A stretch of 64,000 bases of DNA from NCBI RefSeq assembly GCF_030418315.1, contig NZ_JAUHPV010000002.1:62001-126000 (forward strand). The letters run 5' to 3'. Numbering within the stretch: the stretch's first letter is position 1; each line of letters opens with the position of its first letter. Below are positions 1 through 64,000 of the stretch, piece after piece. The notes under the pieces are model-generated. The model ran no database searches, was not told the origin of the DNA, and worked only from the letters and a program-made list of their open reading frames with translations. Source of the DNA: Demequina zhanjiangensis. GTDB lineage: Bacteria; Actinomycetota; Actinomycetes; Actinomycetales; Demequinaceae. The translations under genes were made by a program, and so were the position numbers.

Positions 1-20
1 CCGCGCCCTCCGAGCACGAC

Positions 21-50
21 GAAGGCCCCCGGGTCTCCCCAGGGGCCTTC
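21..50 (-). terminator. Intrinsic terminator of groEL
   Basis: Perfect inverted repeat GAAGGCCCC / GGGGCCTTC (21-29 and 42-50) with a 12-nt loop, 30 nt past the groEL stop codon. There is no clear U-tract, as is usual in high-GC actinobacteria. The sequence closely resembles the hairpin behind pstB. Confidence 0.75.
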
Positions 51-79
51 GCGTGAGCTGTCGCGATGCGACGCTGGGC

Positions 80-1783
<1,704 letters not shown>

Positions 1784-1824
1784 TCACTGCGAGGGTCGCG
1801 CCTCGACCGGAAGCCGAGGTCTAG

Positions 1825-1851
1825 TTAGCACTCAGCAGGTGCGAGTGCTAA
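1825..1851 (-). promoter_or_regulatory. CIRCE operator, perfect (HrcA site)
   Basis: TTAGCACTC-N9-GAGTGCTAA matches the CIRCE consensus at all 18 arm positions. It lies 117 bp before the groEL start and covers the transcription start region predicted from the adjacent promoter, a position at which bound HrcA would block initiation. Confidence 0.95.
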
Positions 1852-1856
1852 CGCCG

Positions 1857-1885
1857 ATTCTGGCACTCTCCCCCTGCGAGTGCAA
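1857..1885 (-). promoter_or_regulatory. groEL promoter
   Basis: On the minus strand TTGCAC (-35, 1880-1885) is followed after 17 nt by CAGAAT (-10, 1857-1862). The promoter is interleaved with the two CIRCE sites: the -35 is inside the distal one and the start point falls at the perfect one. Confidence 0.65.
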
Positions 1886-1886
1886 A
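1860..1886 (-). promoter_or_regulatory. Second, imperfect CIRCE operator
   Basis: CTGGCACTC-N9-GAGTGCAAA keeps the 7-bp GCACTC/GAGTGC core and the 9-nt spacer but differs from the consensus at the outer positions. Its distal arm contains the predicted -35 hexamer of groEL. Confidence 0.8.
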
Positions 1887-1935
1887 TGGCGCGACGGTGA
1901 ACGTGCCGCGGGGGCGCGCGGGGCGCGACGGGTGG

Positions 1936-2535
1936 CTACGCGGCCGGGTCGGACGCGAGCAGGACCTCGATCTGGTTCCCGCCCGGGGGACGCTGCTCGA
2001 GCACCGCGTCGATGCCGAGCAGCTCGGCGATGTGCGCGGCCGTGTCGGCGAGCTCGGGGTCCTCGTAGACGACGGTGTTCTCGCCGTTGGGGATCAGCGA
2101 GGCGTTGATGTTGTTCGCGGTGACGGCCGTGAAGCCGTCGGCCTCGAGGATCTCCTGCTGCGCACCGGCGATGCCTGCGATGCCGGCGCCATTGCGCACG
2201 AAGACCTCAGCGTCGTACACGATCACCGGCTCGGGGGTCTCCGAGACAGTGGGCGTGGGGCTGGCCGAGGGGGACGCGGACTCGCTCGCGGTCGCCGTGG
2301 GGCTGGGCTCGGCCGTCTCGGTCGGCTCCTCGGTGGGCGTGAAGCTCGTCTCGGGGTTCGCGATGTCCTGGTTCCAGGTGTACGCGACCCAGCCGTAGGC
2401 GACGCCACCTGCGATCAGGAAGACCGCGAGGGGCAGCAGGAGGCGCGTCCACCAGGGACGGGGCGCGCGGTGCACGCCGACGGGGCCCGCCTCGCGGGCG
2501 AGGACGTCGAACTCATCCTGCTCGTACTGTGCCAC
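1936..2535 (-). CDS. LytR C-terminal domain membrane protein
   Basis: 199-residue protein with a short cytoplasmic N-terminus, one membrane segment at about residues 31-50 and an extracytoplasmic remainder. A Thr/Glu/Ser/Pro-rich spacer (about 65-100) leads to a LytR_C-type domain (about 103-195) with the typical start [15 protein letters not shown]. In LytR-CpsA-Psr enzymes this domain follows the catalytic domain. Here it stands alone, so a ligase activity is not expected and a cell-envelope role is inference. The start is GTG, 6 nt after a TAGCAT box that could drive a leaderless transcript. It follows the DUF3263 gene by 20 bp, a pairing often seen in Micrococcales. Confidence 0.8.
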
Positions 2536-2541
2536 GCGCCG

Positions 2542-2547
2542 ATGCTA
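2542..2547 (-). promoter_or_regulatory. Putative leaderless -10 box (LytR_C gene)
   Basis: Minus-strand TAGCAT ends 6 nt before the GTG start at 2535, just inside the gap after the DUF3263 stop codon. Confidence 0.4.
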
Positions 2548-2555
2548 CCGAAACT

Positions 2556-2858
2556 TCACAGACCGGCGGCGCGGCCGCGGCCGCGCTGGCGGGCGGCACG
2601 CATGCGGCGGAGGCGCTTCACGAGCATGGGATCGTGCGCGAGCGCGCGCTCATCGTCGATCAGTGCGTTGAGGACCTGGTAGTACTCGGTACCGGAGAAG
2701 GAGAACAGCTCGCGGACGGCGTCCTCCTTCGCTCCTGCGTACCTCCACCACTGACGCTCGAAGTCGAGGATGGCGATGTCGCGGTCGGACAGACCCGACG
2801 AGGGCCTCTCCTCGCGCTCCAGGCGCACTGCTGAACCGCTCACATCGGCCTCCTTCAT
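2556..2858 (-). CDS. DUF3263 domain protein
   Basis: 100-residue protein of the actinobacterial DUF3263 family. The core LSDRDIAILDFERQWWRYAG and the following helices, with a Trp-rich patch and a very basic C-terminus (RRMRAARQRGRGRAAG), match the family in length and order. The helical pattern suggests a small DNA-binding or sigma-like fold, but no function is established. The start is ATG at 2858, 8 nt downstream of a TAGCCT box. It is probably co-transcribed with the LytR_C gene 20 bp downstream and diverges from ung. Confidence 0.85.
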   Translation of the reverse strand: MKEADVSGSAVRLEREERPSSGLSDRDIAILDFERQWWRYAGAKEDAVRELFSFSGTEYYQVLNALIDDERALAHDPMLVKRLRRMRAARQRGRGRAAGL

Positions 2859-2866
2859 CGAGGTCC

Positions 2867-2872
2867 AGGCTA
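2867..2872 (-). promoter_or_regulatory. Putative leaderless -10 box (DUF3263 gene)
   Basis: Minus-strand TAGCCT ends 8 nt before the ATG at 2858, which leaves no room for a Shine-Dalgarno sequence. Confidence 0.45.
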
Positions 2873-2918
2873 TCCGCGAACCACGTCGATGTCATTCACC
2901 GTGCGGTGCGCGCGCCGC

Positions 2919-2924
2919 TAGCCT
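2919..2924 (+). promoter_or_regulatory. Putative leaderless -10 box (ung)
   Basis: TAGCCT ends 6 nt before the ung ATG at 2931. The stretch between has no ribosome-binding sequence. Confidence 0.5.
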
Positions 2925-2930
2925 GGCCTC

Positions 2931-3605
2931 ATGCCGACGATGTGGCGCGATCAAGTGGCCCCCGACTGGGTCGACGTGCTTGAGGATGTGGAGCCGACGC
3001 TCACCCGCCTGGGCGGCTTCCTGCGGGAGGAGATGGCGCTCGGCCACGGCTACCTCCCTGCCTCCGGGACGATCCTGCGCGCGTTCGAGACCCCGCTCGC
3101 CGACGTTCGCGTCGTCGTGGTCGGCCAGGACCCGTACCCCACGCCTGGCGACGCGGTCGGGCTGTCGTTCTCGGTGCCTCCAGGCCATCCGCAGCCGCGC
3201 AGCCTGCGCAACATCGCCGCCGAGCTCAAGGACGACACGGGCGAGGAGCTCATCGGGGGCGACCTGAGCCACTGGCAGGGCCAGGGCGTCATGCTCCTCA
3301 ACAGGGTCCTCACCGTCAGGCCCGGCCTCCCCGGCTCCCACCGGGGCAAGGGCTGGGAGGAGGTGACGGAGAAGGCCCTGCGCGCACTCGCGGCCCGCGG
3401 CGGCCCGCTCGTCGCGATCCTGTGGGGCCGCGACGCTCAGGCGGCGGGCTCGCTCCTGGGTACGACGGCGAGGGTGCAGTCGGCGCATCCCAGCCCTCTG
3501 AGCGCGTCGCGCGGCTTCTTCGGCTCCCGCCCGTTCTCCCGCGTCAACGAGCTGCTGGCGCAGCAGGGCGCCGAGCCGATCAGGTGGGGCACGCCGCAGC
3601 CCTGA
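2931..3605 (+). CDS. ung: Uracil-DNA glycosylase, family 1
   Basis: Removes uracil from DNA in base-excision repair. The 224-residue product has the normal length for family 1. The water-activating motif GQDPYP (residues 65-70, catalytic Asp67) and the C-terminal minor-groove loop [11 protein letters not shown] are both intact. The start ATG at 2931 follows a -10-like TAGCCT by 6 nt, so the mRNA is probably leaderless. It stands alone. Its 3' end faces the 3' end of the giant surface-protein gene across only 19 bp, with no obvious hairpin between them. Confidence 0.97.
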
Positions 3606-3624
3606 TCCGACCACCCCGCTTGCG

Positions 3625-6600
3625 TCAGCCTCGCAGCATCACGCTCGATCGGCGCATCCGGCCGAGCGTCAGCAGCATCAAGGAGCCGGCGAGCAGGAGC
3701 ATCAGCGCCATGCGGAGCAGCCCTGCTGCGTCCGCTCCCGTGTTGCCGAGCTCCTGACCCCCCGTGCCTCCGCCTCCGCCGGTGCCGAGCTCGTCACCGG
3801 AGGCGACAGGCACTTCGACCTGATCCGTGACAGACCCGGTCTGGTCCGAGTCCGCGGTGGCGGTGTTGAGGATCGACCCGGCCTCGGCGTCTGCGTCCGT
3901 GACCACGTAGGACCCCTCGAGCACACACGTCTCGCCAGGCGCGAGGAAGGCGCAGGTGACGGAGTCCGGGCTCAGCATCGGGTCGGACACGACCACGTTG
4001 GTGAGGTTCGCCTCGCCCGTGTTGGTGGCGGTCACCGTGTAGGTCAGCGTGTCGCCTGCCTCGATGTCGCCGGATCCATCGTCATCGGCGTTGACCGGCT
4101 CATCCTTCACGATCGCCAGCTCGGGCGCGGGGAGCGGGGTCACCACTGGCGGTGTGGTGGTCACCTCGGTCTGGTCCGATCCGCCCGTCCCGGTGTTGGC
4201 GACGCTGCCGGCCTCCACATCCCCGGCCGTGACGATGTAGGTGCCGGTGAGCTCGCAGGTCTCGCCTGGCGCGAGCAGCGGGCACGTGACCGAGTCCGGA
4301 TCCAGCAGCGGGTCCGAGACGACCACGTCGGTGAGGTTCGCCGTGCCCGTGTTCGTCGCGGTCACGGTGTAGGACAGGGTGTCTCCCGCGGAGATGTCTC
4401 CGGACTCGTCGGCGTCCTCGAGCAGGAGCGGCGCGCCCTTCTCCACCATGAGGCGCGGCAGGGGCACGGGCGAGACGACGATCGAGTCGACGCCGCCTGT
4501 CTGGTCGCCGTCTCCGGTGCCCGTGTTCGTGATCTCGCCCGCCGAGACGTCCTCGGCCGTCACCACGTAGGTGCCCTCCAGGACGCACGTGTCGCCGGGC
4601 TCCATGAACTCGCACGTGATCGAGTCGGGGTCGAGCATCGAGTCGGACACGACGACGTTCGTGAGGTTCGCCTCGCCCGTGTTCGTCGCCGTCACCGTGT
4701 AGGTGAGGGTGTCACCGACGGACACGTCGCCCGAGCCGTCCTCATCGGCATTCACAGGCCCCGTCTTCACGACCGTGAGATCGGGAGGGACGAGCGGGGT
4801 CACGACGGGAGGCGTCGTGATGGTCTCGGTCTGGTCGGAGCCACCCGATCCGGTGTTCGTGATGCTGCCGGTCTCCACGTCGTCGGCCGTGACGACGTAG
4901 GTGCCCTCCAGCACGCAGGTCTCGCCAGGTGCGAGAAGCGGGCACGTGACCGAGTCCGGCGTCAGCAGCGGGTCCGACACGACCACATCCGTCAGGTTCG
5001 CGGTTCCGTTGTTGGTGGCGGTGACCGTGTAGGTGAGGGTGTCGCCTTCCGAGATGTCCTCGGAACCGTCCGCGTCGTCGGTAAGGACGGGCTCGTCCTT
5101 CACGATCATGAGGTCCGGGACGGGCAGCGGGGTCACGACGATCGACTCGATCTCATCGGTCTGGTCCGAGCCGCCGGTGCCAGTGTTCTCGATGGTGCCG
5201 GTCTCCACGTCGTCGGCCGTGACGACGTAGGTGCCCTCCAGCACGCACGTCTCGCCAGGTGCGAGAAGCGGGCACGTGACCGAGTCCGGGCTCAGCAGCG
5301 GGTCCGACACCACCACGTTCGTGAGGTTCGCCTCGCCCGTGTTCGTCGCCGTCACCGTGTACGTCAACGTGTCCCCGACCGAGAGGTCTCCCGACCCGTC
5401 CTCGTCAGCGTTCACCGGATCCGACTTCACGACCTCCAGCTCGGGCGACGGCACGGGCGTGACCACGGGCGGAGTCGTGATGGTCTCCGTCTGGTCGGTC
5501 GAGCCGGTCGCCGTGTTCTCGATCTCGCCTGCGGCGACGTCCTCCGCCGTCACCGTGTACGTGCCCTCGAGCACGCACGTCTCGCCAGGGGCGAGCAGGG
5601 GGCATGTCTGCGATCCGGGAGTGAGCATCGCATCGATCACGACCACGTCCGTCAGGTTCGCCGTGCCCGTGTTCGTCGCCGTGACCGTGTAGGTGAGCGT
5701 GTCACCCTCGGAGACGTCGCCGGAGCCGTCCTCATCCGCGTTGACCGGGCCTGTCTTCACGACCTCCAGCTCGGGCGACGGCACGGGCGTGACCACGGGC
5801 GGAGTCGTGATGGTCTCCGTCTGGTCGGTCGAGCCGGTCGCCGTGTTCTCGATCTCGCCTGCGGCGACATCCTCCGCCGTCACCGTGTACGTGCCCTCCA
5901 GCACGCACGTCTCGCCCGGCGCGACGAGCGGGCAGGTCTCGGACCCCGGCGTCAGCATCGTGTCGATCACGACGACGTCCGTCAGGTTCGCCGTGCCGGT
6001 GTTGGTGGCCGTCACCGTGTACGTCAACGTGTCGCCCTCGGAGATGTCCCCCGAACCGTCGGCGTCGACGGTGAGCACCGGCACGTCCTTGACGAGCGCG
6101 AGATCGGGGAAGGGCAGCGGGGTCACGACGATCGACTCGATCTCATCGGTCTGGTCCGAGCCGCCCGTCGCGGTGTTGTCGATCTCCCCTGTGGCCACAT
6201 CGTCCGCGGTCACGGTGTAGGTGCCTTGGAGGACGCACGTCTCGCCCGGTGCGACGAGCGCGCAGGTGACCGAGCCCGGCGTCAGCATCGGGTCGGACAC
6301 CACCACGTCCGTCAAGCTCGCCGTGCCGGTGTTGGTGGCCGTCACCGTGTACGTCAACGTGTCACCCACGGAGATGTCACCGGAACCGTCCTCGTCCGCG
6401 TTCACGGGCCCCGTCTTGACGACCTCGAGGCGCGGGGCGGGCACGGGCGTGACGACGATCGACTCGACCTCGTCGGTCTGGTCGGAACCACCGGTGCCGG
6501 TGTTCCTGATCTCGCCCGCGGCCACATCATCGGCCGTCACCACATACGTACCCTCGAGCACACATGTCTCTCCAGGCGCCAGCGTCGGGCAGGTGATCGA

Positions 6601-9600
6601 GTCCGGGGTCAGCAGCGGATCGCTCACGACCACGTTCGTGAGGTTCGCCTCGCCCGTGTTCGTGGCCGTCACCGTGTACGTGAGCGTGTCACCCTCGGAG
6701 ACGTCGCCCGACCCGTCCTCGTCCGTGTTCACGGGCCCCGTCTTGACGACCTCGAGCCCGGGCTCAGGCACGGGCGTGACGACCGGGGGCGTGGTGATGA
6801 CACCCACCTGGTCGCCGTCACCGGTGCCGGTGTTCCTGATCTCGCCCGCGGCCACATCATCGGCCGTCACCACATACGTGCCTTCCAGCACGCATTGCTC
6901 CCCAGGCGCCAGCGTCGGGCACGTGATCGAGTCCGGGGTCAGCAGCGGATCGCTCACGACCACGTTCGTCACGGTGGCCGTGCCCGTGTTCGTGACGGTG
7001 ACCGTGTAGGTGAGGGTGTCGCCCTCGGAGATGTCACCCGACCCGTCCTCATCGGCGTTGGCCGGGGGATCCTTCACGATCGACAGCTCCGGGTACGGCA
7101 CAGGCGTCACAACGATCGACTCGATCTCGTCGGTCTGATCCGACCCCCCGAAGGCGGTGTTGTCGATCTCGCCCGCGGCCACGTCGGCCGCGGTGACCAC
7201 GTACGTCCCCTCGAGCACACAGGTCTCTCCAGGCGCCAGCGTCGGGCACGTGATCGAGTCCGGGGTCAGGAGCGGATCGCTCACGACCACGTTCGTGAGG
7301 TTCGCCTCGCCCGTGTTCGTCGCGGTGACGGTGTACGTCAACGTGTCACCGACGGAGATGTCACCCGAGCCGTCCTCATCCGCGTTCACCGGATCCGACT
7401 TCACGACCTCCAGCTGAGGCGACGGGAGCGGCGTGACCACCGGCGGAGTCGTGATGGTCTCCGTCTGGTCGCCGCCTCCAGCGCCGGTGTTCGTGATGCT
7501 GCCCGCCATCACGTCGTCCCCGGTCACCACGTAGCTGCCCTCGAGCACACAGGTCTCTCCGGGCGCGAGCGTCGGACACGTGATCTCGCTCGGCGTCAGC
7601 AGCGGGTCGGTCACCGTCACATTCGTCAGGTTCGCGGTCCCCGTGTTCGTCGCCGTCACCGTGTACGTCAACGTGTCACCGACTGAGATGTCGCCCGAAC
7701 CGTCCGCGTCCGCGCTCAGCACCGGCTCGTCCTTGACGATCTCCAGCCGAGGTCGAGGAACCGGCGTGACGACGATGTCTCGAGTCGACCCGGTCTGATC
7801 GGAATCGGCGACGCCCGAGTTGAGGACGAACCCGAGATCGACCGCCGTCTGAGTCACCACGTAGCTGCCCTCGAGCACACAGGTCTCTCCGGGCGCGAGC
7901 GTCGGACACGTGATCTCGCTCGGCGTCAGCAGCGGGTCGGTCACCGTCACATTCGTCAGGTTCGCGGTCCCCGTGTTCGTCGCCGTCACCGTGTACGTGA
8001 GGGTGTCGCCCACGGAGATGTCACCCGAGCCGTCCGCATCCTCGGTCAACGCCGGGGCGTCCTTCTGGACGGCGAGGTCAGGGAGCGGGACGGGCGTCAC
8101 GACGATCGAGTCGATCTGATCGGTCTGGTCCGAGTCGCCCGATCCCGTGTTGGTGATGCTTCCCGCGGCCACATCGTCGGCGGTCACCACGTACGTGCCC
8201 TCGAGCACGCATGTTCCACCCGGCACGACCGGATCACATGTGATCGAGGCGGGCGTCAGCATCGGGTCGCTCACGACCACGTTCGTGAGGTTCGATCCTC
8301 CCGTGTTGGTGACGGTGACCGTGTACGTGAGCGTATCGCCCTCGGAGACATCGCCCGACCCGTCCTCGTCCGCGTTCGTCGGCCCGGTCTTGACCACCTC
8401 CATGTCCGGAGTGCCGACGGGGGTGACGATCGGAGGCGTGGTGATGGTCTCCGTCTGGTCGCCGCCGCCTTCGGCCGTGTTGGTGATGCTGCCGGAAGCG
8501 ACGTCGGCGGCAGTGACGACGTACGTGCCTTCCAGCACGCACTCCTCGCCTGGCGCCAGCGTCGGGCAGGTGATCGAGTCGGGAGTCAGCAGCGGGTCGC
8601 TGACCGTCACATTCGTCAGGTTCGCGGTGCCCGTGTTCGTCGCCGTCACCGTGTACGTCAACGTGTCGCCCTCGGAGATGTCACCCGAGCCGTCGGCGTC
8701 GTCGGTGAGCTCGGGGACGTCCTTGACAACGATCAGCCGTGGGGTCGGGACCGGCGTGACGACGATCGACTCGATCTCGTCTGTCTGGTCGGAATCGCCG
8801 GTCGCCGTGTTCTCGATCTCGCCCGCCGCCACGTCGTCCGCGGTGACCACGTACGTGCCCTCGAGCGCACAGGTCTCTCCAGGCGCGAGCAGGGGGCACG
8901 TGATCGTGTCGGGAGTCAGGAGCGGGTCCGAGACGACGACGTCCGTCAAGGTCGAGGTGCCGGTGTTCGTCGCCGTCACCGTGTACGTCAACGTGTCGCC
9001 CTCGGAGATGTCACCCGACCCGTCCTCATCGGCATTGACCGGGTCGGACTTCACCACAGACATCCCCGGGATCGGCACCGGTGTGACGACGATCGACTCG
9101 ATCTCGTCGGTCTGGTCGGAGTCGCCGACGCCGGTGTTCCTGATCTCGCCCGCGGCCACATCGTCGGCCGTCACCACATATGTGCCTTCCAGCACGCACT
9201 CCTCACCTGGCGCCAGCGTCGGGCAGGTGATCGAGTCAGGCGTCAGCAGCGAGTCGGTCACCGTCACATTGGTCAGATTCGCCGTACCCGTGTTCGTCGC
9301 CGTCACCGTGTACGTCAACGTGTCACCCACGGAGACATCGCCGGAACCGTCCTCATCGGCGTTCACCGGCTCCGTCTTCACCACCTCAAGCTCGGGGCGC
9401 GGCAGCGGGGTGACGATCAGGTCGCGGGTGGACCCTGTCTGGTCGGAGTCGGCGGTTCCCAGGTTGATGAGGAAGCCGAGAGCGACAGCGGCCTCGGTCA
9501 CCACGTAGGAGCCTTCCAGCACGCACTCGTCACCCGGGGCGAGCGTCGGGCAGGTGATCGAGTCGGGGGTCAGCGACGAGTCGGTGACGACCACGTTCGT

Positions 9601-12600
9601 CAGGTTCGCGCTGCCGGTGTTGGTGGCAGTCACCGTGTACGAGAGAGTGTCGCCGACCGAGATGTCACCCGAGCCGTCAGCGTCGACGACGAGCGTGGGC
9701 GCGGTCTTCTCGACGTCGAGCCGCGGAGTGGGAACCGGGGTGACGACGATCGACTCGATCTCGTCGGTCTGGTCGGAGCCGCCGACGCCGGTGTTCCTGA
9801 TCTCGCCCGCGGCCACATCGTCGGCCGTCACCACATATGTGCCTTCCAGCACGCACTCCTCACCTGGCGCGAGCGTCGGGCAGGTGATCGAGTCAGGCGT
9901 GAGCAGCGGGTCGGTCACCGTCGCATTGGTCAGATTCGCCGTGCCCGTGTTCGTCGCCGTCACCGTGTACGTCAACGTGTCGCCCACGGAGACATCGCCG
10001 GAACCGTCCTCATCGGCGTTCACCGGCCCCGTCTTCACCACCTCAAGCTCGGGGCGCGGCACAGGGGTGACGACGGGCGGTGTCGTGATGGTCCCCGTCT
10101 GGTCGCCGCCGCCCTCCGCAGTATTGGTGATGCTGCCTGCGGCCACGTCATCGGCCATCACCACGTAGGTGCCCTCGAGCACACAGGTCTCTCCAGGCGC
10201 GAGCAATGGACACGTGATCGAGTCGGGCGTCAGCAGCGGATCGCTCACCGTCACATCCGTCAGGTTCGCCGTGCCCGTGTTCGTCGCCGTCACCGTGTAC
10301 GTGAGGGTGTCGCCCTCAGAGATGTCGCCCGAGCCGTCCGCATCCTCCGTGAGCACAGGCTCGTCCTTCGCGAGCTCAAGAGCGGGGCGCGGCAGCGGCG
10401 TGACGATCACGTCGCGCGTGGATCCGGTCTGGTCCGAGTCGGCCACAGCGCTGTTGAGGATGAATCCGAGAAGTCCCGCCGCCTCAGTCACCACGTATGT
10501 GCCCTCCAGCACGCACTCCTCACCGGGCGCGAGCGTCGGGCAGGTGACCTCGCTCGGCGTCAGCAGCGGGTCGGTCACCGTCACATCCGTCAGGTTCGCC
10601 GTACCCGTGTTCGTCGCCGTCACCGTGTACGTCAACGTGTCACCGACGGAGATGTCACCCGAGCCATCCGCGTCCTCCGTGAGCACCGGGGGCTCCTTGT
10701 CCACCGTCAGACGCGGGGTCGGGAGAGGTGTCACGACGGGCGGCGTGGTGACGGTCTCCGTCTCGCCCGAGTCGCCCGTGGCGGAGTTCTCGATCTCGCC
10801 CGCCGCCACATCCTCGGCCGTGACCAGGTAGGTGCCCTCGAGCACGCAGGTCTCCCCCGGCTCGAGGACAGGACACGTCGCCGAACCGGGTACGAGCATG
10901 GTGTCGATCACCACCACGTCCGTGAGGGTGGCGTTGCCGGTGTTCGTCGCCGTGATCGTGTAGGTCAGCGTGTCGCCCTCGGAGATGTCACCGGAACCGT
11001 CCGCGTCGTCCGTCAGCACGGGCACGTCCTTCACGAGCGAGAGATCGGGCACGGTCACCTCGACCGTCACCTCCGCCGTCGGCGGCTCGCGCGGGATCAG
11101 GTTGCCGTCGGGGTCGCTGCCCGTCACCGACGCCACGTTCGTCGTGGTCTCGGTGATCACCGCAGTGCACTCGTACGTCCAGGTCTCGCCGATGCTCAGC
11201 CGGCCGTCACCTTCGATGTCGCCCGACACGTAGTCCACCGGGGAGCACATGTCATCCGTCACGACGGGGTCGATGATCTCGTTGTCCAGCTCGCAGACCA
11301 CGTCACCTTCGTCGCACACGCTCACGTTCGTGATCGTGTACGTGTAGGTGACGGGAGTGCCCGCATCCACCAGCAGCTCCGACGCCTCCTTGGTGATGTC
11401 GAGAAGCGGATCGTGGACCCTCACGCGGTCGCTGTCCGTGCCCTCGGCGTTGCCGTCCGGCCCCGTGGCGTCGACCGTGACGGTGTTGGTCGTCGTCTCG
11501 TCGAGCGTGGTCGTGCAGGTGTACTCCCAGGCCTCGCCCGGCTCGAGCACGCCAAGCTCACCCCCGTCACCCGATGGCCCCACCAAAGGCGAGCACGTGT
11601 CATCCACGACGTCCACCGTCGTGAAGTCCGCGTCACCATCGTTGAACACCACGATCGTGTAGGTGACCGACTCACCGGGGAAGACCAGCTCCTGGTCCGC
11701 CGTCTTGCTCACGTCGAGGCTCGGCGCGATCACGTCCACGACCGCGATGTCCCAGTCGAGCCACGGCCTCCCCAGGGAGTCGCGGCCACCCACGACCACC
11801 TCGTTCGTCACGTCGTCCTCAACCACCGTGGTGCACGTGTAGGTCCACGTCTCGCCCGGATCCAGCAGCCCGTCGCCGTTCGTGTCACCGGGGTTGGGCT
11901 CTCCAGAGGCGGGCACCAGAGGCGAGCACTTGTTGTCGATGATCGTCACGTCGCTCAGCGGGTCGTTGCCGGGGTTCGTCACCTCGAACGAGTACGTGAC
12001 CTCGTCTCCGGGACTGACGACCGTCGGGTCAGCGGTCTTGTCCACCGCGATCGCCGGGTCGATGACGTCCACCGTCGCCTCGGCGTCGTCCGTCACGAGG
12101 TTGCCGAGCCGGTCCGTTCCCGAAGCCTCCGCGATGTTCGTCGTCGTCTCATCAAGCGTCGTCGTGCAGGTGAAGATCCAGGTCTCCCCGTCGTCGAGCA
12201 CGCTGTCACCGTTGGTGTCACCGGCCGTCGGCCCCTCCACCGGAGCACACCTGTCGTCGGTCACCGAGACCGCGTTCAGCGACTCGACGGTGCCCTCGGC
12301 GAGCGTCACCTCGTAGGTGTAGGTGACGGCGCCTCCGGGCCTCACGATCAGCGGGTCGGCGGTCTTCTCGATCGCGATCCCGGAGTCGATGACCTCGACC
12401 GTCGCCTCGTCCTCGTCAGTGACGGCCTCGTCCTCGCCGGAGCCTGGCGTGACCGGATCACCCGTCGCCGTCGCGGTGTTGGTGAACGTCTCGTCGACCG
12501 TCACGGTGCACGTGTAGATCCACGTCTCGTCGAGGTCCAGGACGCCGTCGCCGTTGGCATCCCCGGAGTCGAGCGTGGGGACGCACTCCGGCACGTCGGG

Positions 12601-15600
12601 GTCGGAGATCTCGACGTTCTCCAGGGGATCGTTTCCTTCGTTCGTCACCTCGAAGGTGTACGTGACGTCGCTTCCCGGCTCGGTGAACTCCGGGGCGACC
12701 GACTTGTCGAGGCCGATCTCGGGCATCACCCGCTCGATCTCTGCCGTCGCCTGGCCCGGGTCGGGCTCCTGATCGCTCGTGACCTCGGCCACGTTCACGA
12801 GCTCGCGGGGGAAGGGCGAGCCGTCCGCGTTCACGGTGCCCGTCACCTTCGCGGTCAGGTCGTCGCCCGGGGCGAGGTCGATCCCGTCGGCCTCATCGAC
12901 GATCGTCGGATGGCTCGTCGTCGTGAACGTGTCCATGCAGGCGATCGCCAGGTTGTCCACGGAGAAGTGGTCGTTGTCATCGTTGTCCGCGCCCGTGGCG
13001 ACTCCGATACGGCTCGTGGGGCCGAACAGGCCAGGCGTGTCGGCGGCGCTGATGGTGGTGCTGAACGACGTCCAGTCGCCCACCGCATCCATGAGGATCG
13101 AGTCGGCCTGGATCCACGCGTCGTCGTCGTTGTCGCCCCCGATGCTGATGACCCCGTCGCCGTCCCTGATCTGCGTGATGCGGTAGTCGAACGCGACGGT
13201 GCACTGGCCGTAGCTCGAGTAGTCCGCAGGCCAGACGAGACCCTTGTCCTTCTTGTTGATCTTCACCGCGCAGTCGCCGGTGACGCTGCAGTCGTCGCCA
13301 GGGGTCGTCTGGCTCTCCGAGGCGACATCGCCCGCGGTGCGGTCCGCCGGGTCGTTGTCCCGGTACTCGCCCCAGCCCGGCGCGAGGCCGGTCGAGAAGT
13401 ACGCCTTCGACTTGTAGTTCTCGAAGTCGTCCGAGATCCCACCGGCTCCGGCGCTGATGACGATCTCATCGAACAGCACCTCGTTGTTCGTGTTCACCTG
13501 CGGCGCCGTCGTGACCTCCACATCCGCGACGATCCCGAGCGCGCCACCGCTGATCTGGCACGCCGGCGGGATCGCAACCCCGGTGAGATCCACCGAGAAA
13601 GGCCCGTCCGGGGTCGCGAGCACCGAGTCGTCCGCGTAGTCGATCGCGTCGAGCTGCTGCCAGCCGCCGCCATCCCAGCAGCCGACGAAGAAGCGGCCGG
13701 CCTCGTTGTTCCGGGTGATCGTGTACTCGTACGAGACGTCCACGCTCGAGACACCCGACAGGTCGGTCTGCCATTGCAGGCCCTTGTCCCCATCGGTGAT
13801 CCGCAGGCACTGACCGTCGCCGCCAGGGCAGTCAGCGCTGGACTCGATCCTGACGTCGCCGTCCTTGGCCTGGTCGTTGTCGTTGTACTCCGTCCAGCCC
13901 GCGTCGTAGGTGTTGTCATCGTTGACATCGCGGTCGAACCCGTCGTCGATGAGCGTGACCGGCGCGGTCACGATCGTCTCCACGTGATCGACGCCCGTCG
14001 GCAGGTCGTCCGTCAGCACCACGTCGGTCTGGGTGGTGTCCCCCGTGTTGGTGACCGTGATGAGGTAGCAGACCTCGTCGCCTGGATAGTAGGTGGGACC
14101 GTCGAGCGGCTCGTCCGTGGCGCAGTCCACGGGCACCTTCGTGATCTCCAGGTCGCCTGCGACCACGTCGAAGGAGGCGTCGTCATCATCGGTCACGTTC
14201 CCGCTTCCGTCTGGAAGGGTGCCTGTGACCTCGATCGTGTTCACCCCGGAGGAGGGGGCTGCGGGCGCGGGCGAGAGCGCGCACGAGTAGGTGATCGACT
14301 CGCCGACCGCGAGCGCACCGAGCGTGCGGTCGCAGGAGGGCGCCTCGGGGTCGGTGACGGTGACGTCCTCAAGGTCGACGTCACCCGTGTTGGTGACCGT
14401 GATGTCGAACACCACGTCCCCGCCGTCCGTGACCGTCTGTCCATCCGGACTCTTGTCGACCGTGATCCCCGGTGCGATCGCGTCGACCTCGGCCGAGTCC
14501 TCCGCCGTGACGGGATCGCCTTCCTCCGTCTCCGCAGACGCCGTCGCGGTGTTGACCAGGTCCTCTCCGACGGGCGCGACGCAGGTGAAGATCCATTCCT
14601 CTCCCACCTGGAGGATGCCGTCCCCGTTCGTGTCACCGCTCTGATAGACGGGCTCGCACTCCGGAACATCCGGGTCTGTGATCGTGACATTGCTCAACTC
14701 GCCCGGCCCCACGTTCGACACCACGAAGGTGAACGTGACGTCCACAGGGTCGCCGCCGTTGCCGATCACGTCGATCTGCGTCGGATCCGCCGACTTCTCG
14801 AGGCGAAGACCGCTCACGACGGTCTCGTCGGTGTCGGTGTTGTTTCCCGGGACGAGGTCGAGCTGCGGCGCATCGACGGTCGCGGTGTTCTCGATGACGC
14901 CCGTGGCGTCGGCTCTGACGCGGCCGGTGATCTCGATCGTCGCCGACTCGTCCACCGCGAGGTCGCCCAGATCGCACTCGACCTGCGACCCGCCGTAGCC
15001 GCAGGTTCCTTGCGACGGCGTCGAGCGGACATAGATCAGCTGCGCGCTGGGCCAGTCGTCCACCACGGTCACGTCCGTCGCGTCGTTCGGACCGTTGTTC
15101 GTCACGGTCAGGGTGTAGGTCAGCTCCCCGCCGGGCGTGATGCTCACCAGGCCGTCGTCCTTCGTGAGGGAGAGATCGGCTCGCTCCACCACGACCGTCG
15201 GAGTCGTGTCGAAGCCGCCGCGCCCGCACAGATCGCTCACGGAGATCTTGACCTGACAGTCCTGCGCGCCCGGGGGCGCGGTGAACTGGGCGGACACGAC
15301 GCCGTCGTCCGTGGTGCCCTCCACCGGGTCGAAGGTGCCACCGCACGTCGACACCCACTCGTACTCGTAGCCGGGAGAGCCACCCGTGATGGTGGCGCTC
15401 ACCGTCACGGTCTCCTCCGCGACGATCGTGGCCGGCGCGTCCACCGACACCTCGAGGCCGCGCTCGATGCCGGACAGCAGGTTGAAGTTGAGGAAGGCGC
15501 GGATCGCTGCGACCGCCGCCTCGTCACCCGTGTCGAGGTCGTGCCCGGATTCGTACATCACGAGCCCGTTGCTCGGGTCGTCGTACGCGCGACCGTAGAC

Positions 15601-16776
15601 CAGGGTGGCCGCCTCTCCGGGAGAGACGTCGAGGTCGGGGTGGTCCGGGTCCCAGGCGAGCACCTTGGCGCCAGGGTTCCACGACGAGTCGCCGGAAGGG
15701 AGGTAGATCTGCTCCGACCCGTTGGTCTGCGCGTCGTCGATGGAACCGACGAACTGCATGATCGGGTCGGACCCGTTCGCAGTGTAGGTGTAGGGCGGGG
15801 TGCCGTCGTCGTGGTCGCCGAAGTCGATGAGCCCTTCCGTGGTGAGGAAGTTGAGCTCGGGATCGGGATCCACGTCGTCAGGATCGGAGACGTTCTCCAG
15901 CACCGACACCGCGTGGCAGCCCGCCCAGATGTAGCCGCCCTCGGCATTCCACGGCACGAGGCTTCCGTGGTCCTCCCAGCTGGGGTCCGCGTGCGGAAGC
16001 ACGAAGAGGTCATCGCAGGTGGTGAGGTCCACCGGGTCCTTGAAGATGTACGCGATCTTCTCGTCGCCCGTCGCCGCGGAGATCGTGGTCTCCGGGATGA
16101 ACGCCGCCTCGTAGTACGCCTGCCCGATGCTGCCGTTCTGGTTGTCGAGCACGGCGTTCGGCCAGTTGGTGAGGGTCGTGTAGACCGGCGCCGTGATCGC
16201 GGTGGTCGTGGGGCCGACGATGACCACGCCGTCGTCCCCCGCGTTGAAGTAGCCGCCGCCGTCCAGCACGGTGCCGTCGGGACCGCCCCACTGGTCCAGC
16301 ACCGCCTTCGCCTCAGCCGCATACTCGGCGCGGATGACGAAGGGGCCGCTCGTGAACTCGCGCCCGTCGTACTCCAGGTCGACGTCGGTGGACGCCTGGG
16401 AGCCATCGGTCGTCTTGTCCGGGTCGATGATCCATTCCACCGGGATCAGGTGCTCGATCATCAGCGCGTAGACGAGACCGTACGCCTGAAGCGCGTTCTC
16501 GTAGGTCTGCGGGTTCACACCCATGTCGATGATGTACGCGCCCGGTTCGAGCGTGGTGCCTGTGGCCGCGGTGGGGATGGGAGCGGCCTCGGCCGACCGC
16601 ACCGCCGTCACGCCGACGAGCGCGAGAGAGAGGACGACAGCGAAGGTCAGCGCCCGCCAGATGCCGTGATCGAGCCCCGTCCACGACGATGCCCTCCGGG
16701 TGCCTGTACCGCGCACTCGGAGGGACCTGTCTGCGGCCTCACCGTCGAGGCCCTGGAAAGAAAGGTGTGTCCTCAT
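3625..16776 (-). CDS. Giant repeat-rich secreted surface protein (DUF11/DUF7507-like)
   Basis: 4383 residues. An N-terminal signal peptide (hydrophobic core about 42-60, likely cleavage after AEA near 65, after a long basic n-region) leads to an unassigned globular domain (about 66-435) with a Cys287-His288 pair. A PKD-like module (about 445-530) and a DUF11 domain (about 535-655) follow. Next come about six DUF7507-like domains marked by NGDGxLDxGETWxYTC loops (near 719, 1407, 1523, 1636, 1740, 1858), with two beta-sandwich-like inserts (about 945-1105 and 1115-1285). Then 22 tandem repeats of 109-111 residues (about 1908-4325) end in a Gly-rich stretch, LGNTG, a hydrophobic segment and RMRR. 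That tail resembles a sortase signal, though not a strict LPXTG. No sortase lies in the window. Each repeat holds an EF-hand-like loop such as DADGSGDISVGD. A role as a long calcium-stiffened adhesin or stalk is inference. Confidence 0.9.
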   Translation of the reverse strand: MRTHLSFQGLDGEAADRSLRVRGTGTRRASSWTGLDHGIWRALTFAVVLSLALVGVTAVRSAEAAPIPTAATGTTLEPGAYIIDMGVNPQTYENALQAYGLVYALMIEHLIPVEWIIDPDKTTDGSQASTDVDLEYDGREFTSGPFVIRAEYAAEAKAVLDQWGGPDGTVLDGGGYFNAGDDGVVIVGPTTTAITAPVYTTLTNWPNAVLDNQNGSIGQAYYEAAFIPETTISAATGDEKIAYIFKDPVDLTTCDDLFVLPHADPSWEDHGSLVPWNAEGGYIWAGCHAVSVLENVSDPDDVDPDPELNFLTTEGLIDFGDHDDGTPPYTYTANGSDPIMQFVGSIDDAQTNGSEQIYLPSGDSSWNPGAKVLAWDPDHPDLDVSPGEAATLVYGRAYDDPSNGLVMYESGHDLDTGDEAAVAAIRAFLNFNLLSGIERGLEVSVDAPATIVAEETVTVSATITGGSPGYEYEWVSTCGGTFDPVEGTTDDGVVSAQFTAPPGAQDCQVKISVSDLCGRGGFDTTPTVVVERADLSLTKDDGLVSITPGGELTYTLTVTNNGPNDATDVTVVDDWPSAQLIYVRSTPSQGTCGYGGSQVECDLGDLAVDESATIEITGRVRADATGVIENTATVDAPQLDLVPGNNTDTDETVVSGLRLEKSADPTQIDVIGNGGDPVDVTFTFVVSNVGPGELSNVTITDPDVPECEPVYQSGDTNGDGILQVGEEWIFTCVAPVGEDLVNTATASAETEEGDPVTAEDSAEVDAIAPGITVDKSPDGQTVTDGGDVVFDITVTNTGDVDLEDVTVTDPEAPSCDRTLGALAVGESITYSCALSPAPAAPSSGVNTIEVTGTLPDGSGNVTDDDDASFDVVAGDLEITKVPVDCATDEPLDGPTYYPGDEVCYLITVTNTGDTTQTDVVLTDDLPTGVDHVETIVTAPVTLIDDGFDRDVNDDNTYDAGWTEYNDNDQAKDGDVRIESSADCPGGDGQCLRITDGDKGLQWQTDLSGVSSVDVSYEYTITRNNEAGRFFVGCWDGGGWQQLDAIDYADDSVLATPDGPFSVDLTGVAIPPACQISGGALGIVADVEVTTAPQVNTNNEVLFDEIVISAGAGGISDDFENYKSKAYFSTGLAPGWGEYRDNDPADRTAGDVASESQTTPGDDCSVTGDCAVKINKKDKGLVWPADYSSYGQCTVAFDYRITQIRDGDGVISIGGDNDDDAWIQADSILMDAVGDWTSFSTTISAADTPGLFGPTSRIGVATGADNDDNDHFSVDNLAIACMDTFTTTSHPTIVDEADGIDLAPGDDLTAKVTGTVNADGSPFPRELVNVAEVTSDQEPDPGQATAEIERVMPEIGLDKSVAPEFTEPGSDVTYTFEVTNEGNDPLENVEISDPDVPECVPTLDSGDANGDGVLDLDETWIYTCTVTVDETFTNTATATGDPVTPGSGEDEAVTDEDEATVEVIDSGIAIEKTADPLIVRPGGAVTYTYEVTLAEGTVESLNAVSVTDDRCAPVEGPTAGDTNGDSVLDDGETWIFTCTTTLDETTTNIAEASGTDRLGNLVTDDAEATVDVIDPAIAVDKTADPTVVSPGDEVTYSFEVTNPGNDPLSDVTIIDNKCSPLVPASGEPNPGDTNGDGLLDPGETWTYTCTTVVEDDVTNEVVVGGRDSLGRPWLDWDIAVVDVIAPSLDVSKTADQELVFPGESVTYTIVVFNDGDADFTTVDVVDDTCSPLVGPSGDGGELGVLEPGEAWEYTCTTTLDETTTNTVTVDATGPDGNAEGTDSDRVRVHDPLLDITKEASELLVDAGTPVTYTYTITNVSVCDEGDVVCELDNEIIDPVVTDDMCSPVDYVSGDIEGDGRLSIGETWTYECTAVITETTTNVASVTGSDPDGNLIPREPPTAEVTVEVTVPDLSLVKDVPVLTDDADGSGDISEGDTLTYTITATNTGNATLTDVVVIDTMLVPGSATCPVLEPGETCVLEGTYLVTAEDVAAGEIENSATGDSGETETVTTPPVVTPLPTPRLTVDKEPPVLTEDADGSGDISVGDTLTYTVTATNTGTANLTDVTVTDPLLTPSEVTCPTLAPGEECVLEGTYVVTEAAGLLGFILNSAVADSDQTGSTRDVIVTPLPRPALELAKDEPVLTEDADGSGDISEGDTLTYTVTATNTGTANLTDVTVSDPLLTPDSITCPLLAPGETCVLEGTYVVMADDVAAGSITNTAEGGGDQTGTITTPPVVTPVPRPELEVVKTGPVNADEDGSGDVSVGDTLTYTVTATNTGTANLTNATVTDPLLTPDSITCPTLAPGEECVLEGTYVVTADDVAAGEIRNTGVGGSDQTDEIESIVVTPVPTPRLDVEKTAPTLVVDADGSGDISVGDTLSYTVTATNTGSANLTNVVVTDSSLTPDSITCPTLAPGDECVLEGSYVVTEAAVALGFLINLGTADSDQTGSTRDLIVTPLPRPELEVVKTEPVNADEDGSGDVSVGDTLTYTVTATNTGTANLTNVTVTDSLLTPDSITCPTLAPGEECVLEGTYVVTADDVAAGEIRNTGVGDSDQTDEIESIVVTPVPIPGMSVVKSDPVNADEDGSGDISEGDTLTYTVTATNTGTSTLTDVVVSDPLLTPDTITCPLLAPGETCALEGTYVVTADDVAAGEIENTATGDSDQTDEIESIVVTPVPTPRLIVVKDVPELTDDADGSGDISEGDTLTYTVTATNTGTANLTNVTVSDPLLTPDSITCPTLAPGEECVLEGTYVVTAADVASGSITNTAEGGGDQTETITTPPIVTPVGTPDMEVVKTGPTNADEDGSGDVSEGDTLTYTVTVTNTGGSNLTNVVVSDPMLTPASITCDPVVPGGTCVLEGTYVVTADDVAAGSITNTGSGDSDQTDQIDSIVVTPVPLPDLAVQKDAPALTEDADGSGDISVGDTLTYTVTATNTGTANLTNVTVTDPLLTPSEITCPTLAPGETCVLEGSYVVTQTAVDLGFVLNSGVADSDQTGSTRDIVVTPVPRPRLEIVKDEPVLSADADGSGDISVGDTLTYTVTATNTGTANLTNVTVTDPLLTPSEITCPTLAPGETCVLEGSYVVTGDDVMAGSITNTGAGGGDQTETITTPPVVTPLPSPQLEVVKSDPVNADEDGSGDISVGDTLTYTVTATNTGEANLTNVVVSDPLLTPDSITCPTLAPGETCVLEGTYVVTAADVAAGEIDNTAFGGSDQTDEIESIVVTPVPYPELSIVKDPPANADEDGSGDISEGDTLTYTVTVTNTGTATVTNVVVSDPLLTPDSITCPTLAPGEQCVLEGTYVVTADDVAAGEIRNTGTGDGDQVGVITTPPVVTPVPEPGLEVVKTGPVNTDEDGSGDVSEGDTLTYTVTATNTGEANLTNVVVSDPLLTPDSITCPTLAPGETCVLEGTYVVTADDVAAGEIRNTGTGGSDQTDEVESIVVTPVPAPRLEVVKTGPVNADEDGSGDISVGDTLTYTVTATNTGTASLTDVVVSDPMLTPGSVTCALVAPGETCVLQGTYTVTADDVATGEIDNTATGGSDQTDEIESIVVTPLPFPDLALVKDVPVLTVDADGSGDISEGDTLTYTVTATNTGTANLTDVVVIDTMLTPGSETCPLVAPGETCVLEGTYTVTAEDVAAGEIENTATGSTDQTETITTPPVVTPVPSPELEVVKTGPVNADEDGSGDVSEGDTLTYTVTATNTGTANLTDVVVIDAMLTPGSQTCPLLAPGETCVLEGTYTVTAEDVAAGEIENTATGSTDQTETITTPPVVTPVPSPELEVVKSDPVNADEDGSGDLSVGDTLTYTVTATNTGEANLTNVVVSDPLLSPDSVTCPLLAPGETCVLEGTYVVTADDVETGTIENTGTGGSDQTDEIESIVVTPLPVPDLMIVKDEPVLTDDADGSEDISEGDTLTYTVTATNNGTANLTDVVVSDPLLTPDSVTCPLLAPGETCVLEGTYVVTADDVETGSITNTGSGGSDQTETITTPPVVTPLVPPDLTVVKTGPVNADEDGSGDVSVGDTLTYTVTATNTGEANLTNVVVSDSMLDPDSITCEFMEPGDTCVLEGTYVVTAEDVSAGEITNTGTGDGDQTGGVDSIVVSPVPLPRLMVEKGAPLLLEDADESGDISAGDTLSYTVTATNTGTANLTDVVVSDPLLDPDSVTCPLLAPGETCELTGTYIVTAGDVEAGSVANTGTGGSDQTEVTTTPPVVTPLPAPELAIVKDEPVNADDDGSGDIEAGDTLTYTVTATNTGEANLTNVVVSDPMLSPDSVTCAFLAPGETCVLEGSYVVTDADAEAGSILNTATADSDQTGSVTDQVEVPVASGDELGTGGGGGTGGQELGNTGADAAGLLRMALMLLLAGSLMLLTLGRMRRSSVMLRG
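3800..11055 (-). repeat. 22 tandem coding repeats of about 330 bp
   Basis: The codons for GDTLTYT recur at 4031, 4361, 4691, 5021, 5351, 5681, 6011, 6341, 6668, 6998, 7325, 7655, 7985, 8315, 8645, 8975, 9302, 9629, 9959, 10289, 10619 and 10952. The period is therefore 327-333 bp and always in frame. Some pairs are nearly identical at the DNA level: 7523-7668 equals 7853-7998, and 5428-5583 matches 5758-5913 with about two differences. This indicates recent duplication or gene conversion. The copy number may be unstable. Confidence 0.95.
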
Positions 16777-16893
16777 TCACAGCCCTGCCCAACCGGGGCG
16801 CGAAGGCGTCCCCTATGTCCCCCCGCCACTCCAATGTGACATAGAAGTGCACCGAGTGCCTGGTGAGAGGGATGTGACAGGGCAGAGCCTCGA

Positions 16894-16969
16894 TGGAGCT
16901 GGCAGCGGGACTCGAACCCGCAACCGCCCGATTACAAGTCGGGTGCGCTACCAATTGCGCCATGCCAGC
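16894..16969 (-). tRNA. tRNA-Thr (anticodon TGT)
   Basis: Cloverleaf on the minus strand: acceptor GCTGGCA/TGCCAGC (7 bp), D arm GCGC..GCGC, anticodon arm CCCGA-CTTGTAA-TCGGG with anticodon TGT, T arm GCGGG-TTCGAGT-CCCGC, discriminator T and an encoded CCA at 16894-16896. It lies 117 bp upstream of the giant surface-protein gene on the same strand. Confidence 0.95.
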
Positions 16970-17034
16970 GTGTCCTCAAGGGACGCTCCAGGATAGCGGG
17001 CGACGGGCGTGCCCTGTGAGCGCCATGGATGCAC

Positions 17035-17068
17035 GAAGGCGCCGCACCCGGACGGGCACGGCGCCTTC
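17035..17068 (-). terminator. Terminator after the DsbA-like gene
   Basis: Perfect 10-bp stem GAAGGCGCCG / CGGCGCCTTC with a 14-nt loop, 17 nt past the stop codon at 17086. Confidence 0.75.
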
Positions 17069-17085
17069 GACGCATGGAGTCGTCG

Positions 17086-17868
17086 CTACTGCGCGGCGAG
17101 CTCCTCAAGGTAGGCGCGGACAGTGCCCTCGCCGAAGTAGGAGACGTCCTCCTGGTTCACGATCTCGCCGCCCACGGCCATGGTGGGCGTGCCGGACACG
17201 CCGTCGATCGACGACTGGTCCGTCGCGGCTGCGACCCATGCACGGAACTCGTAGTTCGAGAAGGTGTCGGCGACGTCGCTCGGGACACCGACGTTCACCG
17301 CGATCTGCGCGATCTCGTCATCGCTCAGGCCGTCCGAGCCCTCCTCGGGCTGGTTGGCGAACATCGCCGAGACGAACGGGACGAAGTACTCGGGCGCCTG
17401 GTCGGCGATCACGGCGGCGGCGTTGGCCGACCGGGTCGAGTAGTTGGTGCCGTTCGAGTAGGCGTCGAGGATCGCGATCGGGTGGTAGTTCACCTGGATG
17501 TCGCCCGCCTCGCGCAGCTCGTCCATGTCGGCGGCATTGATCTGCTCGAAGAAGTTGCAGTACGGGCACATGAAGTCGAAGTACAGATCGACGACCACGG
17601 GGTCGTTGTCGTCGATCTCACCGGCCACGCCGGACGAGCCGACCGGGATGCCTCCGCTGGGGAGCGAGTTCGCCGGCGAGCCCTCGGCTCCCGAGCCGAT
17701 CTCGTCGAGGGAGCTGTTCTGGCTCAGGATGAATGCCACGAGACCACCGAAGACCGCGATCGCGACGACGATGCCGGTCACGATGATCAGAGTGGTGCGG
17801 CGCTCCTGCGCCTTGACGTTCGCCTTGGCCTTGGCGCGCGCCTGCGCGGCCTTGTCGCTTGATGCCAT
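17086..17868 (-). CDS. Membrane-anchored DsbA-like thiol oxidoreductase
   Basis: 260 residues. A Lys/Ala-rich cytoplasmic N-terminus (1-25) and one membrane anchor (about 26-48) precede a linker and an extracytoplasmic DsbA/thioredoxin-fold domain. The redox site is CPYC (Cys101-Cys104) after FDFM, and the cis-proline loop is GVSGTPTM near residue 230. The family forms or rearranges disulfide bonds in exported proteins. The gene lies 35 bp downstream of a MauE/DoxX-like membrane protein on the same strand, a pairing that suggests the latter helps supply or drain electrons. The neighbouring giant protein has many cysteines and could be a client, which is inference. Confidence 0.92.
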   Translation of the reverse strand: MASSDKAAQARAKAKANVKAQERRTTLIIVTGIVVAIAVFGGLVAFILSQNSSLDEIGSGAEGSPANSLPSGGIPVGSSGVAGEIDDNDPVVVDLYFDFMCPYCNFFEQINAADMDELREAGDIQVNYHPIAILDAYSNGTNYSTRSANAAAVIADQAPEYFVPFVSAMFANQPEEGSDGLSDDEIAQIAVNVGVPSDVADTFSNYEFRAWVAAATDQSSIDGVSGTPTMAVGGEIVNQEDVSYFGEGTVRAYLEELAAQ

Positions 17869-17903
17869 GGTGGGGGAGTGTCCTCTCGTCTGTCCGGGTC
17901 AGT

Positions 17904-18404
17904 CTAGGCGTCAGCCGGTTCGGGCTCGTTCGCCATCCAGCGGTCGAGCGAGAACGGGGTCTTGGGGAAGAGCAGGAGCCAGGTGCCGAGCGCGATGAAG
18001 CCTGCCCGTTCGGCCATGTGGCCCCAGTAGTTCGCAGTCTCACCTGCTTCGAGGTCGCCGCCGCCGCCGAAGCAGCCGCAGTCGATCTGATAGCCGTTCG
18101 CCCACGCCCATGCGACGCCGAAGACGAATGCGGCCATCATGGCCAGCCACGCGACGGCGGCGAGCCGGGTGAACAGGCCAAGGAGCAGCAGGAGCGCGAG
18201 CAGGAGCTCGATCACCGGAAGCATGGTGCCCACGAGCGGCACCACGACCTCGGGCAGAAGCCGGTAGGCGCGGACGGCGCGGATGCTCTGATCGATGTCG
18301 GTGAGCTTGGGTATCGCCGCCGCGATGAGGATGCCCGCCATGCCCAGCCGCACGAGCAGGCTGATCCATGGCTTGGCGACGTCGAACCTGTCCTTGAATG
18401 CCAT
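17904..18404 (-). CDS. MauE/DoxX-like membrane protein
   Basis: 166 residues with about four membrane segments: near 12-30, then two in the leucine-rich centre, then one before the C-terminus. The MauE/DoxX-type helices are followed by a CGCFGGGGD motif whose Cys pair could be redox active, as in vitamin-K-reductase-like partners of DsbA proteins. The ATG at 18404 is chosen because AGGAGGGG lies just before it. A GTG eight codons upstream would bury that signal inside the gene. It forms a two-gene unit with the DsbA-like gene 35 bp downstream. The exact electron acceptor is unknown. Confidence 0.85.
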   Translation of the reverse strand: MAFKDRFDVAKPWISLLVRLGMAGILIAAAIPKLTDIDQSIRAVRAYRLLPEVVVPLVGTMLPVIELLLALLLLLGLFTRLAAVAWLAMMAAFVFGVAWAWANGYQIDCGCFGGGGDLEAGETANYWGHMAERAGFIALGTWLLLFPKTPFSLDRWMANEPEPADA

Positions 18405-18540
18405 CACCCCTCCTGGAGGTCGTGTCACAGTCGCGTCAGACGCGAACGCTCAGCGGGGAACCGTGACGACGGTACACCGCGCGCGAGGGCACGCCCCCCG
18501 CAACCTTCGTCCACCCAACGAGACAGGATCAATTGTTGTT

Positions 18541-18558
18541 CCCACAACTAACTGTGGG
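18541..18558 (-). terminator. Possible terminator of the Ser/Thr kinase gene
   Basis: Short hairpin with arms CCCACAA and CTGTGGG (7 bp including a wobble pair) and a 4-nt loop, just past the kinase stop codon at 18564. An A/T-rich run follows it on the minus strand. Confidence 0.45.
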
Positions 18559-18563
18559 GACCG

Positions 18564-20216
18564 TCACTGCCCCGGACCCTGCGGCATCGGCCACCACCAG
18601 GGGTCTGCCTGGGTGTAGACCGCGACGGTGACGACGCCCAGCAGCACCACGGCGACGACCACCCAGGCGACCGCCAGGCCACGAGTCGGAGCGAGCCCGT
18701 ACGCGAGCCTGCGAGCGCCGTCGCGGGTGCCCTCGGACCAGGGCCCCACCCACATCGTCGCTGCCGCCGCGAGCATCCCGAGACCGACGGCTCCCGCATG
18801 TCCCCACACCTGGCCGGCAGGGGTCGCGGACGCGATCAGCGCGCTCGAGACGAGCCACCACACGAACGCGCCGATGCCGAAGCCGATCACCGCCGCGAGG
18901 AGGACCGAGGGAAGCACCTCGACGGCCCCTCGGAGCAGATGCCACGGCATCCCGATCGTCTGCACCACCGCGTCGCCCTTCCGCATGCCCCGACGAGCAC
19001 GCCCGGCGGCGAGGGACGCCGCCCTGCGGTGCACCCCGCGCGCCACGATGGCCGCGCCGACGAGCACGAGGAACACGATGAACGGCGCGAGGGCCGACGC
19101 TGCGGCGATCGCGAGCGCCCACGCACCGAGCATGAGGGGTCGGCCGGAGGCGGGCTTGGGCACCAGGCCCGCGTCGAGCGCATCCCAGGGACCGACAGGG
19201 CGTCCGTCGTCCTCGTCGTACTCGTCCTGCCCGTCGTACTCGTCGTCGTCGAAGGCCTCGTCGTCGAGGCCGTGCTCGTCGTGCGCGTCGCCTTCGTCGC
19301 CCGGCCACTCGCTCTCGTCGCTGCCGGAGGCGCCGTCGCCCTCCCACTGATCCTGCTGGCTGAGAGGCATCACCGCGGTCCCCGCGACGGGTGCCACCAG
19401 CGTCGGCTCCGGGGTCCGGGCGCCGAGCACCTCGGTCGCGCCCCGCAGCGCTGCGACCACCTCCGCCGGCGTGGGGCGGCCCCCGATGTCGCGGCTCAGC
19501 GCCGCCTTCAAGGCAGGCGCGCCGGGCACGTCAGGGAGGTCGACCTTGGCGTCGAGCGTGCGGGAGATCGCGCCGGTGCCGGAGCCGAAGGGGGCATCGC
19601 CGGTCATCGCGTAGGCGACGGTGGCCGCCCAGGACCACCGGTCGGCGATGGGTCCCGGCTCGGCCCCGTCGATCACCTCGGGCGCCACGTAGCCTGCGGT
19701 GCCGCTCACGAGCCCGTCCCTTGTGAGCCGCGCATCCTCCTCGCGGTGGGCGAGGCCGAAGTCGATCAGCACGGGCCCTGCGGGTCCCATCATCACGTTC
19801 GACGGGGTGACGTCGCGGTGCACGACGCCGGCCGCGTGGGCCGCCTCGAGCGCTGACGCGATGCGCTCCGCCAGGTCGGCCAGGTCGGCGCCCGCGAGCG
19901 GTCCATGCTTCTGCACGTGGTCGAACAGCGACAGTCCCGGGATGTACTCGGATACGACGAACGTCTCGTCCCCGTCGACCTCGGCGTCGAGGACCCGGGG
20001 CACGGCGGGGTGCCGGAGCGACTGGAGCGCACGCACCTCCCGTCCGAGCCGTTCGCCCGCGACCGGGTCGGAGGCCGCGTCGACGAGCTTGAGCGCGGCG
20101 AGCTGGCCGCCGCCGTCCTCGACCAGGTAGACGGCGCCGGAGCCGCCCCTGCCGAGCTGCTTGCGCACGACGTAGCCGCCGATCTCGTCGCCAGCCTCTC
20201 GACCCAGTCCCACCAT
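18564..20216 (-). CDS. Membrane Ser/Thr protein kinase (Hanks type)
   Basis: 550 residues. The kinase domain spans about 14-270: glycine loop LGRGGSGAVY (21-30), ATP lysine K43, helix-C glutamate E60, catalytic loop HRDVTPSN (133-140) and DFG at 152-154. The residue two after the catalytic Asp is Thr (usually Lys), which some actinobacterial kinases share. An acidic Asp/Glu/Tyr-rich linker (about 290-340) follows. About four membrane segments fill the C-terminal 200 residues. No PASTA repeats are present, so this is not a PknB orthologue. The ATG at 20216 is preceded 7 nt upstream by TACGGT. It stands alone, divergent from the sugar ATPase gene. Substrates are unknown. Confidence 0.9.
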   Translation of the reverse strand: MVGLGREAGDEIGGYVVRKQLGRGGSGAVYLVEDGGGQLAALKLVDAASDPVAGERLGREVRALQSLRHPAVPRVLDAEVDGDETFVVSEYIPGLSLFDHVQKHGPLAGADLADLAERIASALEAAHAAGVVHRDVTPSNVMMGPAGPVLIDFGLAHREEDARLTRDGLVSGTAGYVAPEVIDGAEPGPIADRWSWAATVAYAMTGDAPFGSGTGAISRTLDAKVDLPDVPGAPALKAALSRDIGGRPTPAEVVAALRGATEVLGARTPEPTLVAPVAGTAVMPLSQQDQWEGDGASGSDESEWPGDEGDAHDEHGLDDEAFDDDEYDGQDEYDEDDGRPVGPWDALDAGLVPKPASGRPLMLGAWALAIAAASALAPFIVFLVLVGAAIVARGVHRRAASLAAGRARRGMRKGDAVVQTIGMPWHLLRGAVEVLPSVLLAAVIGFGIGAFVWWLVSSALIASATPAGQVWGHAGAVGLGMLAAAATMWVGPWSEGTRDGARRLAYGLAPTRGLAVAWVVVAVVLLGVVTVAVYTQADPWWWPMPQGPGQ

Positions 20217-20223
20217 GGCTCAC

Positions 20224-20229
20224 ACCGTA
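20224..20229 (-). promoter_or_regulatory. Putative leaderless -10 box (kinase gene)
   Basis: Minus-strand TACGGT ends 7 nt before the kinase ATG at 20216. Confidence 0.4.
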
Positions 20230-20349
20230 CCGGGCCACGTCATCCCAGGACAGCGGCCACCACAGGACATTCGGGACGAAGGTCCTGCCTAGGCACACCC
20301 ACTGGGCTATGGCAAGATGGTGCCCGTCTCGGCGACGGTGCCGGGACAA

Positions 20350-20365
20350 GTGTCACTGTGGACAC
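20350..20365 (+). promoter_or_regulatory. Inverted repeat upstream of the sugar ATPase
   Basis: GTGTC-N6-GACAC lies 63 bp before the start of the ABC ATPase gene, in the leader or promoter region. It could bind a repressor. No known family site was recognised. Confidence 0.3.
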
Positions 20366-20428
20366 CACACGGGCACTCTTCACTACGGATCGTCCGGCAC
20401 GTACCTGCCGGTGAAGGGACCACGAACC

Positions 20429-21586
20429 ATGGCAACTGTCACCTATGACAAGGCCTCGCGCATCTACCCGGGGACCGAGCGCCCCGCGGTCGACAGCCTC
20501 GACCTGGACATCGCCGACGGCGAGTTCCTCGTCCTCGTCGGCCCGTCGGGATGCGGAAAGTCCACCTCGCTCCGCATGCTCGCGGGCCTGGAGGACATCG
20601 ACAAGGGAAGCATCTGGGTCGGAGACCGTGACGTCACCCACGTGCAGCCCAAGGACCGCGACATCGCGATGGTGTTCCAGTCCTACGCGCTCTACCCGCA
20701 CATGACCGTCGCCGACAACATGGGCTTCGCGCTCAAGATCGCGAAGGTCGACAAGGCTGAGATCCGCAAGCGTGTCGAAGAGGCCGCGAAGATCCTCGAC
20801 CTCACCGAGTACCTGGACCGCAAGCCGAAGGCCCTCTCGGGTGGTCAGCGTCAGCGTGTCGCCATGGGCCGCGCCATCGTGCGTCAGCCCCAGGTGTTCC
20901 TCATGGATGAGCCGCTGTCCAACCTGGACGCCAAGCTCCGTGTGCAGACCCGTACCCAGATCGCCGCGCTCCAGCGTCGCCTGGGCACCACCACCGTCTA
21001 CGTGACCCACGACCAGGTCGAGGCCCTCACGATGGGCGACCGCATCGCGGTCCTCAAGGACGGCGTGCTGCAGCAGGTCGGCACCCCGCGCGAGATGTAC
21101 GACACCCCGGCGAACGTGTTCGTCGCGGGCTTCATCGGCTCGCCGGCCATGAACATCTCGACGTTCCGCGTGGACAACGGCTACGCGATCGTCGGCGACT
21201 CCAAGGTGCAGCTCCAGCGTGAGACGGTCGCGAACATGACCGACGCCGACAGCGGCGAGGCCGTGCTCGGCTTCCGTCCCGAGTCGCTCGACCGCGTGGC
21301 GCCGAACACCGACGGCGCCATGCCCGTCGAGGTCGTCGTCGTCGAGGAGCTCGGCTCCGACGCGTTCGTGTACGGCCAGCTGCCCAAGGCGGCCACCACC
21401 CTGGCCGACCCGAAGTTCGGCGGCACGGGCGAGGTCATCGTCCGCGTCGACCCGCGTGACGTGCCCAAGAAGGGCGAGTCCATCTGGGTGAAGATCCGCG
21501 AGGGCGAGCAGCACGTGTTCTCGGCCGCGTCCGGCCAGCGCATCAGCCCGTCTGCTGCGTCGACCGCCGCGACGCCCAAGGCGTAA
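20429..21586 (+). CDS. msiK: Sugar ABC transporter ATPase (MsiK/UgpC type)
   Basis: 385-residue ATP-binding subunit that powers carbohydrate importers. Walker [11 protein letters not shown]-loop in MVFQSYALYPHM, signature LSGGQRQRV, Walker B VFLMDEPLSNLDAKLR and switch histidine VTHDQVEA are all intact. A C-terminal TOBE/MalK-like regulatory domain starts near residue 240. No permease or binding-protein gene is adjacent. This fits the shared multi-transporter ATPase known as MsiK in Streptomyces, though the symbol is by analogy. The ATG at 20429 follows GAAGGGA by about 10 nt; a longer in-frame start 40 codons upstream would be out of family. A strong terminator follows. Confidence 0.93.
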   Translation: MATVTYDKASRIYPGTERPAVDSLDLDIADGEFLVLVGPSGCGKSTSLRMLAGLEDIDKGSIWVGDRDVTHVQPKDRDIAMVFQSYALYPHMTVADNMGFALKIAKVDKAEIRKRVEEAAKILDLTEYLDRKPKALSGGQRQRVAMGRAIVRQPQVFLMDEPLSNLDAKLRVQTRTQIAALQRRLGTTTVYVTHDQVEALTMGDRIAVLKDGVLQQVGTPREMYDTPANVFVAGFIGSPAMNISTFRVDNGYAIVGDSKVQLQRETVANMTDADSGEAVLGFRPESLDRVAPNTDGAMPVEVVVVEELGSDAFVYGQLPKAATTLADPKFGGTGEVIVRVDPRDVPKKGESIWVKIREGEQHVFSAASGQRISPSAASTAATPKA

Positions 21587-21606
21587 ACGCCGCGCACGCT
21601 CGAAGG

Positions 21607-21641
21607 AAGGGGCGGTCCCGGGTCACCGGGGCCGCCCCTTT
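21607..21641 (+). terminator. Terminator after msiK
   Basis: Long GC-rich hairpin AAGGGGCGG..CCGG / CCGG..CCGCCCCTT with a T-rich end (CCCCTTT), 20 nt past the stop codon. Confidence 0.85.
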
Positions 21642-21748
21642 CGCATGCACAGGCCGTGACATCCGCCCCCTTGAGCGCGGACGACGCCGCTGCAGACACG
21701 CCTCCCAGCCCGCCACGGAGGTCCCGACTCATCACCCCTGGTGCCGCG

Positions 21749-21754
21749 TAGGCT
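21749..21754 (+). promoter_or_regulatory. Putative leaderless -10 box (DUF4032 gene)
   Basis: TAGGCT ends 6 nt before the ATG at 21761. The surrounding GTAGGCTGAG resembles the boxes before gpmA and the gene starting at 63983. Confidence 0.5.
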
Positions 21755-21760
21755 GAGGGC

Positions 21761-23233
21761 ATGCCGCTGCTGATCACAGGGGCCGCCGACGCGGGCCTCA
21801 TGGAGCTTCCCTGGGACATTCCTCTGAGCGCATGGCCGGAGGAGAGGATCGCCGCGCTCCCGCGCGGACTGTCCCGTCACGTCGTCCGCTTCGTGCGGCA
21901 CGGCGACGGCGTGCTCGCCGTCAAGGAGACGAACCCTGAGATCGCGCACCGCGAGTTCCACATGCTGCGCGAGCTCGAGCGCATGGAGGCGCCGTGCGTG
22001 AAGCCCGTCGCCGTGGTCACCGGCAGGCAGACGTCCGCGGGAGAGGAGCTGTCAGCCGCGCTCGTGACCGAGCACCTCGCGTTCTCCCTTCCGTACCGTG
22101 CGATCTTCTCCACCGCACTGCGCCGCGGCACCCTGACCCGCCTCATCGACGCGCTGTCCGTGCTCGTCGTCCGCCTCCACCTGGCCGGCTTCTACTGGGG
22201 CGACGTATCGCTGTCGAACGCTCTCTTCCGCCGCGACGCCTCAGAGTTCTCCGCGTACCTGGTGGACGCCGAGACGGGCGACCTGCACCAGCAGCTCTCC
22301 GACGGTCAGCGCGAGTACGACCTGGACACGGCGACCACGAACATCGTGGGCGAGCTGCTCGACCTCCAGGAGTCCGAGGACCTGGACGAGAGCGTCGACC
22401 CGTTCGACATCGGCACGCGGCTCGAGGCCCGCTACCGCGAGCTGTGGACTGCCCTCACCTCCACCGAGACCATCGATGCGAACGTGCCGTTCCACGTCGC
22501 CGAGCGCGTCCGCGCGCTCAACGCCCTGGGCTTCGACCTCGGCGAGATCGACATGCAGCAGACCGAGGACGGCACCGCCATCACCCTGCGGCCCAAGGTC
22601 GTGGACGCCGGCTACCACTCACGTCGCCTCATGCGCCTCACCGGCCTCGACGTGCAGGAGAACCAGGCGCGACGCCTCCTCAACGACATCGACGAGTACC
22701 GGGTCGTGCGCGAGGACCGTGCAGGGGCCAGCGCCGACGAGACGTTCGTCGCCCACGAATGGCTCACCCACATCTTCGAGCCCACGGTCCGCGCCGTGCC
22801 CCGCGCGCTGCGTGGCAAGCTCGAGCCCGCGCAGGTGTTCCACGAGGTGCTCGACCACCGCTGGTACCTGGCGCAGGCCGCCGCGAAGGACGTGCCGATG
22901 CCGGTCGCGACCGCGTCGTACGTCAAGAACGTGCTTCCCACCAAGGCCGACGAGCAGGCCGTCCTGGGGCGCTCGCTCGCCGAGATGACGGCCGAGCTGC
23001 CGGCGCTCACCGCGGAGGTAGGCACCCGCTACGAGGTCCGCGACCCGTACGCGAACGACAACACGCACGCGTGGGGCGGCGTCCCGGAGCCCGAGGAGGA
23101 GCCGGAGCCCACCGTCACGCGGGTGTCGACGCGCATCCCCACGCAGACCCGGCGTCCCCTCACCGCCGAGGAGCGCGCGGCACGGGACGCCGAGGCAGAG
23201 CTCGGCACGCTGGACTCCCCCGACGAGGACTGA
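21761..23233 (+). CDS. DUF4032 domain protein (kinase-like fold)
   Basis: 490 residues. The N-terminal half resembles a lipopolysaccharide-kinase-like fold: a possible ATP lysine in VLAVKETNPEIAHREF, and a catalytic-loop-like segment GFYWGDVSLSNALFRRD followed by LVDAETGDL, in the HxD..N / DFG order of protein kinases. The C-terminal DUF4032 region (about 240-410) is followed by a charged, Pro-rich tail. No function is established; small-molecule or protein phosphorylation is possible. It is transcribed alone from a likely leaderless promoter, and its 3' end converges with the HprK-like gene across 51 bp with a shared hairpin. In related actinobacteria DUF4032 genes often sit near rlmB-cysS. 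Confidence 0.85.
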   Translation: MPLLITGAADAGLMELPWDIPLSAWPEERIAALPRGLSRHVVRFVRHGDGVLAVKETNPEIAHREFHMLRELERMEAPCVKPVAVVTGRQTSAGEELSAALVTEHLAFSLPYRAIFSTALRRGTLTRLIDALSVLVVRLHLAGFYWGDVSLSNALFRRDASEFSAYLVDAETGDLHQQLSDGQREYDLDTATTNIVGELLDLQESEDLDESVDPFDIGTRLEARYRELWTALTSTETIDANVPFHVAERVRALNALGFDLGEIDMQQTEDGTAITLRPKVVDAGYHSRRLMRLTGLDVQENQARRLLNDIDEYRVVREDRAGASADETFVAHEWLTHIFEPTVRAVPRALRGKLEPAQVFHEVLDHRWYLAQAAAKDVPMPVATASYVKNVLPTKADEQAVLGRSLAEMTAELPALTAEVGTRYEVRDPYANDNTHAWGGVPEPEEEPEPTVTRVSTRIPTQTRRPLTAEERAARDAEAELGTLDSPDED

Positions 23234-23243
23234 CGCCGCCAGA

Positions 23244-23263
23244 CCGGCGCCGCACGGTGCCGG
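23244..23263. terminator. Bidirectional terminator candidate
   Basis: CCGGCGCCG / CGGTGCCGG, 9 bp including one G-U pair, with a 2-nt loop, between the convergent DUF4032 and HprK-like genes. Confidence 0.55.
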
Positions 23264-23284
23264 CGGGAAGCCTGCCCGTGCGGA

Positions 23285-24346
23285 TCAGGACACCGCCCGC
23301 TGCGGAACCACGTCGCCGATGTCAGAGAGCAACCACGTCTTGAAACCGCTGAGCTGGTCGAAATCGAGCTTGCGTGTGTTCACGAAGGACACATGATCGA
23401 CGTGACCGATGACGTGGCCGATGACGTTGCGCTCAAGCGCGACCACATCCTCCACCTGGTCCGAGTTGAGAACGTTGGCATACAAGCTGTCATTGAGATC
23501 CTCCGACTCGAGGATTCGATCGACGATCACGGCCAAGTCGTCTGTCGTCGAGAGGGCGTGGTCCTCTCCCTCCCTCAACAGGAAGACGATTCGGCGCACG
23601 GTGCTCCGCTTGCCCTTCTTGAAGTCCTCATACAGCTCCTCGGCGTGCACACGGGTCGAGATGAGGAACTCCTGACGCGTGAGCGGCTCAAGCACCGCGC
23701 GCATGAGGTCCTTCGTACGCACCTGAGCGCGCACAAGCCATGGCACCTCAGCGCCTCGCAGGGTGCGGATGTTGTACGCGAACAGATGCAAGGGTCGCAG
23801 GTAGCGCCTTACCTCGCCGGAGGAGGCATCAACGAGCAGCAGGTCGTCGCCGAGCACCCGCATCCCCTCGCCCATGAGACCAAGCGTGAGAGTCGTCTTC
23901 CCGGTGCCGCCGAATGCAGGGAAGAGGTATGCGTCACGCCCCTTCGTGACCCCTGCCGCGTGCATGAAGAGGATGTTCCGCTCCAGCAGTTTCAGGTATG
24001 CGACGGGCTCGATGACCTGCGCCTGGAGGAACAGGGTGACCACATTGGTGTAGACGCGAGCCAGGGGCTGATCCCTGAAGTAGATCCGCACGTGATCCGT
24101 CTCGAGCCCTCGGACCACGTAGTCGTACGTGAAGATCTTCTTGAACCGCAGACTTCGGCGGACGTCACCGGGTTCCTCGTCCGGCAGCTCCTGGACGATC
24201 GCTGCTGTGATGCGCGCAGCGTCCGGTCGCTCCCCCGTCGCCATGCGCGCGTACTCGTTCTCGAAGTAGCGATGATAGCGACGGCGCGACGCGACGACCT
24301 CGATCGTCAGCGCAGGATGGATGGTCCACGCAGACGACGACGTCAT
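23285..24346 (-). CDS. HprK/PEP-carboxykinase-like P-loop protein
   Basis: 353 residues. Residues about 123-180 match the HPr-kinase fold: LFMHAAGV, then a P-loop FGGTGKTT (145-152), then LGDDLLLVD (165-173), which places an acidic pair where HprK has its DD. The N-terminal 110 residues and the C-terminal half are unassigned. It is not the canonical bifunctional HprK, because the capture loop and C-terminal signature are not recognisable. The gene follows rlmB by 37 bp on the same strand, at the 3' end of the carD-isp-cysS-rlmB run. Its DNA is clearly poorer in GC (30 of 60 bases in 23461-23520), suggesting acquisition. GGGGAGA before the ATG serves as ribosome-binding site. The substrate is unknown. 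Confidence 0.7.
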   Translation of the reverse strand: MTSSSAWTIHPALTIEVVASRRRYHRYFENEYARMATGERPDAARITAAIVQELPDEEPGDVRRSLRFKKIFTYDYVVRGLETDHVRIYFRDQPLARVYTNVVTLFLQAQVIEPVAYLKLLERNILFMHAAGVTKGRDAYLFPAFGGTGKTTLTLGLMGEGMRVLGDDLLLVDASSGEVRRYLRPLHLFAYNIRTLRGAEVPWLVRAQVRTKDLMRAVLEPLTRQEFLISTRVHAEELYEDFKKGKRSTVRRIVFLLREGEDHALSTTDDLAVIVDRILESEDLNDSLYANVLNSDQVEDVVALERNVIGHVIGHVDHVSFVNTRKLDFDQLSGFKTWLLSDIGDVVPQRAVS

Positions 24347-24383
24347 ACGGGTCTCCCCTCAGTTCCGCTCTCTGGATGGCGGG

Positions 24384-25343
24384 TCAGGACACCGCGCGCT
24401 TGGCCTCGTACAGAGCGATCGACGTGGCGACGGACGCGTTGAGGCTCTCCGTGGTCGCCGCGATCGGGATCGAGACGATCTGGTCGCAGGTCTCGGACAC
24501 GAGCCGCGACAGCCCGTCGCCCTCCGACCCGACGACGATCGCGAGAGGCCCGTCGAGCAGGTTCGACTCGTGAAGGTCGACCTCTCCCCCGGCGTCCAGA
24601 CCGATGGCGAAGACGCCGGCCTTCTTGTAGTCCTCGAGGGTCCGGGCGATGTTCGTCGCGCGTGCGACGGGCACGCGCGCCGCCGCACCAGCGGACACCT
24701 TCCACGCGGCCACCGTCACGCCTGCCGCGCGACGCTCCGGGATGACGACGCCTGAGGCACCGAAGGCACCGGCCGACCTGAGGATCGCGCCAAGATTGCG
24801 GGGATCCTGGATGTGGTCCAGGACGACGATGCGCACTGGCGCGGTCGCCTCGAGCAGGTCGCGCGGGTCCGCGTACTCGTACGGCGGCACCTCGAGCGCG
24901 ACGCCCTGGTGAGGACTGCCGCCTGCGAGGCCGTCGAGCGCCGCCTTGGTGACCTCGCGCACCTCGATGCCCGCCTCGACCGCGAGGCCGACGATCTCGG
25001 TGACCCTGTCGTCCGCCTCGATCCGGTTGAACACGTGGAGCACGTTCGCGGGGATGCCCATGCGCAGCGCCTCGAGGACGCTGTTGCGGCCGATCGCGAG
25101 CTCGTCGGAGCCCGAGGTCCGGTTCCGCGGCGTCTGCTTGCCGCGCGGCGCCGGCCGCTTGGCAGCCTCACGCTCCGCGCGCTGCTTCGCCTTGTGCGCC
25201 TTGTGGTACGGACGGTCCTCGGCCTTGGGCGTGGGGCCCTTGCCCTCGAGCGCCTTGCGCCCGTGCCCGCCTGTGCCGACCGAGGCACCCTTCTTGGAGC
25301 CCGGGTTGCGGGTCGCGCCTCGACGCTGTGAGTTCCCTGCCAT
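24384..25343 (-). CDS. rlmB: 23S rRNA (guanosine-2'-O)-methyltransferase RlmB
   Basis: 319-residue SpoU/TrmH-family methyltransferase that modifies G2251 of 23S rRNA in characterised members. A basic low-complexity N-terminus (1-75) precedes the substrate-binding domain (about 80-155: AIGRNSVLEALR) and the knotted SPOUT domain. The latter shows motif 1 (DHIQDPRNLGAILRSA), motif 2 (IVVGSEGDGLSRLV) and motif 3 (IPIAATTESLNASVATSIALYE). The ATG at 25343 directly abuts the cysS stop codon, so translation is probably coupled. The HprK-like gene follows. Confidence 0.95.
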   Translation of the reverse strand: MAGNSQRRGATRNPGSKKGASVGTGGHGRKALEGKGPTPKAEDRPYHKAHKAKQRAEREAAKRPAPRGKQTPRNRTSGSDELAIGRNSVLEALRMGIPANVLHVFNRIEADDRVTEIVGLAVEAGIEVREVTKAALDGLAGGSPHQGVALEVPPYEYADPRDLLEATAPVRIVVLDHIQDPRNLGAILRSAGAFGASGVVIPERRAAGVTVAAWKVSAGAAARVPVARATNIARTLEDYKKAGVFAIGLDAGGEVDLHESNLLDGPLAIVVGSEGDGLSRLVSETCDQIVSIPIAATTESLNASVATSIALYEAKRAVS

Positions 25344-25344
25344 G

Positions 25345-26766
25345 TCAGCCCTCCTCGGCCAGCGCCCAGCGGGCGCCGTCGGCGGCGTCCTCGATGACGA
25401 TTCCTGCGGCCTGGAGCCGATCGCGGATCTCGTCCGCGGCGGCCCAGTCCTTCTCAGCGCGCGCCTCGGCGCGCTTCTCGATGTCAGCTCCGACGAGCAC
25501 CTCGAGCGCCTTGAGCGCCGGCTCGGACGTCCGGGAGGCGTCGGCCCACTGGGACGACGCGGGGTCCAGCCCGAGGACGTCGAGCATCGCGCGCACGGAC
25601 AGCAGCGCGGAGCGAAGCGCGTCGTCGTCCCCTGCGGTCAACGCCGCGTTTCCGCCGCGCACGGTCTCGTGGATGTGCGCCATGGCTCGCGGCACCGCGA
25701 GGTCGTCATCCATCGCGGTGACGAACGGCTCGGGCAGGTCCGCGGACGCGACCTGCTCCGCCGTGGGAGCGCCGACGCGCTCGGAGGCGCGGGTCACGAA
25801 GCCTGACAGTCGCGCCCACGTCGCCTCGGCGTCGTCCATGGTCTGATCGGAGTACTCGAGCATCGACCTGTAGTGGACCTGCGCGAGCGCGAGGCGGAGC
25901 GCCGCCGCAGAGTGGTGCGCGAGCACCTCCTGCACCAGCAGCCCGTTGCCGAGCGATTTGGACATCTTCGCCCCGGACTGGGTGACCCAGGCGGAGTGGA
26001 GCCACGTCTGCGCGAAGCCGTACCCGGCGGCGCGCGACTGCGCCTGCTCGTTCTCATGATGCGGGAAGCGCAGGTCGAGACCGCCGCCGTGGATGTCGAA
26101 GGCGTCGCCCAGATAGCGGCGCGCCATCGCCGAGCACTCGATGTGCCAGCCCGGCCGACCGGGACCCCACGGGGAGTCCCAGCGCGCGGTCTCAGGCTCG
26201 TCGGCCTTCGACGCCTTCCACAGCGCGAAGTCGCGGGGATCGCGCTTCACATCCGCGGGGGCGTCAGGCGCAGGCTCGAGGTCCTCGAGCGACTGCCGCG
26301 TCAGCGACCCGTACTCGGGGAACGACTGCACGTCGAAGTAGACGGAGCCATCGTGCTCGTAGGCGTGACCCAGCTCGAGCAGCCGCGCAGTGAGCGCGAG
26401 GATCTCAGGCATGTGGCCGGTCGCGCGCGGCTCCGCATCGGGCGGCAGGACGCCGACGGCGGCGTACGCGGCCTGGAACTCGCGCTCGTAGCGCAGCGCC
26501 CACGCCCACCACTCGACTCCCGCGTCCGCGGCCTTGGTGAGGGTCTTGTCGTCGATGTCGGTGATGTTCCGCACCATCGTCACGTCCAGGCCGGACCGTT
26601 GCAGCCACCGCTGCAGCACGTCGAACGCGACCGCGGATCGCAGGTGACCGATGTGGGGGCTCGACTGCACCGTGGGGCCACACAGATAGATGCCGACCTT
26701 GCCGGGAGTCAGGGGCGTGAAGGGACGCTCCACGCGGGTGGCGGTGTCGAACAGGTGCAGAGTCAC
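25345..26766 (-). CDS. cysS: Cysteinyl-tRNA synthetase
   Basis: 473-residue class I synthetase that charges tRNA-Cys. The first zinc cysteine is in YLCGPTVQ, the HIGH motif appears as PHIGHLRS, further zinc ligands are in IECSAM and HHENEQAQ, and the KMSKS loop is KMSKSLGN. Length and order fit the family. The start is GTG at 26766, preceded by a TAGCCT box 7 nt upstream, so it can be made from its own leaderless transcript as well as by read-through from ispF. It forms a unit with rlmB, whose start immediately follows its stop codon. Confidence 0.97.
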
Positions 26767-26773
26767 GCCCTCA

Positions 26774-26779
26774 AGGCTA
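26774..26779 (-). promoter_or_regulatory. Putative leaderless -10 box (cysS)
   Basis: Minus-strand TAGCCT ends 7 nt before the cysS GTG at 26766 and lies in the 69-bp gap after ispF. Confidence 0.5.
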
Positions 26780-26835
26780 CCGGGCGTGATGCAGGGCTGC
26801 GTCTGCGCAGGACGGCGCCGAGGAGATGAGGGCCG

Positions 26836-27309
26836 TCAGGCGTCCGGTGCGACGACCAGAGCGGTGGCGATCGCCGCGACGCCCTCGCCGCGCCCGGTGA
26901 GGCCGAGGCCGTCCGTCGTGGTCGCCGAGACGGTCACGGGAGCGCCGATCGCGTCCGACATCGCAGCCTCCGCGTCGGCCCTGCGCGGGCCGATCTTGGG
27001 ACGGTTGCCGATGACCTGCACCGCCGCGTTGCCGATCTGGAAGCCGGCCTCGCGGACGCGGCGCGCGGTCTCCGCAAGCAGCGCAGCGCCAGAGGCGCCC
27101 TTCCACTCGGGCCGGTCCACGCCGAAGTTGGAGCCCAGGTCGCCCAGCCCCGACGCGGAGAGCAGCGCATCGCAGATCGCGTGTGCGGCCACGTCACCGT
27201 CGCTGTGACCAGACAGCGCGCGCTCGTCGGGCCAGCTCAGCCCCGCGAGCGCGAGGCCCGTGCCGTCGCCGTACGCGTGCGTGTCAGTGCCGATTCCGGT
27301 ACGGATCAT
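26836..27309 (-). CDS. ispF: 2-C-methyl-D-erythritol 2,4-cyclodiphosphate synthase
   Basis: 157-residue enzyme of the MEP isoprenoid pathway that cyclises CDP-methylerythritol phosphate. The N-terminal metal site is [10 protein letters not shown] (D8 and H10), followed by the family's [17 protein letters not shown] and the substrate-binding GSNFG. It overlaps ispD as ATGA at 27306-27309 and so is translationally coupled. IspD and IspF catalyse non-consecutive steps (IspE lies between them), and ispE is not in this window. Confidence 0.97.
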
Positions 27310-27971
27310 GGCGTCGCGATCCTCTGCTCGAAGTGATCAAGGTCTTCGGGATAAGTGACCTTGCGGCCCTCGACGTCGCCGTCGCAGGTCACCACGCGGT
27401 AGCCGTAGCGCACGAGGAGCGAGCCGTCGTCGGTGCCCTCGAAGCCGTCAGCCTCAGCGCGTGCATGCGCATCACGGAGCTCGGTGGCCCGGAAGGCCTG
27501 AGGGGTCTGGACTGCGCCGAGAGAGGCTCGGTCAAGGTAGCCGAGGGCGCCGTCGGAGGTCGTCACGATCGTGTCCACGACAGGAAGGACGGGGATCACG
27601 CCGTCCGCGTCCTCCAGGGCCGCGAGCGCGCGACCCGACACCGCCACCGGCATGAAGGCACGGGCGGCATCGTGCACGAGGATCTCATCGGCGTCAGGCC
27701 TCACCGCGGCGAGGCCGAGCGCCACCGACCGCTGCCGGGTCTCACCGCCTGCGACGACCACCACGTCGGCCGCCACATGTGCGACGGCGTCACGAAAGGC
27801 GTCGAGGTGCTCGGCGGGTGCGGTGACCACGACCTGCTCGCACACGGCGGCAAGGGACGACGCGGCCCACGCCACCAGCGGAATGCCGCCGACGGGCGCG
27901 AGCGCCTTGGGAACATCGAGACCCAGCCGGGTCCCTGAGCCAGCGGCCGTCACGACGGCCGCGACGGTCAC
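27306..27971 (-). CDS. ispD: 2-C-methyl-D-erythritol 4-phosphate cytidylyltransferase
   Basis: 221-residue MEP-pathway enzyme that joins CTP to methylerythritol 4-phosphate. The nucleotide-binding loop [11 protein letters not shown] is at the N-terminus, [11 protein letters not shown] mid-protein is the second signature, and TPQAFR binds substrate. The GTG at 27971 is chosen because GTGA overlaps the carD stop codon exactly and the conserved fold begins at once. The open frame continues 16 codons upstream but only within carD. It is coupled at both ends, to carD and to ispF. Confidence 0.96.
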
Positions 27972-28450
27972 GAGGCGAGGACCTCGTCCAGACGGGCCTC
28001 CGCCGACTCCTCGTCGCACTTCTCAGCGAGCGCGAGTTCGGAGACGAGGATCTGGCGCGCCTTGTGAAGCATGCGCTTCTCGCCCGCGGACAGGCCCTTG
28101 TCGGTGTCACGACGGCTCAGGTCGCGGACGACCTCGGCCACGCGGATCACATCGCCGGAGGCGAGCTTCTCACCGTTCGCCTTGAAGCGGCGCGACCAGT
28201 TGGTGGGCTCCTCGACGTACGGCTCACGCAGGACGCCGAACACCTTCTCGAGGCCAGCCTCGTCGACGACGTCGCGGACGCCGACCAGGTCGACGTTCTC
28301 CGCGGGGACCTTGATGGTCAGGTCGCCCTGTGCGACACGGAGCTCCAGGTACGTCTTCTCCTCGCCCTTGATGGTCCTCTTGAAGATGTCCTGAATGGTG
28401 GCCGCACCGTGGTGCGGGTAGACGACGGTCTCGCCGACTGCAAAGTTCAT
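27968..28450 (-). CDS. carD: CarD-family RNA polymerase-binding regulator
   Basis: 160 residues. An N-terminal RNA-polymerase-interaction domain (1-60: [17 protein letters not shown]) and a C-terminal helical DNA-binding domain containing the conserved Trp (NWSRRFKAN) match actinobacterial CarD in length and order. In mycobacteria CarD stabilises open promoter complexes, especially at rRNA genes. It heads the carD-ispD-ispF-cysS-rlmB run with GTGA coupling to ispD and diverges from a lipoprotein gene. Confidence 0.97.
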
Positions 28451-28607
28451 TGTGGAGATAGCCCCTTCGTCGCGGAGCCCCAGTCTATCATTCGCGCCCC
28501 GTGCAATAACAGGTACACTCTGGGACCCGCCGAAACGACACGCCGTGAGCGACGCCCCGCGTACCCACTATCCTGGTCCTGCACGTCTCCCTGGAAAGGT
28601 CCCCTAC

Positions 28608-29087
28608 GTGAAGCTGCAAGTCACCGCCCGCATCGCCGCGGCCGCGATCGTCGCCCTGTCCCTCGCCAGCTGCTCCTTCGCTGCGTCCATCACCACGTCC
28701 CAGCAGTACTCCGCCTCCGACGGTGTCCGACTGGAGCTCGAGGACGTCACCGGCCTCAACCTGCTGGTGATCTCCACGGACGAGGGCGCACCCGCCGCGC
28801 TGATCGGCTCCTTCGACAACTCGGGCGACGAGCCCGTCTCCGTGACCGTCGGACTCGGCGGCGAGGACACGAGCTTCACGGTGCCGGCAGGCGGCGTCGT
28901 CGCGCTCGGCCTCGACGAGGACGAGACCGCCGTCGTGGGCACCAGCACCGCGGCCCCCGGTCTCATCGCGTCGGTCTCGGTCGAGACGCCGCGCTCCGGC
29001 ATGCAGGACGTGGACGTCCCGGTGCTCGACGGCACGCTCGAGGAGTACGCCGACACGCTGGAGATGCTCCAGTCCGTCGCGGGCTGA
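28608..29087 (+). CDS. Putative lipoprotein of unknown function
   Basis: 159 residues. An Arg-containing n-region, a hydrophobic segment and the lipobox LASC give a mature protein anchored at Cys21. The body reads as beta-rich (GLNLLVISTDEG, GSFDNSGDEPVSVTVGLG, FTVPAGGVVALG), which resembles a small extracytoplasmic immunoglobulin-like domain. I do not recognise the family. The GTG at 28608 is chosen because GGAAAGG lies 10 nt upstream and it gives a proper signal peptide; the open frame extends 52 codons further with no sign of coding. It diverges from carD and ends in a strong terminator. Confidence 0.8.
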   Translation: MKLQVTARIAAAAIVALSLASCSFAASITTSQQYSASDGVRLELEDVTGLNLLVISTDEGAPAALIGSFDNSGDEPVSVTVGLGGEDTSFTVPAGGVVALGLDEDETAVVGTSTAAPGLIASVSVETPRSGMQDVDVPVLDGTLEEYADTLEMLQSVAG

Positions 29088-29109
29088 CGCACTCCGCCTC
29101 AGACTCTCC

Positions 29110-29140
29110 AGAAGCCCCGGGCAGGCCGCCCGGGGCTTCT
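29110..29140 (+). terminator. Terminator after the lipoprotein gene
   Basis: Perfect 12-bp stem AGAAGCCCCGGG / CCCGGGGCTTCT with a 7-nt loop, 22 nt past the stop codon. Confidence 0.85.
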
Positions 29141-29173
29141 GCGCGTCCGGGGCCGTCCGGGGCCGTGCGCGCC

Positions 29174-29232
29174 GCGGCTCGCGGCTCGCGGCTCGCGGCT
29201 CAACGGCGCGAGGCGCACGGCGCACGGCGCAC
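29174..29232. repeat. Two heptanucleotide tandem arrays
   Basis: GCGGCTC repeats four times without change (29174-29201). GGCGCAC repeats three times (29212-29232) and runs directly into element copy A. Confidence 0.9.
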
Positions 29233-29234
29233 GG

Positions 29235-29334
29235 CGACAGTCCGAACCAACCTCACGCTCGACACCCCGACGCCACGCCGCTCAGGTGCGCGACACGCTG
29301 GCGTGTCGCGCCCCGGATTGGTTCGCACTGTCGG
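29235..29334 (+). repeat. Palindromic intergenic element, copy A
   Basis: About 100 bp. The terminal inverted repeats are CGACAGTCCGAACCAA at the left and the complement of CCGACAGTGCGAACCAAT at the right. An internal perfect 11-bp hairpin GCGCGACACGC / GCGTGTCGCGC sits at 29288-29311, and a CGACACCCCG box lies on the other side. It shares this layout with the copies near 44.8, 56.9, 58.0 and 62.0 kb. Confidence 0.85.
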
Positions 29335-29367
29335 CGAGCTGAGCCGCGAGAGGTCCGGGACGACGAA

Positions 29368-29393
29368 GGCCCCTGGGGTCTCCCCCAGGGGCC
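29368..29393 (-). terminator. Terminator after pstB
   Basis: GGCCCCTGGGG / CCCCAGGGGCC, an 11-bp perfect stem with a 4-nt loop, 19 nt past the pstB stop codon. Confidence 0.8.
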
Positions 29394-29412
29394 GTCGCTC
29401 ACGTTCAGCGGA

Positions 29413-30192
29413 TCAACCGAAGCGGCCCGAGATGTAGTCCTCGGTGGCCTTCTCGGCCGGCGCCGAGAAGATGGTCGTGGTGTCGTCCATCTCGATCAGC
29501 TTGCCCGGCTTGCCGGTGCCCGCGATGTTGAAGAACGCCGTCTTCTCGGACACGCGCGCGGCCTGCTGCATGTTGTGGGTCACGATCACGATCGTGTACT
29601 CGGACTTGAGCTCCTGGATGAGGTCCTCGATCGCGAGCGTGGAGATCGGGTCGAGCGCCGAGCAGGGCTCGTCCATGAGGAGCACGTCCGGCTTGATCGC
29701 GATCGCGCGGGCGATGCACAGACGCTGCTGCTGGCCACCGGAGAGCGAGGAGCCGGGCTTGTCGAGGCGGTCCTTGACCTCCTCCCACAGGTTCGCGCCG
29801 CGCAGCGACGACTCGACCAGGTCCTGAGAGTCGGACTTGGACATGCGCTTGCTGTTGAGCTTCACGCCCGCGAGCACGTTCTCCTCGATGGACATCGTGG
29901 GGAACGGGTTCGGACGCTGGAACACCATGCCGACGTGGCGGCGGACCGCGACCGGGTCCACCTGCGGGTCGTAGAGGTTGACGCCGTCCATGAGGACCTC
30001 GCCCTCGACGCGGGCGCCGGGGATGACCTCGTGCATGCGGTTGAGGGTGCGGAGGAAGGTCGACTTGCCGCAGCCCGACGGGCCGATGAAGGCCGTCACG
30101 GACTTCGCCTCGATGGAGAGCGACACGTCCTCCACGGCGAGGAAGCCGCCGTAGTAGACGTTGAGGTTGTTGACGTCGATGCGCTTGGACAT
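29413..30192 (-). CDS. pstB: Phosphate ABC transporter ATPase PstB
   Basis: 259-residue ATPase of the high-affinity phosphate importer. Walker [10 protein letters not shown], the PstB-typical [11 protein letters not shown] after the Q-loop, signature [15 protein letters not shown], Walker [14 protein letters not shown] and switch VTHNMQQA are all present. It is the last gene of the pstSCAB operon, 12 bp after pstA, and is followed by a terminator. PhoU, encoded about 5 kb away, is the usual regulator of this complex. Confidence 0.98.
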
Positions 30193-30204
30193 GAAGAGGG
30201 GTCC

Positions 30205-31167
30205 TTACCGTCCGGTCTTGGGGCTGAAGTAGCGGGAGATGAGGCGCGCGATGAGGTTGAGCGCCATGACGATGAGGATGAGCACGAGCGCCGCCGCCCA
30301 GGCGCGGTACTCGGTGATCTCACCGACGCACGCCACGGACGGGTCGTTGCACGGCTGCACGCCCTTGCGCCATTCGGACACGATGTACACGGGCAGCGCC
30401 ATCATTCGTCCGTCGAACAGGTTGAGGTTCATCGAGTCGGCGACGCCGACGGCGACGAGCAGCGGGGCCGTCTCGCCGATGACGCGGGCGATCGCGAGCG
30501 TCACACCGGTCGCGATTCCCGCGATGGCGGTGCGGACGACCACCTTGAGGATCGTCAGCCACTTGGGCACGCCGAGCGCGTAGGAGGCCTCGCGGAGCTC
30601 GTTGGGCACGAGCCGCAGCATCTCCTCCGACGAGCGGACGACGACGGGGATCATGAGCACCGACAACGCGACGGCGCCGACGAATCCTGTCTTGGTGCCT
30701 GGCCCGACGACGATCGCGAAGAGCGCGTACGCGAACAGACCGGCGACGATCGACGGGATGCCCGTCATGACGTCCACGAAGAACGTGACTGCCTTCTTGA
30801 GCCAGCCGTTGCCGTACTCGACGATGTAGATCGCGGTGAGCAGGCCGATCGGCACGGAGATGACGGTCGCGGCGATCGTGATGAGCAGCGTGCCCCAGAT
30901 GGCGTGCAGGATGCCGCCCTCCGGCATGCCTCCGAACACTCCGCGCATCGACTGCTGCAGGAAGTCGAGGTTGAAGTTGGCGTCGCCGTTCGAGTCGACC
31001 ATGAACCGGTCCACGCCGCGCTCGACCACGGTGACCGACAGCCACACGAGCGGGATGACGGCGAGCGCGAAGGCGAAGTAGACGACGAAGCTCATCCAGC
31101 CGTTCGTCAGGCGGCGCCGCAGCGGCAGCTTGCCGAGCCCCGCGGTGTCAAGGGTGGTGGAGGTCAT
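30205..31167 (-). CDS. pstA: Phosphate ABC transporter permease PstA
   Basis: 320-residue permease with about six membrane segments. The first is separated from the rest by an extracytoplasmic loop that is long for the family (about residues 55-90). The EAA-type cytoplasmic loop is at LREASYALGVPKWLTILKVVV. The start codon overlaps the pstC stop by one base (TGATG at 31165-31169), so the two permeases are translationally coupled, as expected for a heterodimeric channel with PstC. Confidence 0.97.
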   Translation of the reverse strand: MTSTTLDTAGLGKLPLRRRLTNGWMSFVVYFAFALAVIPLVWLSVTVVERGVDRFMVDSNGDANFNLDFLQQSMRGVFGGMPEGGILHAIWGTLLITIAATVISVPIGLLTAIYIVEYGNGWLKKAVTFFVDVMTGIPSIVAGLFAYALFAIVVGPGTKTGFVGAVALSVLMIPVVVRSSEEMLRLVPNELREASYALGVPKWLTILKVVVRTAIAGIATGVTLAIARVIGETAPLLVAVGVADSMNLNLFDGRMMALPVYIVSEWRKGVQPCNDPSVACVGEITEYRAWAAALVLILIVMALNLIARLISRYFSPKTGR

Positions 31168-32171
31168 CAGTTGGCTCCCGAGAACTCGGAGCGGCGCGAC
31201 ACGATCCAGCGCGCCAGCATGTTGACCAGCAGCGTGATGACGAACAGCGCGAGGCCGAGCGCGATCAGCGCGCTCACGCCCTGCGAGTTGGCCTCAGGGA
31301 ACTGGCCCGCGATGTACGACGCGATGGTGTTGTGGTTCGCGGCGTTGAGGATCTGGAACGAGTAGGTGAGGCCGACGGAGAGGATCATGTACACGGCCAT
31401 GGTCTCTCCGAGCGCGCGGCCCAGGCCGAGCATGGTGGCGCCGATGATGCCCGAGCGTCCGAAGGGGAACACGGCCATGCGGACCATCTCCCAGCGGGTG
31501 GCACCCATGGCGAGCGCCGCCTCCTCGTGGAGCTTGGGGGTCTGCAGGAAAACCTCGCGGGTGACGGCCGTGATGATGGGGATCACCATGATCGCGAGGA
31601 CGATGCCGGCGGAGAGGGCGACGCGGCCCGTGTTGGACACCGTCCCGTCGTCCGCGGGGGCGAAGAGCGGGATCCATCCCAGGTAGTCGGCGAGCCACTG
31701 GTAGAAGGGCTGCAGCACGGGGATGAGCACGATCGCGCCCCAGAGGCCGTAGACGACGGAGGGGATCGCGGCGAGCAGGTCGATCAGGTAGCCGAGGCCG
31801 GAGGCCAGCTTGCGGGGCGCGTAGTGCGAGATGAAGAGCGCGATGCCGATCGACAGCGGGGTGGCGATCAGCAGCGCGATCGCGGAGATGAGCACCGTGC
31901 CGAAGATGAGGTAGCCAGCGATCTCGATGAGGCTCTGACCCTCGTCGGGCCTGATCCATGAGACCTTGTCGGCGAGCTCGCCGGACGCGTCGGTGATGGC
32001 GGGCCAGGCCTCCACGAGGAGGAAGGTGGCCACTGCCGCGAGGGTGACGAGGATCAGGCTGGCCGCCGTGATCGACAGGCCTCGGAAGGCGGTGTTCGCC
32101 GTACGCTGCGCGGGCGCCGTGAGAGGCGTGATCTCGACGCCTGCGGACTGGCGGTCCTGGGTGGTGGTCAC
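31167..32171 (-). CDS. pstC: Phosphate ABC transporter permease PstC
   Basis: 334-residue permease with a first membrane segment near residues 30-52 and five more after residue 95. The EAA loop is in LHEEAALAMGATRWEMVRMAVFP. It lies 80 bp downstream of pstS, beyond a 17-bp perfect hairpin that probably limits read-through, and overlaps pstA by one base. Confidence 0.97.
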   Translation of the reverse strand: MTTTQDRQSAGVEITPLTAPAQRTANTAFRGLSITAASLILVTLAAVATFLLVEAWPAITDASGELADKVSWIRPDEGQSLIEIAGYLIFGTVLISAIALLIATPLSIGIALFISHYAPRKLASGLGYLIDLLAAIPSVVYGLWGAIVLIPVLQPFYQWLADYLGWIPLFAPADDGTVSNTGRVALSAGIVLAIMVIPIITAVTREVFLQTPKLHEEAALAMGATRWEMVRMAVFPFGRSGIIGATMLGLGRALGETMAVYMILSVGLTYSFQILNAANHNTIASYIAGQFPEANSQGVSALIALGLALFVITLLVNMLARWIVSRRSEFSGAN

Positions 32172-32199
32172 GTAGTGCTCCGTCGTGAGTGACAGCAGG

Positions 32200-32239
32200 A
32201 GGGTGGTGGGTTCATCCTCTCAGATGAACCCACCACCCT
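32200..32239 (-). terminator. Intra-operon hairpin between pstS and pstC
   Basis: AGGGTGGTGGGTTCATC and its exact complement form a 17-bp perfect stem with a 6-nt loop (32200-32216, 32223-32239), 12 nt past the pstS stop. It can act as a partial terminator or as an mRNA 3'-end stabiliser that gives more PstS than PstCAB. Confidence 0.85.
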
Positions 32240-32251
32240 GCCTATCCGTTG

Positions 32252-33373
32252 TTACGCAGCCGCGATCTCGTCGAGGATGCCCGTGATGCGCTCGGAGAGC
32301 GTCGCGGAGATCGGCGAGGAGCCGGCGGCGGAGGCGGCCTGGCCCTGGCCGTCGGCGGAGGCCACGTACTTGAGGAACTCGGTCACGAGCGTGCGCTCGG
32401 CCTCGTCGTCGTACTGCTGGCACAGGATGTGGTACGAGACCAGGACCAGCGGGTAGGCGCCCGCGGCGGTCGTGGTGCGGTCGAGCTCGATCGCGAGGTC
32501 GTTCGCACCGTTGGTGCCCTCAGCGGCGGGCGAGGCGTCGACGACCGCGGCAGCGGCCTCCGGCGAGAACGGCACGTACTCCTCGCCGACCTTGACGGCG
32601 ACGGTGCCCAGGTCACCGGCGCGCGACGCGTCGGCGTAGCCGATGGTGCCCTCGGTGTCCTGGACGATCTGGACGAGAGCCGAGGTGCCCTGGCCGGACT
32701 CACCGGCGGCGCCGGCCCAGTCGCCCGAGGCCTCGTGGCCCCAGGTGGTCGAGGCCTTCGACAGGTAGTCGGTGAAGTTCTCGGTGGTGCCCGACTCGTC
32801 GGCGCGGTGCACGATCGTGATGGTCGACGACGGGAGCTCGACGCCCTCGTTCTGCGAGGCGATGGCCTCGTCGTCCCACGAGGTGATCTCGCCGTTGAAG
32901 ATGTCCGCGATGGTGTCCGCGTCCATGTTCAGCGAGTCGACGCCGGGAAGGTTGAAGATGACGGCGATCGGGGAGATGTACATGGGCAGGTGGATCGCGC
33001 CCGACTCACCGTCGCAGCGACCGACGGCGAGCTCGTACTCCTCGGAGTCCATCAGCGAGTCGGAGCCCGCGAAGGAGGTGGCGCCGTCGAGGAACTGGGT
33101 GCGACCGCCGCCGGAGCCGACGGGGTCGTAGTTGACGGTGACGTCGGCGTTGAGGCTCTGGAAGCCGGCACGCCAGGCCTCCATGGCCGACTCCTGGGAC
33201 GACGCGCCCGCGCCGTTCAGCGAGCCGGAGAGCTCGACGGTGGTGGTGGTGTCGTCGGACGACGCGGGGGCCGACGACTCGTCGGAGCCCTCGTTGGACG
33301 CCGAGCAGGCGGCCAGGGCGAGAGACAGCACAGCAGCCGTAGCGACGGCACCGGTGCGCTTGGCAATCTTCAC
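32252..33373 (-). CDS. pstS: Phosphate-binding lipoprotein PstS
   Basis: 373-residue periplasmic-type binding protein of the Pst importer. The signal peptide ends in the lipobox LAAC, followed by a Ser/Glu/Thr-rich spacer. The phosphate-binding folds are recognisable in LNGAGASSQESAMEAWRAGF, VNYDPVGSGGGRTQFLDG and RADESGTTENFTDYL. The GTG at 33373 is chosen because GAGGAA lies about 9 nt upstream and it gives a compact signal peptide; an in-frame start 15 codons upstream would add a non-signal-like prefix. It is under the PHO box at 33457-33489. Confidence 0.96.
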   Translation of the reverse strand: MKIAKRTGAVATAAVLSLALAACSASNEGSDESSAPASSDDTTTTVELSGSLNGAGASSQESAMEAWRAGFQSLNADVTVNYDPVGSGGGRTQFLDGATSFAGSDSLMDSEEYELAVGRCDGESGAIHLPMYISPIAVIFNLPGVDSLNMDADTIADIFNGEITSWDDEAIASQNEGVELPSSTITIVHRADESGTTENFTDYLSKASTTWGHEASGDWAGAAGESGQGTSALVQIVQDTEGTIGYADASRAGDLGTVAVKVGEEYVPFSPEAAAAVVDASPAAEGTNGANDLAIELDRTTTAAGAYPLVLVSYHILCQQYDDEAERTLVTEFLKYVASADGQGQAASAAGSSPISATLSERITGILDEIAAA

Positions 33374-33423
33374 GTTCGAATTCCTCACATGCGGATGACC
33401 CGGCTCCCTGCCGGACAACTAGA

Positions 33424-33429
33424 ACGCTA
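33424..33429 (-). promoter_or_regulatory. Putative pstS -10 box
   Basis: Minus-strand TAGCGT lies 51 nt before the pstS start and downstream of the PHO box. No good -35 is visible, which fits an activator-dependent promoter. Confidence 0.4.
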
Positions 33430-33456
33430 GGCAGAGAAGGTGACGGCTCGGAGGGG

Positions 33457-33489
33457 GGAACCTGAACTCTAGGTGAACATCAGGTGAAC
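33457..33489 (-). promoter_or_regulatory. PHO box of pstS (three 11-bp direct repeats)
   Basis: On the minus strand GTTCACCTGAT, GTTCACCTAGA and GTTCAGGTTCC follow one another without gaps. Two of the units keep the GTTCACC core and the third is degenerate. This is the actinobacterial PhoP/RegX3-type PHO box. An isolated GTTCACCTGA unit lies at about 33531-33540. Confidence 0.9.
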
Positions 33490-33545
33490 CCGATCCTGGG
33501 TGTCACGCTGCGATCACGCCGAGGTGGCCGTCAGGTGAACGACGG

Positions 33546-34247
33546 TCAGGCGGGCGGCTCGAGCGTGTAGCCGACGCCGCGGACGGTCTGGATCAGCACG
33601 GGGTTGTGCGGGTCCTCCTCGATCCTCGCCCGGAGCCGCTTGATGTGCACGTCGAGCGTCTTGGTGTCGCCGTAGTAGTCGGCGCCCCAGACGCGGTCGA
33701 TGATGACCTGGCGGGGCAGGACGCGTCCCGCGTTCTGGGCGAGCAGGAGAAGAAGGCCGAACTCCTTGGGGGGCAGCGACGTGGTCTCGCCGTCGCGCTG
33801 CATGGTGAGCCGCTCGGGGTCGATCGTCATGCCTGCGACGCTGACGCGCGTCGGCTCGTCGGCGAGCGAGTCGTAGCCTGCGGCGGCGCGACGCAGCACG
33901 GAGCGGACGCGGGCCACGAGCTCGCGGCCGCTGTAGGGCTTGGTGACGTAGTCGTCGGCGCCGAGCTCGAGGCCGATGATCTTGTCCACCTGGTCGTCCT
34001 TGGCGGTGACCATGATGATGGGCACCTCGGAGCGTTCTCTGATGGTGCGGAAGACGTCGGTGCCGCTCATGCCGGGGAGCATGAGGTCGAGCAGGACCAG
34101 GTCGGCCCCGTCGCGCTCGAAGAGCTCGACGCCGCGGGTGCCCGTCTCGGCGGTGGAGACGCTGAATCCCTCGCGTCCCAACAGATACTTCAGGGAGTCC
34201 CTGTAGGACTCCTCGTCCTCGACGACGAGGATGTGCGCCTCGCTCAT
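33546..34247 (-). CDS. regX3: Response regulator RegX3/PhoP-like
   Basis: 233-residue OmpR-type regulator. The receiver domain (about 4-115) has the acidic cluster VVEDEES, the phospho-acceptor Asp in LVLLDLMLPG and the switch lysine in VTKPYS. The winged-helix DNA-binding domain (about 135-230) contains VWGADYYGDTKTLDVHIKRLR, typical of RegX3. The ATG at 34247 is chosen because it overlaps the senX3 stop (ATGA) and the receiver fold starts there. It lies directly upstream of the pst operon on the same strand and is the likely ligand of the PHO boxes. Confidence 0.95.
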   Translation of the reverse strand: MSEAHILVVEDEESYRDSLKYLLGREGFSVSTAETGTRGVELFERDGADLVLLDLMLPGMSGTDVFRTIRERSEVPIIMVTAKDDQVDKIIGLELGADDYVTKPYSGRELVARVRSVLRRAAAGYDSLADEPTRVSVAGMTIDPERLTMQRDGETTSLPPKEFGLLLLLAQNAGRVLPRQVIIDRVWGADYYGDTKTLDVHIKRLRARIEEDPHNPVLIQTVRGVGYTLEPPA

Positions 34248-35362
34248 TCGACCGTTCCCTCCTCCTGCGTCTGGAGACGCAGCGTGAAGGTCGAGCCGAC
34301 GCTCGGCTGCGACCACACCTCGACCGTCCCTGCGTGGCGCAGGGCGATGTGCTTGACGATGCTCAGTCCCAGCCCGGTGCCGCCCGTGGAGCGGGAGCGT
34401 GCGGGGTCCGTGCGGTAGAAGCGTTCGAAGATCCGCTCCTGGTCCTTCAGATCGATGCCGATGCCGCGGTCGATGACGGCGACCGAGGCCACTCCGTCCT
34501 CCTCCGCGAGGGACACGGTCACCTTGCCGCCCTCCTCGGAGTACGCGATCGCGTTGTCCACGAGGTTGCGGACCGCCATGACGAGCAGGTCGTGGTCCCC
34601 CATGACGACGGGGTCGGCGGTCACGGCGCTGCTCACCTCGATCCGTCGCTGGTCGGCGGTGAGGGCCGCGCCGTCGATCGACTCCTGGACGACCGCGAGC
34701 AGGTCGACGGGCTTGTGGTCCCGCACGGACTCCTCGCCCTGGAGGCGCGAGATCTCGATGATCTCCTGGATGAGCTTGGTGAGCCGGCGCGACTCCTTGC
34801 GAATCTTGCGCGCGAACTCGCGCACCATGTCGGGGTCGTCGGCGCCCTCCTCGATCGTCTCAGCGAGCAGGGAGAGCGCGCCGACGGGCGTCTTCAGCTC
34901 GTGCGACACGTTGGTGGCGAACTCGCGGCGGGTCTGCTCAGCGGCGCGCATCTCGGTGTTGTCGTTCGCGACCGCGAGCGCGAGCTCGTCGCCGAGCGGG
35001 GTGACGCGCACGTGCACGTGGGTGATCGCGCCGAGCACGCCGCGGCGGATCTCGACCTCGCGCTCCACGGGCTCGCCACGTTCCCAGGCCTCCTCGGCCA
35101 GGTCGGCGACCTCGGGCTGGAGCTTCCCGTCCAGGCGTGCGACGGCCAGAGCGGCGGCGGCCGCGTTGGCGAAGGCGGCGCGACGGTCGCGGCGCACGAT
35201 CACGGCTCCCGACTGCATCGCAGACAGCACCTCGCGGGTGCGGTGCGGCACGAGAGTGCGGGCGATGACCTCCTGCTTGTGCCGACGACGCAGCAGCAGC
35301 GCACCGAACCCGGTGCCGGCGGCGAATGCCAACACGATCCACATGACATCCACGCCATCCAT
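34244..35362 (-). CDS. senX3: Sensor histidine kinase SenX3-like
   Basis: 372 residues. An N-terminal membrane segment precedes a PAS-like region (about 40-135), a dimerisation domain with the H-box FATNVSHELKTP and a catalytic domain with N (MAVRNLVDNAIAY), G1 (VIDRGIGI), F (IFERFYR) and G2 (GGTGLGLSIV) boxes. The ATG at 35362 is chosen over an in-frame GTG at 35395 because a TACGGT -10 box ends 6 nt before it and the GTG is overlapped by a PHO-box unit. It overlaps regX3 by ATGA. SenX3 senses phosphate state through the Pst-PhoU complex in mycobacteria. Confidence 0.92.
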   Translation of the reverse strand: MDGVDVMWIVLAFAAGTGFGALLLRRRHKQEVIARTLVPHRTREVLSAMQSGAVIVRRDRRAAFANAAAAALAVARLDGKLQPEVADLAEEAWERGEPVEREVEIRRGVLGAITHVHVRVTPLGDELALAVANDNTEMRAAEQTRREFATNVSHELKTPVGALSLLAETIEEGADDPDMVREFARKIRKESRRLTKLIQEIIEISRLQGEESVRDHKPVDLLAVVQESIDGAALTADQRRIEVSSAVTADPVVMGDHDLLVMAVRNLVDNAIAYSEEGGKVTVSLAEEDGVASVAVIDRGIGIDLKDQERIFERFYRTDPARSRSTGGTGLGLSIVKHIALRHAGTVEVWSQPSVGSTFTLRLQTQEEGTVE

Positions 35363-35368
35363 GCGGAC

Positions 35369-35374
35369 ACCGTA
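35369..35374 (-). promoter_or_regulatory. Putative leaderless -10 box (senX3)
   Basis: Minus-strand TACGGT ends 6 nt before the ATG at 35362. The PHO box lies 16-57 bp upstream of it. Confidence 0.4.
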
Positions 35375-35389
35375 CCCACGCGGCATCGA

Positions 35390-35431
35390 GTTCACCCAAT
35401 GTTCACGAGAGACACCATTTGTTCACCGCTG
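35390..35431 (+). promoter_or_regulatory. PHO box between senX3 and phoU
   Basis: GTTCACCCAAT (35390) and GTTCACGAGAG (35401) are spaced exactly 11 bp apart. GTTCACCGCTG follows at 35421, after a degenerate interval. The units read towards phoU and also lie over the upstream region of senX3. Confidence 0.75.
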
Positions 35432-35495
35432 GGCATGCGTCGGCCCTGGAAGTGATGGGAGACTTGTGGGCGTCACCTGTCCCACAAGGAGAACC

Positions 35496-36155
35496 ATGCG
35501 AACGCTGTTCACCGCTGAGATGTCCGAGCTCGCGGACGACCTCATCGCCATGGGCCGCCACGTCGAGACGGCCATCAACCGTGCGAACGAGGCGCTGCTC
35601 ACCGCCAACGTGGAGCTCGCGCAGTCCGTCATCGCTGACGACGCGAAGCTCGACGACATCGAGGAGACCGTCGACGAGCGCTGCGTGCTGCTGATCGCAC
35701 AGCAGCAGCCTGTCGGTCTCGACCTGCGCACCATCATCTCGGCGCTGCGCATCTCGGCCGCCCTGGAACGCATGGGCGACCTCGCGCAGCACATCGCCGA
35801 GGCTGCCCGACGCGCCTACCCGGAGTCCGCGATCCCGGCGGCTCAGCACGAGATCTTCGAGCGCTTCGCCGCGGCGGCCGCGGAGACGGCCACCGCGGTG
35901 CGCAGCCTCATGGAGACGCGCGACCTCAACGCCGCGGCTGAGATCGTCTCCGATGACGACAACCTGGACCGGCTGCACGCCGAGGCGTACCAGTCGCTGC
36001 TCGACCCCCAGTTCGAGGGCTCCAATCAGGAGGTGCTCGACATCGCCCTGATGGCGCGCTTCTACGAGCGCTTCGGCGACCACGCCGTCGGCATCTCGCG
36101 CCGGATCGTCTACCTGGTCACGGGCGACCACACGGGCGAGCAGGCCCGCATCTGA
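35496..36155 (+). CDS. phoU: Phosphate transport regulator PhoU
   Basis: 219-residue protein of two repeated three-helix PhoU domains (about 1-100 and 115-205). The metal-binding acidic motifs are ALERMGDLAQHIAE and FYERFGDHAVGISRR. It represses the phosphate response by linking PstB to the SenX3-type kinase. AAGGAG lies 5 nt before the ATG. It diverges from senX3 across a PHO box and converges with gpmA at a shared terminator. Confidence 0.97.
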   Translation: MRTLFTAEMSELADDLIAMGRHVETAINRANEALLTANVELAQSVIADDAKLDDIEETVDERCVLLIAQQQPVGLDLRTIISALRISAALERMGDLAQHIAEAARRAYPESAIPAAQHEIFERFAAAAAETATAVRSLMETRDLNAAAEIVSDDDNLDRLHAEAYQSLLDPQFEGSNQEVLDIALMARFYERFGDHAVGISRRIVYLVTGDHTGEQARI

Positions 36156-36244
36156 CGTCCGAGCCTGCGGCCCGCATCTCTCTCCCGCGGGGCTGCGGGC
36201 TCGGTCACGCGCGGCCCGCCTCGGCTCGCGCCGCCTGACACGAC

Positions 36245-36276
36245 GAAGGGCCCCCACCGTGCGGTGGGGGCCCTTC
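36245..36276. terminator. Bidirectional terminator of phoU and gpmA
   Basis: GAAGGGCCCCCACCG / CGGTGGGGGCCCTTC, a 15-bp perfect stem (or 13 bp with a larger loop), between two convergent genes. Confidence 0.85.
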
Positions 36277-36323
36277 GCTGTCTGGCCAGACGATGAGAGG
36301 CTGACCGAACGCTTGCTTCTAGG

Positions 36324-37067
36324 TTACTTCTTACCCTGGTTCGCGACAGCCTGAATCGCCGCGGCGGCCGCGTCGGCGTCGAGGTAGGTGCCGCGCGGGT
36401 TGGTGGGCTTCAGCGTCTCCTCGTCCAGGTGGTAGACGAGCGGGATGCCGGTGGGGATGTTCACGCCGACGATCTCGTCATCCGCGATGCCGTCAAGGTG
36501 CTTGACGATCGCGCGGAGCGAGTTGCCGTGGGCCGCGACGAGGACGGTCTTGCCGGCCTTGAGGTCCGGGACCACGTCCGACTCCCAGTAGGGCAGGGCG
36601 CGCTCGAGGACGTCCTTGAGGCACTCGGTCTTCGGGACGGGCTCACCGGCGTAGCGGGGGTCGCCCTCCTGCGTGTACTGGTTGTCGTCCGAGATGACGG
36701 GCGGCGGCACGTCGTACGAGCGACGCCAGATCATGAACTTCTCCTCGCCGAACTGCTCGAGGGTCTCGGCCTTGTTCTTGCCCTGGAGGTCGCCGTAGTG
36801 GCGCTCGTTGAGGCGCCAGTTGCGCTTCACGGGGATCCAGTGACGGTCGGCGGAGTCGAGCGCGAGGTTCGCGGTCATGATGGCGCGACGCAGGAGCGAC
36901 GTGTGGACCACGTCGGGCAGGATGCCCTCCTCCTTGAGCAGCTCGCCGCCGCGCTTGGCCTCGCCCCAGCCCTTCTCGTTCAGGGGGACGTCGACCCAGC
37001 CGGTGAACAGGTTCTTCTCGTTCCACTCGCTCTCGCCGTGGCGGAGCAGGATCAGTGTGTAGGTCAT
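36324..37067 (-). CDS. gpmA: 2,3-bisphosphoglycerate-dependent phosphoglycerate mutase
   Basis: 247-residue glycolytic enzyme that interconverts 3- and 2-phosphoglycerate. The phosphohistidine motif [20 protein letters not shown] is at residues 5-24 and the second catalytic His is in [13 protein letters not shown]. Length and motifs are normal. The ATG at 37067 is preceded 6 nt upstream by TAGGCT with no Shine-Dalgarno sequence. Transcribed alone. Confidence 0.98.
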
Positions 37068-37073
37068 GGACTC

Positions 37074-37079
37074 AGCCTA
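37074..37079 (-). promoter_or_regulatory. Putative leaderless -10 box (gpmA)
   Basis: Minus-strand TAGGCT followed by GAGTCC and then the ATG at 37067. Confidence 0.5.
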
Positions 37080-37207
37080 GCGGCGTGCCGGGTGGGCGCG
37101 ACCGGGACGGAATGCCCGAGCGGGGACGACGCAGCACGACGGCCTGAGCGGGACGACGCGCCACTCCCCCGGCCGGCAGGGGCGTCGGCCCTCCGGACCG
37201 CGCCCGG

Positions 37208-38260
37208 TCACCGCTGGGCGACGCAGGCCGGGCTGGTGATCGCGATCTCCTGGAACGGCAGCTCGGCGATCGCGCCGATCTCCTGCTCCGGCGCGAGGGC
37301 GAGCACGTCGGACCATGCGTACGAGCGTGCCTGGTGACCGCGCTCGCACGCGATGTGGAGGCGTCCGTCGATCACCGCGAAGTAGCGCGGCCAGTGCCCT
37401 GAGTCGAGGCTCGCCCTGTAGCGGGGCCACCCCTCTGGGCTCAGGTCGAACACGGCGATGACATCGGGGCCGCGGACGCCCACGAGCAGGACGTCGTCCA
37501 CGAGCGCCACATGCGAGGCGTCCCTCGTGTCCTCGGAGCGGGGTGCGACTGCGGTGATCGCCTGCTCCTCGATGAGGATCGCCTCGGCCGTCTCCGCGTC
37601 CCAGCGGAAGGTGCGAAGCATGGAGTCGAGCTCGCACGTCACATAGAGAAGGTCGCCGCGGACCGCCATGTGGCGCGGTCCGGACCCCCCGGGCAAGGTG
37701 GCGGCGATGCCGTCCGGCTCGAGGATCCCGCCAGGGTCCACGCGGTAGCGACGCAGCTCGTCGGTGCCGAGGTCAGCGACGAGCACGTGCTTGCCTCCCG
37801 GCGCGAACGAGGCCGAGTGCGCGTGCGGCGCCTCCTGGCGGTCCGTGCGGGGTCCGTGGCCGTGGTGCTCGTGCCGCTGAAGCTGCTCGTCGTAGCCGGG
37901 CATGCCGTCGGGCAGGAGCGCGAGCACCACCAGGTCCCCGCTGCCGTAGTGGCTCACGTAGAGAGCGTCGGCCTCACGGGAGAGCAGCAGGTGACAGCCG
38001 TCGGTCCCCCCGGTGGGGATCGACGCGACGACGCGGGGGTCGTCCGGGTCGGACACGTCGATCGTGTGCACCACGGAGGCGGGCGCCTCCGACAGCGCGT
38101 ACAGGAGCGGCTCCGAGGGGTGGGCGAGGACGAACGACGGCGCGGGCAGCTCGAGCACCTGCGCAGCCGTTCCGTCGTCCTGCCTCCATAGGCCCTCGCC
38201 GAGGCCTACGGGCGTGCCGAGGCCCTCAGCGGGGTAGGTACCCCACCAGAGTCGGGCCAT
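37208..38260 (-). CDS. Lactonase-family beta-propeller protein
   Basis: 350 residues without a signal peptide, made of seven blade-like repeats (SFVLAHPSEPLLYALSE, HSASFAPGGKHVLVADLGTDELRRYRVD, PRHMAVRGDLLYVTCELDSMLRTFRWD). This is the 6-phosphogluconolactonase-like (YbhE/Pgl2) fold. Members hydrolyse 6-phosphogluconolactone, but many have no tested activity. A His-rich loop (LQRHEHHGHGPRTDRQEAPHAH) is unusual and could bind metal. Its ATG overlaps the lsr2 stop by one base (TGATG), so it is translated with Lsr2, which is unexpected for a metabolic enzyme. Confidence 0.82.
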   Translation of the reverse strand: MARLWWGTYPAEGLGTPVGLGEGLWRQDDGTAAQVLELPAPSFVLAHPSEPLLYALSEAPASVVHTIDVSDPDDPRVVASIPTGGTDGCHLLLSREADALYVSHYGSGDLVVLALLPDGMPGYDEQLQRHEHHGHGPRTDRQEAPHAHSASFAPGGKHVLVADLGTDELRRYRVDPGGILEPDGIAATLPGGSGPRHMAVRGDLLYVTCELDSMLRTFRWDAETAEAILIEEQAITAVAPRSEDTRDASHVALVDDVLLVGVRGPDVIAVFDLSPEGWPRYRASLDSGHWPRYFAVIDGRLHIACERGHQARSYAWSDVLALAPEQEIGAIAELPFQEIAITSPACVAQR

Positions 38261-38586
38261 CAGTGCGCCGCGTCGTAGGCGTCACGGAGCTCCTGCGAGA
38301 CGCGTCCGCGCTCGGAGACCTCCATGCCCTGCGCACGGGCCCACTCGCGCACCGCGTGCGCGTCGGTGCGGGACTTGCGGCTGGAGCCAGCGGCGCGGCG
38401 GCCACGTCCGGCGGAGACCTTGCGGGACTTGGAGGTCCACTTCTCGAGGTCGGTGCGAAGCGCTGCGGCGTTGTCCGCGTTGAGGTCGATCTCGTACTTG
38501 GTGCCGTCCAGCGCGAACGACACGGTCTCGGTGGCGGCGCCTCCGTCGAGGTCGTCGATGAGCACTACCTGGACCTTCTGAGCCAT
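38260..38586 (-). CDS. lsr2: Nucleoid-associated protein Lsr2
   Basis: 108 residues, an H-NS-like xenogeneic silencer. The N-terminal dimerisation domain (MAQKVQVVLIDDLDGGAATETVSFALDGTKYEIDL) is followed by the basic linker GRGRRAAGSSRKS and the C-terminal DNA-binding domain (AVREWARAQGMEVSERGRV), whose RGR tripeptide inserts into the AT-rich minor groove in characterised homologues. The ATG at 38586 is chosen because the family N-terminus starts there and GAAAGGA lies upstream. A longer frame exists but is not coding-like. Its stop overlaps the lactonase start. Confidence 0.96.
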   Translation of the reverse strand: MAQKVQVVLIDDLDGGAATETVSFALDGTKYEIDLNADNAAALRTDLEKWTSKSRKVSAGRGRRAAGSSRKSRTDAHAVREWARAQGMEVSERGRVSQELRDAYDAAH

Positions 38587-38800
38587 CCTGGATCCTTTCC
38601 CAGATTCTGCGGCGAATTCCTGTTCCCTCAGGGAAATCGTCGCGTTCGGTCCCCTCGCACGCCCAGCATAGACATACACCCACGAAAACGCGCGAATTGA
38701 GCCGATAACCTGTGGAAATCGGAGGATTAATTCCGATTCCGAGAGGATTGAAATACCCCCGGGGCCATATTTCCCCCACACTCGACGGAAAAGTCGAGAG
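38587..38800 (-). promoter_or_regulatory. AT-rich region upstream of lsr2
   Basis: 214 bp without a gene and unusually AT-rich for this window (29 G/C of 60 in 38701-38760), with runs such as GGATTAATTCC and GAAATACC. Lsr2 prefers AT-rich DNA, so this is a plausible autoregulatory target. Confidence 0.55.
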
Positions 38801-39064
38801 TTATCCCTGCGAACTGCTCGTCTCGCGGCCCGAGCCTTCGGCCCCGCCGTTCACACCCGAATCCGGTTCCGGCGCGTCCTCGCTGGAAGCGTGCCCCGAT
38901 CCCGCCGCGGCCTCCTGCTGCGCATCCCACTCCGCCTCCTGAGCGGCGATCGCCGCGCGCTCATTCCTGTCCGCACGGATGACAGCACGCATCACATACC
39001 AGAAGAGCAGCCCCACCCCGATGCTCGGAATGATGCTGATCAGCATGGCGTCGATGCCGCTCAT
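38801..39064 (-). CDS. Small single-pass membrane protein
   Basis: 87 residues: a hydrophobic segment (about 7-28: LISIIPSIGVGLLFWYVMRAVI), then a charged stretch (RADRNERAAIAAQEAEWDAQQEA) and a disordered Ser/Gly/Glu-rich tail. No function is known. Comparable small proteins sit between lysS and lsr2 in related actinobacteria. The ATG at 39064 lies one base after the lysS stop codon, so it is translated with lysS. Confidence 0.75.
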   Translation of the reverse strand: MSGIDAMLISIIPSIGVGLLFWYVMRAVIRADRNERAAIAAQEAEWDAQQEAAAGSGHASSEDAPEPDSGVNGGAEGSGRETSSSQG

Positions 39065-39065
39065 G

Positions 39066-40577
39066 TCACGCCTCGTGCGGCTTCACGAGCGGGAAAGTGA
39101 TGGTCTCGCGAATTCCCAGGCCGGTGAGCGCCATCAGGAGTCGATCGATTCCCATGCCCATACCGCCCGACGGGGGCATCGCGTACTCCATCGCGGTCAG
39201 GAAGTCCTCGTCCACGCGCATCGCCTCGTCGTCGCCCTGCGCCGCCATGCGCGCCTGCTGCTCGAACCGCTCGCGCTGGATCACGGGGTCAACGAGCTCC
39301 GAGTACGCCGTCGCCAGCTCGAAGCCGCGCACGTACAGGTCCCACTTCTCCACGATCCCCTTCTTGGACCGGTGGTCGCGGGTCAGCGGGCTCGTCTCGA
39401 CCGGGAAGTCGCGCACGAACGTAGGCGCGTGCAGGGTGGAGCCGACGTGGTGCTCCCACAGCTCCTCGACGAGCTTTCCGTGGTTGACCCGCTTGGGGTC
39501 CACGGAGATCTCGAAGCGGTCGCACAGCATCTCGAGGTGCGCCACCGTTGTGTCGGCGGTGATCTCCTCGTCGATCGCCTCCGAGAGGGAGCCGTACATG
39601 TCGAGCGTGGTCCACTCGCCGGAGAGGTCGTACTCCTCGCCGTCGGTGAGCGTCACGACCTGCGTGCCGAAGATGTCGTCGGCGGCTCCCTGCACGAGCT
39701 CGCGCGTCAGCGTGGCCATCGTGTCGTAGTTGCCGTACGCCTCGTACGCCTCGAGCATCGAGAACTCGGGCGAGTGCGACGAGTCCGCGCCCTCGTTGCG
39801 GAAGTTGCGGTTGATCTCGAAGACCTTCTCCACGCCGCCCACGGCCGCACGCTTGAGGAACAGCTCCGGCGCGATGCGCATGTACAGGTCGATGTCGTAC
39901 GCGTTCATGTGCGTGACGAACGGGCGCGCAGCGGCGCCGCCCGGCTGCGTCTGCAGCATCGGGGTCTCGACCTCGATGTAGCCGCGAGAGTGCAGGGACT
40001 CGCGCAGGCTGCGGTTCAGGGTGGCGCGGTTGCGCACGGTGTCGCGCGCGAGCGGGCGCGCGATCAGGTCCACGTAGCGCTGGCGGACGCGGGTGTCCTC
40101 GGCCAGGTCCTTGTGCAGGACGGGCAGGGGGCGCAGCGCCTTCGACGCGATCGCCCACTCCGAGGCGAACACCGACACCTCGCCACGACGCGACTTGATG
40201 GCACGCCCCTTGGCGAACAGGTGATCGCCCAGGTCCACGTCGGACTTGAAGGCGGCGAGCGAGTCCTCGCCGACCTCAGCGAGGCTCAGCATGATCTGCA
40301 GGCGCTCGCCGGCGCCATCCTGGATCGACGCGAAGCACAGCTTGCCCGTGTTGCGGACGAAGACCACACGGCCGGCGACGCCGACGATGTCCTCCGTCTC
40401 CTCGCCGTCGGCCAGCCCGTCATAGGCGGCCTTGACGTCGGCGATCTCGTGAGTGCGGTCCACGGTGACCGGGTAGGCCTCGCCGCCGTCAGCGATGAGG
40501 CGGTCGCGCTTGGCGCGCCGGACCCGCATCTGGTCGGGAAGGTCGTCGTCGTCAGGGAGAGCAGGCTGGTCGTTCAC
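39066..40577 (-). CDS. lysS: Lysyl-tRNA synthetase, class II
   Basis: 503 residues. The anticodon-binding OB fold (about 60-160) precedes the class II catalytic core: motif 1 around [22 protein letters not shown], motif 2 [20 protein letters not shown] and motif 3 [15 protein letters not shown]. Start GTG at 40577 with a TACCCT box 7 nt upstream. Followed directly by the small membrane protein gene. Confidence 0.97.
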
Positions 40578-40584
40578 GCCCTCT

Positions 40585-40590
40585 AGGGTA
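40585..40590 (-). promoter_or_regulatory. Putative leaderless -10 box (lysS)
   Basis: Minus-strand TACCCT ends 7 nt before the lysS GTG at 40577. Confidence 0.45.
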
Positions 40591-40674
40591 CCGGCGGCGC
40601 TCCGTGGCCCACGAACCGGGCCGCTCAGCGGCCTCTCACTGGGTTCAGAGCCCCGTCACGCATCACCCACCTGG

Positions 40675-40720
40675 TCCTTGAGCGCCGTCAGATCTGCTCC
40701 TTGAGCGCCGTCAGATCTGC
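40675..40720. repeat. Perfect 23-bp tandem duplication
   Basis: Positions 40675-40697 and 40698-40720 are identical and adjacent. The duplication covers the last codons and the stop region of the SnoaL-like gene. As 23 is not a multiple of three, the original reading frame downstream is displaced. Confidence 0.95.
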
Positions 40721-41083
40721 GATCTCCCAGGCCTCCTGGACCATGCCGTCGCGCAGGTGGACGACGACGGCCTGGTCCATGCGGAACGACCTGCCGGTGC
40801 CGTCGACCCCTCCGAAGGTGCCGACCATCGTGCCGGTGACGATCACGCGCGCCATCTCGACGCCCTCCTCCGCCACGACCTCCTGCACCTCGTGGTGCAG
40901 GTCGGGCATCGCCGCGAGCGCCGCGCGCCACACGTCCTTCTCCTGCGCGCGTGCCGACGTGGACAGACCACCGGGGGCGTGGACCATGACGTCCTCATGC
41001 AGCAGCGCATCGAAGGCATCGAGGTCGCCCTGGTCGCCTGCGCGCAGCCATCGAGCGATGACGGAGTCGCGGTGGTCGGACAT
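40688..41083 (-). CDS. SnoaL-like / NTF2-fold protein
   Basis: 131 residues. The pattern VIARWLRAGDQGDLDAFDALLHEDVMVHAPGG, then the middle helix KDVWRAALAAMPDLHHEV and the strands VIVTGTMVGTFGGVDGTGRSFRMDQAVVVHLRDGMVQEAWEIAD, is typical of SnoaL-like ester-cyclase relatives. Asp and His residues line the predicted pocket, but the substrate is unknown. The end of the gene falls in a 23-bp tandem duplication, so the present C-terminus (ADLTALKEQI) may have been shortened or changed by it. A GACACT box lies 6 nt before the ATG. Confidence 0.8.
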   Translation of the reverse strand: MSDHRDSVIARWLRAGDQGDLDAFDALLHEDVMVHAPGGLSTSARAQEKDVWRAALAAMPDLHHEVQEVVAEEGVEMARVIVTGTMVGTFGGVDGTGRSFRMDQAVVVHLRDGMVQEAWEIADLTALKEQI

Positions 41084-41089
41084 CCGCCC

Positions 41090-41095
41090 AGTGTC
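41090..41095 (-). promoter_or_regulatory. Putative leaderless -10 box (SnoaL-like gene)
   Basis: Minus-strand GACACT ends 6 nt before the ATG at 41083. It is weaker than the other boxes because its first base is not T. Confidence 0.3.
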
Positions 41096-41201
41096 ACATC
41101 GAGCGGGCGGGCGCGCGCGGTGAGGTCCGGCCAGAGGGACGACGGGCTCCCGGGTCTCGCGCAGGCGTGTTCCCCGAGTGCGGGCCGGCCCGGCCGCTCG
41201 G

Positions 41202-42149
41202 CTACTTCAGGTCGAGCGCGATGTCCACGATCGGTGAGCTGTGGGTGAGGGCGCCGACGGAGAGGTAGTCGACGCCGGTGACGGCCACGTCGGCCGCGTT
41301 GTCGAGCGTGAGCCCGCCCGTGGCCTCGAGCAGGACGCGGCCCGTCTTCTTCTCCTTGGCGCGGATCTCTGCGACGAGCTCGGCCATCGCGTCGGGCGCC
41401 ATGTTGTCGAGCATGAGGAAGCGGGCGCCGGCCTTGATCGCCTCGTGCGCCTGCGCCGGCGACTCGACCTCCACCTGGACGGGTACGTCGGGGAACGCCT
41501 CGGCGATCGCCTGGATCGCTGCGGTCACCGAGCCTGCAGCGGCGATGTGGTTGTCCTTCACCATCGCGCAGTCGTAGAGGCCGATGCGCTTGTTGACGCC
41601 GCCGCCGCAGCGCACGGCGTACTTCTCGAGCTCGCGGAGCATGGGCGTGGTCTTGCGGGTGTCGAGCACCTGCGCGCCGGTGCCCTGGAGCGCCGTGGCC
41701 CAGCGCCGGGTGTGGGTCGCGATGCCCGACGCCCGTGACAGCAGGTTGAGCATCGTGCGCTCGGCGATGAGGACCACGTGGCCGACGCCCTCGATCGTCG
41801 CGAGGGTCGTGCCTGCGTCGACCTGGTCGCCGTCGGAGACTGCCAGCTCGACCGTCGGGCGGGGAAGGCCGAGCCGGATGGCCACCTGGCCGAGCACCTC
41901 GGGCACCACGTCGAGCCCGGCGACGACGCCGGACTCCCTCATCACCACAGCAGCGGACACGCGCGCGTCCGACGGGATGGTGGCCTGCGTGGTGACGTCG
42001 CGGCCGGGGAAGCCTCCCAGGTCCTCGCTGAGCGTGCGGCGCACGGCGTCGGCGAGCCAGGACTGAGCGAGAGGACGCTCCTGAGGCAGGAGCTCGGGGT
42101 GCATCGGGCCGGCGCCCGAGGCGGCGGCGGTGTCGACAGCGTCGGTCAT
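41202..42149 (-). CDS. nadC: Nicotinate-nucleotide pyrophosphorylase (quinolinate PRTase)
   Basis: 315 residues. Converts quinolinate and PRPP into nicotinate mononucleotide, a step of NAD synthesis. Signatures: EDLGGFPGRDVTTQATIP, NLLSRASGIATHTRRW, DTRKTTPMLRELEKYAVRCGGGVNKRIGLYDCAMVKDNHI and VEVESPAQAHEAIKAG. The ATG at 42149 is a choice; a GTG nine codons upstream and an internal ATG are possible, and none has a good ribosome-binding sequence. nadB lies about 3 kb away on the same strand but is separated by other genes, and nadA is not in the window. Confidence 0.95.
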   Translation of the reverse strand: MTDAVDTAAASGAGPMHPELLPQERPLAQSWLADAVRRTLSEDLGGFPGRDVTTQATIPSDARVSAAVVMRESGVVAGLDVVPEVLGQVAIRLGLPRPTVELAVSDGDQVDAGTTLATIEGVGHVVLIAERTMLNLLSRASGIATHTRRWATALQGTGAQVLDTRKTTPMLRELEKYAVRCGGGVNKRIGLYDCAMVKDNHIAAAGSVTAAIQAIAEAFPDVPVQVEVESPAQAHEAIKAGARFLMLDNMAPDAMAELVAEIRAKEKKTGRVLLEATGGLTLDNAADVAVTGVDYLSVGALTHSSPIVDIALDLK

Positions 42150-42242
42150 GGCTTTATGTTGGCACGACTTCCTCACACGGCCTGGGCCAAGGGGTACGGG
42201 GAGGGGTATCCTGTCTTGTCATCTAGTGCTATGGAGGCCCCC

Positions 42243-42512
42243 ATGTCCGAGGTTCACCTCACCGAAGCCGACCTCGAGCCGGTCGTGAAGCGCCTGCGCC
42301 GTGCGCACGGACAGCTCGCCGGAGTCCTCCGCATGGTGGAGGAGGGGCGCGAGTGCGGCGACATCGTCACGCAGCTCGCCGCCGTCTCGAAGGCGATCGA
42401 CCGCGCGGGCTTCACCATGATCGCGTCCGGCCTGGAGCAGTGCGTGCGCGAGGGCGAGAGCGCGTCCGAGGCGAAGGTCCGCCTCGAGAAGATGTTCATG
42501 GCCCTGTCCTGA
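42243..42512 (+). CDS. CsoR-family repressor, CstR-like
   Basis: 89-residue all-helical DUF156 repressor. The core RLRRAHGQLAGVLRMVEEGREC is followed by the second cysteine in GLEQCV. The two cysteines, Cys38 and Cys67, have the 29-residue spacing of the family. The position four before Cys67, where copper-sensing CsoR has its His ligand, is Gly63. Two cysteines without the histidine are the mark of persulfide-sensing CstR-type members, so copper sensing is unlikely; this is inference from family knowledge. GGAGG precedes the ATG at 42243. The next gene encodes a CoA-disulfide reductase/rhodanese, which fits sulfur sensing. Confidence 0.85.
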   Translation: MSEVHLTEADLEPVVKRLRRAHGQLAGVLRMVEEGRECGDIVTQLAAVSKAIDRAGFTMIASGLEQCVREGESASEAKVRLEKMFMALS

Positions 42513-42688
42513 CCTCGGTCGGGATCCTTTCGCGCCGCGATCTCCTCGCGGCGCCTCGCCGTCGGCCTGCCGGACCCGTTCCGGACAGGTTGACGGCTCA
42601 CCCACCCCACGCGGCGTCGCGCCTGCTCGTACGCTGATCTGAAGCGCGCCGATCGTGCGGTGAGGTGCCCGCGGGACCTAGGTCTCGC

Positions 42689-42704
42689 ATACCCCCGGGG
42701 GTAT
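42689..42704 (+). promoter_or_regulatory. CsoR/CstR-type operator, perfect palindrome
   Basis: ATACCCCCGGGGGTAT is a perfect 16-bp palindrome of the type bound by CsoR-family repressors. It lies 39 bp before the CoA-disulfide reductase start and just upstream of a TACGGT -10-like box (42709-42714), so a bound repressor would cover the promoter. Confidence 0.85.
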
Positions 42705-42743
42705 CTGGTACGGTGGTGCCATCAACCCCTGGAAGGAGTACCC

Positions 42744-44426
42744 ATGCGCATCGTCGTCGTCGGAGGTGTCGCCGGAGGCATGAGTGCCGCCGCACGCGCC
42801 CGCCGCCTCAACGAGTCCGCCGAGATCATCGTCTTCGAGAAGGGCCCGGACGTCTCGTTCGCCAACTGCGGCCTGCCGTACCACGTCGGCGGAGACATCG
42901 AGTCCCGCGACTCCCTGCTCCTGCACACCCCCAAGACCCTCGGCGCATCCCTGGGCCTCGACGTGCGAGTCAACACCGAGGTCACCTCGATCGATCGCAC
43001 CGCCAAGACCGTCACCGTCGTCGGCCCCGAGGGCAGCGACGTCGTCTCCTACGACGCGCTCATCCTCTCCCCCGGCGCCACCGCGTTCACGCCGCCCATC
43101 CCCGGCATGGACCTCCCCCAGGTCACCCACCTGCGCACCGTGGACGACGCCACCGCCCTCGCTGCCCGCGTCGGCGAGGCCAAGACCGCCGCCGTGCTCG
43201 GCGCCGGCTTCATCGGCCTCGAGACCGCCGAGGCCCTCCGCGAGCGCGGCCTCGACGTGGCCCTCATCGAGATGGCCCCCCAGGTCCTGCCCCCGCTGGC
43301 GCCCGAGATGGCGCGCCTCGTCGAGCTCGAGCTGCGCGCCAACGGCGTCGACGTCGTCACCGGCCTCGCGGCCTCCGCCGTCGAGCCCGCCGCGTCCGGC
43401 AACGGCGTCACCGTCACCCTGTCCAACGGCGCCGCCGCAGACGTCGACATCGTCGTCGTCTCCGTGGGCGTCCGCCCCAACTCGTCGCTCGCGTCCGACG
43501 CCGGCCTCGAGGTCGACGAGCGTGGCGCGATCATCGTCGACGAGCACCAGCGCACCGCCGACCCGAGCATCTGGGCCGTCGGCGACGCCATCGCCGTCAA
43601 GAACCAGATCACCGGCGTCGTCGGGCCCGTCCCGCTCGCCGGCCCCGCCAACCGCCAGGGCCGACGCGCCGCCGAGTCCATCATGGGCGTCGCCAAGCCC
43701 GCCAAGCCCGTGCTCGGTACCGCGATCGTCAAGGTGTTCAACCTCACCGCCGCGATCACCGGCGCCTCGCCGCGCATGCTCGACCAGGCAGGCATCGAGC
43801 ACGTCGTCCACCACACCCACCACCTCAACCACGCTGGCTACTACCCCGGCGCGGACCAGGTGCACCTCATGGCGACCTTCGCCCCCGACGGCACCCTCCT
43901 GGGCGCCCAGGGTGTCGGCCGCTCGGGTGTGGACAAGCGCATCGACGTGCTCGCCACCTCGCTGCGCGCCGGCTTCGGCGCCGACGACCTGGCCGAGCTC
44001 GAGCTCGCCTACGCACCGCCGTTCGGCTCCGCCAAGGACCCCGTCAACATGCTGGGCTTCATGATGCAGAACACGCTCATGGGCACGCTCAAGCTGTGGC
44101 ACGCGTCCGACGTCGAGTGGGCACGCGAGAACGCGCTCATCCTCGACGTGCGCTCGGCAGGCGAGTTCACCCGCGGGCACCTGCCCGAGGCCGTGCACAT
44201 CCCGCACGACGAGATCCGCGAGAACCTGGACCGCATCCGCGAGCTCGCCGACGGCCGCCCCGTGCGCGTGCACTGCGCCTCCGGCTTCCGGTCGTACCTC
44301 GCGCACCGCATCCTCGACCAGGAGGGCTTCGACTCCGCGAACTTCGACGGCGGCATGCTCACCATGCAGACCGCGCTGCCGGAGATGGAGCTCGTCACGG
44401 GCGTCGCCGAGCCGGCGACCGCCTGA
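42744..44426 (+). CDS. CoA-disulfide/persulfide reductase with rhodanese domain
   Basis: 560 residues. An FAD/NAD(P)-linked oxidoreductase (1-445) is fused to a rhodanese domain (about 465-545). FAD site VVVGGVAGGMSAAARARRL; redox cysteine Cys42 in SFANCGLPYHVGG; NAD(P) site AAVLGAGFIGLETAEAL; FAD motif IWAVGDAIAVKN. The rhodanese loop HCASGFRS has the active Cys511. Such fusions (CoADR-RHD, NAD(P)H-dependent persulfide reductases) reduce CoA disulfides or persulfides. GGAAGGAG lies 5 nt before the ATG. The operator palindrome upstream and the CstR-like gene indicate regulation by persulfide or polysulfide. Confidence 0.92.
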   Translation: MRIVVVGGVAGGMSAAARARRLNESAEIIVFEKGPDVSFANCGLPYHVGGDIESRDSLLLHTPKTLGASLGLDVRVNTEVTSIDRTAKTVTVVGPEGSDVVSYDALILSPGATAFTPPIPGMDLPQVTHLRTVDDATALAARVGEAKTAAVLGAGFIGLETAEALRERGLDVALIEMAPQVLPPLAPEMARLVELELRANGVDVVTGLAASAVEPAASGNGVTVTLSNGAAADVDIVVVSVGVRPNSSLASDAGLEVDERGAIIVDEHQRTADPSIWAVGDAIAVKNQITGVVGPVPLAGPANRQGRRAAESIMGVAKPAKPVLGTAIVKVFNLTAAITGASPRMLDQAGIEHVVHHTHHLNHAGYYPGADQVHLMATFAPDGTLLGAQGVGRSGVDKRIDVLATSLRAGFGADDLAELELAYAPPFGSAKDPVNMLGFMMQNTLMGTLKLWHASDVEWARENALILDVRSAGEFTRGHLPEAVHIPHDEIRENLDRIRELADGRPVRVHCASGFRSYLAHRILDQEGFDSANFDGGMLTMQTALPEMELVTGVAEPATA

Positions 44427-44645
44427 CACCACCGTCGGCCGACGGCCCCACCGGGCCGCTCGGTCGGCGGGCCAGGTCCCGCCACCAGGTGGGCCGGCCA
44501 GGTCCGCCACGGCTGGACCACCTCGTCCCGCATCCCGCGGGACCCACCACTGTCCCGGCCCCCGCGCCGTCCGACCCGCCCAGCGGCGCGGGCGTCGCGA
44601 GGGTCCGGGCTTCAGACCCCGACTGTGGCGCTCACCCCCTTGCGC

Positions 44646-44708
44646 GACAGCCGGATCAGACAGGACGGGGGCGGTCTTTTTCCGGGGGGCCGCCCCCGTC
44701 CGGCTGTC
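44646..44708 (+). terminator. Compound hairpin downstream of the CoA-disulfide reductase gene
   Basis: Inner stem GGACGGGGGCGG / CCGCCCCCGTCC (12 bp, perfect) with a T-rich loop, extended by an outer GACAGCC / GGCTGTC pair on the other side of a 10-nt bulge. It lies 220 bp past the stop codon. Terminator function is likely but not certain. Confidence 0.5.
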
Positions 44709-44830
44709 TGGAGTGCTGGCGCGACGGTCCGGCGCCAGTGTCGGCGGTTCGGACCAGTTCTGATTCAGCGGCTCAGTCCGGCGCTGCGTCAGTGGCTCGG
44801 CAGTTCGAGGATTCGCGCCCTCAGACAGAG

Positions 44831-44929
44831 CCGACAGTACGAACCACTCTGAGCCGCGACACCCCGTGAGGCCGGGCTCGGAGCGCGGAATCGGCGGCGT
44901 GTCGGACTGAGAGTGGTTCAGACTGTCGG
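44831..44929 (+). repeat. Palindromic intergenic element, copy B
   Basis: Terminal inverted repeats CCGACAGTACGAACCACTCT and its complement (18 of 20 positions pair). The inner GCGACACCCCG box is present, but the inner hairpin is decayed to its GGCGTGTCGG half. Confidence 0.85.
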
Positions 44930-44936
44930 GGCAAGG

Positions 44937-44956
44937 GCGGCCGGAGCAACGGCCGC
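44937..44956 (-). terminator. Terminator after nadB
   Basis: GCGGCCG / CGGCCGC, 7 bp perfect with a 6-nt loop, 18 nt past the nadB stop codon. Confidence 0.6.
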
Positions 44957-44974
44957 TCACCGGCGAGCGAGGCG

Positions 44975-46666
44975 TCAGCCCAGGTCGAGCGGGACCTTCA
45001 TGAGCGACAGCGCGCCATCCGGGTCGAGCGACGCGGCCTGACGGACCTCCCAGCGCTCGTCCTGCTGAGGGAAGTCGGTGCGCAGGTGACCGCCGCGGGT
45101 CTCCTCGCGCGCCATCGCCGTACGCACCAGGACGGACGCAGCCTGAAGCACGTTGGTCGTCTCCCACTCGGCCACCTGCGGGGCGGGCCCCACGGCGTTG
45201 TCCGAGTGGAACTGCGCGCGCAGCCGCTCGAGCCGGATGTCGGCCCGCTCGAGCCCCACGCCGTCACGCACGGGCCCGGCGCCCTGGTGGGCGATCTTCT
45301 GGATGCGGGGACGTTGAGTCGCGGGCACGAGCGCGTTCGGGCCGAGTCGGTCGACCGGCTCGTGCTGCCGCACCACTCCGTCCGCTACGACCGCCGCGGC
45401 GTCCTTGGCGGCACGCGTCGCGAACACGAGCCCTTCAAGCAGCGAGTTGGACGCGAGACGGTTGGCCCCGTGCACGCCCGAGCAGGCGGCCTCGCCCACG
45501 GCGTACAGGCCGGGCCTGGTGGAACGGCCGCGCAGGTCGGTGAGCACGCCTCCCGAGTGGAAGTGCTGGGCGGGCGCGACGGGGATCAGGTCGGTGCCCA
45601 TGTCGATCCCACGCTCCGCGAGGCGCGCGTGGATCGTGGGGAAGCGCTGCCTCAGGAAGTCGTCGCCCAGGTGGCGGCAGTCGAGGAAGACGTTGTCCGA
45701 CTCCTCCTGCGCCATCATGCGCACGATCGCCTTGGAGACGACGTCGCGCGGGGCGAGCTCGGCGAGCTCGTGCTGGCCCACCATGAACCTGTCGCCCTCG
45801 GAGTTGAGCAGGTAGGCGCCCTCGCCGCGCACGGCCTCGGAGATGAGCGGCAGCTGGCCGAGCGCCGAGGACCCCTCCCACAGCACCGTCGGGTGGAACT
45901 GGACGAACTCGACGTCCGCGATCGCCGCACCTGCGCGCAGGGCCGCGCCCAACCCGTCGGCCGTGGCCGACGCGGGGTTCGTGGACGACTGGAACACCTG
46001 GCCGATGCCTCCGGTCGCCAGGATCACGGCCTTCGCGAGCGCGGCGCCGACGCCGTCGCGCGAGCCCTCACCGATGACGTGGAGGGTGACGCCGCAGACC
46101 GGGCCGGGGATGCCGTCGGCGTCGGGGGCGGCGGTGAGGAGGTCGACGACCATAGCGTGCTCGATGATCTCGATGCCTGGGTCGTTGCGGACCGCGTCGA
46201 GCTGGGCGATGAGCGCGCGGGAGATCTCGGCCCCGGTGGCGTCTCCGCCGGCATGCGCGATGCGGTCGCGGTGGTGGCCGCCCTCGCGGGTGAGGGTGAT
46301 GGACCCGTCGGCCTGGGTGTCGAAGTGGGCGCCGCGGCCGACGAGCTCGCGCACGCGGTCGGGGCCTTCGGTGACGAGGGCGCGGACGGCGCTGGGCGAG
46401 CAGGTGCCGACGCCTGCGACGAGGGTGTCCTGGAGGTGCTCGTCGGGGGTGTCCTCCGGGTCGAGCGCGGCGGCAATCCCTCCCTGCGCCCAGATCGTGG
46501 AGCCGGAGCTGAGCACGCCCTTCGTGACGAGGAGGACGTGGTCGACCTTCTGCCGCAGCTCGAGCGCGGCGGTGAGGCCCGCGATGCCGGAGCCCACGAC
46601 GACGACGTCGGCGTGAACTGTCCAGCCTGGCTCAGGCGCGCGCAGGCGCTGCACGAAACGGGTCAT
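44975..46666 (-). CDS. nadB: L-aspartate oxidase
   Basis: 563-residue flavoenzyme that oxidises L-aspartate to iminoaspartate for NAD synthesis. FAD site VVVGSGIAGLTAALELRQ; family motif STIWAQGGIAAAL; active region HTHREGGHHRDRIAHAGGDATG in variant form (ITLTREGGHHRDR); second FAD signature HFHSGGVLTDLRGRST and ANRLASNSLLEGLVFA. The C-terminal helical domain ends normally. The ATG at 46666 follows a TAGTCT box by 7 nt. It also lies 21 bp after panD in the same direction, so operon read-through is likely. Confidence 0.96.
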   Translation of the reverse strand: MTRFVQRLRAPEPGWTVHADVVVVGSGIAGLTAALELRQKVDHVLLVTKGVLSSGSTIWAQGGIAAALDPEDTPDEHLQDTLVAGVGTCSPSAVRALVTEGPDRVRELVGRGAHFDTQADGSITLTREGGHHRDRIAHAGGDATGAEISRALIAQLDAVRNDPGIEIIEHAMVVDLLTAAPDADGIPGPVCGVTLHVIGEGSRDGVGAALAKAVILATGGIGQVFQSSTNPASATADGLGAALRAGAAIADVEFVQFHPTVLWEGSSALGQLPLISEAVRGEGAYLLNSEGDRFMVGQHELAELAPRDVVSKAIVRMMAQEESDNVFLDCRHLGDDFLRQRFPTIHARLAERGIDMGTDLIPVAPAQHFHSGGVLTDLRGRSTRPGLYAVGEAACSGVHGANRLASNSLLEGLVFATRAAKDAAAVVADGVVRQHEPVDRLGPNALVPATQRPRIQKIAHQGAGPVRDGVGLERADIRLERLRAQFHSDNAVGPAPQVAEWETTNVLQAASVLVRTAMAREETRGGHLRTDFPQQDERWEVRQAASLDPDGALSLMKVPLDLG

Positions 46667-46673
46667 GAGCCAC

Positions 46674-46679
46674 AGACTA
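46674..46679 (-). promoter_or_regulatory. Putative leaderless -10 box (nadB)
   Basis: Minus-strand TAGTCT ends 7 nt before the ATG at 46666. It falls in the panD-nadB gap. Confidence 0.4.
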
Positions 46680-46687
46680 TGCCCGCG

Positions 46688-47170
46688 CTAGGCGTCCTCC
46701 GTACCGCGGTGGTACGCGTCCCAGCCGTCGGTGTGGAAGGCGTGGGTGCTGAGCCCGGACGGCTCGAGGCCGGACCCGTCGGGCACGAGCCCGGGTTCGT
46801 CGGACAGCTCGACGATGCGGTTGTCCTGGTCGACGAACACGACGTGCGGCTCGTAGGTGCGGGCGTCGGCGTCGGACAGCATGCCGTAGCCGATGATGAT
46901 GACGGTGTCGCCGGGCTGCACGAGGTGGGCGGCGGCACCGTTGATGCAGATCTGCCCTGAGCCGGACTGGCCGGGGATGGCATAGGTGGTGAGGCGTGCG
47001 CCGTTGGTGACGTCCACGACGTCCACCTGCTGGCCGGGCAGCACGTCAGCGGCCTCCATGAGGTTCGCGTCGATGGTGATCGAGCCGACGTAGTGGAGGT
47101 CGGCCTGGGTGACGGTGGCGCGGTGGATCTTGGAGATCATCATGGGGCGCTGGAGCGAGGTGACGCTCAT
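46688..47170 (-). CDS. panD: Aspartate 1-decarboxylase proenzyme
   Basis: 160 residues. Pyruvoyl enzyme that makes beta-alanine for pantothenate. Self-cleavage is expected at Gly29-Ser30 in [11 protein letters not shown], giving the pyruvoyl group on Ser30. [23 protein letters not shown] and [11 protein letters not shown] are family motifs. It is longer than the usual 115-140 residues because of a C-terminal tail after residue 125. The ATG at 47170 is chosen for GGAAGGA about 9 nt upstream. It follows panC by 35 bp and precedes nadB, so two aspartate-using enzymes are made together. Confidence 0.95.
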
Positions 47171-47205
47171 GGTCGGGTCCTTCCTTGGGTCGTGGGGCGG
47201 CCCGG

Positions 47206-48060
47206 TCAGCGCAGGCGGGTGACCACGTTGTCGATCAGTCGGGTGTCGCCGACGGTGGCGGCCACGGCGATCACCACGTCGCCTCGATGGTCGTCGCCGA
47301 CGGGGTGGGCGTCGGCGGGGTCGAGCGCGGCGAGGTAGTCGACGTCGAGGCCCGGGGTGGAGTCGAGGATGGCCTGTCCGGCGGCGACCGCGGCGGAGGC
47401 GACTGCTCCGGTCTCAGCGGCGTCGCGGGCGGCGTTGAGGGCGCGGGACAGCGAGAGGGCGCGCGCACGCTCGTCTTCGCTGAGCCTGATGTTGCGCGAG
47501 CTGAGGGCGAGCCCGTCGCCGTCGCGCACGGTCGGCACCGACGTGATCTGCACGGGCAGGTCCAGGTCGCGCGCCATGGCGCGGATCGCGATGAGCTGCT
47601 GGGCGTCCTTCTGGCCGAAGAAGGCGACGTGGGGCTGGACCAGGTGCATGAGCTTGAGGACGACGGTGAGCATGCCGTCGAAGTGGCCGGGCCTGTGTGC
47701 GCCTTCGAGGATGTCACCGATCTCGCCTGCGCTGACCGTGACGGCGGGATCGCCGTGCGGGTACATGGTGGTCAGGTCGGGGGCGAAGAGGACGTCGACG
47801 CCGGCCTGCTCGAGCAGCGCGGCGTCGGCCTCGAGCGTGCGGGGGTAGCTCTCCAGGTCCCCAGGGTCGTTGAACTGGAGGGGGTTGACGAAGATCGTGA
47901 CGACCACCTGGTCGGCGGCCACGCGTGCGGAGCGCACGAGCGCAAGGTGGCCGGCGTGGAGGGCACCCATGGTCATGACGACCGCACGCCTGCCGGGCGC
48001 GTCGCCGCGGCGGGGCGGCTCTAGCTCCCTCAGCTCGGCGGGGGTGGTGATGATCCTCAT
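47206..48060 (-). CDS. panC: Pantothenate synthetase
   Basis: 284-residue ATP-dependent ligase that joins pantoate and beta-alanine. The HIGH-like motif is [49 protein letters not shown] and [15 protein letters not shown] (KMSKS-like) follow. Its ATG overlaps the stop of the DUF2520 gene as ATGA, so translation is coupled. panB is not in the window. Confidence 0.97.
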
Positions 48061-49001
48061 CGGTCCTCCAGGTCGGGGCCCTGCGCGGCGGGGCCGTAGA
48101 GGTCACCGGGCTCGAGCCCGAGCGCGGCGATCACCCCCGCGTAGCCGTCCGCGCCGAGCCGTCCGCCGGAGAACGCCAGGTCGGCGGTCGCACGGGCCAT
48201 CGCACGGTAGGCGGCGAGCGTCTCGGGGCTTCCCGAGAGCGCCGCGAGGTGCGCTGCCACGGTACCGGAGTCGCCGCGGACCACGGGACCGGTCAGGGTG
48301 GTGACCGCCCCTGGGGCGTCGCTGAGCGCGCCGTCGACGGAGGCGTGCGTGAGCGGTCCGAGGACGCGGCCGGGCTCGTCGACGCCGATCCTGGCGAGCG
48401 TGGCGCTGGCCTGGGTGACGGCGGTGACCACGTGGTTCGCGCCGTGGACGAGCGCCGCGTGATACGCCGCACGGTCCTGTTCGGCGACGACGACGGGCTC
48501 GCCTCCCATCTCGACGACGAGGGCTTGGGCGATGGGCAGCACGGGCGCCGAGGCGGTGACGGCGAAGGCGGCATCGCGCAGGCGGGCGCGGTCCATGCTG
48601 GTGCCGGTGAACGTCATCGCGGGGTGGATGGCGAGGGGGATCGCTCCGGCGGACTGGGCGTCTGCGAGGACGCCGGTGCCATAGCGGCCCGCGCAGTGGA
48701 CGACGAGCTGGCCGGGCTTCCATGCGCCGAGGGTGGCGAGTCCGGCGACGAGGGACTCGAGGGAGTCATCGGGCACCGTGAGGAGGACGAGGTCGCTCGC
48801 GCTGACCACGGCGTCGGGGTCGAGCCGGGGCACTCCTGGCAGGAGTGTGTCGATGCGGTCGACGGAGGCGGCGGAGGAGCCGGAGGCTCCCACGACCTCG
48901 TGGCCGGCCTCGCGCAGCAGCGAGCCGAGGACCGCGCCGACGCGTCCGGCACCGACGACCCCGACCGCGAGGCGGCCGGGACGCTGGGACGGGTCAGACA
49001 T
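48057..49001 (-). CDS. Rossmann-fold/DUF2520 protein (ProC/PanE-like)
   Basis: 314 residues. An N-terminal NAD(P)-binding fold (VGVVGAGRVGAVLGSLLREAGHEVVG) is followed by a DUF2520 all-helical C-terminal domain (about 150-290). The layout resembles ketopantoate or pyrroline-carboxylate reductases. Its fixed place directly upstream of panC makes a role as ketopantoate reductase attractive but unproven. The ATG at 49001 is chosen because the Rossmann motif starts just after it. It overlaps the upstream PH-domain gene by 8 bp and panC by 4 bp. Confidence 0.85.
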   Translation of the reverse strand: MSDPSQRPGRLAVGVVGAGRVGAVLGSLLREAGHEVVGASGSSAASVDRIDTLLPGVPRLDPDAVVSASDLVLLTVPDDSLESLVAGLATLGAWKPGQLVVHCAGRYGTGVLADAQSAGAIPLAIHPAMTFTGTSMDRARLRDAAFAVTASAPVLPIAQALVVEMGGEPVVVAEQDRAAYHAALVHGANHVVTAVTQASATLARIGVDEPGRVLGPLTHASVDGALSDAPGAVTTLTGPVVRGDSGTVAAHLAALSGSPETLAAYRAMARATADLAFSGGRLGADGYAGVIAALGLEPGDLYGPAAQGPDLEDR

Positions 49002-50727
49002 CGCGGCGCTCCGGCGGGGTGGGGCTGTGCGGTGCCTGCTCGACGCGGTCCGCGGTCGCGGTCGACCCGTCGGTTGGGACGGGCGCTCCCGGTGCGTCGG
49101 CTGGGAGGGGCGCGCGCGGTGCGTCGGCCGGCAGGAGCGTCGGCGCGACGTCGGACTCCGGTGCTGCGGTGATGTCGTCGGAGGCGAGCACGTCGTCGAT
49201 CGCGGGGGCGACGGCGGCAAGCCACTGCTCGGGCGTCTGCTTCCGACGGCCCTCGCGGGCGCGGATCGCCTGCTCCTCGATCAGCCGGAACGCGTCCTCG
49301 ACGGCGAGGTGGTGGGCGGCGGGCATCACGGGTCCGGGCGTGGAGTGGATGATGACCGACGCGACGCCGGCCGCGCGCTCGAGCGGCCCCTGGCTGAGGC
49401 CGAGCGACTGGGTGCGCTCGTGCGGCACGATCGACAGCTCGCGCACGAGCGCGCCCTCGCGGATGAGGAGCGCGGTCTCGGTGGCGCGCACGCCGCGGTT
49501 CTTCCACTGCATCGGGTCGAACCAGCGTGCGGAGCGGGGTGAGGCGACGAAGCCTCCGTCGGCGCCCCTTCCGGACATGGCGCGGGAGATGGTGCCCTCG
49601 GGGTCAGGGTCGCCCAGGTCGGGGAGGACGAGCCACAGGGCGGCGAGCGCGTCGGCCCTGGTGCCGACCGGCAGGAGCGTGGAGACGGCGGTCTCCCCTG
49701 CCTGGTAGCCAGCGACATTGATGGTGATGCGCCACCAGTCGCGTCCGCGCCACAGGAGAGGCTGACGGAGCTTGACGGCCTGGACGCGGCCGGGCGGCAC
49801 GGTCTGGCGGCGTGTCTCGAGCATGCCGTGGCGCAGTCGGACGCCGTCGGCCGAGATGCCGGCGACGAAGCCGAAGCCTCCGGTGAGCCTCGTCCAGACG
49901 TAGCCGACGATCGCGAAAACGAGAGGGAGGAAGCCTGCGATCGACCCGCCGATGATGCCGAGCAGCGCGGTCTCGACCTCAGAGCTGACCGCCAGGATCA
50001 CGACCAGGCCGGCGAGCGGGAGGCCCACGAGCCACAGGAAGGGCCCCGACAGCGCGATCGAGGCGACCAGCCTGCCGAGCGGGACCGACAGGACGTCGCG
50101 CTCCTCGGCGGCGGCGATGGCGGGCACGGCCTGCTCGTCGGGGCGGAGGACGTCGCGCAGGCTCGGTTCCTGTGCGGACCCGGCCGACGGCGCCTCACCT
50201 TCCGCTGCGGCAGGACGGCCGGTCTTGAGTCCCGCGGCAAGCACCATGATCTCGTTGCGGAGCGCCTCGGCGTCTCCGAGCCGGAGGTACTCGAGCGCGA
50301 CGGTCGACCCTTCGCCGCCTGCGACCTCGATGCGGACGGACGCGAACCGGAAGATGCGTGCCAGGAGCGGCTGCACCACGTCGACGGCCTGAAGCCGGTC
50401 GAGACGGGCCTGCTTGTTCTGACGGAACAGGATGCCCTTGCGGAGCTCGACCGAGTCGTCGGTGATGCGGAACGTGGTCATGCGCCACGCGAGGTAGCCA
50501 CCCGCGACCACGAACAGGGCGATCACCAGTCCGATGATCGCGAGCGTGATGATCGCCGGATGCCAGGTGCCCTCGGCAGCCTCGCCGGCACCGCCCGCCC
50601 ACTCGGGGGCGTTGTTGAAGAACCAGTACGCGCCGATCGCACCGAAGACCGACCACGCGCCCAGGAAGGGCGAGACGGGATGGAGGCGCGTCCACTCGCG
50701 GGGCGCCTGGTAGACGGTCGGAGTCAC
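48994..50727 (-). CDS. Bacterial PH-domain (bPH_2/DUF304) membrane protein, large
   Basis: 577 residues. Paired membrane hairpins alternate with two or three bPH_2 domains (TTFRITDDSVELRKGILFRQNKQARLDRLQAVDVVQPLLARIF; LRHGMLETRRQTVPPGRVQAVKLRQPLLWR; LLIREGALVRELSIVPHERTQSLGLSQGPLERAAG). The last domain is followed by a disordered Pro/Ala/Asp tail. This is the YdbT-like arrangement, found with a small bPH partner. The function is unknown, probably membrane stress or lipid-related. The GTG at 50727 is chosen because GTGA overlaps the stop of the small bPH gene. Confidence 0.88.
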   Translation of the reverse strand: MTPTVYQAPREWTRLHPVSPFLGAWSVFGAIGAYWFFNNAPEWAGGAGEAAEGTWHPAIITLAIIGLVIALFVVAGGYLAWRMTTFRITDDSVELRKGILFRQNKQARLDRLQAVDVVQPLLARIFRFASVRIEVAGGEGSTVALEYLRLGDAEALRNEIMVLAAGLKTGRPAAAEGEAPSAGSAQEPSLRDVLRPDEQAVPAIAAAEERDVLSVPLGRLVASIALSGPFLWLVGLPLAGLVVILAVSSEVETALLGIIGGSIAGFLPLVFAIVGYVWTRLTGGFGFVAGISADGVRLRHGMLETRRQTVPPGRVQAVKLRQPLLWRGRDWWRITINVAGYQAGETAVSTLLPVGTRADALAALWLVLPDLGDPDPEGTISRAMSGRGADGGFVASPRSARWFDPMQWKNRGVRATETALLIREGALVRELSIVPHERTQSLGLSQGPLERAAGVASVIIHSTPGPVMPAAHHLAVEDAFRLIEEQAIRAREGRRKQTPEQWLAAVAPAIDDVLASDDITAAPESDVAPTLLPADAPRAPLPADAPGAPVPTDGSTATADRVEQAPHSPTPPERRDV

Positions 50728-51203
50728 AGTCCCGCCAGGGTCGCCTCGCCGCGTGCCGTGAGGCGGTCCCTCAGGCGGGCGGCCTCGTCGGTGGGCACGC
50801 CGGCGATCGACGCGTCGGTGCCGGGAGCGGCGGTGTGGAGCTGGACGCGGGCGATGCCGAACGCGCGCGCCAGCGGCCCGGCCTCGACCTCGACGAACTG
50901 CATGCGGCCGTAGGGCACCACGGTGACGCGCTTGAACATGCGGCCGCGCTTGACCAGCAGGTCGTCCTCCCGCTCGGCCCACGCGTGGGCGCCCACCTGG
51001 CGCACCACGATCCAGCTGGTCCAGAGCAGGATGATCGCGACGGCTGCGGGCGCGAGCCATACGAGCCCGCCGAACATGACGGCGGGGACGGCGGTGGCCA
51101 CGAGAAGCAGGAGCAGCGGGATGCCGAAGCTCAGCAGCCGGGCAGGGATGAGACGCCTGTCCACGTAGGTCCAGGAGGCGCCTTCGGGCTCGAACCAGGT
51201 CAT
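50724..51203 (-). CDS. Bacterial PH-domain (bPH_2) membrane protein, small
   Basis: 159 residues: two membrane segments (about 22-43 and 47-67) and one bPH_2 domain (DLLVKRGRMFKRVTVVPYGRMQFVEVEAGPLARAFGIARVQLHTAAPG). This is the YdbS-like partner of the large protein encoded next. The two overlap as GTGA. A CAGACT box 7 nt before the ATG suggests a leaderless transcript starting the bPH-DUF2520-panC-panD-nadB run. Confidence 0.88.
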   Translation of the reverse strand: MTWFEPEGASWTYVDRRLIPARLLSFGIPLLLLLVATAVPAVMFGGLVWLAPAAVAIILLWTSWIVVRQVGAHAWAEREDDLLVKRGRMFKRVTVVPYGRMQFVEVEAGPLARAFGIARVQLHTAAPGTDASIAGVPTDEAARLRDRLTARGEATLAGL

Positions 51204-51210
51204 GGGGTCC

Positions 51211-51216
51211 AGTCTG
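51211..51216 (-). promoter_or_regulatory. Putative leaderless -10 box (small bPH gene)
   Basis: Minus-strand CAGACT ends 7 nt before the ATG at 51203. Confidence 0.35.
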
Positions 51217-51333
51217 CCAAAGGCGACGACGCCCGTGCGTCGCCCTCAGGGATGATCGGCGCCCTCAGGGTCCGGGGCAATGGCCGACGCGCGGCTCACG
51301 CAGGTGCGGAGCCAACCCGCGACGCGCGTCGTG

Positions 51334-51825
51334 TCACGCAGGTGCGGGGCCGGCGCCGCCGGGGACGCTGACTCCGTGATGCTCGTCGTCGTCCTCGTCG
51401 ATCCGGCACCAGCGCTCGGCGACGACGCCCGCAACGAGCATCGCGATCGACGCGCCCGCGGCGATCATCGCCTGGATGGCGATCGCGCGACGCGGCGCGT
51501 GGTCCCAGTACGCGAGCAGGCCCAGCACGTAGCCGCCCATCGCGCCTCCGAGCACGGCACCGCTGTAGGCGCACGCCTGCGCGAAGGCCGCCGTGCGGAC
51601 CGCCTTCATCGAGTCGATCGGCCCGCGATCACCTTTCCGGTATCCGCGCACCGTCCACCCCCACGCGATCGCGATGCCGCCCGCGATGAGGCAGCCGATC
51701 GGGAGCGATACGGGCACCGCGAACGGAGGGTTGCCCCGGCCCAGCAGCAGAGCGGCGAGGGCCCAGGCGAGCAACAGGGTGGGCACGCCCCAGAGTGCGA
51801 GGCGCCGCCAGGTCAGCAGTGTCAC
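51334..51825 (-). CDS. DUF3180 membrane protein
   Basis: 163 residues with four membrane segments (about 9-27, 37-55, 78-103 and 113-135) and a short acidic tail. It matches DUF3180 in length and in position after folK, as in many actinobacteria. The function is unknown. The GTG at 51825 is chosen because it lies one base after the folBK stop and the hydrophobic core begins there. Confidence 0.85.
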   Translation of the reverse strand: MTLLTWRRLALWGVPTLLLAWALAALLLGRGNPPFAVPVSLPIGCLIAGGIAIAWGWTVRGYRKGDRGPIDSMKAVRTAAFAQACAYSGAVLGGAMGGYVLGLLAYWDHAPRRAIAIQAMIAAGASIAMLVAGVVAERWCRIDEDDDEHHGVSVPGGAGPAPA

Positions 51826-51826
51826 G

Positions 51827-53152
51827 TCAGGGGCGCGGCGCCTCGCCCTCCCACGGCGTGGACGACGACGGCGCACCTCCCTCCGCGTACGGGGTGGGGT
51901 CGTTGAACTGAGGGGTGGGCGCGGACTGCGCCGGCGTCACGGCCGACGGTGCGCTCGGCTCCGCGTCCTCGGGGACGAATGCCGTGGTGGCGGGGTCGAG
52001 CGCCGGGTCCACCTCTTGAGCCTCGCTCTGCGGGATCTCGGGCTGCATCGCGCCTGACTCCGGGGCCTCGGGCTGCACGTCCTGCGGCTCGATCTCCTGC
52101 GGCTGGACGTCCTGGGGTGCGGCCGCCTGGCCCGTCTGAGGCTGCGCGACGATCTGCACGCCCGAGGTGTCGACGGTCGTGACCAGGTCCCCGACCCTGC
52201 CGCCGCCCTCGCCGGGAAGCACCGCGTCGGCGTCGAAGGCGGCCCACGGCACGAGCACGAAGCCACGCTCCTTGGCGCGCGGGTGAGGCAGCTGGATGTC
52301 CTCCGCCTCGGCCACGAGACCGTCGAAGTCGATGATGTCGATGTCGAGCGTCCGCGGGCCGTTGGCCACGCTGCGCTCCCTGCCGTAGACCATCTCGATT
52401 CCCTGGCAGGCGGCGAGCAGGAGGCGCGGGGACAGCGTCGTCTCGATCGTGATCACGGCGTTGAGGTAGTCAGGCTGCGGCGGTCCGCCCACGGGCGTGG
52501 ACTGGACCAGCGGGGACGCGGCGGTGACGGTGATGCCGTTGATGCGGTGCAGGTCGCCGACGGCGTTCGAGAGGTTCTGCGCCATGTCGCCCAGGTTCGC
52601 GCCGAGCGCCAGGACCGCCTTGACGGGCCTGCCGGGCGCCGCGTCGAACGCGTCGCCGGTGGGGCGCGCGCCTCCAGGGGACATGGGGTCGTCGGGCATC
52701 CCGGCCGACGAGCCGATCCGCTTGTCCGCCCACAGCCCACCGGTGCGCAGGTCGCGACGGATCCGCACCGTCACGTCCGCGAACTCGACGTGGAGTGGCG
52801 CCTGCGGCTTGTGGACCACGACGTCGACGCAGTAGACGCCCTCCATGTCCAGCACCGCGAGCGCGATGTGCTCCGCGACGGTCTCGATCAGGTTGGCGGG
52901 GTCGCCCGCGAGGATCTCGGCGGCCACGTCGGCCACGTTCGAGTAGTTGAGGGTGCGCGTCAGATCATCCGAGCCTGCGGCGGCGCGCGTGGAGACGTGG
53001 GCGACCACGTCGGCGTAGAAGAGCTGGCCCGTGGTCCGCTCGTTCGCGTTGACACCGTGGAAGCCGGTCACGCGGATACCGTGCACCGCGATCTGATCCA
53101 GCTCGACGCCGTCCTTGACGTAAGGGGTCGCATCCATCGTCATACCCTTCAT
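51827..53152 (-). CDS. folBK: FolB-FolK fusion: dihydroneopterin aldolase / HPPK
   Basis: 441 residues. FolB (about 15-135: DQIAVHGIRVTGFHGVNANER, VETVAEHIALAVL) makes 6-hydroxymethyl-dihydropterin. A linker of about 50 residues follows. FolK (about 180-335: VLALGANLGDMAQNLSNAV, GPRTLDIDIIDFDG, LPHPRAKERGFVLVPWA) pyrophosphorylates it. A disordered Gln/Glu/Pro-rich tail of about 100 residues ends the protein. The two domains catalyse successive steps, so the fusion would pass the intermediate directly. The ATG at 53152 overlaps the folP stop (ATGA); ATGs at 53143 and 53137 are alternatives. Confidence 0.95.
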   Translation of the reverse strand: MKGMTMDATPYVKDGVELDQIAVHGIRVTGFHGVNANERTTGQLFYADVVAHVSTRAAAGSDDLTRTLNYSNVADVAAEILAGDPANLIETVAEHIALAVLDMEGVYCVDVVVHKPQAPLHVEFADVTVRIRRDLRTGGLWADKRIGSSAGMPDDPMSPGGARPTGDAFDAAPGRPVKAVLALGANLGDMAQNLSNAVGDLHRINGITVTAASPLVQSTPVGGPPQPDYLNAVITIETTLSPRLLLAACQGIEMVYGRERSVANGPRTLDIDIIDFDGLVAEAEDIQLPHPRAKERGFVLVPWAAFDADAVLPGEGGGRVGDLVTTVDTSGVQIVAQPQTGQAAAPQDVQPQEIEPQDVQPEAPESGAMQPEIPQSEAQEVDPALDPATTAFVPEDAEPSAPSAVTPAQSAPTPQFNDPTPYAEGGAPSSSTPWEGEAPRP

Positions 53153-54117
53153 CGTGCCGTGTACCCGGCCTTTGTCAACGCGGACACGACGGAGATCGCG
53201 TCGCGCGCGGCGGCGGCCTCGTGGACCCTCACCGCCCACACGCCCTCGAGCGCGCACACTGTGGTGACCGCGGTGGTCGCGGCCTCACGGTTCGCCGGGT
53301 CGGCGCCGTCTCCCCCGCCCGACGCGATGGCGGCCCCCAGGAACCGCTTGCGTGAGGCCCCGATGAGGACGCGGTGACCGGCCGACCATTCGCGCCAGCG
53401 CGCGATCAACGGCCAGTTCGACTCGGCGACCTTCGCGAAGCCCAGGCCCGGGTCCAGGATGATCCGCTCCGGGGCGACTCCCGCGTCGGTGAGCGCGCCG
53501 ATGCGCGCGTCGAGCTCGGTGGCCACCTCGGCCACCACGTCGGCGTAGCGGTCCGCTGAGTCCATCTCGGTGGAGTGGGCGCGCCAGTGCATCGCCACGT
53601 AGTCGCAGTCGAGCTCGGCGACCGTGGCGGCCATGCTTTCGTCCGCGAGGCCGCCTGAGACGTCGTTCACGAGCGTCGCTCCCGCCTCGACCGCCGCGCG
53701 GGCCGTCTCAGCATGCATCGTGTCGATGCTCACGCTGACGCCCTCGGCCGCGAGCGCCTTCACGACGGGGATGACCCGCGCCTGCTCCTCGCGCGGCTCC
53801 ACGCGGGCCGCCCCCGGACGGGTCGACTCTCCCCCGACGTCGACGAGCGTCGCGCCGTCGTCCCTCAAGGCGAGTCCGCGGGCGATCGCCGCGTCGACGG
53901 TGTCCCAGCGTCCACCGTCGGAGAACGAGTCAGGGGTGACGTTCAGGACCCCCATCACGAGCGTCGGTCCTGAGGTGCTACGGCCGGCGCCGCTGCTGGC
54001 GTCGGCCCTCTCGCCCCGGGACGCGGGTCGCTCAGCGTCGCCGGTCCCCCGCGCGGGTCGCTCAGCGTCGGTCTGCACCGGTTCGACGCCCGTTCCGGGT
54101 CGCTCAGCGTCGCTCAC
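53149..54117 (-). CDS. folP: Dihydropteroate synthase
   Basis: 322 residues. Condenses the FolK product with p-aminobenzoate. TIM-barrel signatures: VMGVLNVTPDSFSDGGRW, LVDVGGESTRPGA, VSIDTMHAETARAAV, LVNDVSGG, LDPGLGFAKVAESNWPLI, IGASRKRFLG and VRVHEAAAARDAI. An extra N-terminus of about 50 residues contains three DAERP units and is probably disordered. A start just before GPTLVMGVLNVTP would give the usual family length. It lies 18 bp after folE and overlaps folBK. Confidence 0.96.
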   Translation of the reverse strand: MSDAERPGTGVEPVQTDAERPARGTGDAERPASRGERADASSGAGRSTSGPTLVMGVLNVTPDSFSDGGRWDTVDAAIARGLALRDDGATLVDVGGESTRPGAARVEPREEQARVIPVVKALAAEGVSVSIDTMHAETARAAVEAGATLVNDVSGGLADESMAATVAELDCDYVAMHWRAHSTEMDSADRYADVVAEVATELDARIGALTDAGVAPERIILDPGLGFAKVAESNWPLIARWREWSAGHRVLIGASRKRFLGAAIASGGGDGADPANREAATTAVTTVCALEGVWAVRVHEAAAARDAISVVSALTKAGYTAR

Positions 54118-54135
54118 GGCCGTGTCACCACCCCG

Positions 54136-54702
54136 TCAACGCCCGACGATGAGGCTCATCGCCTCAGCCCGGGTCGCCGCATGACGCATCACACCACGCA
54201 CCGCCGACGTGACGGTGCGCGAGCCGGGCTTGCGGACCCCACGCATCGACATGCACAGGTGCTCCGCCTCGACCACGACGATCACGCCGCGCGCGCCCAG
54301 CTCCTCGACCAGCGCGTCCGCCACCTGGGTGGTGAGCCGCTCCTGCACCTGTGGCCGGCGGGCGTACATCTCCACGAGCCGCGCGAGCTTGCTCAGGCCC
54401 GTGATCCGGCCGTCGACCCCAGGGATGTAGGCGACGTGCGCCACCCCGTGGAAAGGCACCAGGTGGTGCTCGCACATCGAGTAGAGCTCGATGTCCTTCA
54501 CGAGGATCATCTCCTCGTGGCCAAGCTCGAACACTGTCGAGAGGACCTCGGACGGCTCCTGGTCAAGTCCGGAGAAGAACTCCTCGTACGCGCGAGCGAC
54601 GCGCGCCGGGGTGTCCTTGAGACCGTCGCGGTCCGGGTCGTCGCCGATGGCCGCGAGGATCTCCCTCACCGCCGCCTGGATGCGGGGCTGGTCGACTGCC
54701 AT
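54136..54702 (-). CDS. folE: GTP cyclohydrolase I
   Basis: 188-residue enzyme that converts GTP to dihydroneopterin triphosphate, the first folate step. Zinc ligands lie in [21 protein letters not shown] and [34 protein letters not shown] is the family signature. Normal length. It lies 75 bp after ftsH, the usual order in actinobacteria, and heads folE-folP-folBK. Confidence 0.98.
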
Positions 54703-54777
54703 CTCAGGCCTGCCTTGTCGTCGGATCGGATGCTGTCGTCGGATCGGATGCTCTGGTCGGGCCGGGCTGCCGTCCCG

Positions 54778-56781
<2,004 letters not shown>

Positions 56782-56910
56782 CGTGCCTATGACTCTACGC
56801 GAGGGCTCGGAGTGGGTGGAGACCGTTTCGCCCCAGGCAGAGAGGCTCTCTCGGGGACCCCTTCGCGGTCGACCGGGCTGTCGCGCCCGGCGCGGCCCGA
56901 CGCGCGGGGA

Positions 56911-57011
56911 CCGGACACTTTGCACCAATCTCAGCCGCAACACCCCGGTCGGTCGCGCCAACCGAACCGCGACACGCGCGCAGCGGCGTCCAGATTGGTT
57001 CGCACTGTCGG
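56911..57011 (+). repeat. Palindromic intergenic element, copy C
   Basis: Ends CCGGACACTTTGCACCAATCT and the complement of CTCCGACAGTGCGAACCAAT. An AACACCCCG box is on the left and a decayed GCGACACGC hairpin arm on the right. The last 26 codons and the stop of the DUF559 gene lie inside it. Confidence 0.85.
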
Positions 57012-57842
57012 AGTGAGCCAGCCCCTTCGCCACATCACGCCGATCACATCGTCGACGACCCCGGAAGCGGCCTGCAGGACATCCGCGCTCGTGTACCGCA
57101 GCACCGCGTAGCCGCTCAGCTCGAGCGCTCGATCGCGCTTGCGGTCGCGCGCGAACTGCTCGCGGTCGTGATGGAAGGCGTACCCATCCGTCTCCACGAC
57201 GACGCGCCCCTCGACAAGCAGATCGACCCTGCCCACGCCGGGAAGGAGCACCTGGGGCGTCACCGAGAACCCTGCCTCCCGCAGAGCCACCCGTGCGACG
57301 GTCTCAAGCGGCGACTGCGCACGTCCGTCGATGGCTCCGATGACGCGGGAGCGCCTTTGTTCGGTCCCGCGGGTGAGGAGCAGGGACTCTTCCGACCGCA
57401 CCAAGCCGCGGTTGATCGCCGCATCCCACAGCGCGACTTGCTCAAGCGGAGTCGTGCACAGGCCGACGATGTCGAGGTGCTGCCTCGCGAGCGCCCCGCG
57501 TGTCGGCAGGTGCCGGTGGATCACCACCTCGTCGACGGGACGGCTGCGCGGGTCACCGAGTGCTCGAGGCTGCGGGACCCCAAGATGGATGCGCTCATCC
57601 TCCGTGAGCAGTGGCAGACCATGTGACGCGCACCAGGTGAGGCACGTCGGCGTAGCCCGGAACACCGAGGCGAGAACCCGTTCGCGGTCGGTGCCCGGTA
57701 GCGAATAGCAGCCGCGATGCGGCCTGACGAGCTCTCCGCGATGCACAGCAGCCAGGAGAGCCTCTCGGCTGACGCCGACGCGCTGAAGCTCTGCCCAACG
57801 CGCGACACCGCCTCGTTGCTCGACCGCCCTCAGAGGTTCCAT
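56931..57842 (-). CDS. AbiEi-like HTH plus DUF559 endonuclease-fold protein
   Basis: 303 residues. An N-terminal winged helix like that of AbiEi antitoxins (VEQRGGVARWAELQRVGVSREALLAAVHRGELVRPHRGCYSL) is followed by a middle region and a Vsr-like DUF559 nuclease fold. The latter shows SPLETVARVALREAGF, VDLLVEGRVVVETDGYAFH and the final RDRALELSGYAVLRY, in which E, D and ETD form a PD-(D/E)XK-type site. The last 26 residues (from about TVRTN) are encoded by palindromic element copy C, so the natural C-terminus may have been replaced. It lies between hpt and ftsH, with element copies C and D on both sides. The ATG at 57842 fits the family start. No AbiEii toxin partner is adjacent. Confidence 0.8.
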   Translation of the reverse strand: MEPLRAVEQRGGVARWAELQRVGVSREALLAAVHRGELVRPHRGCYSLPGTDRERVLASVFRATPTCLTWCASHGLPLLTEDERIHLGVPQPRALGDPRSRPVDEVVIHRHLPTRGALARQHLDIVGLCTTPLEQVALWDAAINRGLVRSEESLLLTRGTEQRRSRVIGAIDGRAQSPLETVARVALREAGFSVTPQVLLPGVGRVDLLVEGRVVVETDGYAFHHDREQFARDRKRDRALELSGYAVLRYTSADVLQAASGVVDDVIGVMWRRGWLTPTVRTNLDAAARVSRFGWRDRPGCCG

Positions 57843-58003
57843 GGTTCGACGGTCGCGGAGTCGAGCTCTCGCACGGAGTCGTTGCGCACCGGCTGGGGGC
57901 TTCGCGAGCGACACCACGGACTGTGGACGCCGATGAGCGGGCTGTGGACGCCGAGGATTCGGACGCGTCACGCGCGTCGACGCGTCGGATCACCCCACCT
58001 CGC

Positions 58004-58103
58004 CCGCACTGCGAACCAAAGCCAACGGCGACACCCCGTCGACACGCCGACGCAGGGCGCGACACGCTCGCGTGTCGCGGCGAGATTGGTTCAAACTGTC
58101 GGG
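58004..58103 (+). repeat. Palindromic intergenic element, copy D
   Basis: The right end is the complement of CCCGACAGTTTGAACCAAT. The left end CCGCACTGCGAACCAA is slightly decayed. A GCGACACCCCG box and an inner hairpin CGCGACACGC / GCGTGTCGCG (58058-58079) match copy A. It lies between the 3' end of hpt and the start of the DUF559 gene. Confidence 0.85.
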
Positions 58104-58142
58104 TTTGCGGGAGGTGCGCCGCGCGCCCCGCCCCTGGGCTGG

Positions 58143-58697
58143 TCAGCCCCCGTAGACCTCCGGGTTGAGGATCGCGACGAACGGCAGCGTCCTGTACTTC
58201 TCCGCGAAGTCGAGGCCGTAGCCGACCACGAACTCGTTGGGGATGTCGAAGCCCAGGTACTTGATCGGCACCTCGACCTTGACGGCGTCGGGCTTGCGCA
58301 GCAGCGCGGCGATCTCGACGGACTCGGCGCCGCGGGACTGCAGGTTGCCGAGCAGCCACGACAGGGTGAGGCCGGAGTCGATGATGTCCTCGACGATGAG
58401 GACGTGCTTGCCGGTGAGGTCGGCGTCGAGGTCCTTGAGGATGCGGACGACGCCGGAGGACTTGGTGCCGGAGCCGTAGGAGGAGATCGCCATCCAGTCC
58501 ATCTGCACGGTGGGCGGCATGCGGCGCGCGAGGTCGGCCATCACCATGACGGCGCCCTTGAGCACTCCGACGAGGAGGAGGTCCTTGCCCGCATAGTCGG
58601 CGCGGATCTGCGCGGACATGACGTCGAGCTTCCGGCCGATGTCGTTCTCGCTCACGATGATCTTCGTGAAGTCGTTCATGTCGAACGTCTGGTCCAC
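58143..58697 (-). CDS. hpt: Hypoxanthine phosphoribosyltransferase
   Basis: 184 residues. Salvages hypoxanthine and guanine to IMP and GMP. The PRPP-binding motif is VLIVEDIIDSGLTL. Further signatures are LLVGVLKGAVMVMADL, ISSYGSGTKSSG and DIPNEFVVGYGLDFAEKYR. The GTG at 58697 is chosen because AGGAG lies 6 nt upstream. ATG six codons further in is possible. It follows tilS by 119 bp; in relatives hpt usually leads straight into ftsH. Confidence 0.97.
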   Translation of the reverse strand: MDQTFDMNDFTKIIVSENDIGRKLDVMSAQIRADYAGKDLLLVGVLKGAVMVMADLARRMPPTVQMDWMAISSYGSGTKSSGVVRILKDLDADLTGKHVLIVEDIIDSGLTLSWLLGNLQSRGAESVEIAALLRKPDAVKVEVPIKYLGFDIPNEFVVGYGLDFAEKYRTLPFVAILNPEVYGG

Positions 58698-58816
58698 GTG
58701 TGGCTCCTGTGGGTGCGGTGAGGGGGGATGCCCGACGCTGGGCTGGCTCCGGGAGGGGACCCGGGGCCGGGGTGGGCGGCGACGATGCTCTGTCGCTGCC
58801 GTCGGCGAGCTGCGGC

Positions 58817-59818
58817 TCAGGTGGCCGGTCGCTCCAGGGGATGGCTGATCACAAGCCTGCCATATTCGCGCTTCGCCTCGTACCCGCCGGGCAGGGAGAC
58901 GGCGCCTTGGCCTTTGTACTGGGTGACGAGCGCGTCGAGCGCGTTGACGTGCACAGTGGTGAGGGGGCCTGCGCCTTTGGCTTCGGCGAGCATCTTGAGC
59001 ATGCGGGAGCGGATCGCGTCGGGCAGGGCGGCGAGCATGTCGCAGCGCCATTCGTCGGAGCGGACGGTGGAGGCGGAGGTGCTCATGGCGGAGCGTGCCT
59101 GGCGGTCGAGCTCGTCGGCGTCGGCTTGGAGGAGTGCGGCGGAGCGGGCGAGCCCGGAGACGACGCCGGGCCCGAGGACGTCGTGGAGGGCGGGCATGAC
59201 GGTGGCGCGCAGGGCGGAGCGGCGGGGGCCGTCGGGGTCGGTGTTGGTGGGGTCGTGCCAGGGGTCGAGTCCGAGCGCGGCGCAGGCGGCGAGGGTGTCG
59301 GTGCGGCGGACGGAGAGGAGGGGGCGGGCGATGCGTCCGCGGCGGGGCGGGATGCCGGACAGGGCGCGGGCCCCGGAGCCGCGGGCGAGTGCGAGCAGCA
59401 CGGTCTCGGCCTGGTCGTCTATGGTGTGGCCGGTGAGGATCTGCGGGTCCTGCCCGCCCTCAGCGTCGACGCGGGCGTTGATGGCGTCGTAGCGGGCCTT
59501 GCGGGCGGCGGCCTCGAGCCCGCCATCACGTCCGACGACGACCTTCTCGATGAAGACGGTGTAGATGCCTGCGAGCCGAGCCTGCTCGGCGGCGTGCTGG
59601 GCGATCCGGTCGGAGCCTGGCTGGAGGCCGTGGTCGATGATGATCGCGCCGGTGAGGTAGCCCTCCTTGCGGCCCACGTAGGCGGCGGCCGCGGCGAGGG
59701 CGAGAGAGTCGGGTCCGCCGGAGAGGGCGACCCACACCTTGGTGCCGATCGGCATGCCGTCGAGCGCTTGTCGCACGGCGCTCCGGCATGCTGCGACGGA
59801 GGGGTGTGGTGCGCTCAT
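58817..59818 (-). CDS. tilS: tRNA(Ile)-lysidine synthase
   Basis: 333 residues. Modifies the wobble cytidine of tRNA-Ile(CAU) to lysidine, so that AUA is read. The PP-loop ATPase motif is ALSGGPDSLALAAA (SGGPDS at 33-38), and TGHTIDDQAETVLLALARGSGARALSGIPPRR and the IRPLL-like segment follow. It is shorter than the enterobacterial enzyme, as usual in actinobacteria. It starts 6 bp after dacB, so the two are probably one operon with hpt downstream. Confidence 0.95.
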   Translation of the reverse strand: MSAPHPSVAACRSAVRQALDGMPIGTKVWVALSGGPDSLALAAAAAYVGRKEGYLTGAIIIDHGLQPGSDRIAQHAAEQARLAGIYTVFIEKVVVGRDGGLEAAARKARYDAINARVDAEGGQDPQILTGHTIDDQAETVLLALARGSGARALSGIPPRRGRIARPLLSVRRTDTLAACAALGLDPWHDPTNTDPDGPRRSALRATVMPALHDVLGPGVVSGLARSAALLQADADELDRQARSAMSTSASTVRSDEWRCDMLAALPDAIRSRMLKMLAEAKGAGPLTTVHVNALDALVTQYKGQGAVSLPGGYEAKREYGRLVISHPLERPAT

Positions 59819-59824
59819 GCGGGG

Positions 59825-61273
59825 TCAACCTTCACAGCCACATCCTGCCAAAGCTCCGATGAACTCGTCGATGGCCGCGCGGGGGCGGGGCTGCCCGGGG
59901 GGCATGCCGTCGGCGAGGGTGGCGAAGACGAGCCAGCGGCCGTCGGCCGTCTCGATGAGGCCTGCAAGGGCGGTGACGCCGGTGAGGGATCCGGTCTTGG
60001 CGAGGCCGCGGCCGACGACGTCGTCGGTTCCTGCGCGGTCGGCGACGGTCCCTTCGACTCCCATGACGGGCAGCCAGTCGAGGATGCCGCTGGTGTCGTC
60101 GCTGACGGCGGCGGCGCGGAGGGCGTCGACGAGCTGGTTCGGGGTGATGCGGTTGCGGTCGGAGAAGCCTGCGCCGTCGTAGAGCTGGAGTCCTGTGGTG
60201 TCGACGCCGAGCCCGTCGAGCGCCTCGGTGACGGCGGCGGCGGCGCCCGAGGGGGTGGCCTTACGGCCCGTCTCGAGCGCGAGGATGCGGCCCACCTGTT
60301 CGGCGACGGTGTTGTCGGAGTCGCGCAGCAGGTAGGTGACGATGTCGGACATGGGCGCGGATTCGACGCTGGCGACGACGCTCGCGCCGCTGGAGGCGGT
60401 CCTGGTGACGGTGGTGCCGACGTCGATGCCGCGGTCCTCGAGAAGGGCGGCGAAGGCGTCGACGGTGTCGCCCACGGGGTCGTCGGAGCGCTGCGCATAG
60501 GCGTCGTCGGTGAGGCGGCCCTCGTCGATCGCGATGCCGGTGACGCGGCCGGCGTACCCCTGCTGCAGCGCATAGTCGGGCCACGACTCGGGGTAGGCGG
60601 GGCCTGGGTAGTCGCTCGTGTCGACGGCGACCGTCACCGTGCCGAGGTCGGTGCCGAGCGCGTCGACCACGGCGTCGGCCAGGTCCGCGAGCCCGGCGTA
60701 GCCGTTGGCGACGGACGGTCCTCCGAAGGCGGCGATCTCGTCGGCGCTGGCCGTCCCCAGGTCGCCATGGTGTCCGTAGCCCTCGGCGAGCAGGATGTCG
60801 CCGCCCGCGACGAGGGTGAGGGTGCGCGCTCCTGGATCCCACGCGGCGTCGGTCGACAGGGTGTGGTCGGGTCCGAGCGCGGTCGCGGCCGCCACGGCGG
60901 TGAGGACCTTCGTGGTCGACGCGGGCACCTGCGGCTCGTCGGCGTCCAGGTCGGCGAGCGGCTCGCCTGTCACCAGGTCGATGACGGACACGTTCGTGGA
61001 CGTCCCCGTGCGCGGATCGTCACGAAGCTCCTGCGCGAGGATCTGAAGCTGATAGGGCGACGGGAGGGGCGCGTCGGCCCCGGTGCCGTCCGTCAGCGCC
61101 AGGCCTTCCATGGACGACGACGGGGCTGGGGACGCCGTCAGGAAGGGCGCGGCGACCGGCGGGGCGGGCTCGGCGGTGAGGAACCCGGGCACCACGTCGG
61201 CCACATCCGCGGCAAGATAGCCGAGGGCGAGCACGGAAGGGACCGCGATCGCGATCGCCAAGCGTCTACCCAT
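59825..61273 (-). CDS. dacB: D-alanyl-D-alanine carboxypeptidase/endopeptidase (PBP4 type)
   Basis: 482 residues. Class C penicillin-binding protein that trims peptidoglycan stem peptides outside the membrane. It has an N-terminal signal or anchor segment (about 4-25). SxxK is S119-TT-K122 in [11 protein letters not shown], SxN is SDN in [11 protein letters not shown] and KTG is in [16 protein letters not shown] typical domain insertion lies between the first two motifs. GGAGGG lies before the ATG at 61273. It diverges from ppa and is followed closely by tilS. Confidence 0.95.
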
Positions 61274-61362
61274 TCCGCCCTCCGGTTCGATGCGTCAGAC
61301 TAGTATCCAGTCAACGAACCTCGCGGCCCGACCCGGTCGCGTCCCCGAATGTTAGGACCAGC

Positions 61363-61887
61363 ATGGAGTTCGACGTCACGATCGAGATCCCCAAGGGCTC
61401 GAGGAACAAGTACGAGGTGGATCACCACACGGGCCGCATCAAGCTGGACCGGATGCTGTTCACGTCGACCCGCTACCCGGACGACTACGGATTCATCGAC
61501 GGGACGCTGGGCGAGGACGGCGACCCGCTTGACGCGCTGGTGCTGCTCGAGGAGCCGACGTTCCCCGGCTGCCAGATCCGCTGCCGCGCGCTCGGCATGT
61601 TCCGCATGCGCGACGAGGCCGGCGGTGACGACAAGGTGCTGTGCGTGCCCGTGGGCGACCAGCGTCAGACGTGGCGTCAGGAGCTGACCGACGTGTCGGA
61701 CTTCCACCGCCTTGAGGTGCAGCACTTCTTCGAGGTCTATAAGGATCTGGAGCCCGGCAAGTCGGTCGAGGGCGCCACCTGGGTGGGCCGTGCGGACGCC
61801 GAGCGTGAGATCGAGCGGTCCTTCGACCGTGCGGCGGGCACCCCGTTCGCGCACATGAACCCGCTGTACCCGCCGCAGGAGCACTGA
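61363..61887 (+). CDS. ppa: Inorganic pyrophosphatase, family I
   Basis: 174-residue cytosolic enzyme that hydrolyses pyrophosphate and pulls biosynthetic reactions forward. [44 protein letters not shown] (the metal-binding Asp cluster), VPVGD and [13 protein letters not shown] are all present. Normal length for the prokaryotic hexameric type. ATG at 61363. The short stretch TTAGGACCAGC before it could hold either a weak Shine-Dalgarno sequence or part of the promoter. Followed by a terminator. Confidence 0.98.
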
Positions 61888-61933
61888 CCTGAGGCGGTAG
61901 CGGTCGCGGATGTCCGCGACCTTGGTGTGAGGG

Positions 61934-61956
61934 AGGCCCCGGCGATGCCGGGGCCT
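61934..61956 (+). terminator. Terminator after ppa
   Basis: AGGCCCCGGC / GCCGGGGCCT, a 10-bp perfect stem with a 3-nt loop followed by TTCGT, 46 nt past the stop codon. Confidence 0.85.
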
Positions 61957-61973
61957 TCGTCGTGTACGGGCTG

Positions 61974-61994
61974 TCCGGGCTCCGGGCTCCGGGC
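61974..61994. repeat. Heptanucleotide array TCCGGGC x3
   Basis: Three perfect units end exactly where palindromic element copy E begins. Confidence 0.85.
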
Positions 61995-62097
61995 TCCGAC
62001 ACTTTGAACCAATCCCGGGGGCGACACGCGAGCGTGTCGCCGGCCGGCTCGGCGTGTCGACCGGGTGTCGCGGGGCGGAATGGTGCGAACTGTCGGA
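61995..62097 (-). repeat. Palindromic intergenic element, copy E (inverted)
   Basis: Ends CTCCGACACTTTGAACCAAT and the complement of CTCCGACAGTTCGCACCATT. The inner hairpin GGCGACACGC / GCGTGTCGCC (62020-62041) is near the left end and the CGGGTGTCG box near the right, so this copy is reversed relative to A and D. Confidence 0.85.
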
Positions 62098-62127
62098 GAC
62101 AGGCGGCGGGTTGGCCGGGCTAGCGGC

Positions 62128-62176
62128 TACCGCCTGCCGCCTGCCGCCTGCCGCCTGCCGCCTACCGGCTACCGGC
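62128..62176. repeat. Heptanucleotide array, seven units of TRCCGSC
   Basis: TACCGCC, then TGCCGCC x4, then TACCGGC x2 run in perfect 7-nt register up to the stop codon of the NlpC/P60 gene. Confidence 0.9.
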
Positions 62177-63690
62177 TACGGGCGTCCCGCGTAGGGCATG
62201 ATGTCGCCGACCGCCCAGTTGTTGTAGACGCGGGTGCCTGCGACGTGGCCGGGCGTGGTGGCCTCCATGACCTTGCCGTTACCGATGTAGATGGCCACGT
62301 GGTAGATCTGCGAGGCGTTGCGGTTGGTGCCCCAGAAGATGAGGTCGCCGACGCGCAGATCCGAGAACGACACGTGCGTGACCGCCGTGTACTGCATGCG
62401 CGAGCTGTGCGGCAGGTAGTGGCCTGCAGATCCCCAGGCCGCCTGCGTGAGGCCGGAGCAGTCGTAGGCGGGTCCGCTGCCGCCGTAGGCGTACGGGGCG
62501 CCGACGAGCGTCTGCGCGTACTGCGCCGCGGCGCTCCCCTGGGATGCGGTGGAGCTCCACCCTCCGGACGATCCTGACGAGCCGGAGCTCGAGCCGCCCG
62601 ACGAGCCCGACGAGCCACCGGTCGCGGTGTCGTCGGAGCTGCCTGAGGACGAGCCTCCGCTTGAGGACCCACCCGAGGAGGAACCACCGGAGGTCGACCC
62701 GCCGGTCGACCCGCCGTCGTCGTTGGACCCGCCCGACGACGATCCACCGGAAGACGAACCACCGGAGGAAGAGCCCCCGCTGGACGAACCACCAGAGGAC
62801 GACCCACCAGAAGTCGAGCCGCCGGACGACCCCCCGTTCGCGGCGTCCTGCGCGGCCTTGTCCGCTGCTGCCTTCGCGGCGGCCTCTTCGCGTGCGCGCT
62901 CGGCGGCGGCTGCTGCGGCTGCCTCGCGTTCGGCTTGGAGGCCCGCCTGGCGCTGCTGCTCGAGCGCGACGGTGGTGCCGTTGAGCTCGGCGAGGCGGTC
63001 GAGCGCCTCGGCCTGGATCTGCTGGGTCTGCTGGACGGCGTCGTTCGCGTCCTCCTGGGCCTGCTGCGCCTGCTGGAGGGTGGTCCGCGCCTGCTCCTCT
63101 GCGAGGACTGCCTTGTCGGCGGCGTCCTCGGCGTAGCCGCGCATGGTGGTGGCGACGAGCTCGGCGGCCTTGACCTGCTGGAGCACAGCGTCGACCTGGC
63201 CGGAGGCGCGGTCGAGCGATTCGGTGCGGGTGATGACGTCGTCGAATCCGTCGGCGGTCATGACGGCTTCGAGGGAGGCGAGGTCGCCTCCGCTGCGGTA
63301 GTCGGCGAGCGCGACTGCGGCGAGCGCTGACTTGGCGTCCTCGAGGGCGTCGTCGGCGTCGTCGGCGCGGGCGTTGGCGGCGAAGAGGTCCTGCTGTGCC
63401 TGCACGTTGGCGGCCTGGGCGACGTTGTAGTCCTCGCCTGCGGCGAGCGCGGCGATGTTGGCCTGGTCCGCTGCCGACTGGAGCTGCGCGATGGCGGAGT
63501 CGAGCTGGGCGACGGTGGCGGCCTGGTTCTCGGCGGCGGCGCGGGCGGCGGCGATGTCGTCGGCTCCGGGGTAGGCGTCTGCCTGGGGTGCGACGGCGAC
63601 GGCGAGCATGGTGCCTGCGAGGGCGAGCGCGAGCGCGCCGGCGGTGCGCCGTCCGGCGGTGACTGCCCATGCCATGGGGTTCAGTTCCAC
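62176..63690 (-). CDS. Secreted NlpC/P60 peptidoglycan hydrolase
   Basis: 504 residues. A signal peptide (about 1-39, cleavage near ADA-YP) leads to a long coiled coil (about 45-275, Ala/Gln-rich), then a Ser/Gly-only linker of about 100 residues and the NlpC/P60 catalytic domain (about 385-500). The catalytic residues are Cys411 in YDCSGLTQ and His464 in IYHVAIYIG. This resembles the RipA/RpfB-associated D,L-endopeptidases that cut stem peptides during division. The coiled coil probably gates or positions the enzyme. A pair of 9-bp repeats like an MtrA box lies about 150 bp upstream. Two heptamer arrays and element copy E sit at its 3' end. Confidence 0.94.
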   Translation of the reverse strand: MELNPMAWAVTAGRRTAGALALALAGTMLAVAVAPQADAYPGADDIAAARAAAENQAATVAQLDSAIAQLQSAADQANIAALAAGEDYNVAQAANVQAQQDLFAANARADDADDALEDAKSALAAVALADYRSGGDLASLEAVMTADGFDDVITRTESLDRASGQVDAVLQQVKAAELVATTMRGYAEDAADKAVLAEEQARTTLQQAQQAQEDANDAVQQTQQIQAEALDRLAELNGTTVALEQQRQAGLQAEREAAAAAAAERAREEAAAKAAADKAAQDAANGGSSGGSTSGGSSSGGSSSGGSSSGGSSSGGSSSGGSNDDGGSTGGSTSGGSSSGGSSSGGSSSGSSDDTATGGSSGSSGGSSSGSSGSSGGWSSTASQGSAAAQYAQTLVGAPYAYGGSGPAYDCSGLTQAAWGSAGHYLPHSSRMQYTAVTHVSFSDLRVGDLIFWGTNRNASQIYHVAIYIGNGKVMEATTPGHVAGTRVYNNWAVGDIMPYAGRP

Positions 63691-63836
63691 GTTCTCCTCG
63701 CGCGTGTGCGCCTGTGATGTGCGGCGGGGGTGCCGCGGGGTCCTCAGGTTAGGTCCGGTTGTTCCGGATCGTCACCCCCTGAGGGGTGTGCGATTCCTCT
63801 CACCGTTATCGGCAACCATAGTGACACGCTTGAGGC

Positions 63837-63854
63837 TGATGTGACAGATGTGAC
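63837..63854 (-). promoter_or_regulatory. MtrA-like box upstream of the NlpC/P60 gene
   Basis: On the minus strand GTCACATCT is followed directly by GTCACATCA: two 9-bp direct repeats with eight identical bases. MtrA of mycobacteria binds GTCACA-type 9-bp direct repeats before peptidoglycan-hydrolase genes, so the context fits. Confidence 0.55.
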
Positions 63855-63968
63855 CAATCTGACGAGCGACCCGAGACACCCGCGCCGACGCGTCGGCCGC
63901 CGTCGCGCCCCGTGCCGACCTCGGCGCCCCGGCCACCCCACGACAGGCCCGGTCGCACGGCGTTGCCC

Positions 63969-63974
63969 TAGGCT
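63969..63974 (+). promoter_or_regulatory. Putative leaderless -10 box (gene at 63983)
   Basis: TAGGCT ends 8 nt before ATG at 63983, in the CTAGGCTGAG context also seen before gpmA. Confidence 0.4.
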
Positions 63975-63982
63975 GAGCGCCT

Positions 63983-64000
63983 ATGGACGACGACGGCATC
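63983..64000 (+). CDS. Partial CDS, first six codons only
   Basis: An ATG followed by GAC GAC GAC GGC ATC (MDDDGI) runs off the window edge. The only support is the -10-like box 8 nt upstream, as found before other genes here. No product can be named. Confidence 0.3.

Follow-up and report, generated by a model that had tools for sequence, protein, structure and literature searches.

A putative HprK-related kinase behind rlmB of Demequina zhanjiangensis, from a subfamily found in a single actinobacterial genus

The gene that follows rlmB in Demequina zhanjiangensis encodes a protein, P0002, that by sequence comparison belongs to the HprK-related P-loop superfamily and has the catalytic-type His, Lys, Asp and Asp positions intact. 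P0002 and its orthologues are classed here, from profiles and alignments, as a new, previously undescribed subfamily of this known superfamily and not as a new mechanism; in the collections searched, the subfamily was found only in one actinobacterial genus. We infer that P0002 is an active ATP-dependent kinase. As its substrate we tentatively favour, ahead of the rivals weighed below and still at less than even chances, an envelope glycan, a glycolipid or a precursor from a cassette of GT4 glycosyltransferase and LPG_synthase_TM genes. Many HprK-related kinases exist, and to our knowledge hardly any of their substrates has been established apart from HPr and a few peptides.

The window, i.e. 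the whole stretch of DNA analysed, comprises 64,000 nucleotides (64 kb), and its features are collected in the table. The initial annotation had described an HprK-like P-loop ORF that ends a carD-isp-cysS-rlmB run and begins 37 bp after rlmB. The coordinates, the 37 bp between the rlmB stop (24384) and the start of the kinase ORF and the profile matches all agree with this description, and the carD-ispD-ispF-cysS-rlmB run ahead of the kinase was verified with Pfam and NCBIfam profiles; the position was correct as given, and the strand is specified here as minus. The kinase ORF ends 51 bp from the stop codon of the convergent DUF4032 gene, and the kinase is probably transcribed from the rlmB operon. 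Profile searches of the 64-kb window also bore out the claim that no peptide-maturation genes lie beside the kinase. Elsewhere in the window, the minus strand holds a 4383-aa open reading frame (3625-16776), which is likely to be a real giant protein given its GC3 of 0.90.

Table. Features of the kinase locus (window coordinates)
Feature	Position	Strand	Basis or remark
HprK-like kinase ORF (P0002)	23285..24346	-	353 aa, ATG at 24346
Shine-Dalgarno-like GAGGGGAG upstream of kinase ATG	24353..24360	-	read by eye
HAAGV motif, residues 129-133, His129	23948..23962	-	alignment
P-loop (Walker A) GGTGKTT, residues 146-152, Lys150	23891..23911	-	coordinates by arithmetic
GDD motif, residues 166-168, Asp167/Asp168	23843..23851	-	alignment
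rlmB, 23S rRNA 2'-O-methyltransferase, upstream neighbour	24384..25343	-	Pfam and NCBIfam profiles
DUF4032/Kdo-kinase-like gene, convergent neighbour	21761..23233	+	Pfam profile
cysS	25345..26766	-	profile
ispF (YgbB family)	26836..27309	-	profile
ispD	27306..28019	-	profile
carD	27968..28450	-	profile
rlmB/DUF4032 convergent gap	23234-24383		also L121, L123-L126, L128, L130
22-nt repeat, copy 1, rlmB 3' end including stop codon	24379..24400	.	
22-nt repeat, copy 2 (20/22 identical), kinase ORF 3' end, same frame (RAVS-stop)	23280..23301	.	

With a GC content of 0.6205 (neighbours, about 0.70), the kinase gene has the lowest value of any 1-kb stretch in the window. Equally low values occurred in 1 of 630 sampled 1062-nt windows across the 64 kb, and the minimum over 60 nt was 0.483, so the low GC noted in the initial annotation is real. 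All three orthologues have a GC2 near 0.39, which makes this in part an amino-acid effect. GC3 is 0.819 in the kinase gene versus 0.906 in rlmB and 0.935 in the DUF4032 gene. Comparison with the orthologue from the distant congener G034 (NG86) gave a dN of 0.30 and a dS of 1.18, the latter close to saturation; the ORF has evolved under purifying selection and represents a real gene, beyond chance.

In NCBIfam, P0002 matched HprK-related kinase A (TIGR04352) with an E-value of 1e-12 over residues 124-198 alone (about 75 residues). The three orthologues scored 47.8, 52.1 and 41.1 bits (E-values of 1e-12, 5e-14 and 1e-10, respectively) and did not reach the curated cut-off of 200. The core also matched HprK_rel_B (TIGR04355), at 29.6 bits (E 4e-7) against a cut-off of 200. 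No Pfam family lay above its cut-off; the best match, below it, was the core of ATP-dependent PEP carboxykinase (PEPCK_ATP, PF01293; E 0.009, residues 120-168), a weak likeness with no further domain in common. The protein had been described as HprK/PEPCK-like without the canonical HprK signature, and this characterization was right: neither Hpr_kinase_C, Hpr_kinase_N nor TIGR00679 matched P0002 in Pfam or NCBIfam at E-values up to 10. Searches of PHROGs and PADLOC returned nothing noteworthy, PDB sequence searches gave weak P-loop matches only, and the mean pLDDT of an AlphaFold model built from just two sequences, 36.6, was too low for a reading of the fold.

P0002 has the features by which we delimit the superfamily, namely a P-loop with HA(A/S)G upstream and DD downstream. 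The motifs HAAGV (His129), GGTGKTT (Lys150) and GDD (Asp167, Asp168) are the same in all three orthologues. Neither His129 nor Lys150 varies across 14 aligned HprK-like proteins, and the Asp167 position holds D in 12, E in one and N in one. Lasso-peptide kinases require a His-Lys-Asp-Asp set (PMC9266682), and it is this requirement, together with the conservation of the four residues, that points to P0002 being an active kinase.

PqqD and a nucleotidyltransferase are the typical neighbours of HprK-related kinase A. P0002 shares the P-loop core of that family, whereas its N-terminal 120 and C-terminal 150 residues do not match the profile and the orthologues lack both types of neighbour (64-kb window, G034 and G021; partly by eye). 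From HPr kinase/phosphorylase (PF07475, TIGR00679) P0002 differs in the missing profile match, although the layout of P-loop and Asp-Asp is alike, as read through related proteins. The TIGR04355 family belongs to an amphi-Trp/ATP-grasp set whose partners are absent beside P0002; a true member, with 332.5 bits, is encoded at L077. SbnI, whose type of serine kinase had been proposed for structural comparison, belongs with SerK, of the ParB type. That comparison leads to another fold, as SerK is annotated as ParB (PMC5120207). The lasso-peptide kinases PadeK, ThcoK and PsmK have a His-Lys-Asp-Asp set (PMC9266682) that probably corresponds to the four residues of P0002; no lasso precursor, B or C gene lies beside P0002 in the window or beside the orthologue of G021.

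When 99 genomes were searched with P0002, seven matched at an E-value of 0.001 or better, three over the full length and four in the core only. The full-length orthologues occur in 3 of the 44 genomes of the genus: D. zhanjiangensis itself (G000), G034 (67% identity) and G021 (54%). In G021 the gene heads a glycosyltransferase-flippase-like operon; the extended frame of the matched stretch contains one in-frame TGA, and the ORF itself is open. A three-row alignment, applied at an E-value of 1e-6, matched in 2 of the 396 genomes searched from the order (G000 and G034), in 15 of 396 from the phylum and in 7 of 394 from the class. All of the matches listed from beyond the genus cover part of the profile only, mostly the P-loop core, and no full-length orthologue was found outside the genus in the genomes of phylum, class and order or among genome contigs, phages, plasmids and viral contigs. 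P0002 alone had no match in the genome contigs, and with the three-row alignment the G021 record (HGW-Actinobacteria-4) was the sole match. A phage- or plasmid-borne gene was considered and rejected, since searches of phages, plasmids and viral contigs, collections that may leave out the window's own genome, gave no match; a scan of viral contigs with rlmB also found nothing.

The kinase has thus a patchy distribution. Instead of occurring throughout the family at this locus with host-like composition, the gene is carried by 3/44 genomes and lies behind rlmB in two of them, G000 and G034; synteny of the rlmB 3' ends in 43 genomes showed the site to be otherwise empty or occupied by other cargo. 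Of the initial annotation's 'acquired' kinase, the accessory character therefore stands; as to its origin, the presence of the same gene at the same site in a distant congener lets ancestral presence with repeated loss compete with two insertions.

rlmB is present in all 44 genomes of the genus. The distance between the 3' ends of rlmB and the DUF4032 gene, estimated from tblastn matches in 43 genomes (G025 ends at a contig end), was 9-194 bp in 34 and more than 800 bp in nine. Because extra genes occupy the gap in these nine, it is a tolerant site with cargo that changes across the genus, and the rlmB 3' side is hereby documented as a small insertion spot. The cargo is the kinase in two genomes (G000, G034), an HAD-type hydrolase-like ORF in G007, G003, G032, G018 and G013, a GAF-EAL protein in G005, and a regulator-like ORF among others in G022 (all but the kinase by eye). 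The site is empty in the closest genomes by rlmB (G038, G004, G012 and G001; 90-92%) and also in G014, the sister of G034 and itself without the kinase.

The insert of G000 is closed by a 22-nt repeat, which suggests, from its placement at both stop codons, an insertion with duplication of the rlmB end. None of 200 dinucleotide shuffles reached 20/22. A repeat as good was present in 15 of 62 tiled 1.5-kb windows over the 64 kb, one of them containing the rlmB/kinase repeat itself, so the weight of the repeat rests on its position. With up to three mismatches it occurs at three places in the genome, the third copy being weaker, and no such repeat was found at the rlmB-site kinase of G034. The kinase may instead have been present in the ancestor of this part of the genus, with many later losses in place of independent insertions in G000 and G034, an alternative to which we give somewhat less than even odds. 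Site and orientation are identical in the two distant lineages, the kinase (0.29, 0.21, 0.50) and the cassette gene UPF0104 (0.28, 0.21, 0.46) have diverged equally at the codon positions between the same genomes, the GC3 of the G021 kinase (0.768) is in line with its neighbours there, and clean loss would be possible through the 22-nt repeat. On the rlmB+DUF4032 tree, however, ancestry would call for no fewer than five losses, compared with two gains otherwise (counted by eye), the repeat is absent in G034, and two independent gains are plausible at a hot spot for other cargo. Recent exchange of rlmB sequence between these two genomes was also considered and rejected, as rlmB shows no sign of it.

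The envelope-glycan substrate is favoured because all three carriers of the kinase also hold the glycosyltransferase cassette, a link that is modest. The operon of G021 opens with the kinase gene; a GT4 glycosyltransferase follows 3 bp on, and an LPG_synthase_TM-like membrane protein (E 3e-7, just under the cut-off) is also encoded there. Relatives of the GT4 protein (at least 44% identity) occur in 9 of the 44 genomes, all three carriers among them. With G021 left out, since it prompted the test, both remaining carriers fall within the 8 cassette genomes of 43 (p 0.031), a value uncorrected for phylogeny and based on two genomes. The kinase is absent from six of the nine cassette genomes, including G014, and in two of the three carriers it does not adjoin glycan genes: the cassette of G000 is on another contig (C12) and that of G034 about 45 kb from the kinase.

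The gene order GT4, polysaccharide pyruvyltransferase, LPG_synthase_TM is found in seven of the nine cassette genomes, including G000 and G034. The pyruvyltransferase is broken up in G041 and absent in G021, and G019 has the same three genes in another order; in total it is present in 8/44 genomes and 2/3 carriers (p 0.08). Between a more distant GT4 and LPG_synthase_TM, G038 and G004 carry a sulfotransferase (Pfam; opposite strand) and G012 carries nothing. Thus, pyruvyl and sulfate transferases occupy the same cassette in other members of the genus, and a phosphate added to the cassette glycan would be an anionic decoration comparable to pyruvyl and sulfate groups. In such a reaction, His129 and Asp167/Asp168 would activate a hydroxyl of the substrate and Lys150 of the P-loop would hold ATP, and the phosphate would then be transferred.

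The HprK-like proteins of other groups were found in several settings. One is fused to GtrA_DPMS_TM (G490), one adjoins a GT2 gene (G051) and one shares a single ORF with a sulfotransferase (G1000). These cases speak for the glycan link, as does a second HprK-like protein of the genus, which is fused to a phosphatase and encoded beside a Wzz-type gene (see below). Other HprK-like genes of the phylum and class have PqqD or GAK-type neighbours; with glycan as well as PqqD or GAK-type neighbours, genomic context varies within the superfamily. The insert of P0002 between motif and lid did not significantly resemble P0009 and P0010, which are glycan-linked (z 0.2-1.6), and was closer to L069 (z 2.7-4.7), itself in no evident glycan cluster. 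A lid region common to glycan-linked HprK-like proteins was rejected, the TRQ...VH likeness to P0010 being not significant against shuffles.

Three other functions were weighed against phosphorylation of a glycan. That the kinase acts on HPr or another protein at serine, functionally as an HPr kinase, seems doubtful to us. The catalytic positions are retained, and all three carriers encode an HPr with a serine in a SILGVMALG or SMLGVMALG stretch, which we take to be Ser46. HPr is, however, encoded in 35/44 genomes of the genus against 3/44 for the kinase, G014 has an HPr near-identical to that of its sister G034 and no kinase, and the canonical HPr kinase profiles do not match P0002. We likewise consider it unlikely that the substrate is a free metabolite (an amino acid, a sugar or a nucleotide precursor) unconnected with the envelope: the orphan location behind rlmB in two genomes, the breadth of the superfamily and the lack of a fixed partner would fit such a role, whereas the operon of G021 consists of glycan genes and not of a catabolic or biosynthetic route, and nothing points positively to a metabolite.

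Tailoring of a ribosomal peptide, as performed by lasso-peptide kinases, appears very improbable. Several HprK-related proteins do adjoin PqqD or asparagine synthase, and the catalytic quartet is probably the same (PMC9266682). Against this, no PqqD, nucleotidyltransferase, asparagine synthase or precursor gene was seen beside the three orthologues (profiles in the window; by eye in G021; rlmB and DUF4032 as flanks in G034), and the genus has such a set with another HprK-like protein.

The envelope-glycan substrate also allows a broader proposal, to which we give a small chance as a whole. P0002 would be the founder of an HprK-fold subfamily that phosphorylates an envelope glycan; the GT4/LPG_synthase_TM module would carry a pyruvyltransferase, a sulfotransferase, nothing or the kinase, and phosphate would be a third exchangeable anionic decoration, supplied by an accessory gene moving through the site behind rlmB. 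Among the matches listed in the open-access literature on HPr kinase or HprK-related kinases and glycan genes, none concerned an HprK-like glycan kinase. If the subfamily does act on glycans, the known substrates of the HprK-related superfamily would widen by a new class, and it could be tested whether, as a rule, carriers bear phosphate in the place of the pyruvate or sulfate of sister strains.

A second HprK-like protein of the genus is encoded in the D. zhanjiangensis genome about 15 kb past the window end (contig C11; L175:9537-10925) and also at L176-L180. In this protein an HprK-like core is joined to a low-molecular-weight phosphatase domain, and its gene adjoins a Wzz/tyrosine-kinase-like gene; such a union of kinase and phosphatase at a locus for polysaccharide chain length is of interest in its own right. 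L180 has PqqD-like and nucleotidyltransferase-like genes too, with several twin-arginine-type small secreted proteins nearby. At L148 (6657-9245), a sulfotransferase domain and an HprK-like core share one 862-aa frame, the long N-terminal part of which may be non-coding, near an asparagine-synthase-like gene. Finally, at L145 (7247-8975), L147 and L149, an HprK-like gene adjoins the gene of a secreted protein of the twin-arginine type whose tail is rich in proline, and a PqqD gene is also present in L145 and L147 (the latter by eye); the secreted protein and the HprK-like gene of these three loci form a possible peptide-modification set.

Follow-up and report, generated by a model that had tools for sequence, protein, structure and literature searches.

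The question raised by this locus is why a predicted nuclease gene stands between two copies of a palindromic element. The locus lies in a 64,000-nucleotide stretch of the Demequina zhanjiangensis genome (the window, taken at its full length), where the gene sits between hpt and ftsH and between palindromes C and D, and tens more copies of the element are scattered in intergenic DNA (Table 1). We put the probability at roughly 0.6 that the gene encodes an AbiEi–EDxHD nuclease devoted to palindromes of its own type, a counterpart of RAYT/REPIN built on a non-homologous enzyme. Conserved bracketing of the gene, dispersal of matching copies where tested, coupling between arm type and nuclease type, and replacement of types at one locus are the observations behind this reading.

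Table 1. Features of the window discussed in the text (positions in the 64,000-nucleotide stretch)
Feature	Position	Strand	Description
Nuclease gene	56931..57842	minus	303 aa from ATG 57842, the likely start
ORF around nuclease gene	56931..57971	minus	Open from 57971
AbiEi-like DNA-binding half, predicted	57327..57842	minus	Residues 1–172; winged helix and second domain
Vsr/EDxHD-type nuclease domain, predicted	57015..57320	minus	Residues 175–276
hpt	58143..58697	minus	Conserved left neighbour of nuclease gene
ftsH	54778..56781	minus	Conserved right neighbour of nuclease gene
Element A	29234..29334		Dispersed copy; flanking genes convergent
Element B	44831..44929		Dispersed copy; flanking genes convergent; G004 has it, G001 does not (intergenic region differs)
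Element C	56912..57011		100 bp; gives last 26 codons and stop of nuclease gene; equivalents at same position in other Demequina
Element D	58003..58102		100 bp; between hpt and nuclease gene; equivalents in other Demequina
Element E	61996..62096		Dispersed copy, downstream of a terminator-like hairpin
Tandem array	3803..11061		22 tandem copies of a unit of ~330 bp, 60–84% alike; probably a giant repeat-domain surface protein

Pfam places AbiEi_4, MTES_1575 and DUF559 domains in the gene, the first of which is present in 30 of 45 homologues. In an AlphaFold2 model of the protein (mean pLDDT 92.5), the N-terminal half matches the AbiEi antitoxin 6y8q (Z 8.1, 167 residues aligned, r.m.s.d. 4.1), and the C-terminal domain matches 3hrl (Z 12.3), I-Bth0305I (Z 11.9) and Vsr (Z 10.6). 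Glu180, Asp207, Asp219, His224 and Asp233 are invariant among the 45 homologues and are candidate catalytic residues. As modelled, the protein joins an AbiEi-like half, for DNA binding, to a Vsr/EDxHD nuclease. No AbiEii toxin gene lies beside it, the neighbours being hpt and ftsH. The predicted nuclease domain stops where element C begins, and the tail that element C supplies (RT..D.AARVS-like) is kept in the seven own-type species, as conservation of the arm sequence would predict. A sequence-only reading of the window had noticed both the bracketing palindromes and the contribution of copy C to the end of the protein; the coordinates of the ORF and the two elements bear out both, and the pattern proves stronger than could be seen from the window. 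Its label for the gene, DUF559, is correct as to the domain and too broad as a description, because two further DUF559 genes of this genome, from other subfamilies, are not bracketed; the idea that every DUF559 gene is bracketed was rejected for the same reason.

The element of this genome has inverted arms of ~19 bp (CCGACASTnnGAACCAATC; own-type hereafter) and inner CGACAC boxes. Nine matches to its arm pattern fall in the window, where shuffles predict 0.02, and 46 genome-wide, 23 per strand, with no match in a reversed-pattern control. The 46 arms resolve into 28 paired elements of 99–101 bp (a model search gives 29 copies), and only one arm (C12:111168) falls outside any listed element. 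The arms found pair at ~80 bp and do not enclose a gene. Identity among the copies averages 71% and reaches 82% at most. Many sites are common to this genome and G001. Since the copies are old and so many sites shared, movement must be slow at best. No target-site duplication is visible beside the 28 copies, and neither an exact insertion boundary nor a target duplication was found at loci B and E or at two Cryobacterium sites; empty sites compared with occupied ones differ by whole intergenic regions.

Covariation between the two arms does not rise above shuffles, variable positions changing independently on each side. The symmetry of the palindrome therefore resembles that of a protein site occurring twice in duplex DNA, and a reading of the element as an RNA or single-strand hairpin was rejected for want of covariation. 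The same orientation that the sequence-only reading gave to copies C and D proved not to be meaningful because the elements are near-symmetric, left and right flanks scoring 72 as direct and 70 as inverted copies. Relative orientation differs between species, both direct and inverted pairs occurring, and the fixed flank orientation of a composite transposon was rejected accordingly.

Some features of the distribution are recorded here as side observations. Within 60 kb of the nuclease gene there are 5 own-type elements where 1.0 would be expected (p=0.003; G000:C11 around 119 kb), and in G001:C1 such elements avoid an arc of 1.16 Mb (p=0.007). This genome also holds a few CTTCACGC..CTGTGA arms (G000:C1:496377 (L334), G000:C12:110936 and G000:C1:283864), related to the type of G004 and possibly relics of a former nuclease.

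The named relatives of the source genome are Demequina, and a model of the own-type element was run on 24 sister genomes. With both strands counted, at least 14 matches occur in most of these, few in G007, G010 and G017, and none at all in G005, G009, G019 and G021. Across 14 genomes of other families there is one weak match (E=1.3e-4). When both flanks of the gene were compared without assuming any arm sequence, by a four-arm palindrome score out of 96, 17 of the 18 Demequina genomes with intact hpt–nuclease–ftsH order (the source genome included) scored 72–93, against 56–63 for shuffles. The exception, G006, scores 64, near the null; its close relative G023, with the same arm sequence, scores 79. 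Junctions lacking own-type arms bear other arm types instead. An impression gained from own-type arms only, that most sisters have the gene without elements, was overturned by the model search together with the type-free comparison, and no sister genome of that kind, named in the sequence-only reading as the case that would speak against it, came to light at this locus. The C, D and E sites are common to this genome and G001, and the C and D sites also to G016. The gene is absent between hpt and ftsH in seven genomes of other families read at this locus (L077–L083). Separately, the left flank of L173 (G018), ~740 bp long, contains a direct duplication of ~300 bp that includes an element.

The flanks of different species bear distinct arms, for example of GAACCAATC, CTGCACGC..CTGTGA, GTTTGACACAA, CGGCTCCGCCACAC, GAACAGTTCTGACCG and CAACGGA types, with CGACAC boxes recurring within many of the differing elements. 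These types follow the nuclease. Arm similarity correlates with nuclease identity once FtsH identity is removed (partial Mantel r=0.47, p=0.0002), and no correlation with FtsH identity is left once nuclease identity is removed (p=0.67). The arms of G006 were set by hand and the arm register of G023 is uncertain, a fault that weakens rather than creates the correlation, since the arm score of these two is low although their nucleases are 90% identical. The nuclease tree is in conflict with FtsH. Thus G002, G011 and G020 have FtsH identities of 93–95% and nuclease identities of only 33–45%, and G002 and G017, at 87% FtsH and 66% nuclease identity, have near-identical arms.

The coupling can be assigned to one half of the protein. 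Over 27 loci, and given the nuclease half, arm similarity correlates with the middle part of the AbiEi-like half (r=0.34) and with its winged helix (r=0.19; both p=0.001); given the AbiEi-like half, its correlation with the nuclease half is not significant over the same loci (r=0.04–0.08). Since arm type follows the AbiEi-like half, that half is, judged from these sequence comparisons, the likely reader of the arms.

Where flank types were counted across genomes, they are dispersed only in the genome with the nuclease concerned. Two species-specific types were counted in this way. That of G010 makes five pairs in G010, two flanking the gene and three elsewhere, and none in the other genomes searched; that of G004 has 14 arms in G004 and scattered background matches in other genomes, with a related variant in this genome at C1:496377. 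The best dispersed locus is of the flank type in G008, G017, G018, G020 and G022, and the best locus of the own-type model differs in type from the flanks in G003, G006, G011 and G023; no dispersal of the current flank type was recorded in these four or in G002 and G021. Own-type elements persist in G015, G003 and G004 despite nucleases of other types.

Scars of replacement lie beside the gene itself. G004 is close to the source species, with 93% Hpt and 39% nuclease identity, and the right flank in G004 holds, in order, a full element of the new type, half an own-type element and half of a third type. In G003 an own-type arm is left beyond the new element pair. The E locus is own-type in this genome and G001, of the G004 type in G004 and of the CCGCACGGAT type in G012, and carries none in G016. 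Different types at the E locus, together with the scars beside the gene, imply a turnover of types at individual sites. The hpt–ftsH nuclease gene is a long-standing resident with exchanged versions, and not a recent local insertion. Two further juxtapositions were noted in G004: the equivalent of locus B (G004:C4:1398310-1398858) has two element types side by side in one intergenic region, and new-type copies at C4:1742490 and C6:441303 lie within ~50 bp of own-type copies.

Bracketing of the gene extends across Micrococcales, to many soil and marine relatives of Demequina. At 65 of 96 non-redundant loci with homologues, 39 of 53 outside Demequina, the four-arm score is at least 76, a value reached by none of 297 equally spaced control segment pairs from the same loci; the locus counts are not fully independent because the sets contain related genomes. 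Nine Cryobacterium genomes carry flank-type arms, dispersed and mostly in pairs; eight of them have 16–27 arms per strand and the ninth has fewer, and the reversed control gives none. In one cassette the gene and its two elements fit into 1.2 kb, with glpK on one side and a HAD phosphatase gene on the other. Paralogues at other loci likewise stand between two elements. Several single loci merit mention. In G042, G043 and G044, also Cryobacterium, the equivalent of L344:11760-11851 is a palindrome-like sequence with other arms, a situation that recalls the E locus of Demequina. The homologue at L302 (G026), outside Demequina, lies between palindromes that are almost perfect and differ little from each other, which suggests that they were copied very recently. 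At L301 (G029:C11:970865), from a different family within the order, the bracketed homologue adjoins hpt but lies on the opposite strand.

The proposal of the sequence-only reading that the gene travels with the element, or is used by it, is strongly supported by the bracketing across the genus and Micrococcales, the coupling of types, the dispersal of flank types where counted and the half-element scars. Its opposite, elements distributed independently of DUF559 genes, holds in part: flank types track the nuclease, yet most dispersed copies lie far from any DUF559 gene and old types outlive their nuclease. We are probably looking at a two-part genetic system comprising a predicted sequence-specific nuclease and a cognate palindromic element of 70–120 bp. 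In such a system the AbiEi-like module would bind the arms as duplex DNA and the nuclease half would nick or cut at the element; repair or strand transfer after cutting would then copy elements into new sites. The same activity may let incoming element–nuclease–element cassettes displace the resident one.

The main rival reading makes the protein a sequence-specific regulator, the flanks its autoregulatory operators and the dispersed copies its regulon, the nuclease fold being rarely or never used. AbiEi antitoxins are autoregulators that bind inverted repeats (PMC7319586), and both the dependence of arm type on the AbiEi-like half and the behaviour of the arms as protein sites in duplex DNA suit a regulator as well. 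We nevertheless regard it as unlikely, given that element copies stand on both sides of the gene, that the candidate catalytic residues are invariant and that one intergenic site bears different types in different species. Moreover, of the 18 own copies that were classified, eight lie between convergent genes and none between divergent ones. Quite unlikely, in our view, is a homing-type system in which the element–nuclease–element cassette is the mobile unit and the dispersed copies are solo remnants of recombination between flanks, like solo LTRs. Close species do hold different nucleases with their own palindromes at the same locus, half-element scars are present, paralogues at other loci are bracketed too and the catalytic domain resembles that of a homing endonuclease. 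Flanks are found both direct and inverted, however, and recombination between inverted copies would leave the gene in place; tens of solo copies against few gene copies per genome also sit badly with such an origin.

Two other accounts were weighed. An unrelated transposase might move the palindromes, which would merely accumulate beside a host defence gene; AbiEi-like domains do occur in phage-defence proteins, PADLOC gives weak matches to AbiEi, and own copies are enriched near the gene. This is very unlikely, as it leaves both the matching of flank and nuclease types and the bracketing across genera unexplained, the other two DUF559 genes lack flanking elements and a Y1/RAYT transposase was not found in 25 genomes. 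Nor was any autonomous element with the same arms found in this analysis. The least probable account, already disfavoured by the partial Mantel result, treats the coupling as an artefact of shared ancestry between elements and gene, old neighbours that diverged together. The sites shared with G001 and G016 are compatible with it; arm type shows no residual dependence on FtsH distance, the nuclease and FtsH trees conflict, and close species bear unrelated types plus scars of the old one.

Returning to a nuclease dedicated to its own palindromes, we give even odds to the wider proposal of an independently evolved mobile class across Micrococcales, in which the AbiEi–EDxHD nuclease would cut species-specific palindromes, multiply them, swap cassettes at fixed loci and be reprogrammed via its AbiEi-like half. 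The joint change of enzyme and palindrome between species points to a pairing of nuclease and selfish repeat, of which no description was found in the literature searched, a partial set without most subscription journals. The very common actinobacterial AbiEi-domain DUF559/MTES_1575 proteins of 'function unknown' would thereby gain a specific and testable partner, the palindromes flanking their gene. The bracketed loci also provide dozens of naturally paired nucleases and candidate target sequences, the material needed to learn how DNA is recognised by this fold and by what route the repeats spread.

The system overlaps with several that are known. Like MITEs and other short bacterial palindromic repeats, the elements are short, non-coding and intergenic with terminal inverted arms, but no target-site duplication was seen, nor a transposase bearing these arms, and the flanked gene belongs to another nuclease class. 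The match of residues 1–172 to a whole AbiEi recalls the AbiE type IV toxin–antitoxin system, whose antitoxin binds inverted repeats (PMC7319586); here, in contrast, the AbiEi-like half is fused to a nuclease, an AbiEii nucleotidyltransferase toxin gene is not adjacent and the palindromes are dispersed in the genome. With the EDxHD/Vsr-like homing endonuclease I-Bth0305I the protein shares its predicted fold, invariant acidic and His residues and a separate DNA-binding part, and fold match and invariance together indicate the conserved E, D, H, D catalytic domain. Replacement of nuclease and palindrome type is seen at one locus. The DNA-binding part is AbiEi-like, however, no intron or intein houses the gene, and the palindrome multiplies more than the gene.

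The closest parallel is REPIN/RAYT, in which an enzyme gene has cognate palindromes beside it, inverted doublets are dispersed in intergenic DNA and palindrome type is linked to enzyme type (PMC3116915, PMC8049555). Cognate palindromes adjoin the nuclease gene here too, and dispersed inverted doublets are of the same type. Membership fails on enzyme class, inheritance and hairpin. The RAYT is a Y1 HUH tyrosine transposase and the present enzyme an AbiEi–EDxHD nuclease fusion (AbiEi_4 plus MTES_1575); PF01797 (Y1/RAYT) has no match in the 25 genomes, with controls positive in 5 of 14, and a RAYT was rejected as the mover of the elements. RAYTs are single-copy and vertically inherited (PMC8049555), whereas nuclease versions are swapped between close species, their tree being incongruent with FtsH, and the arms lack the compensatory changes of a single-strand hairpin. 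What is common to both is the arrangement, which suggests more than one origin for the partnership known from REPIN/RAYT, here with an enzyme unrelated by homology.
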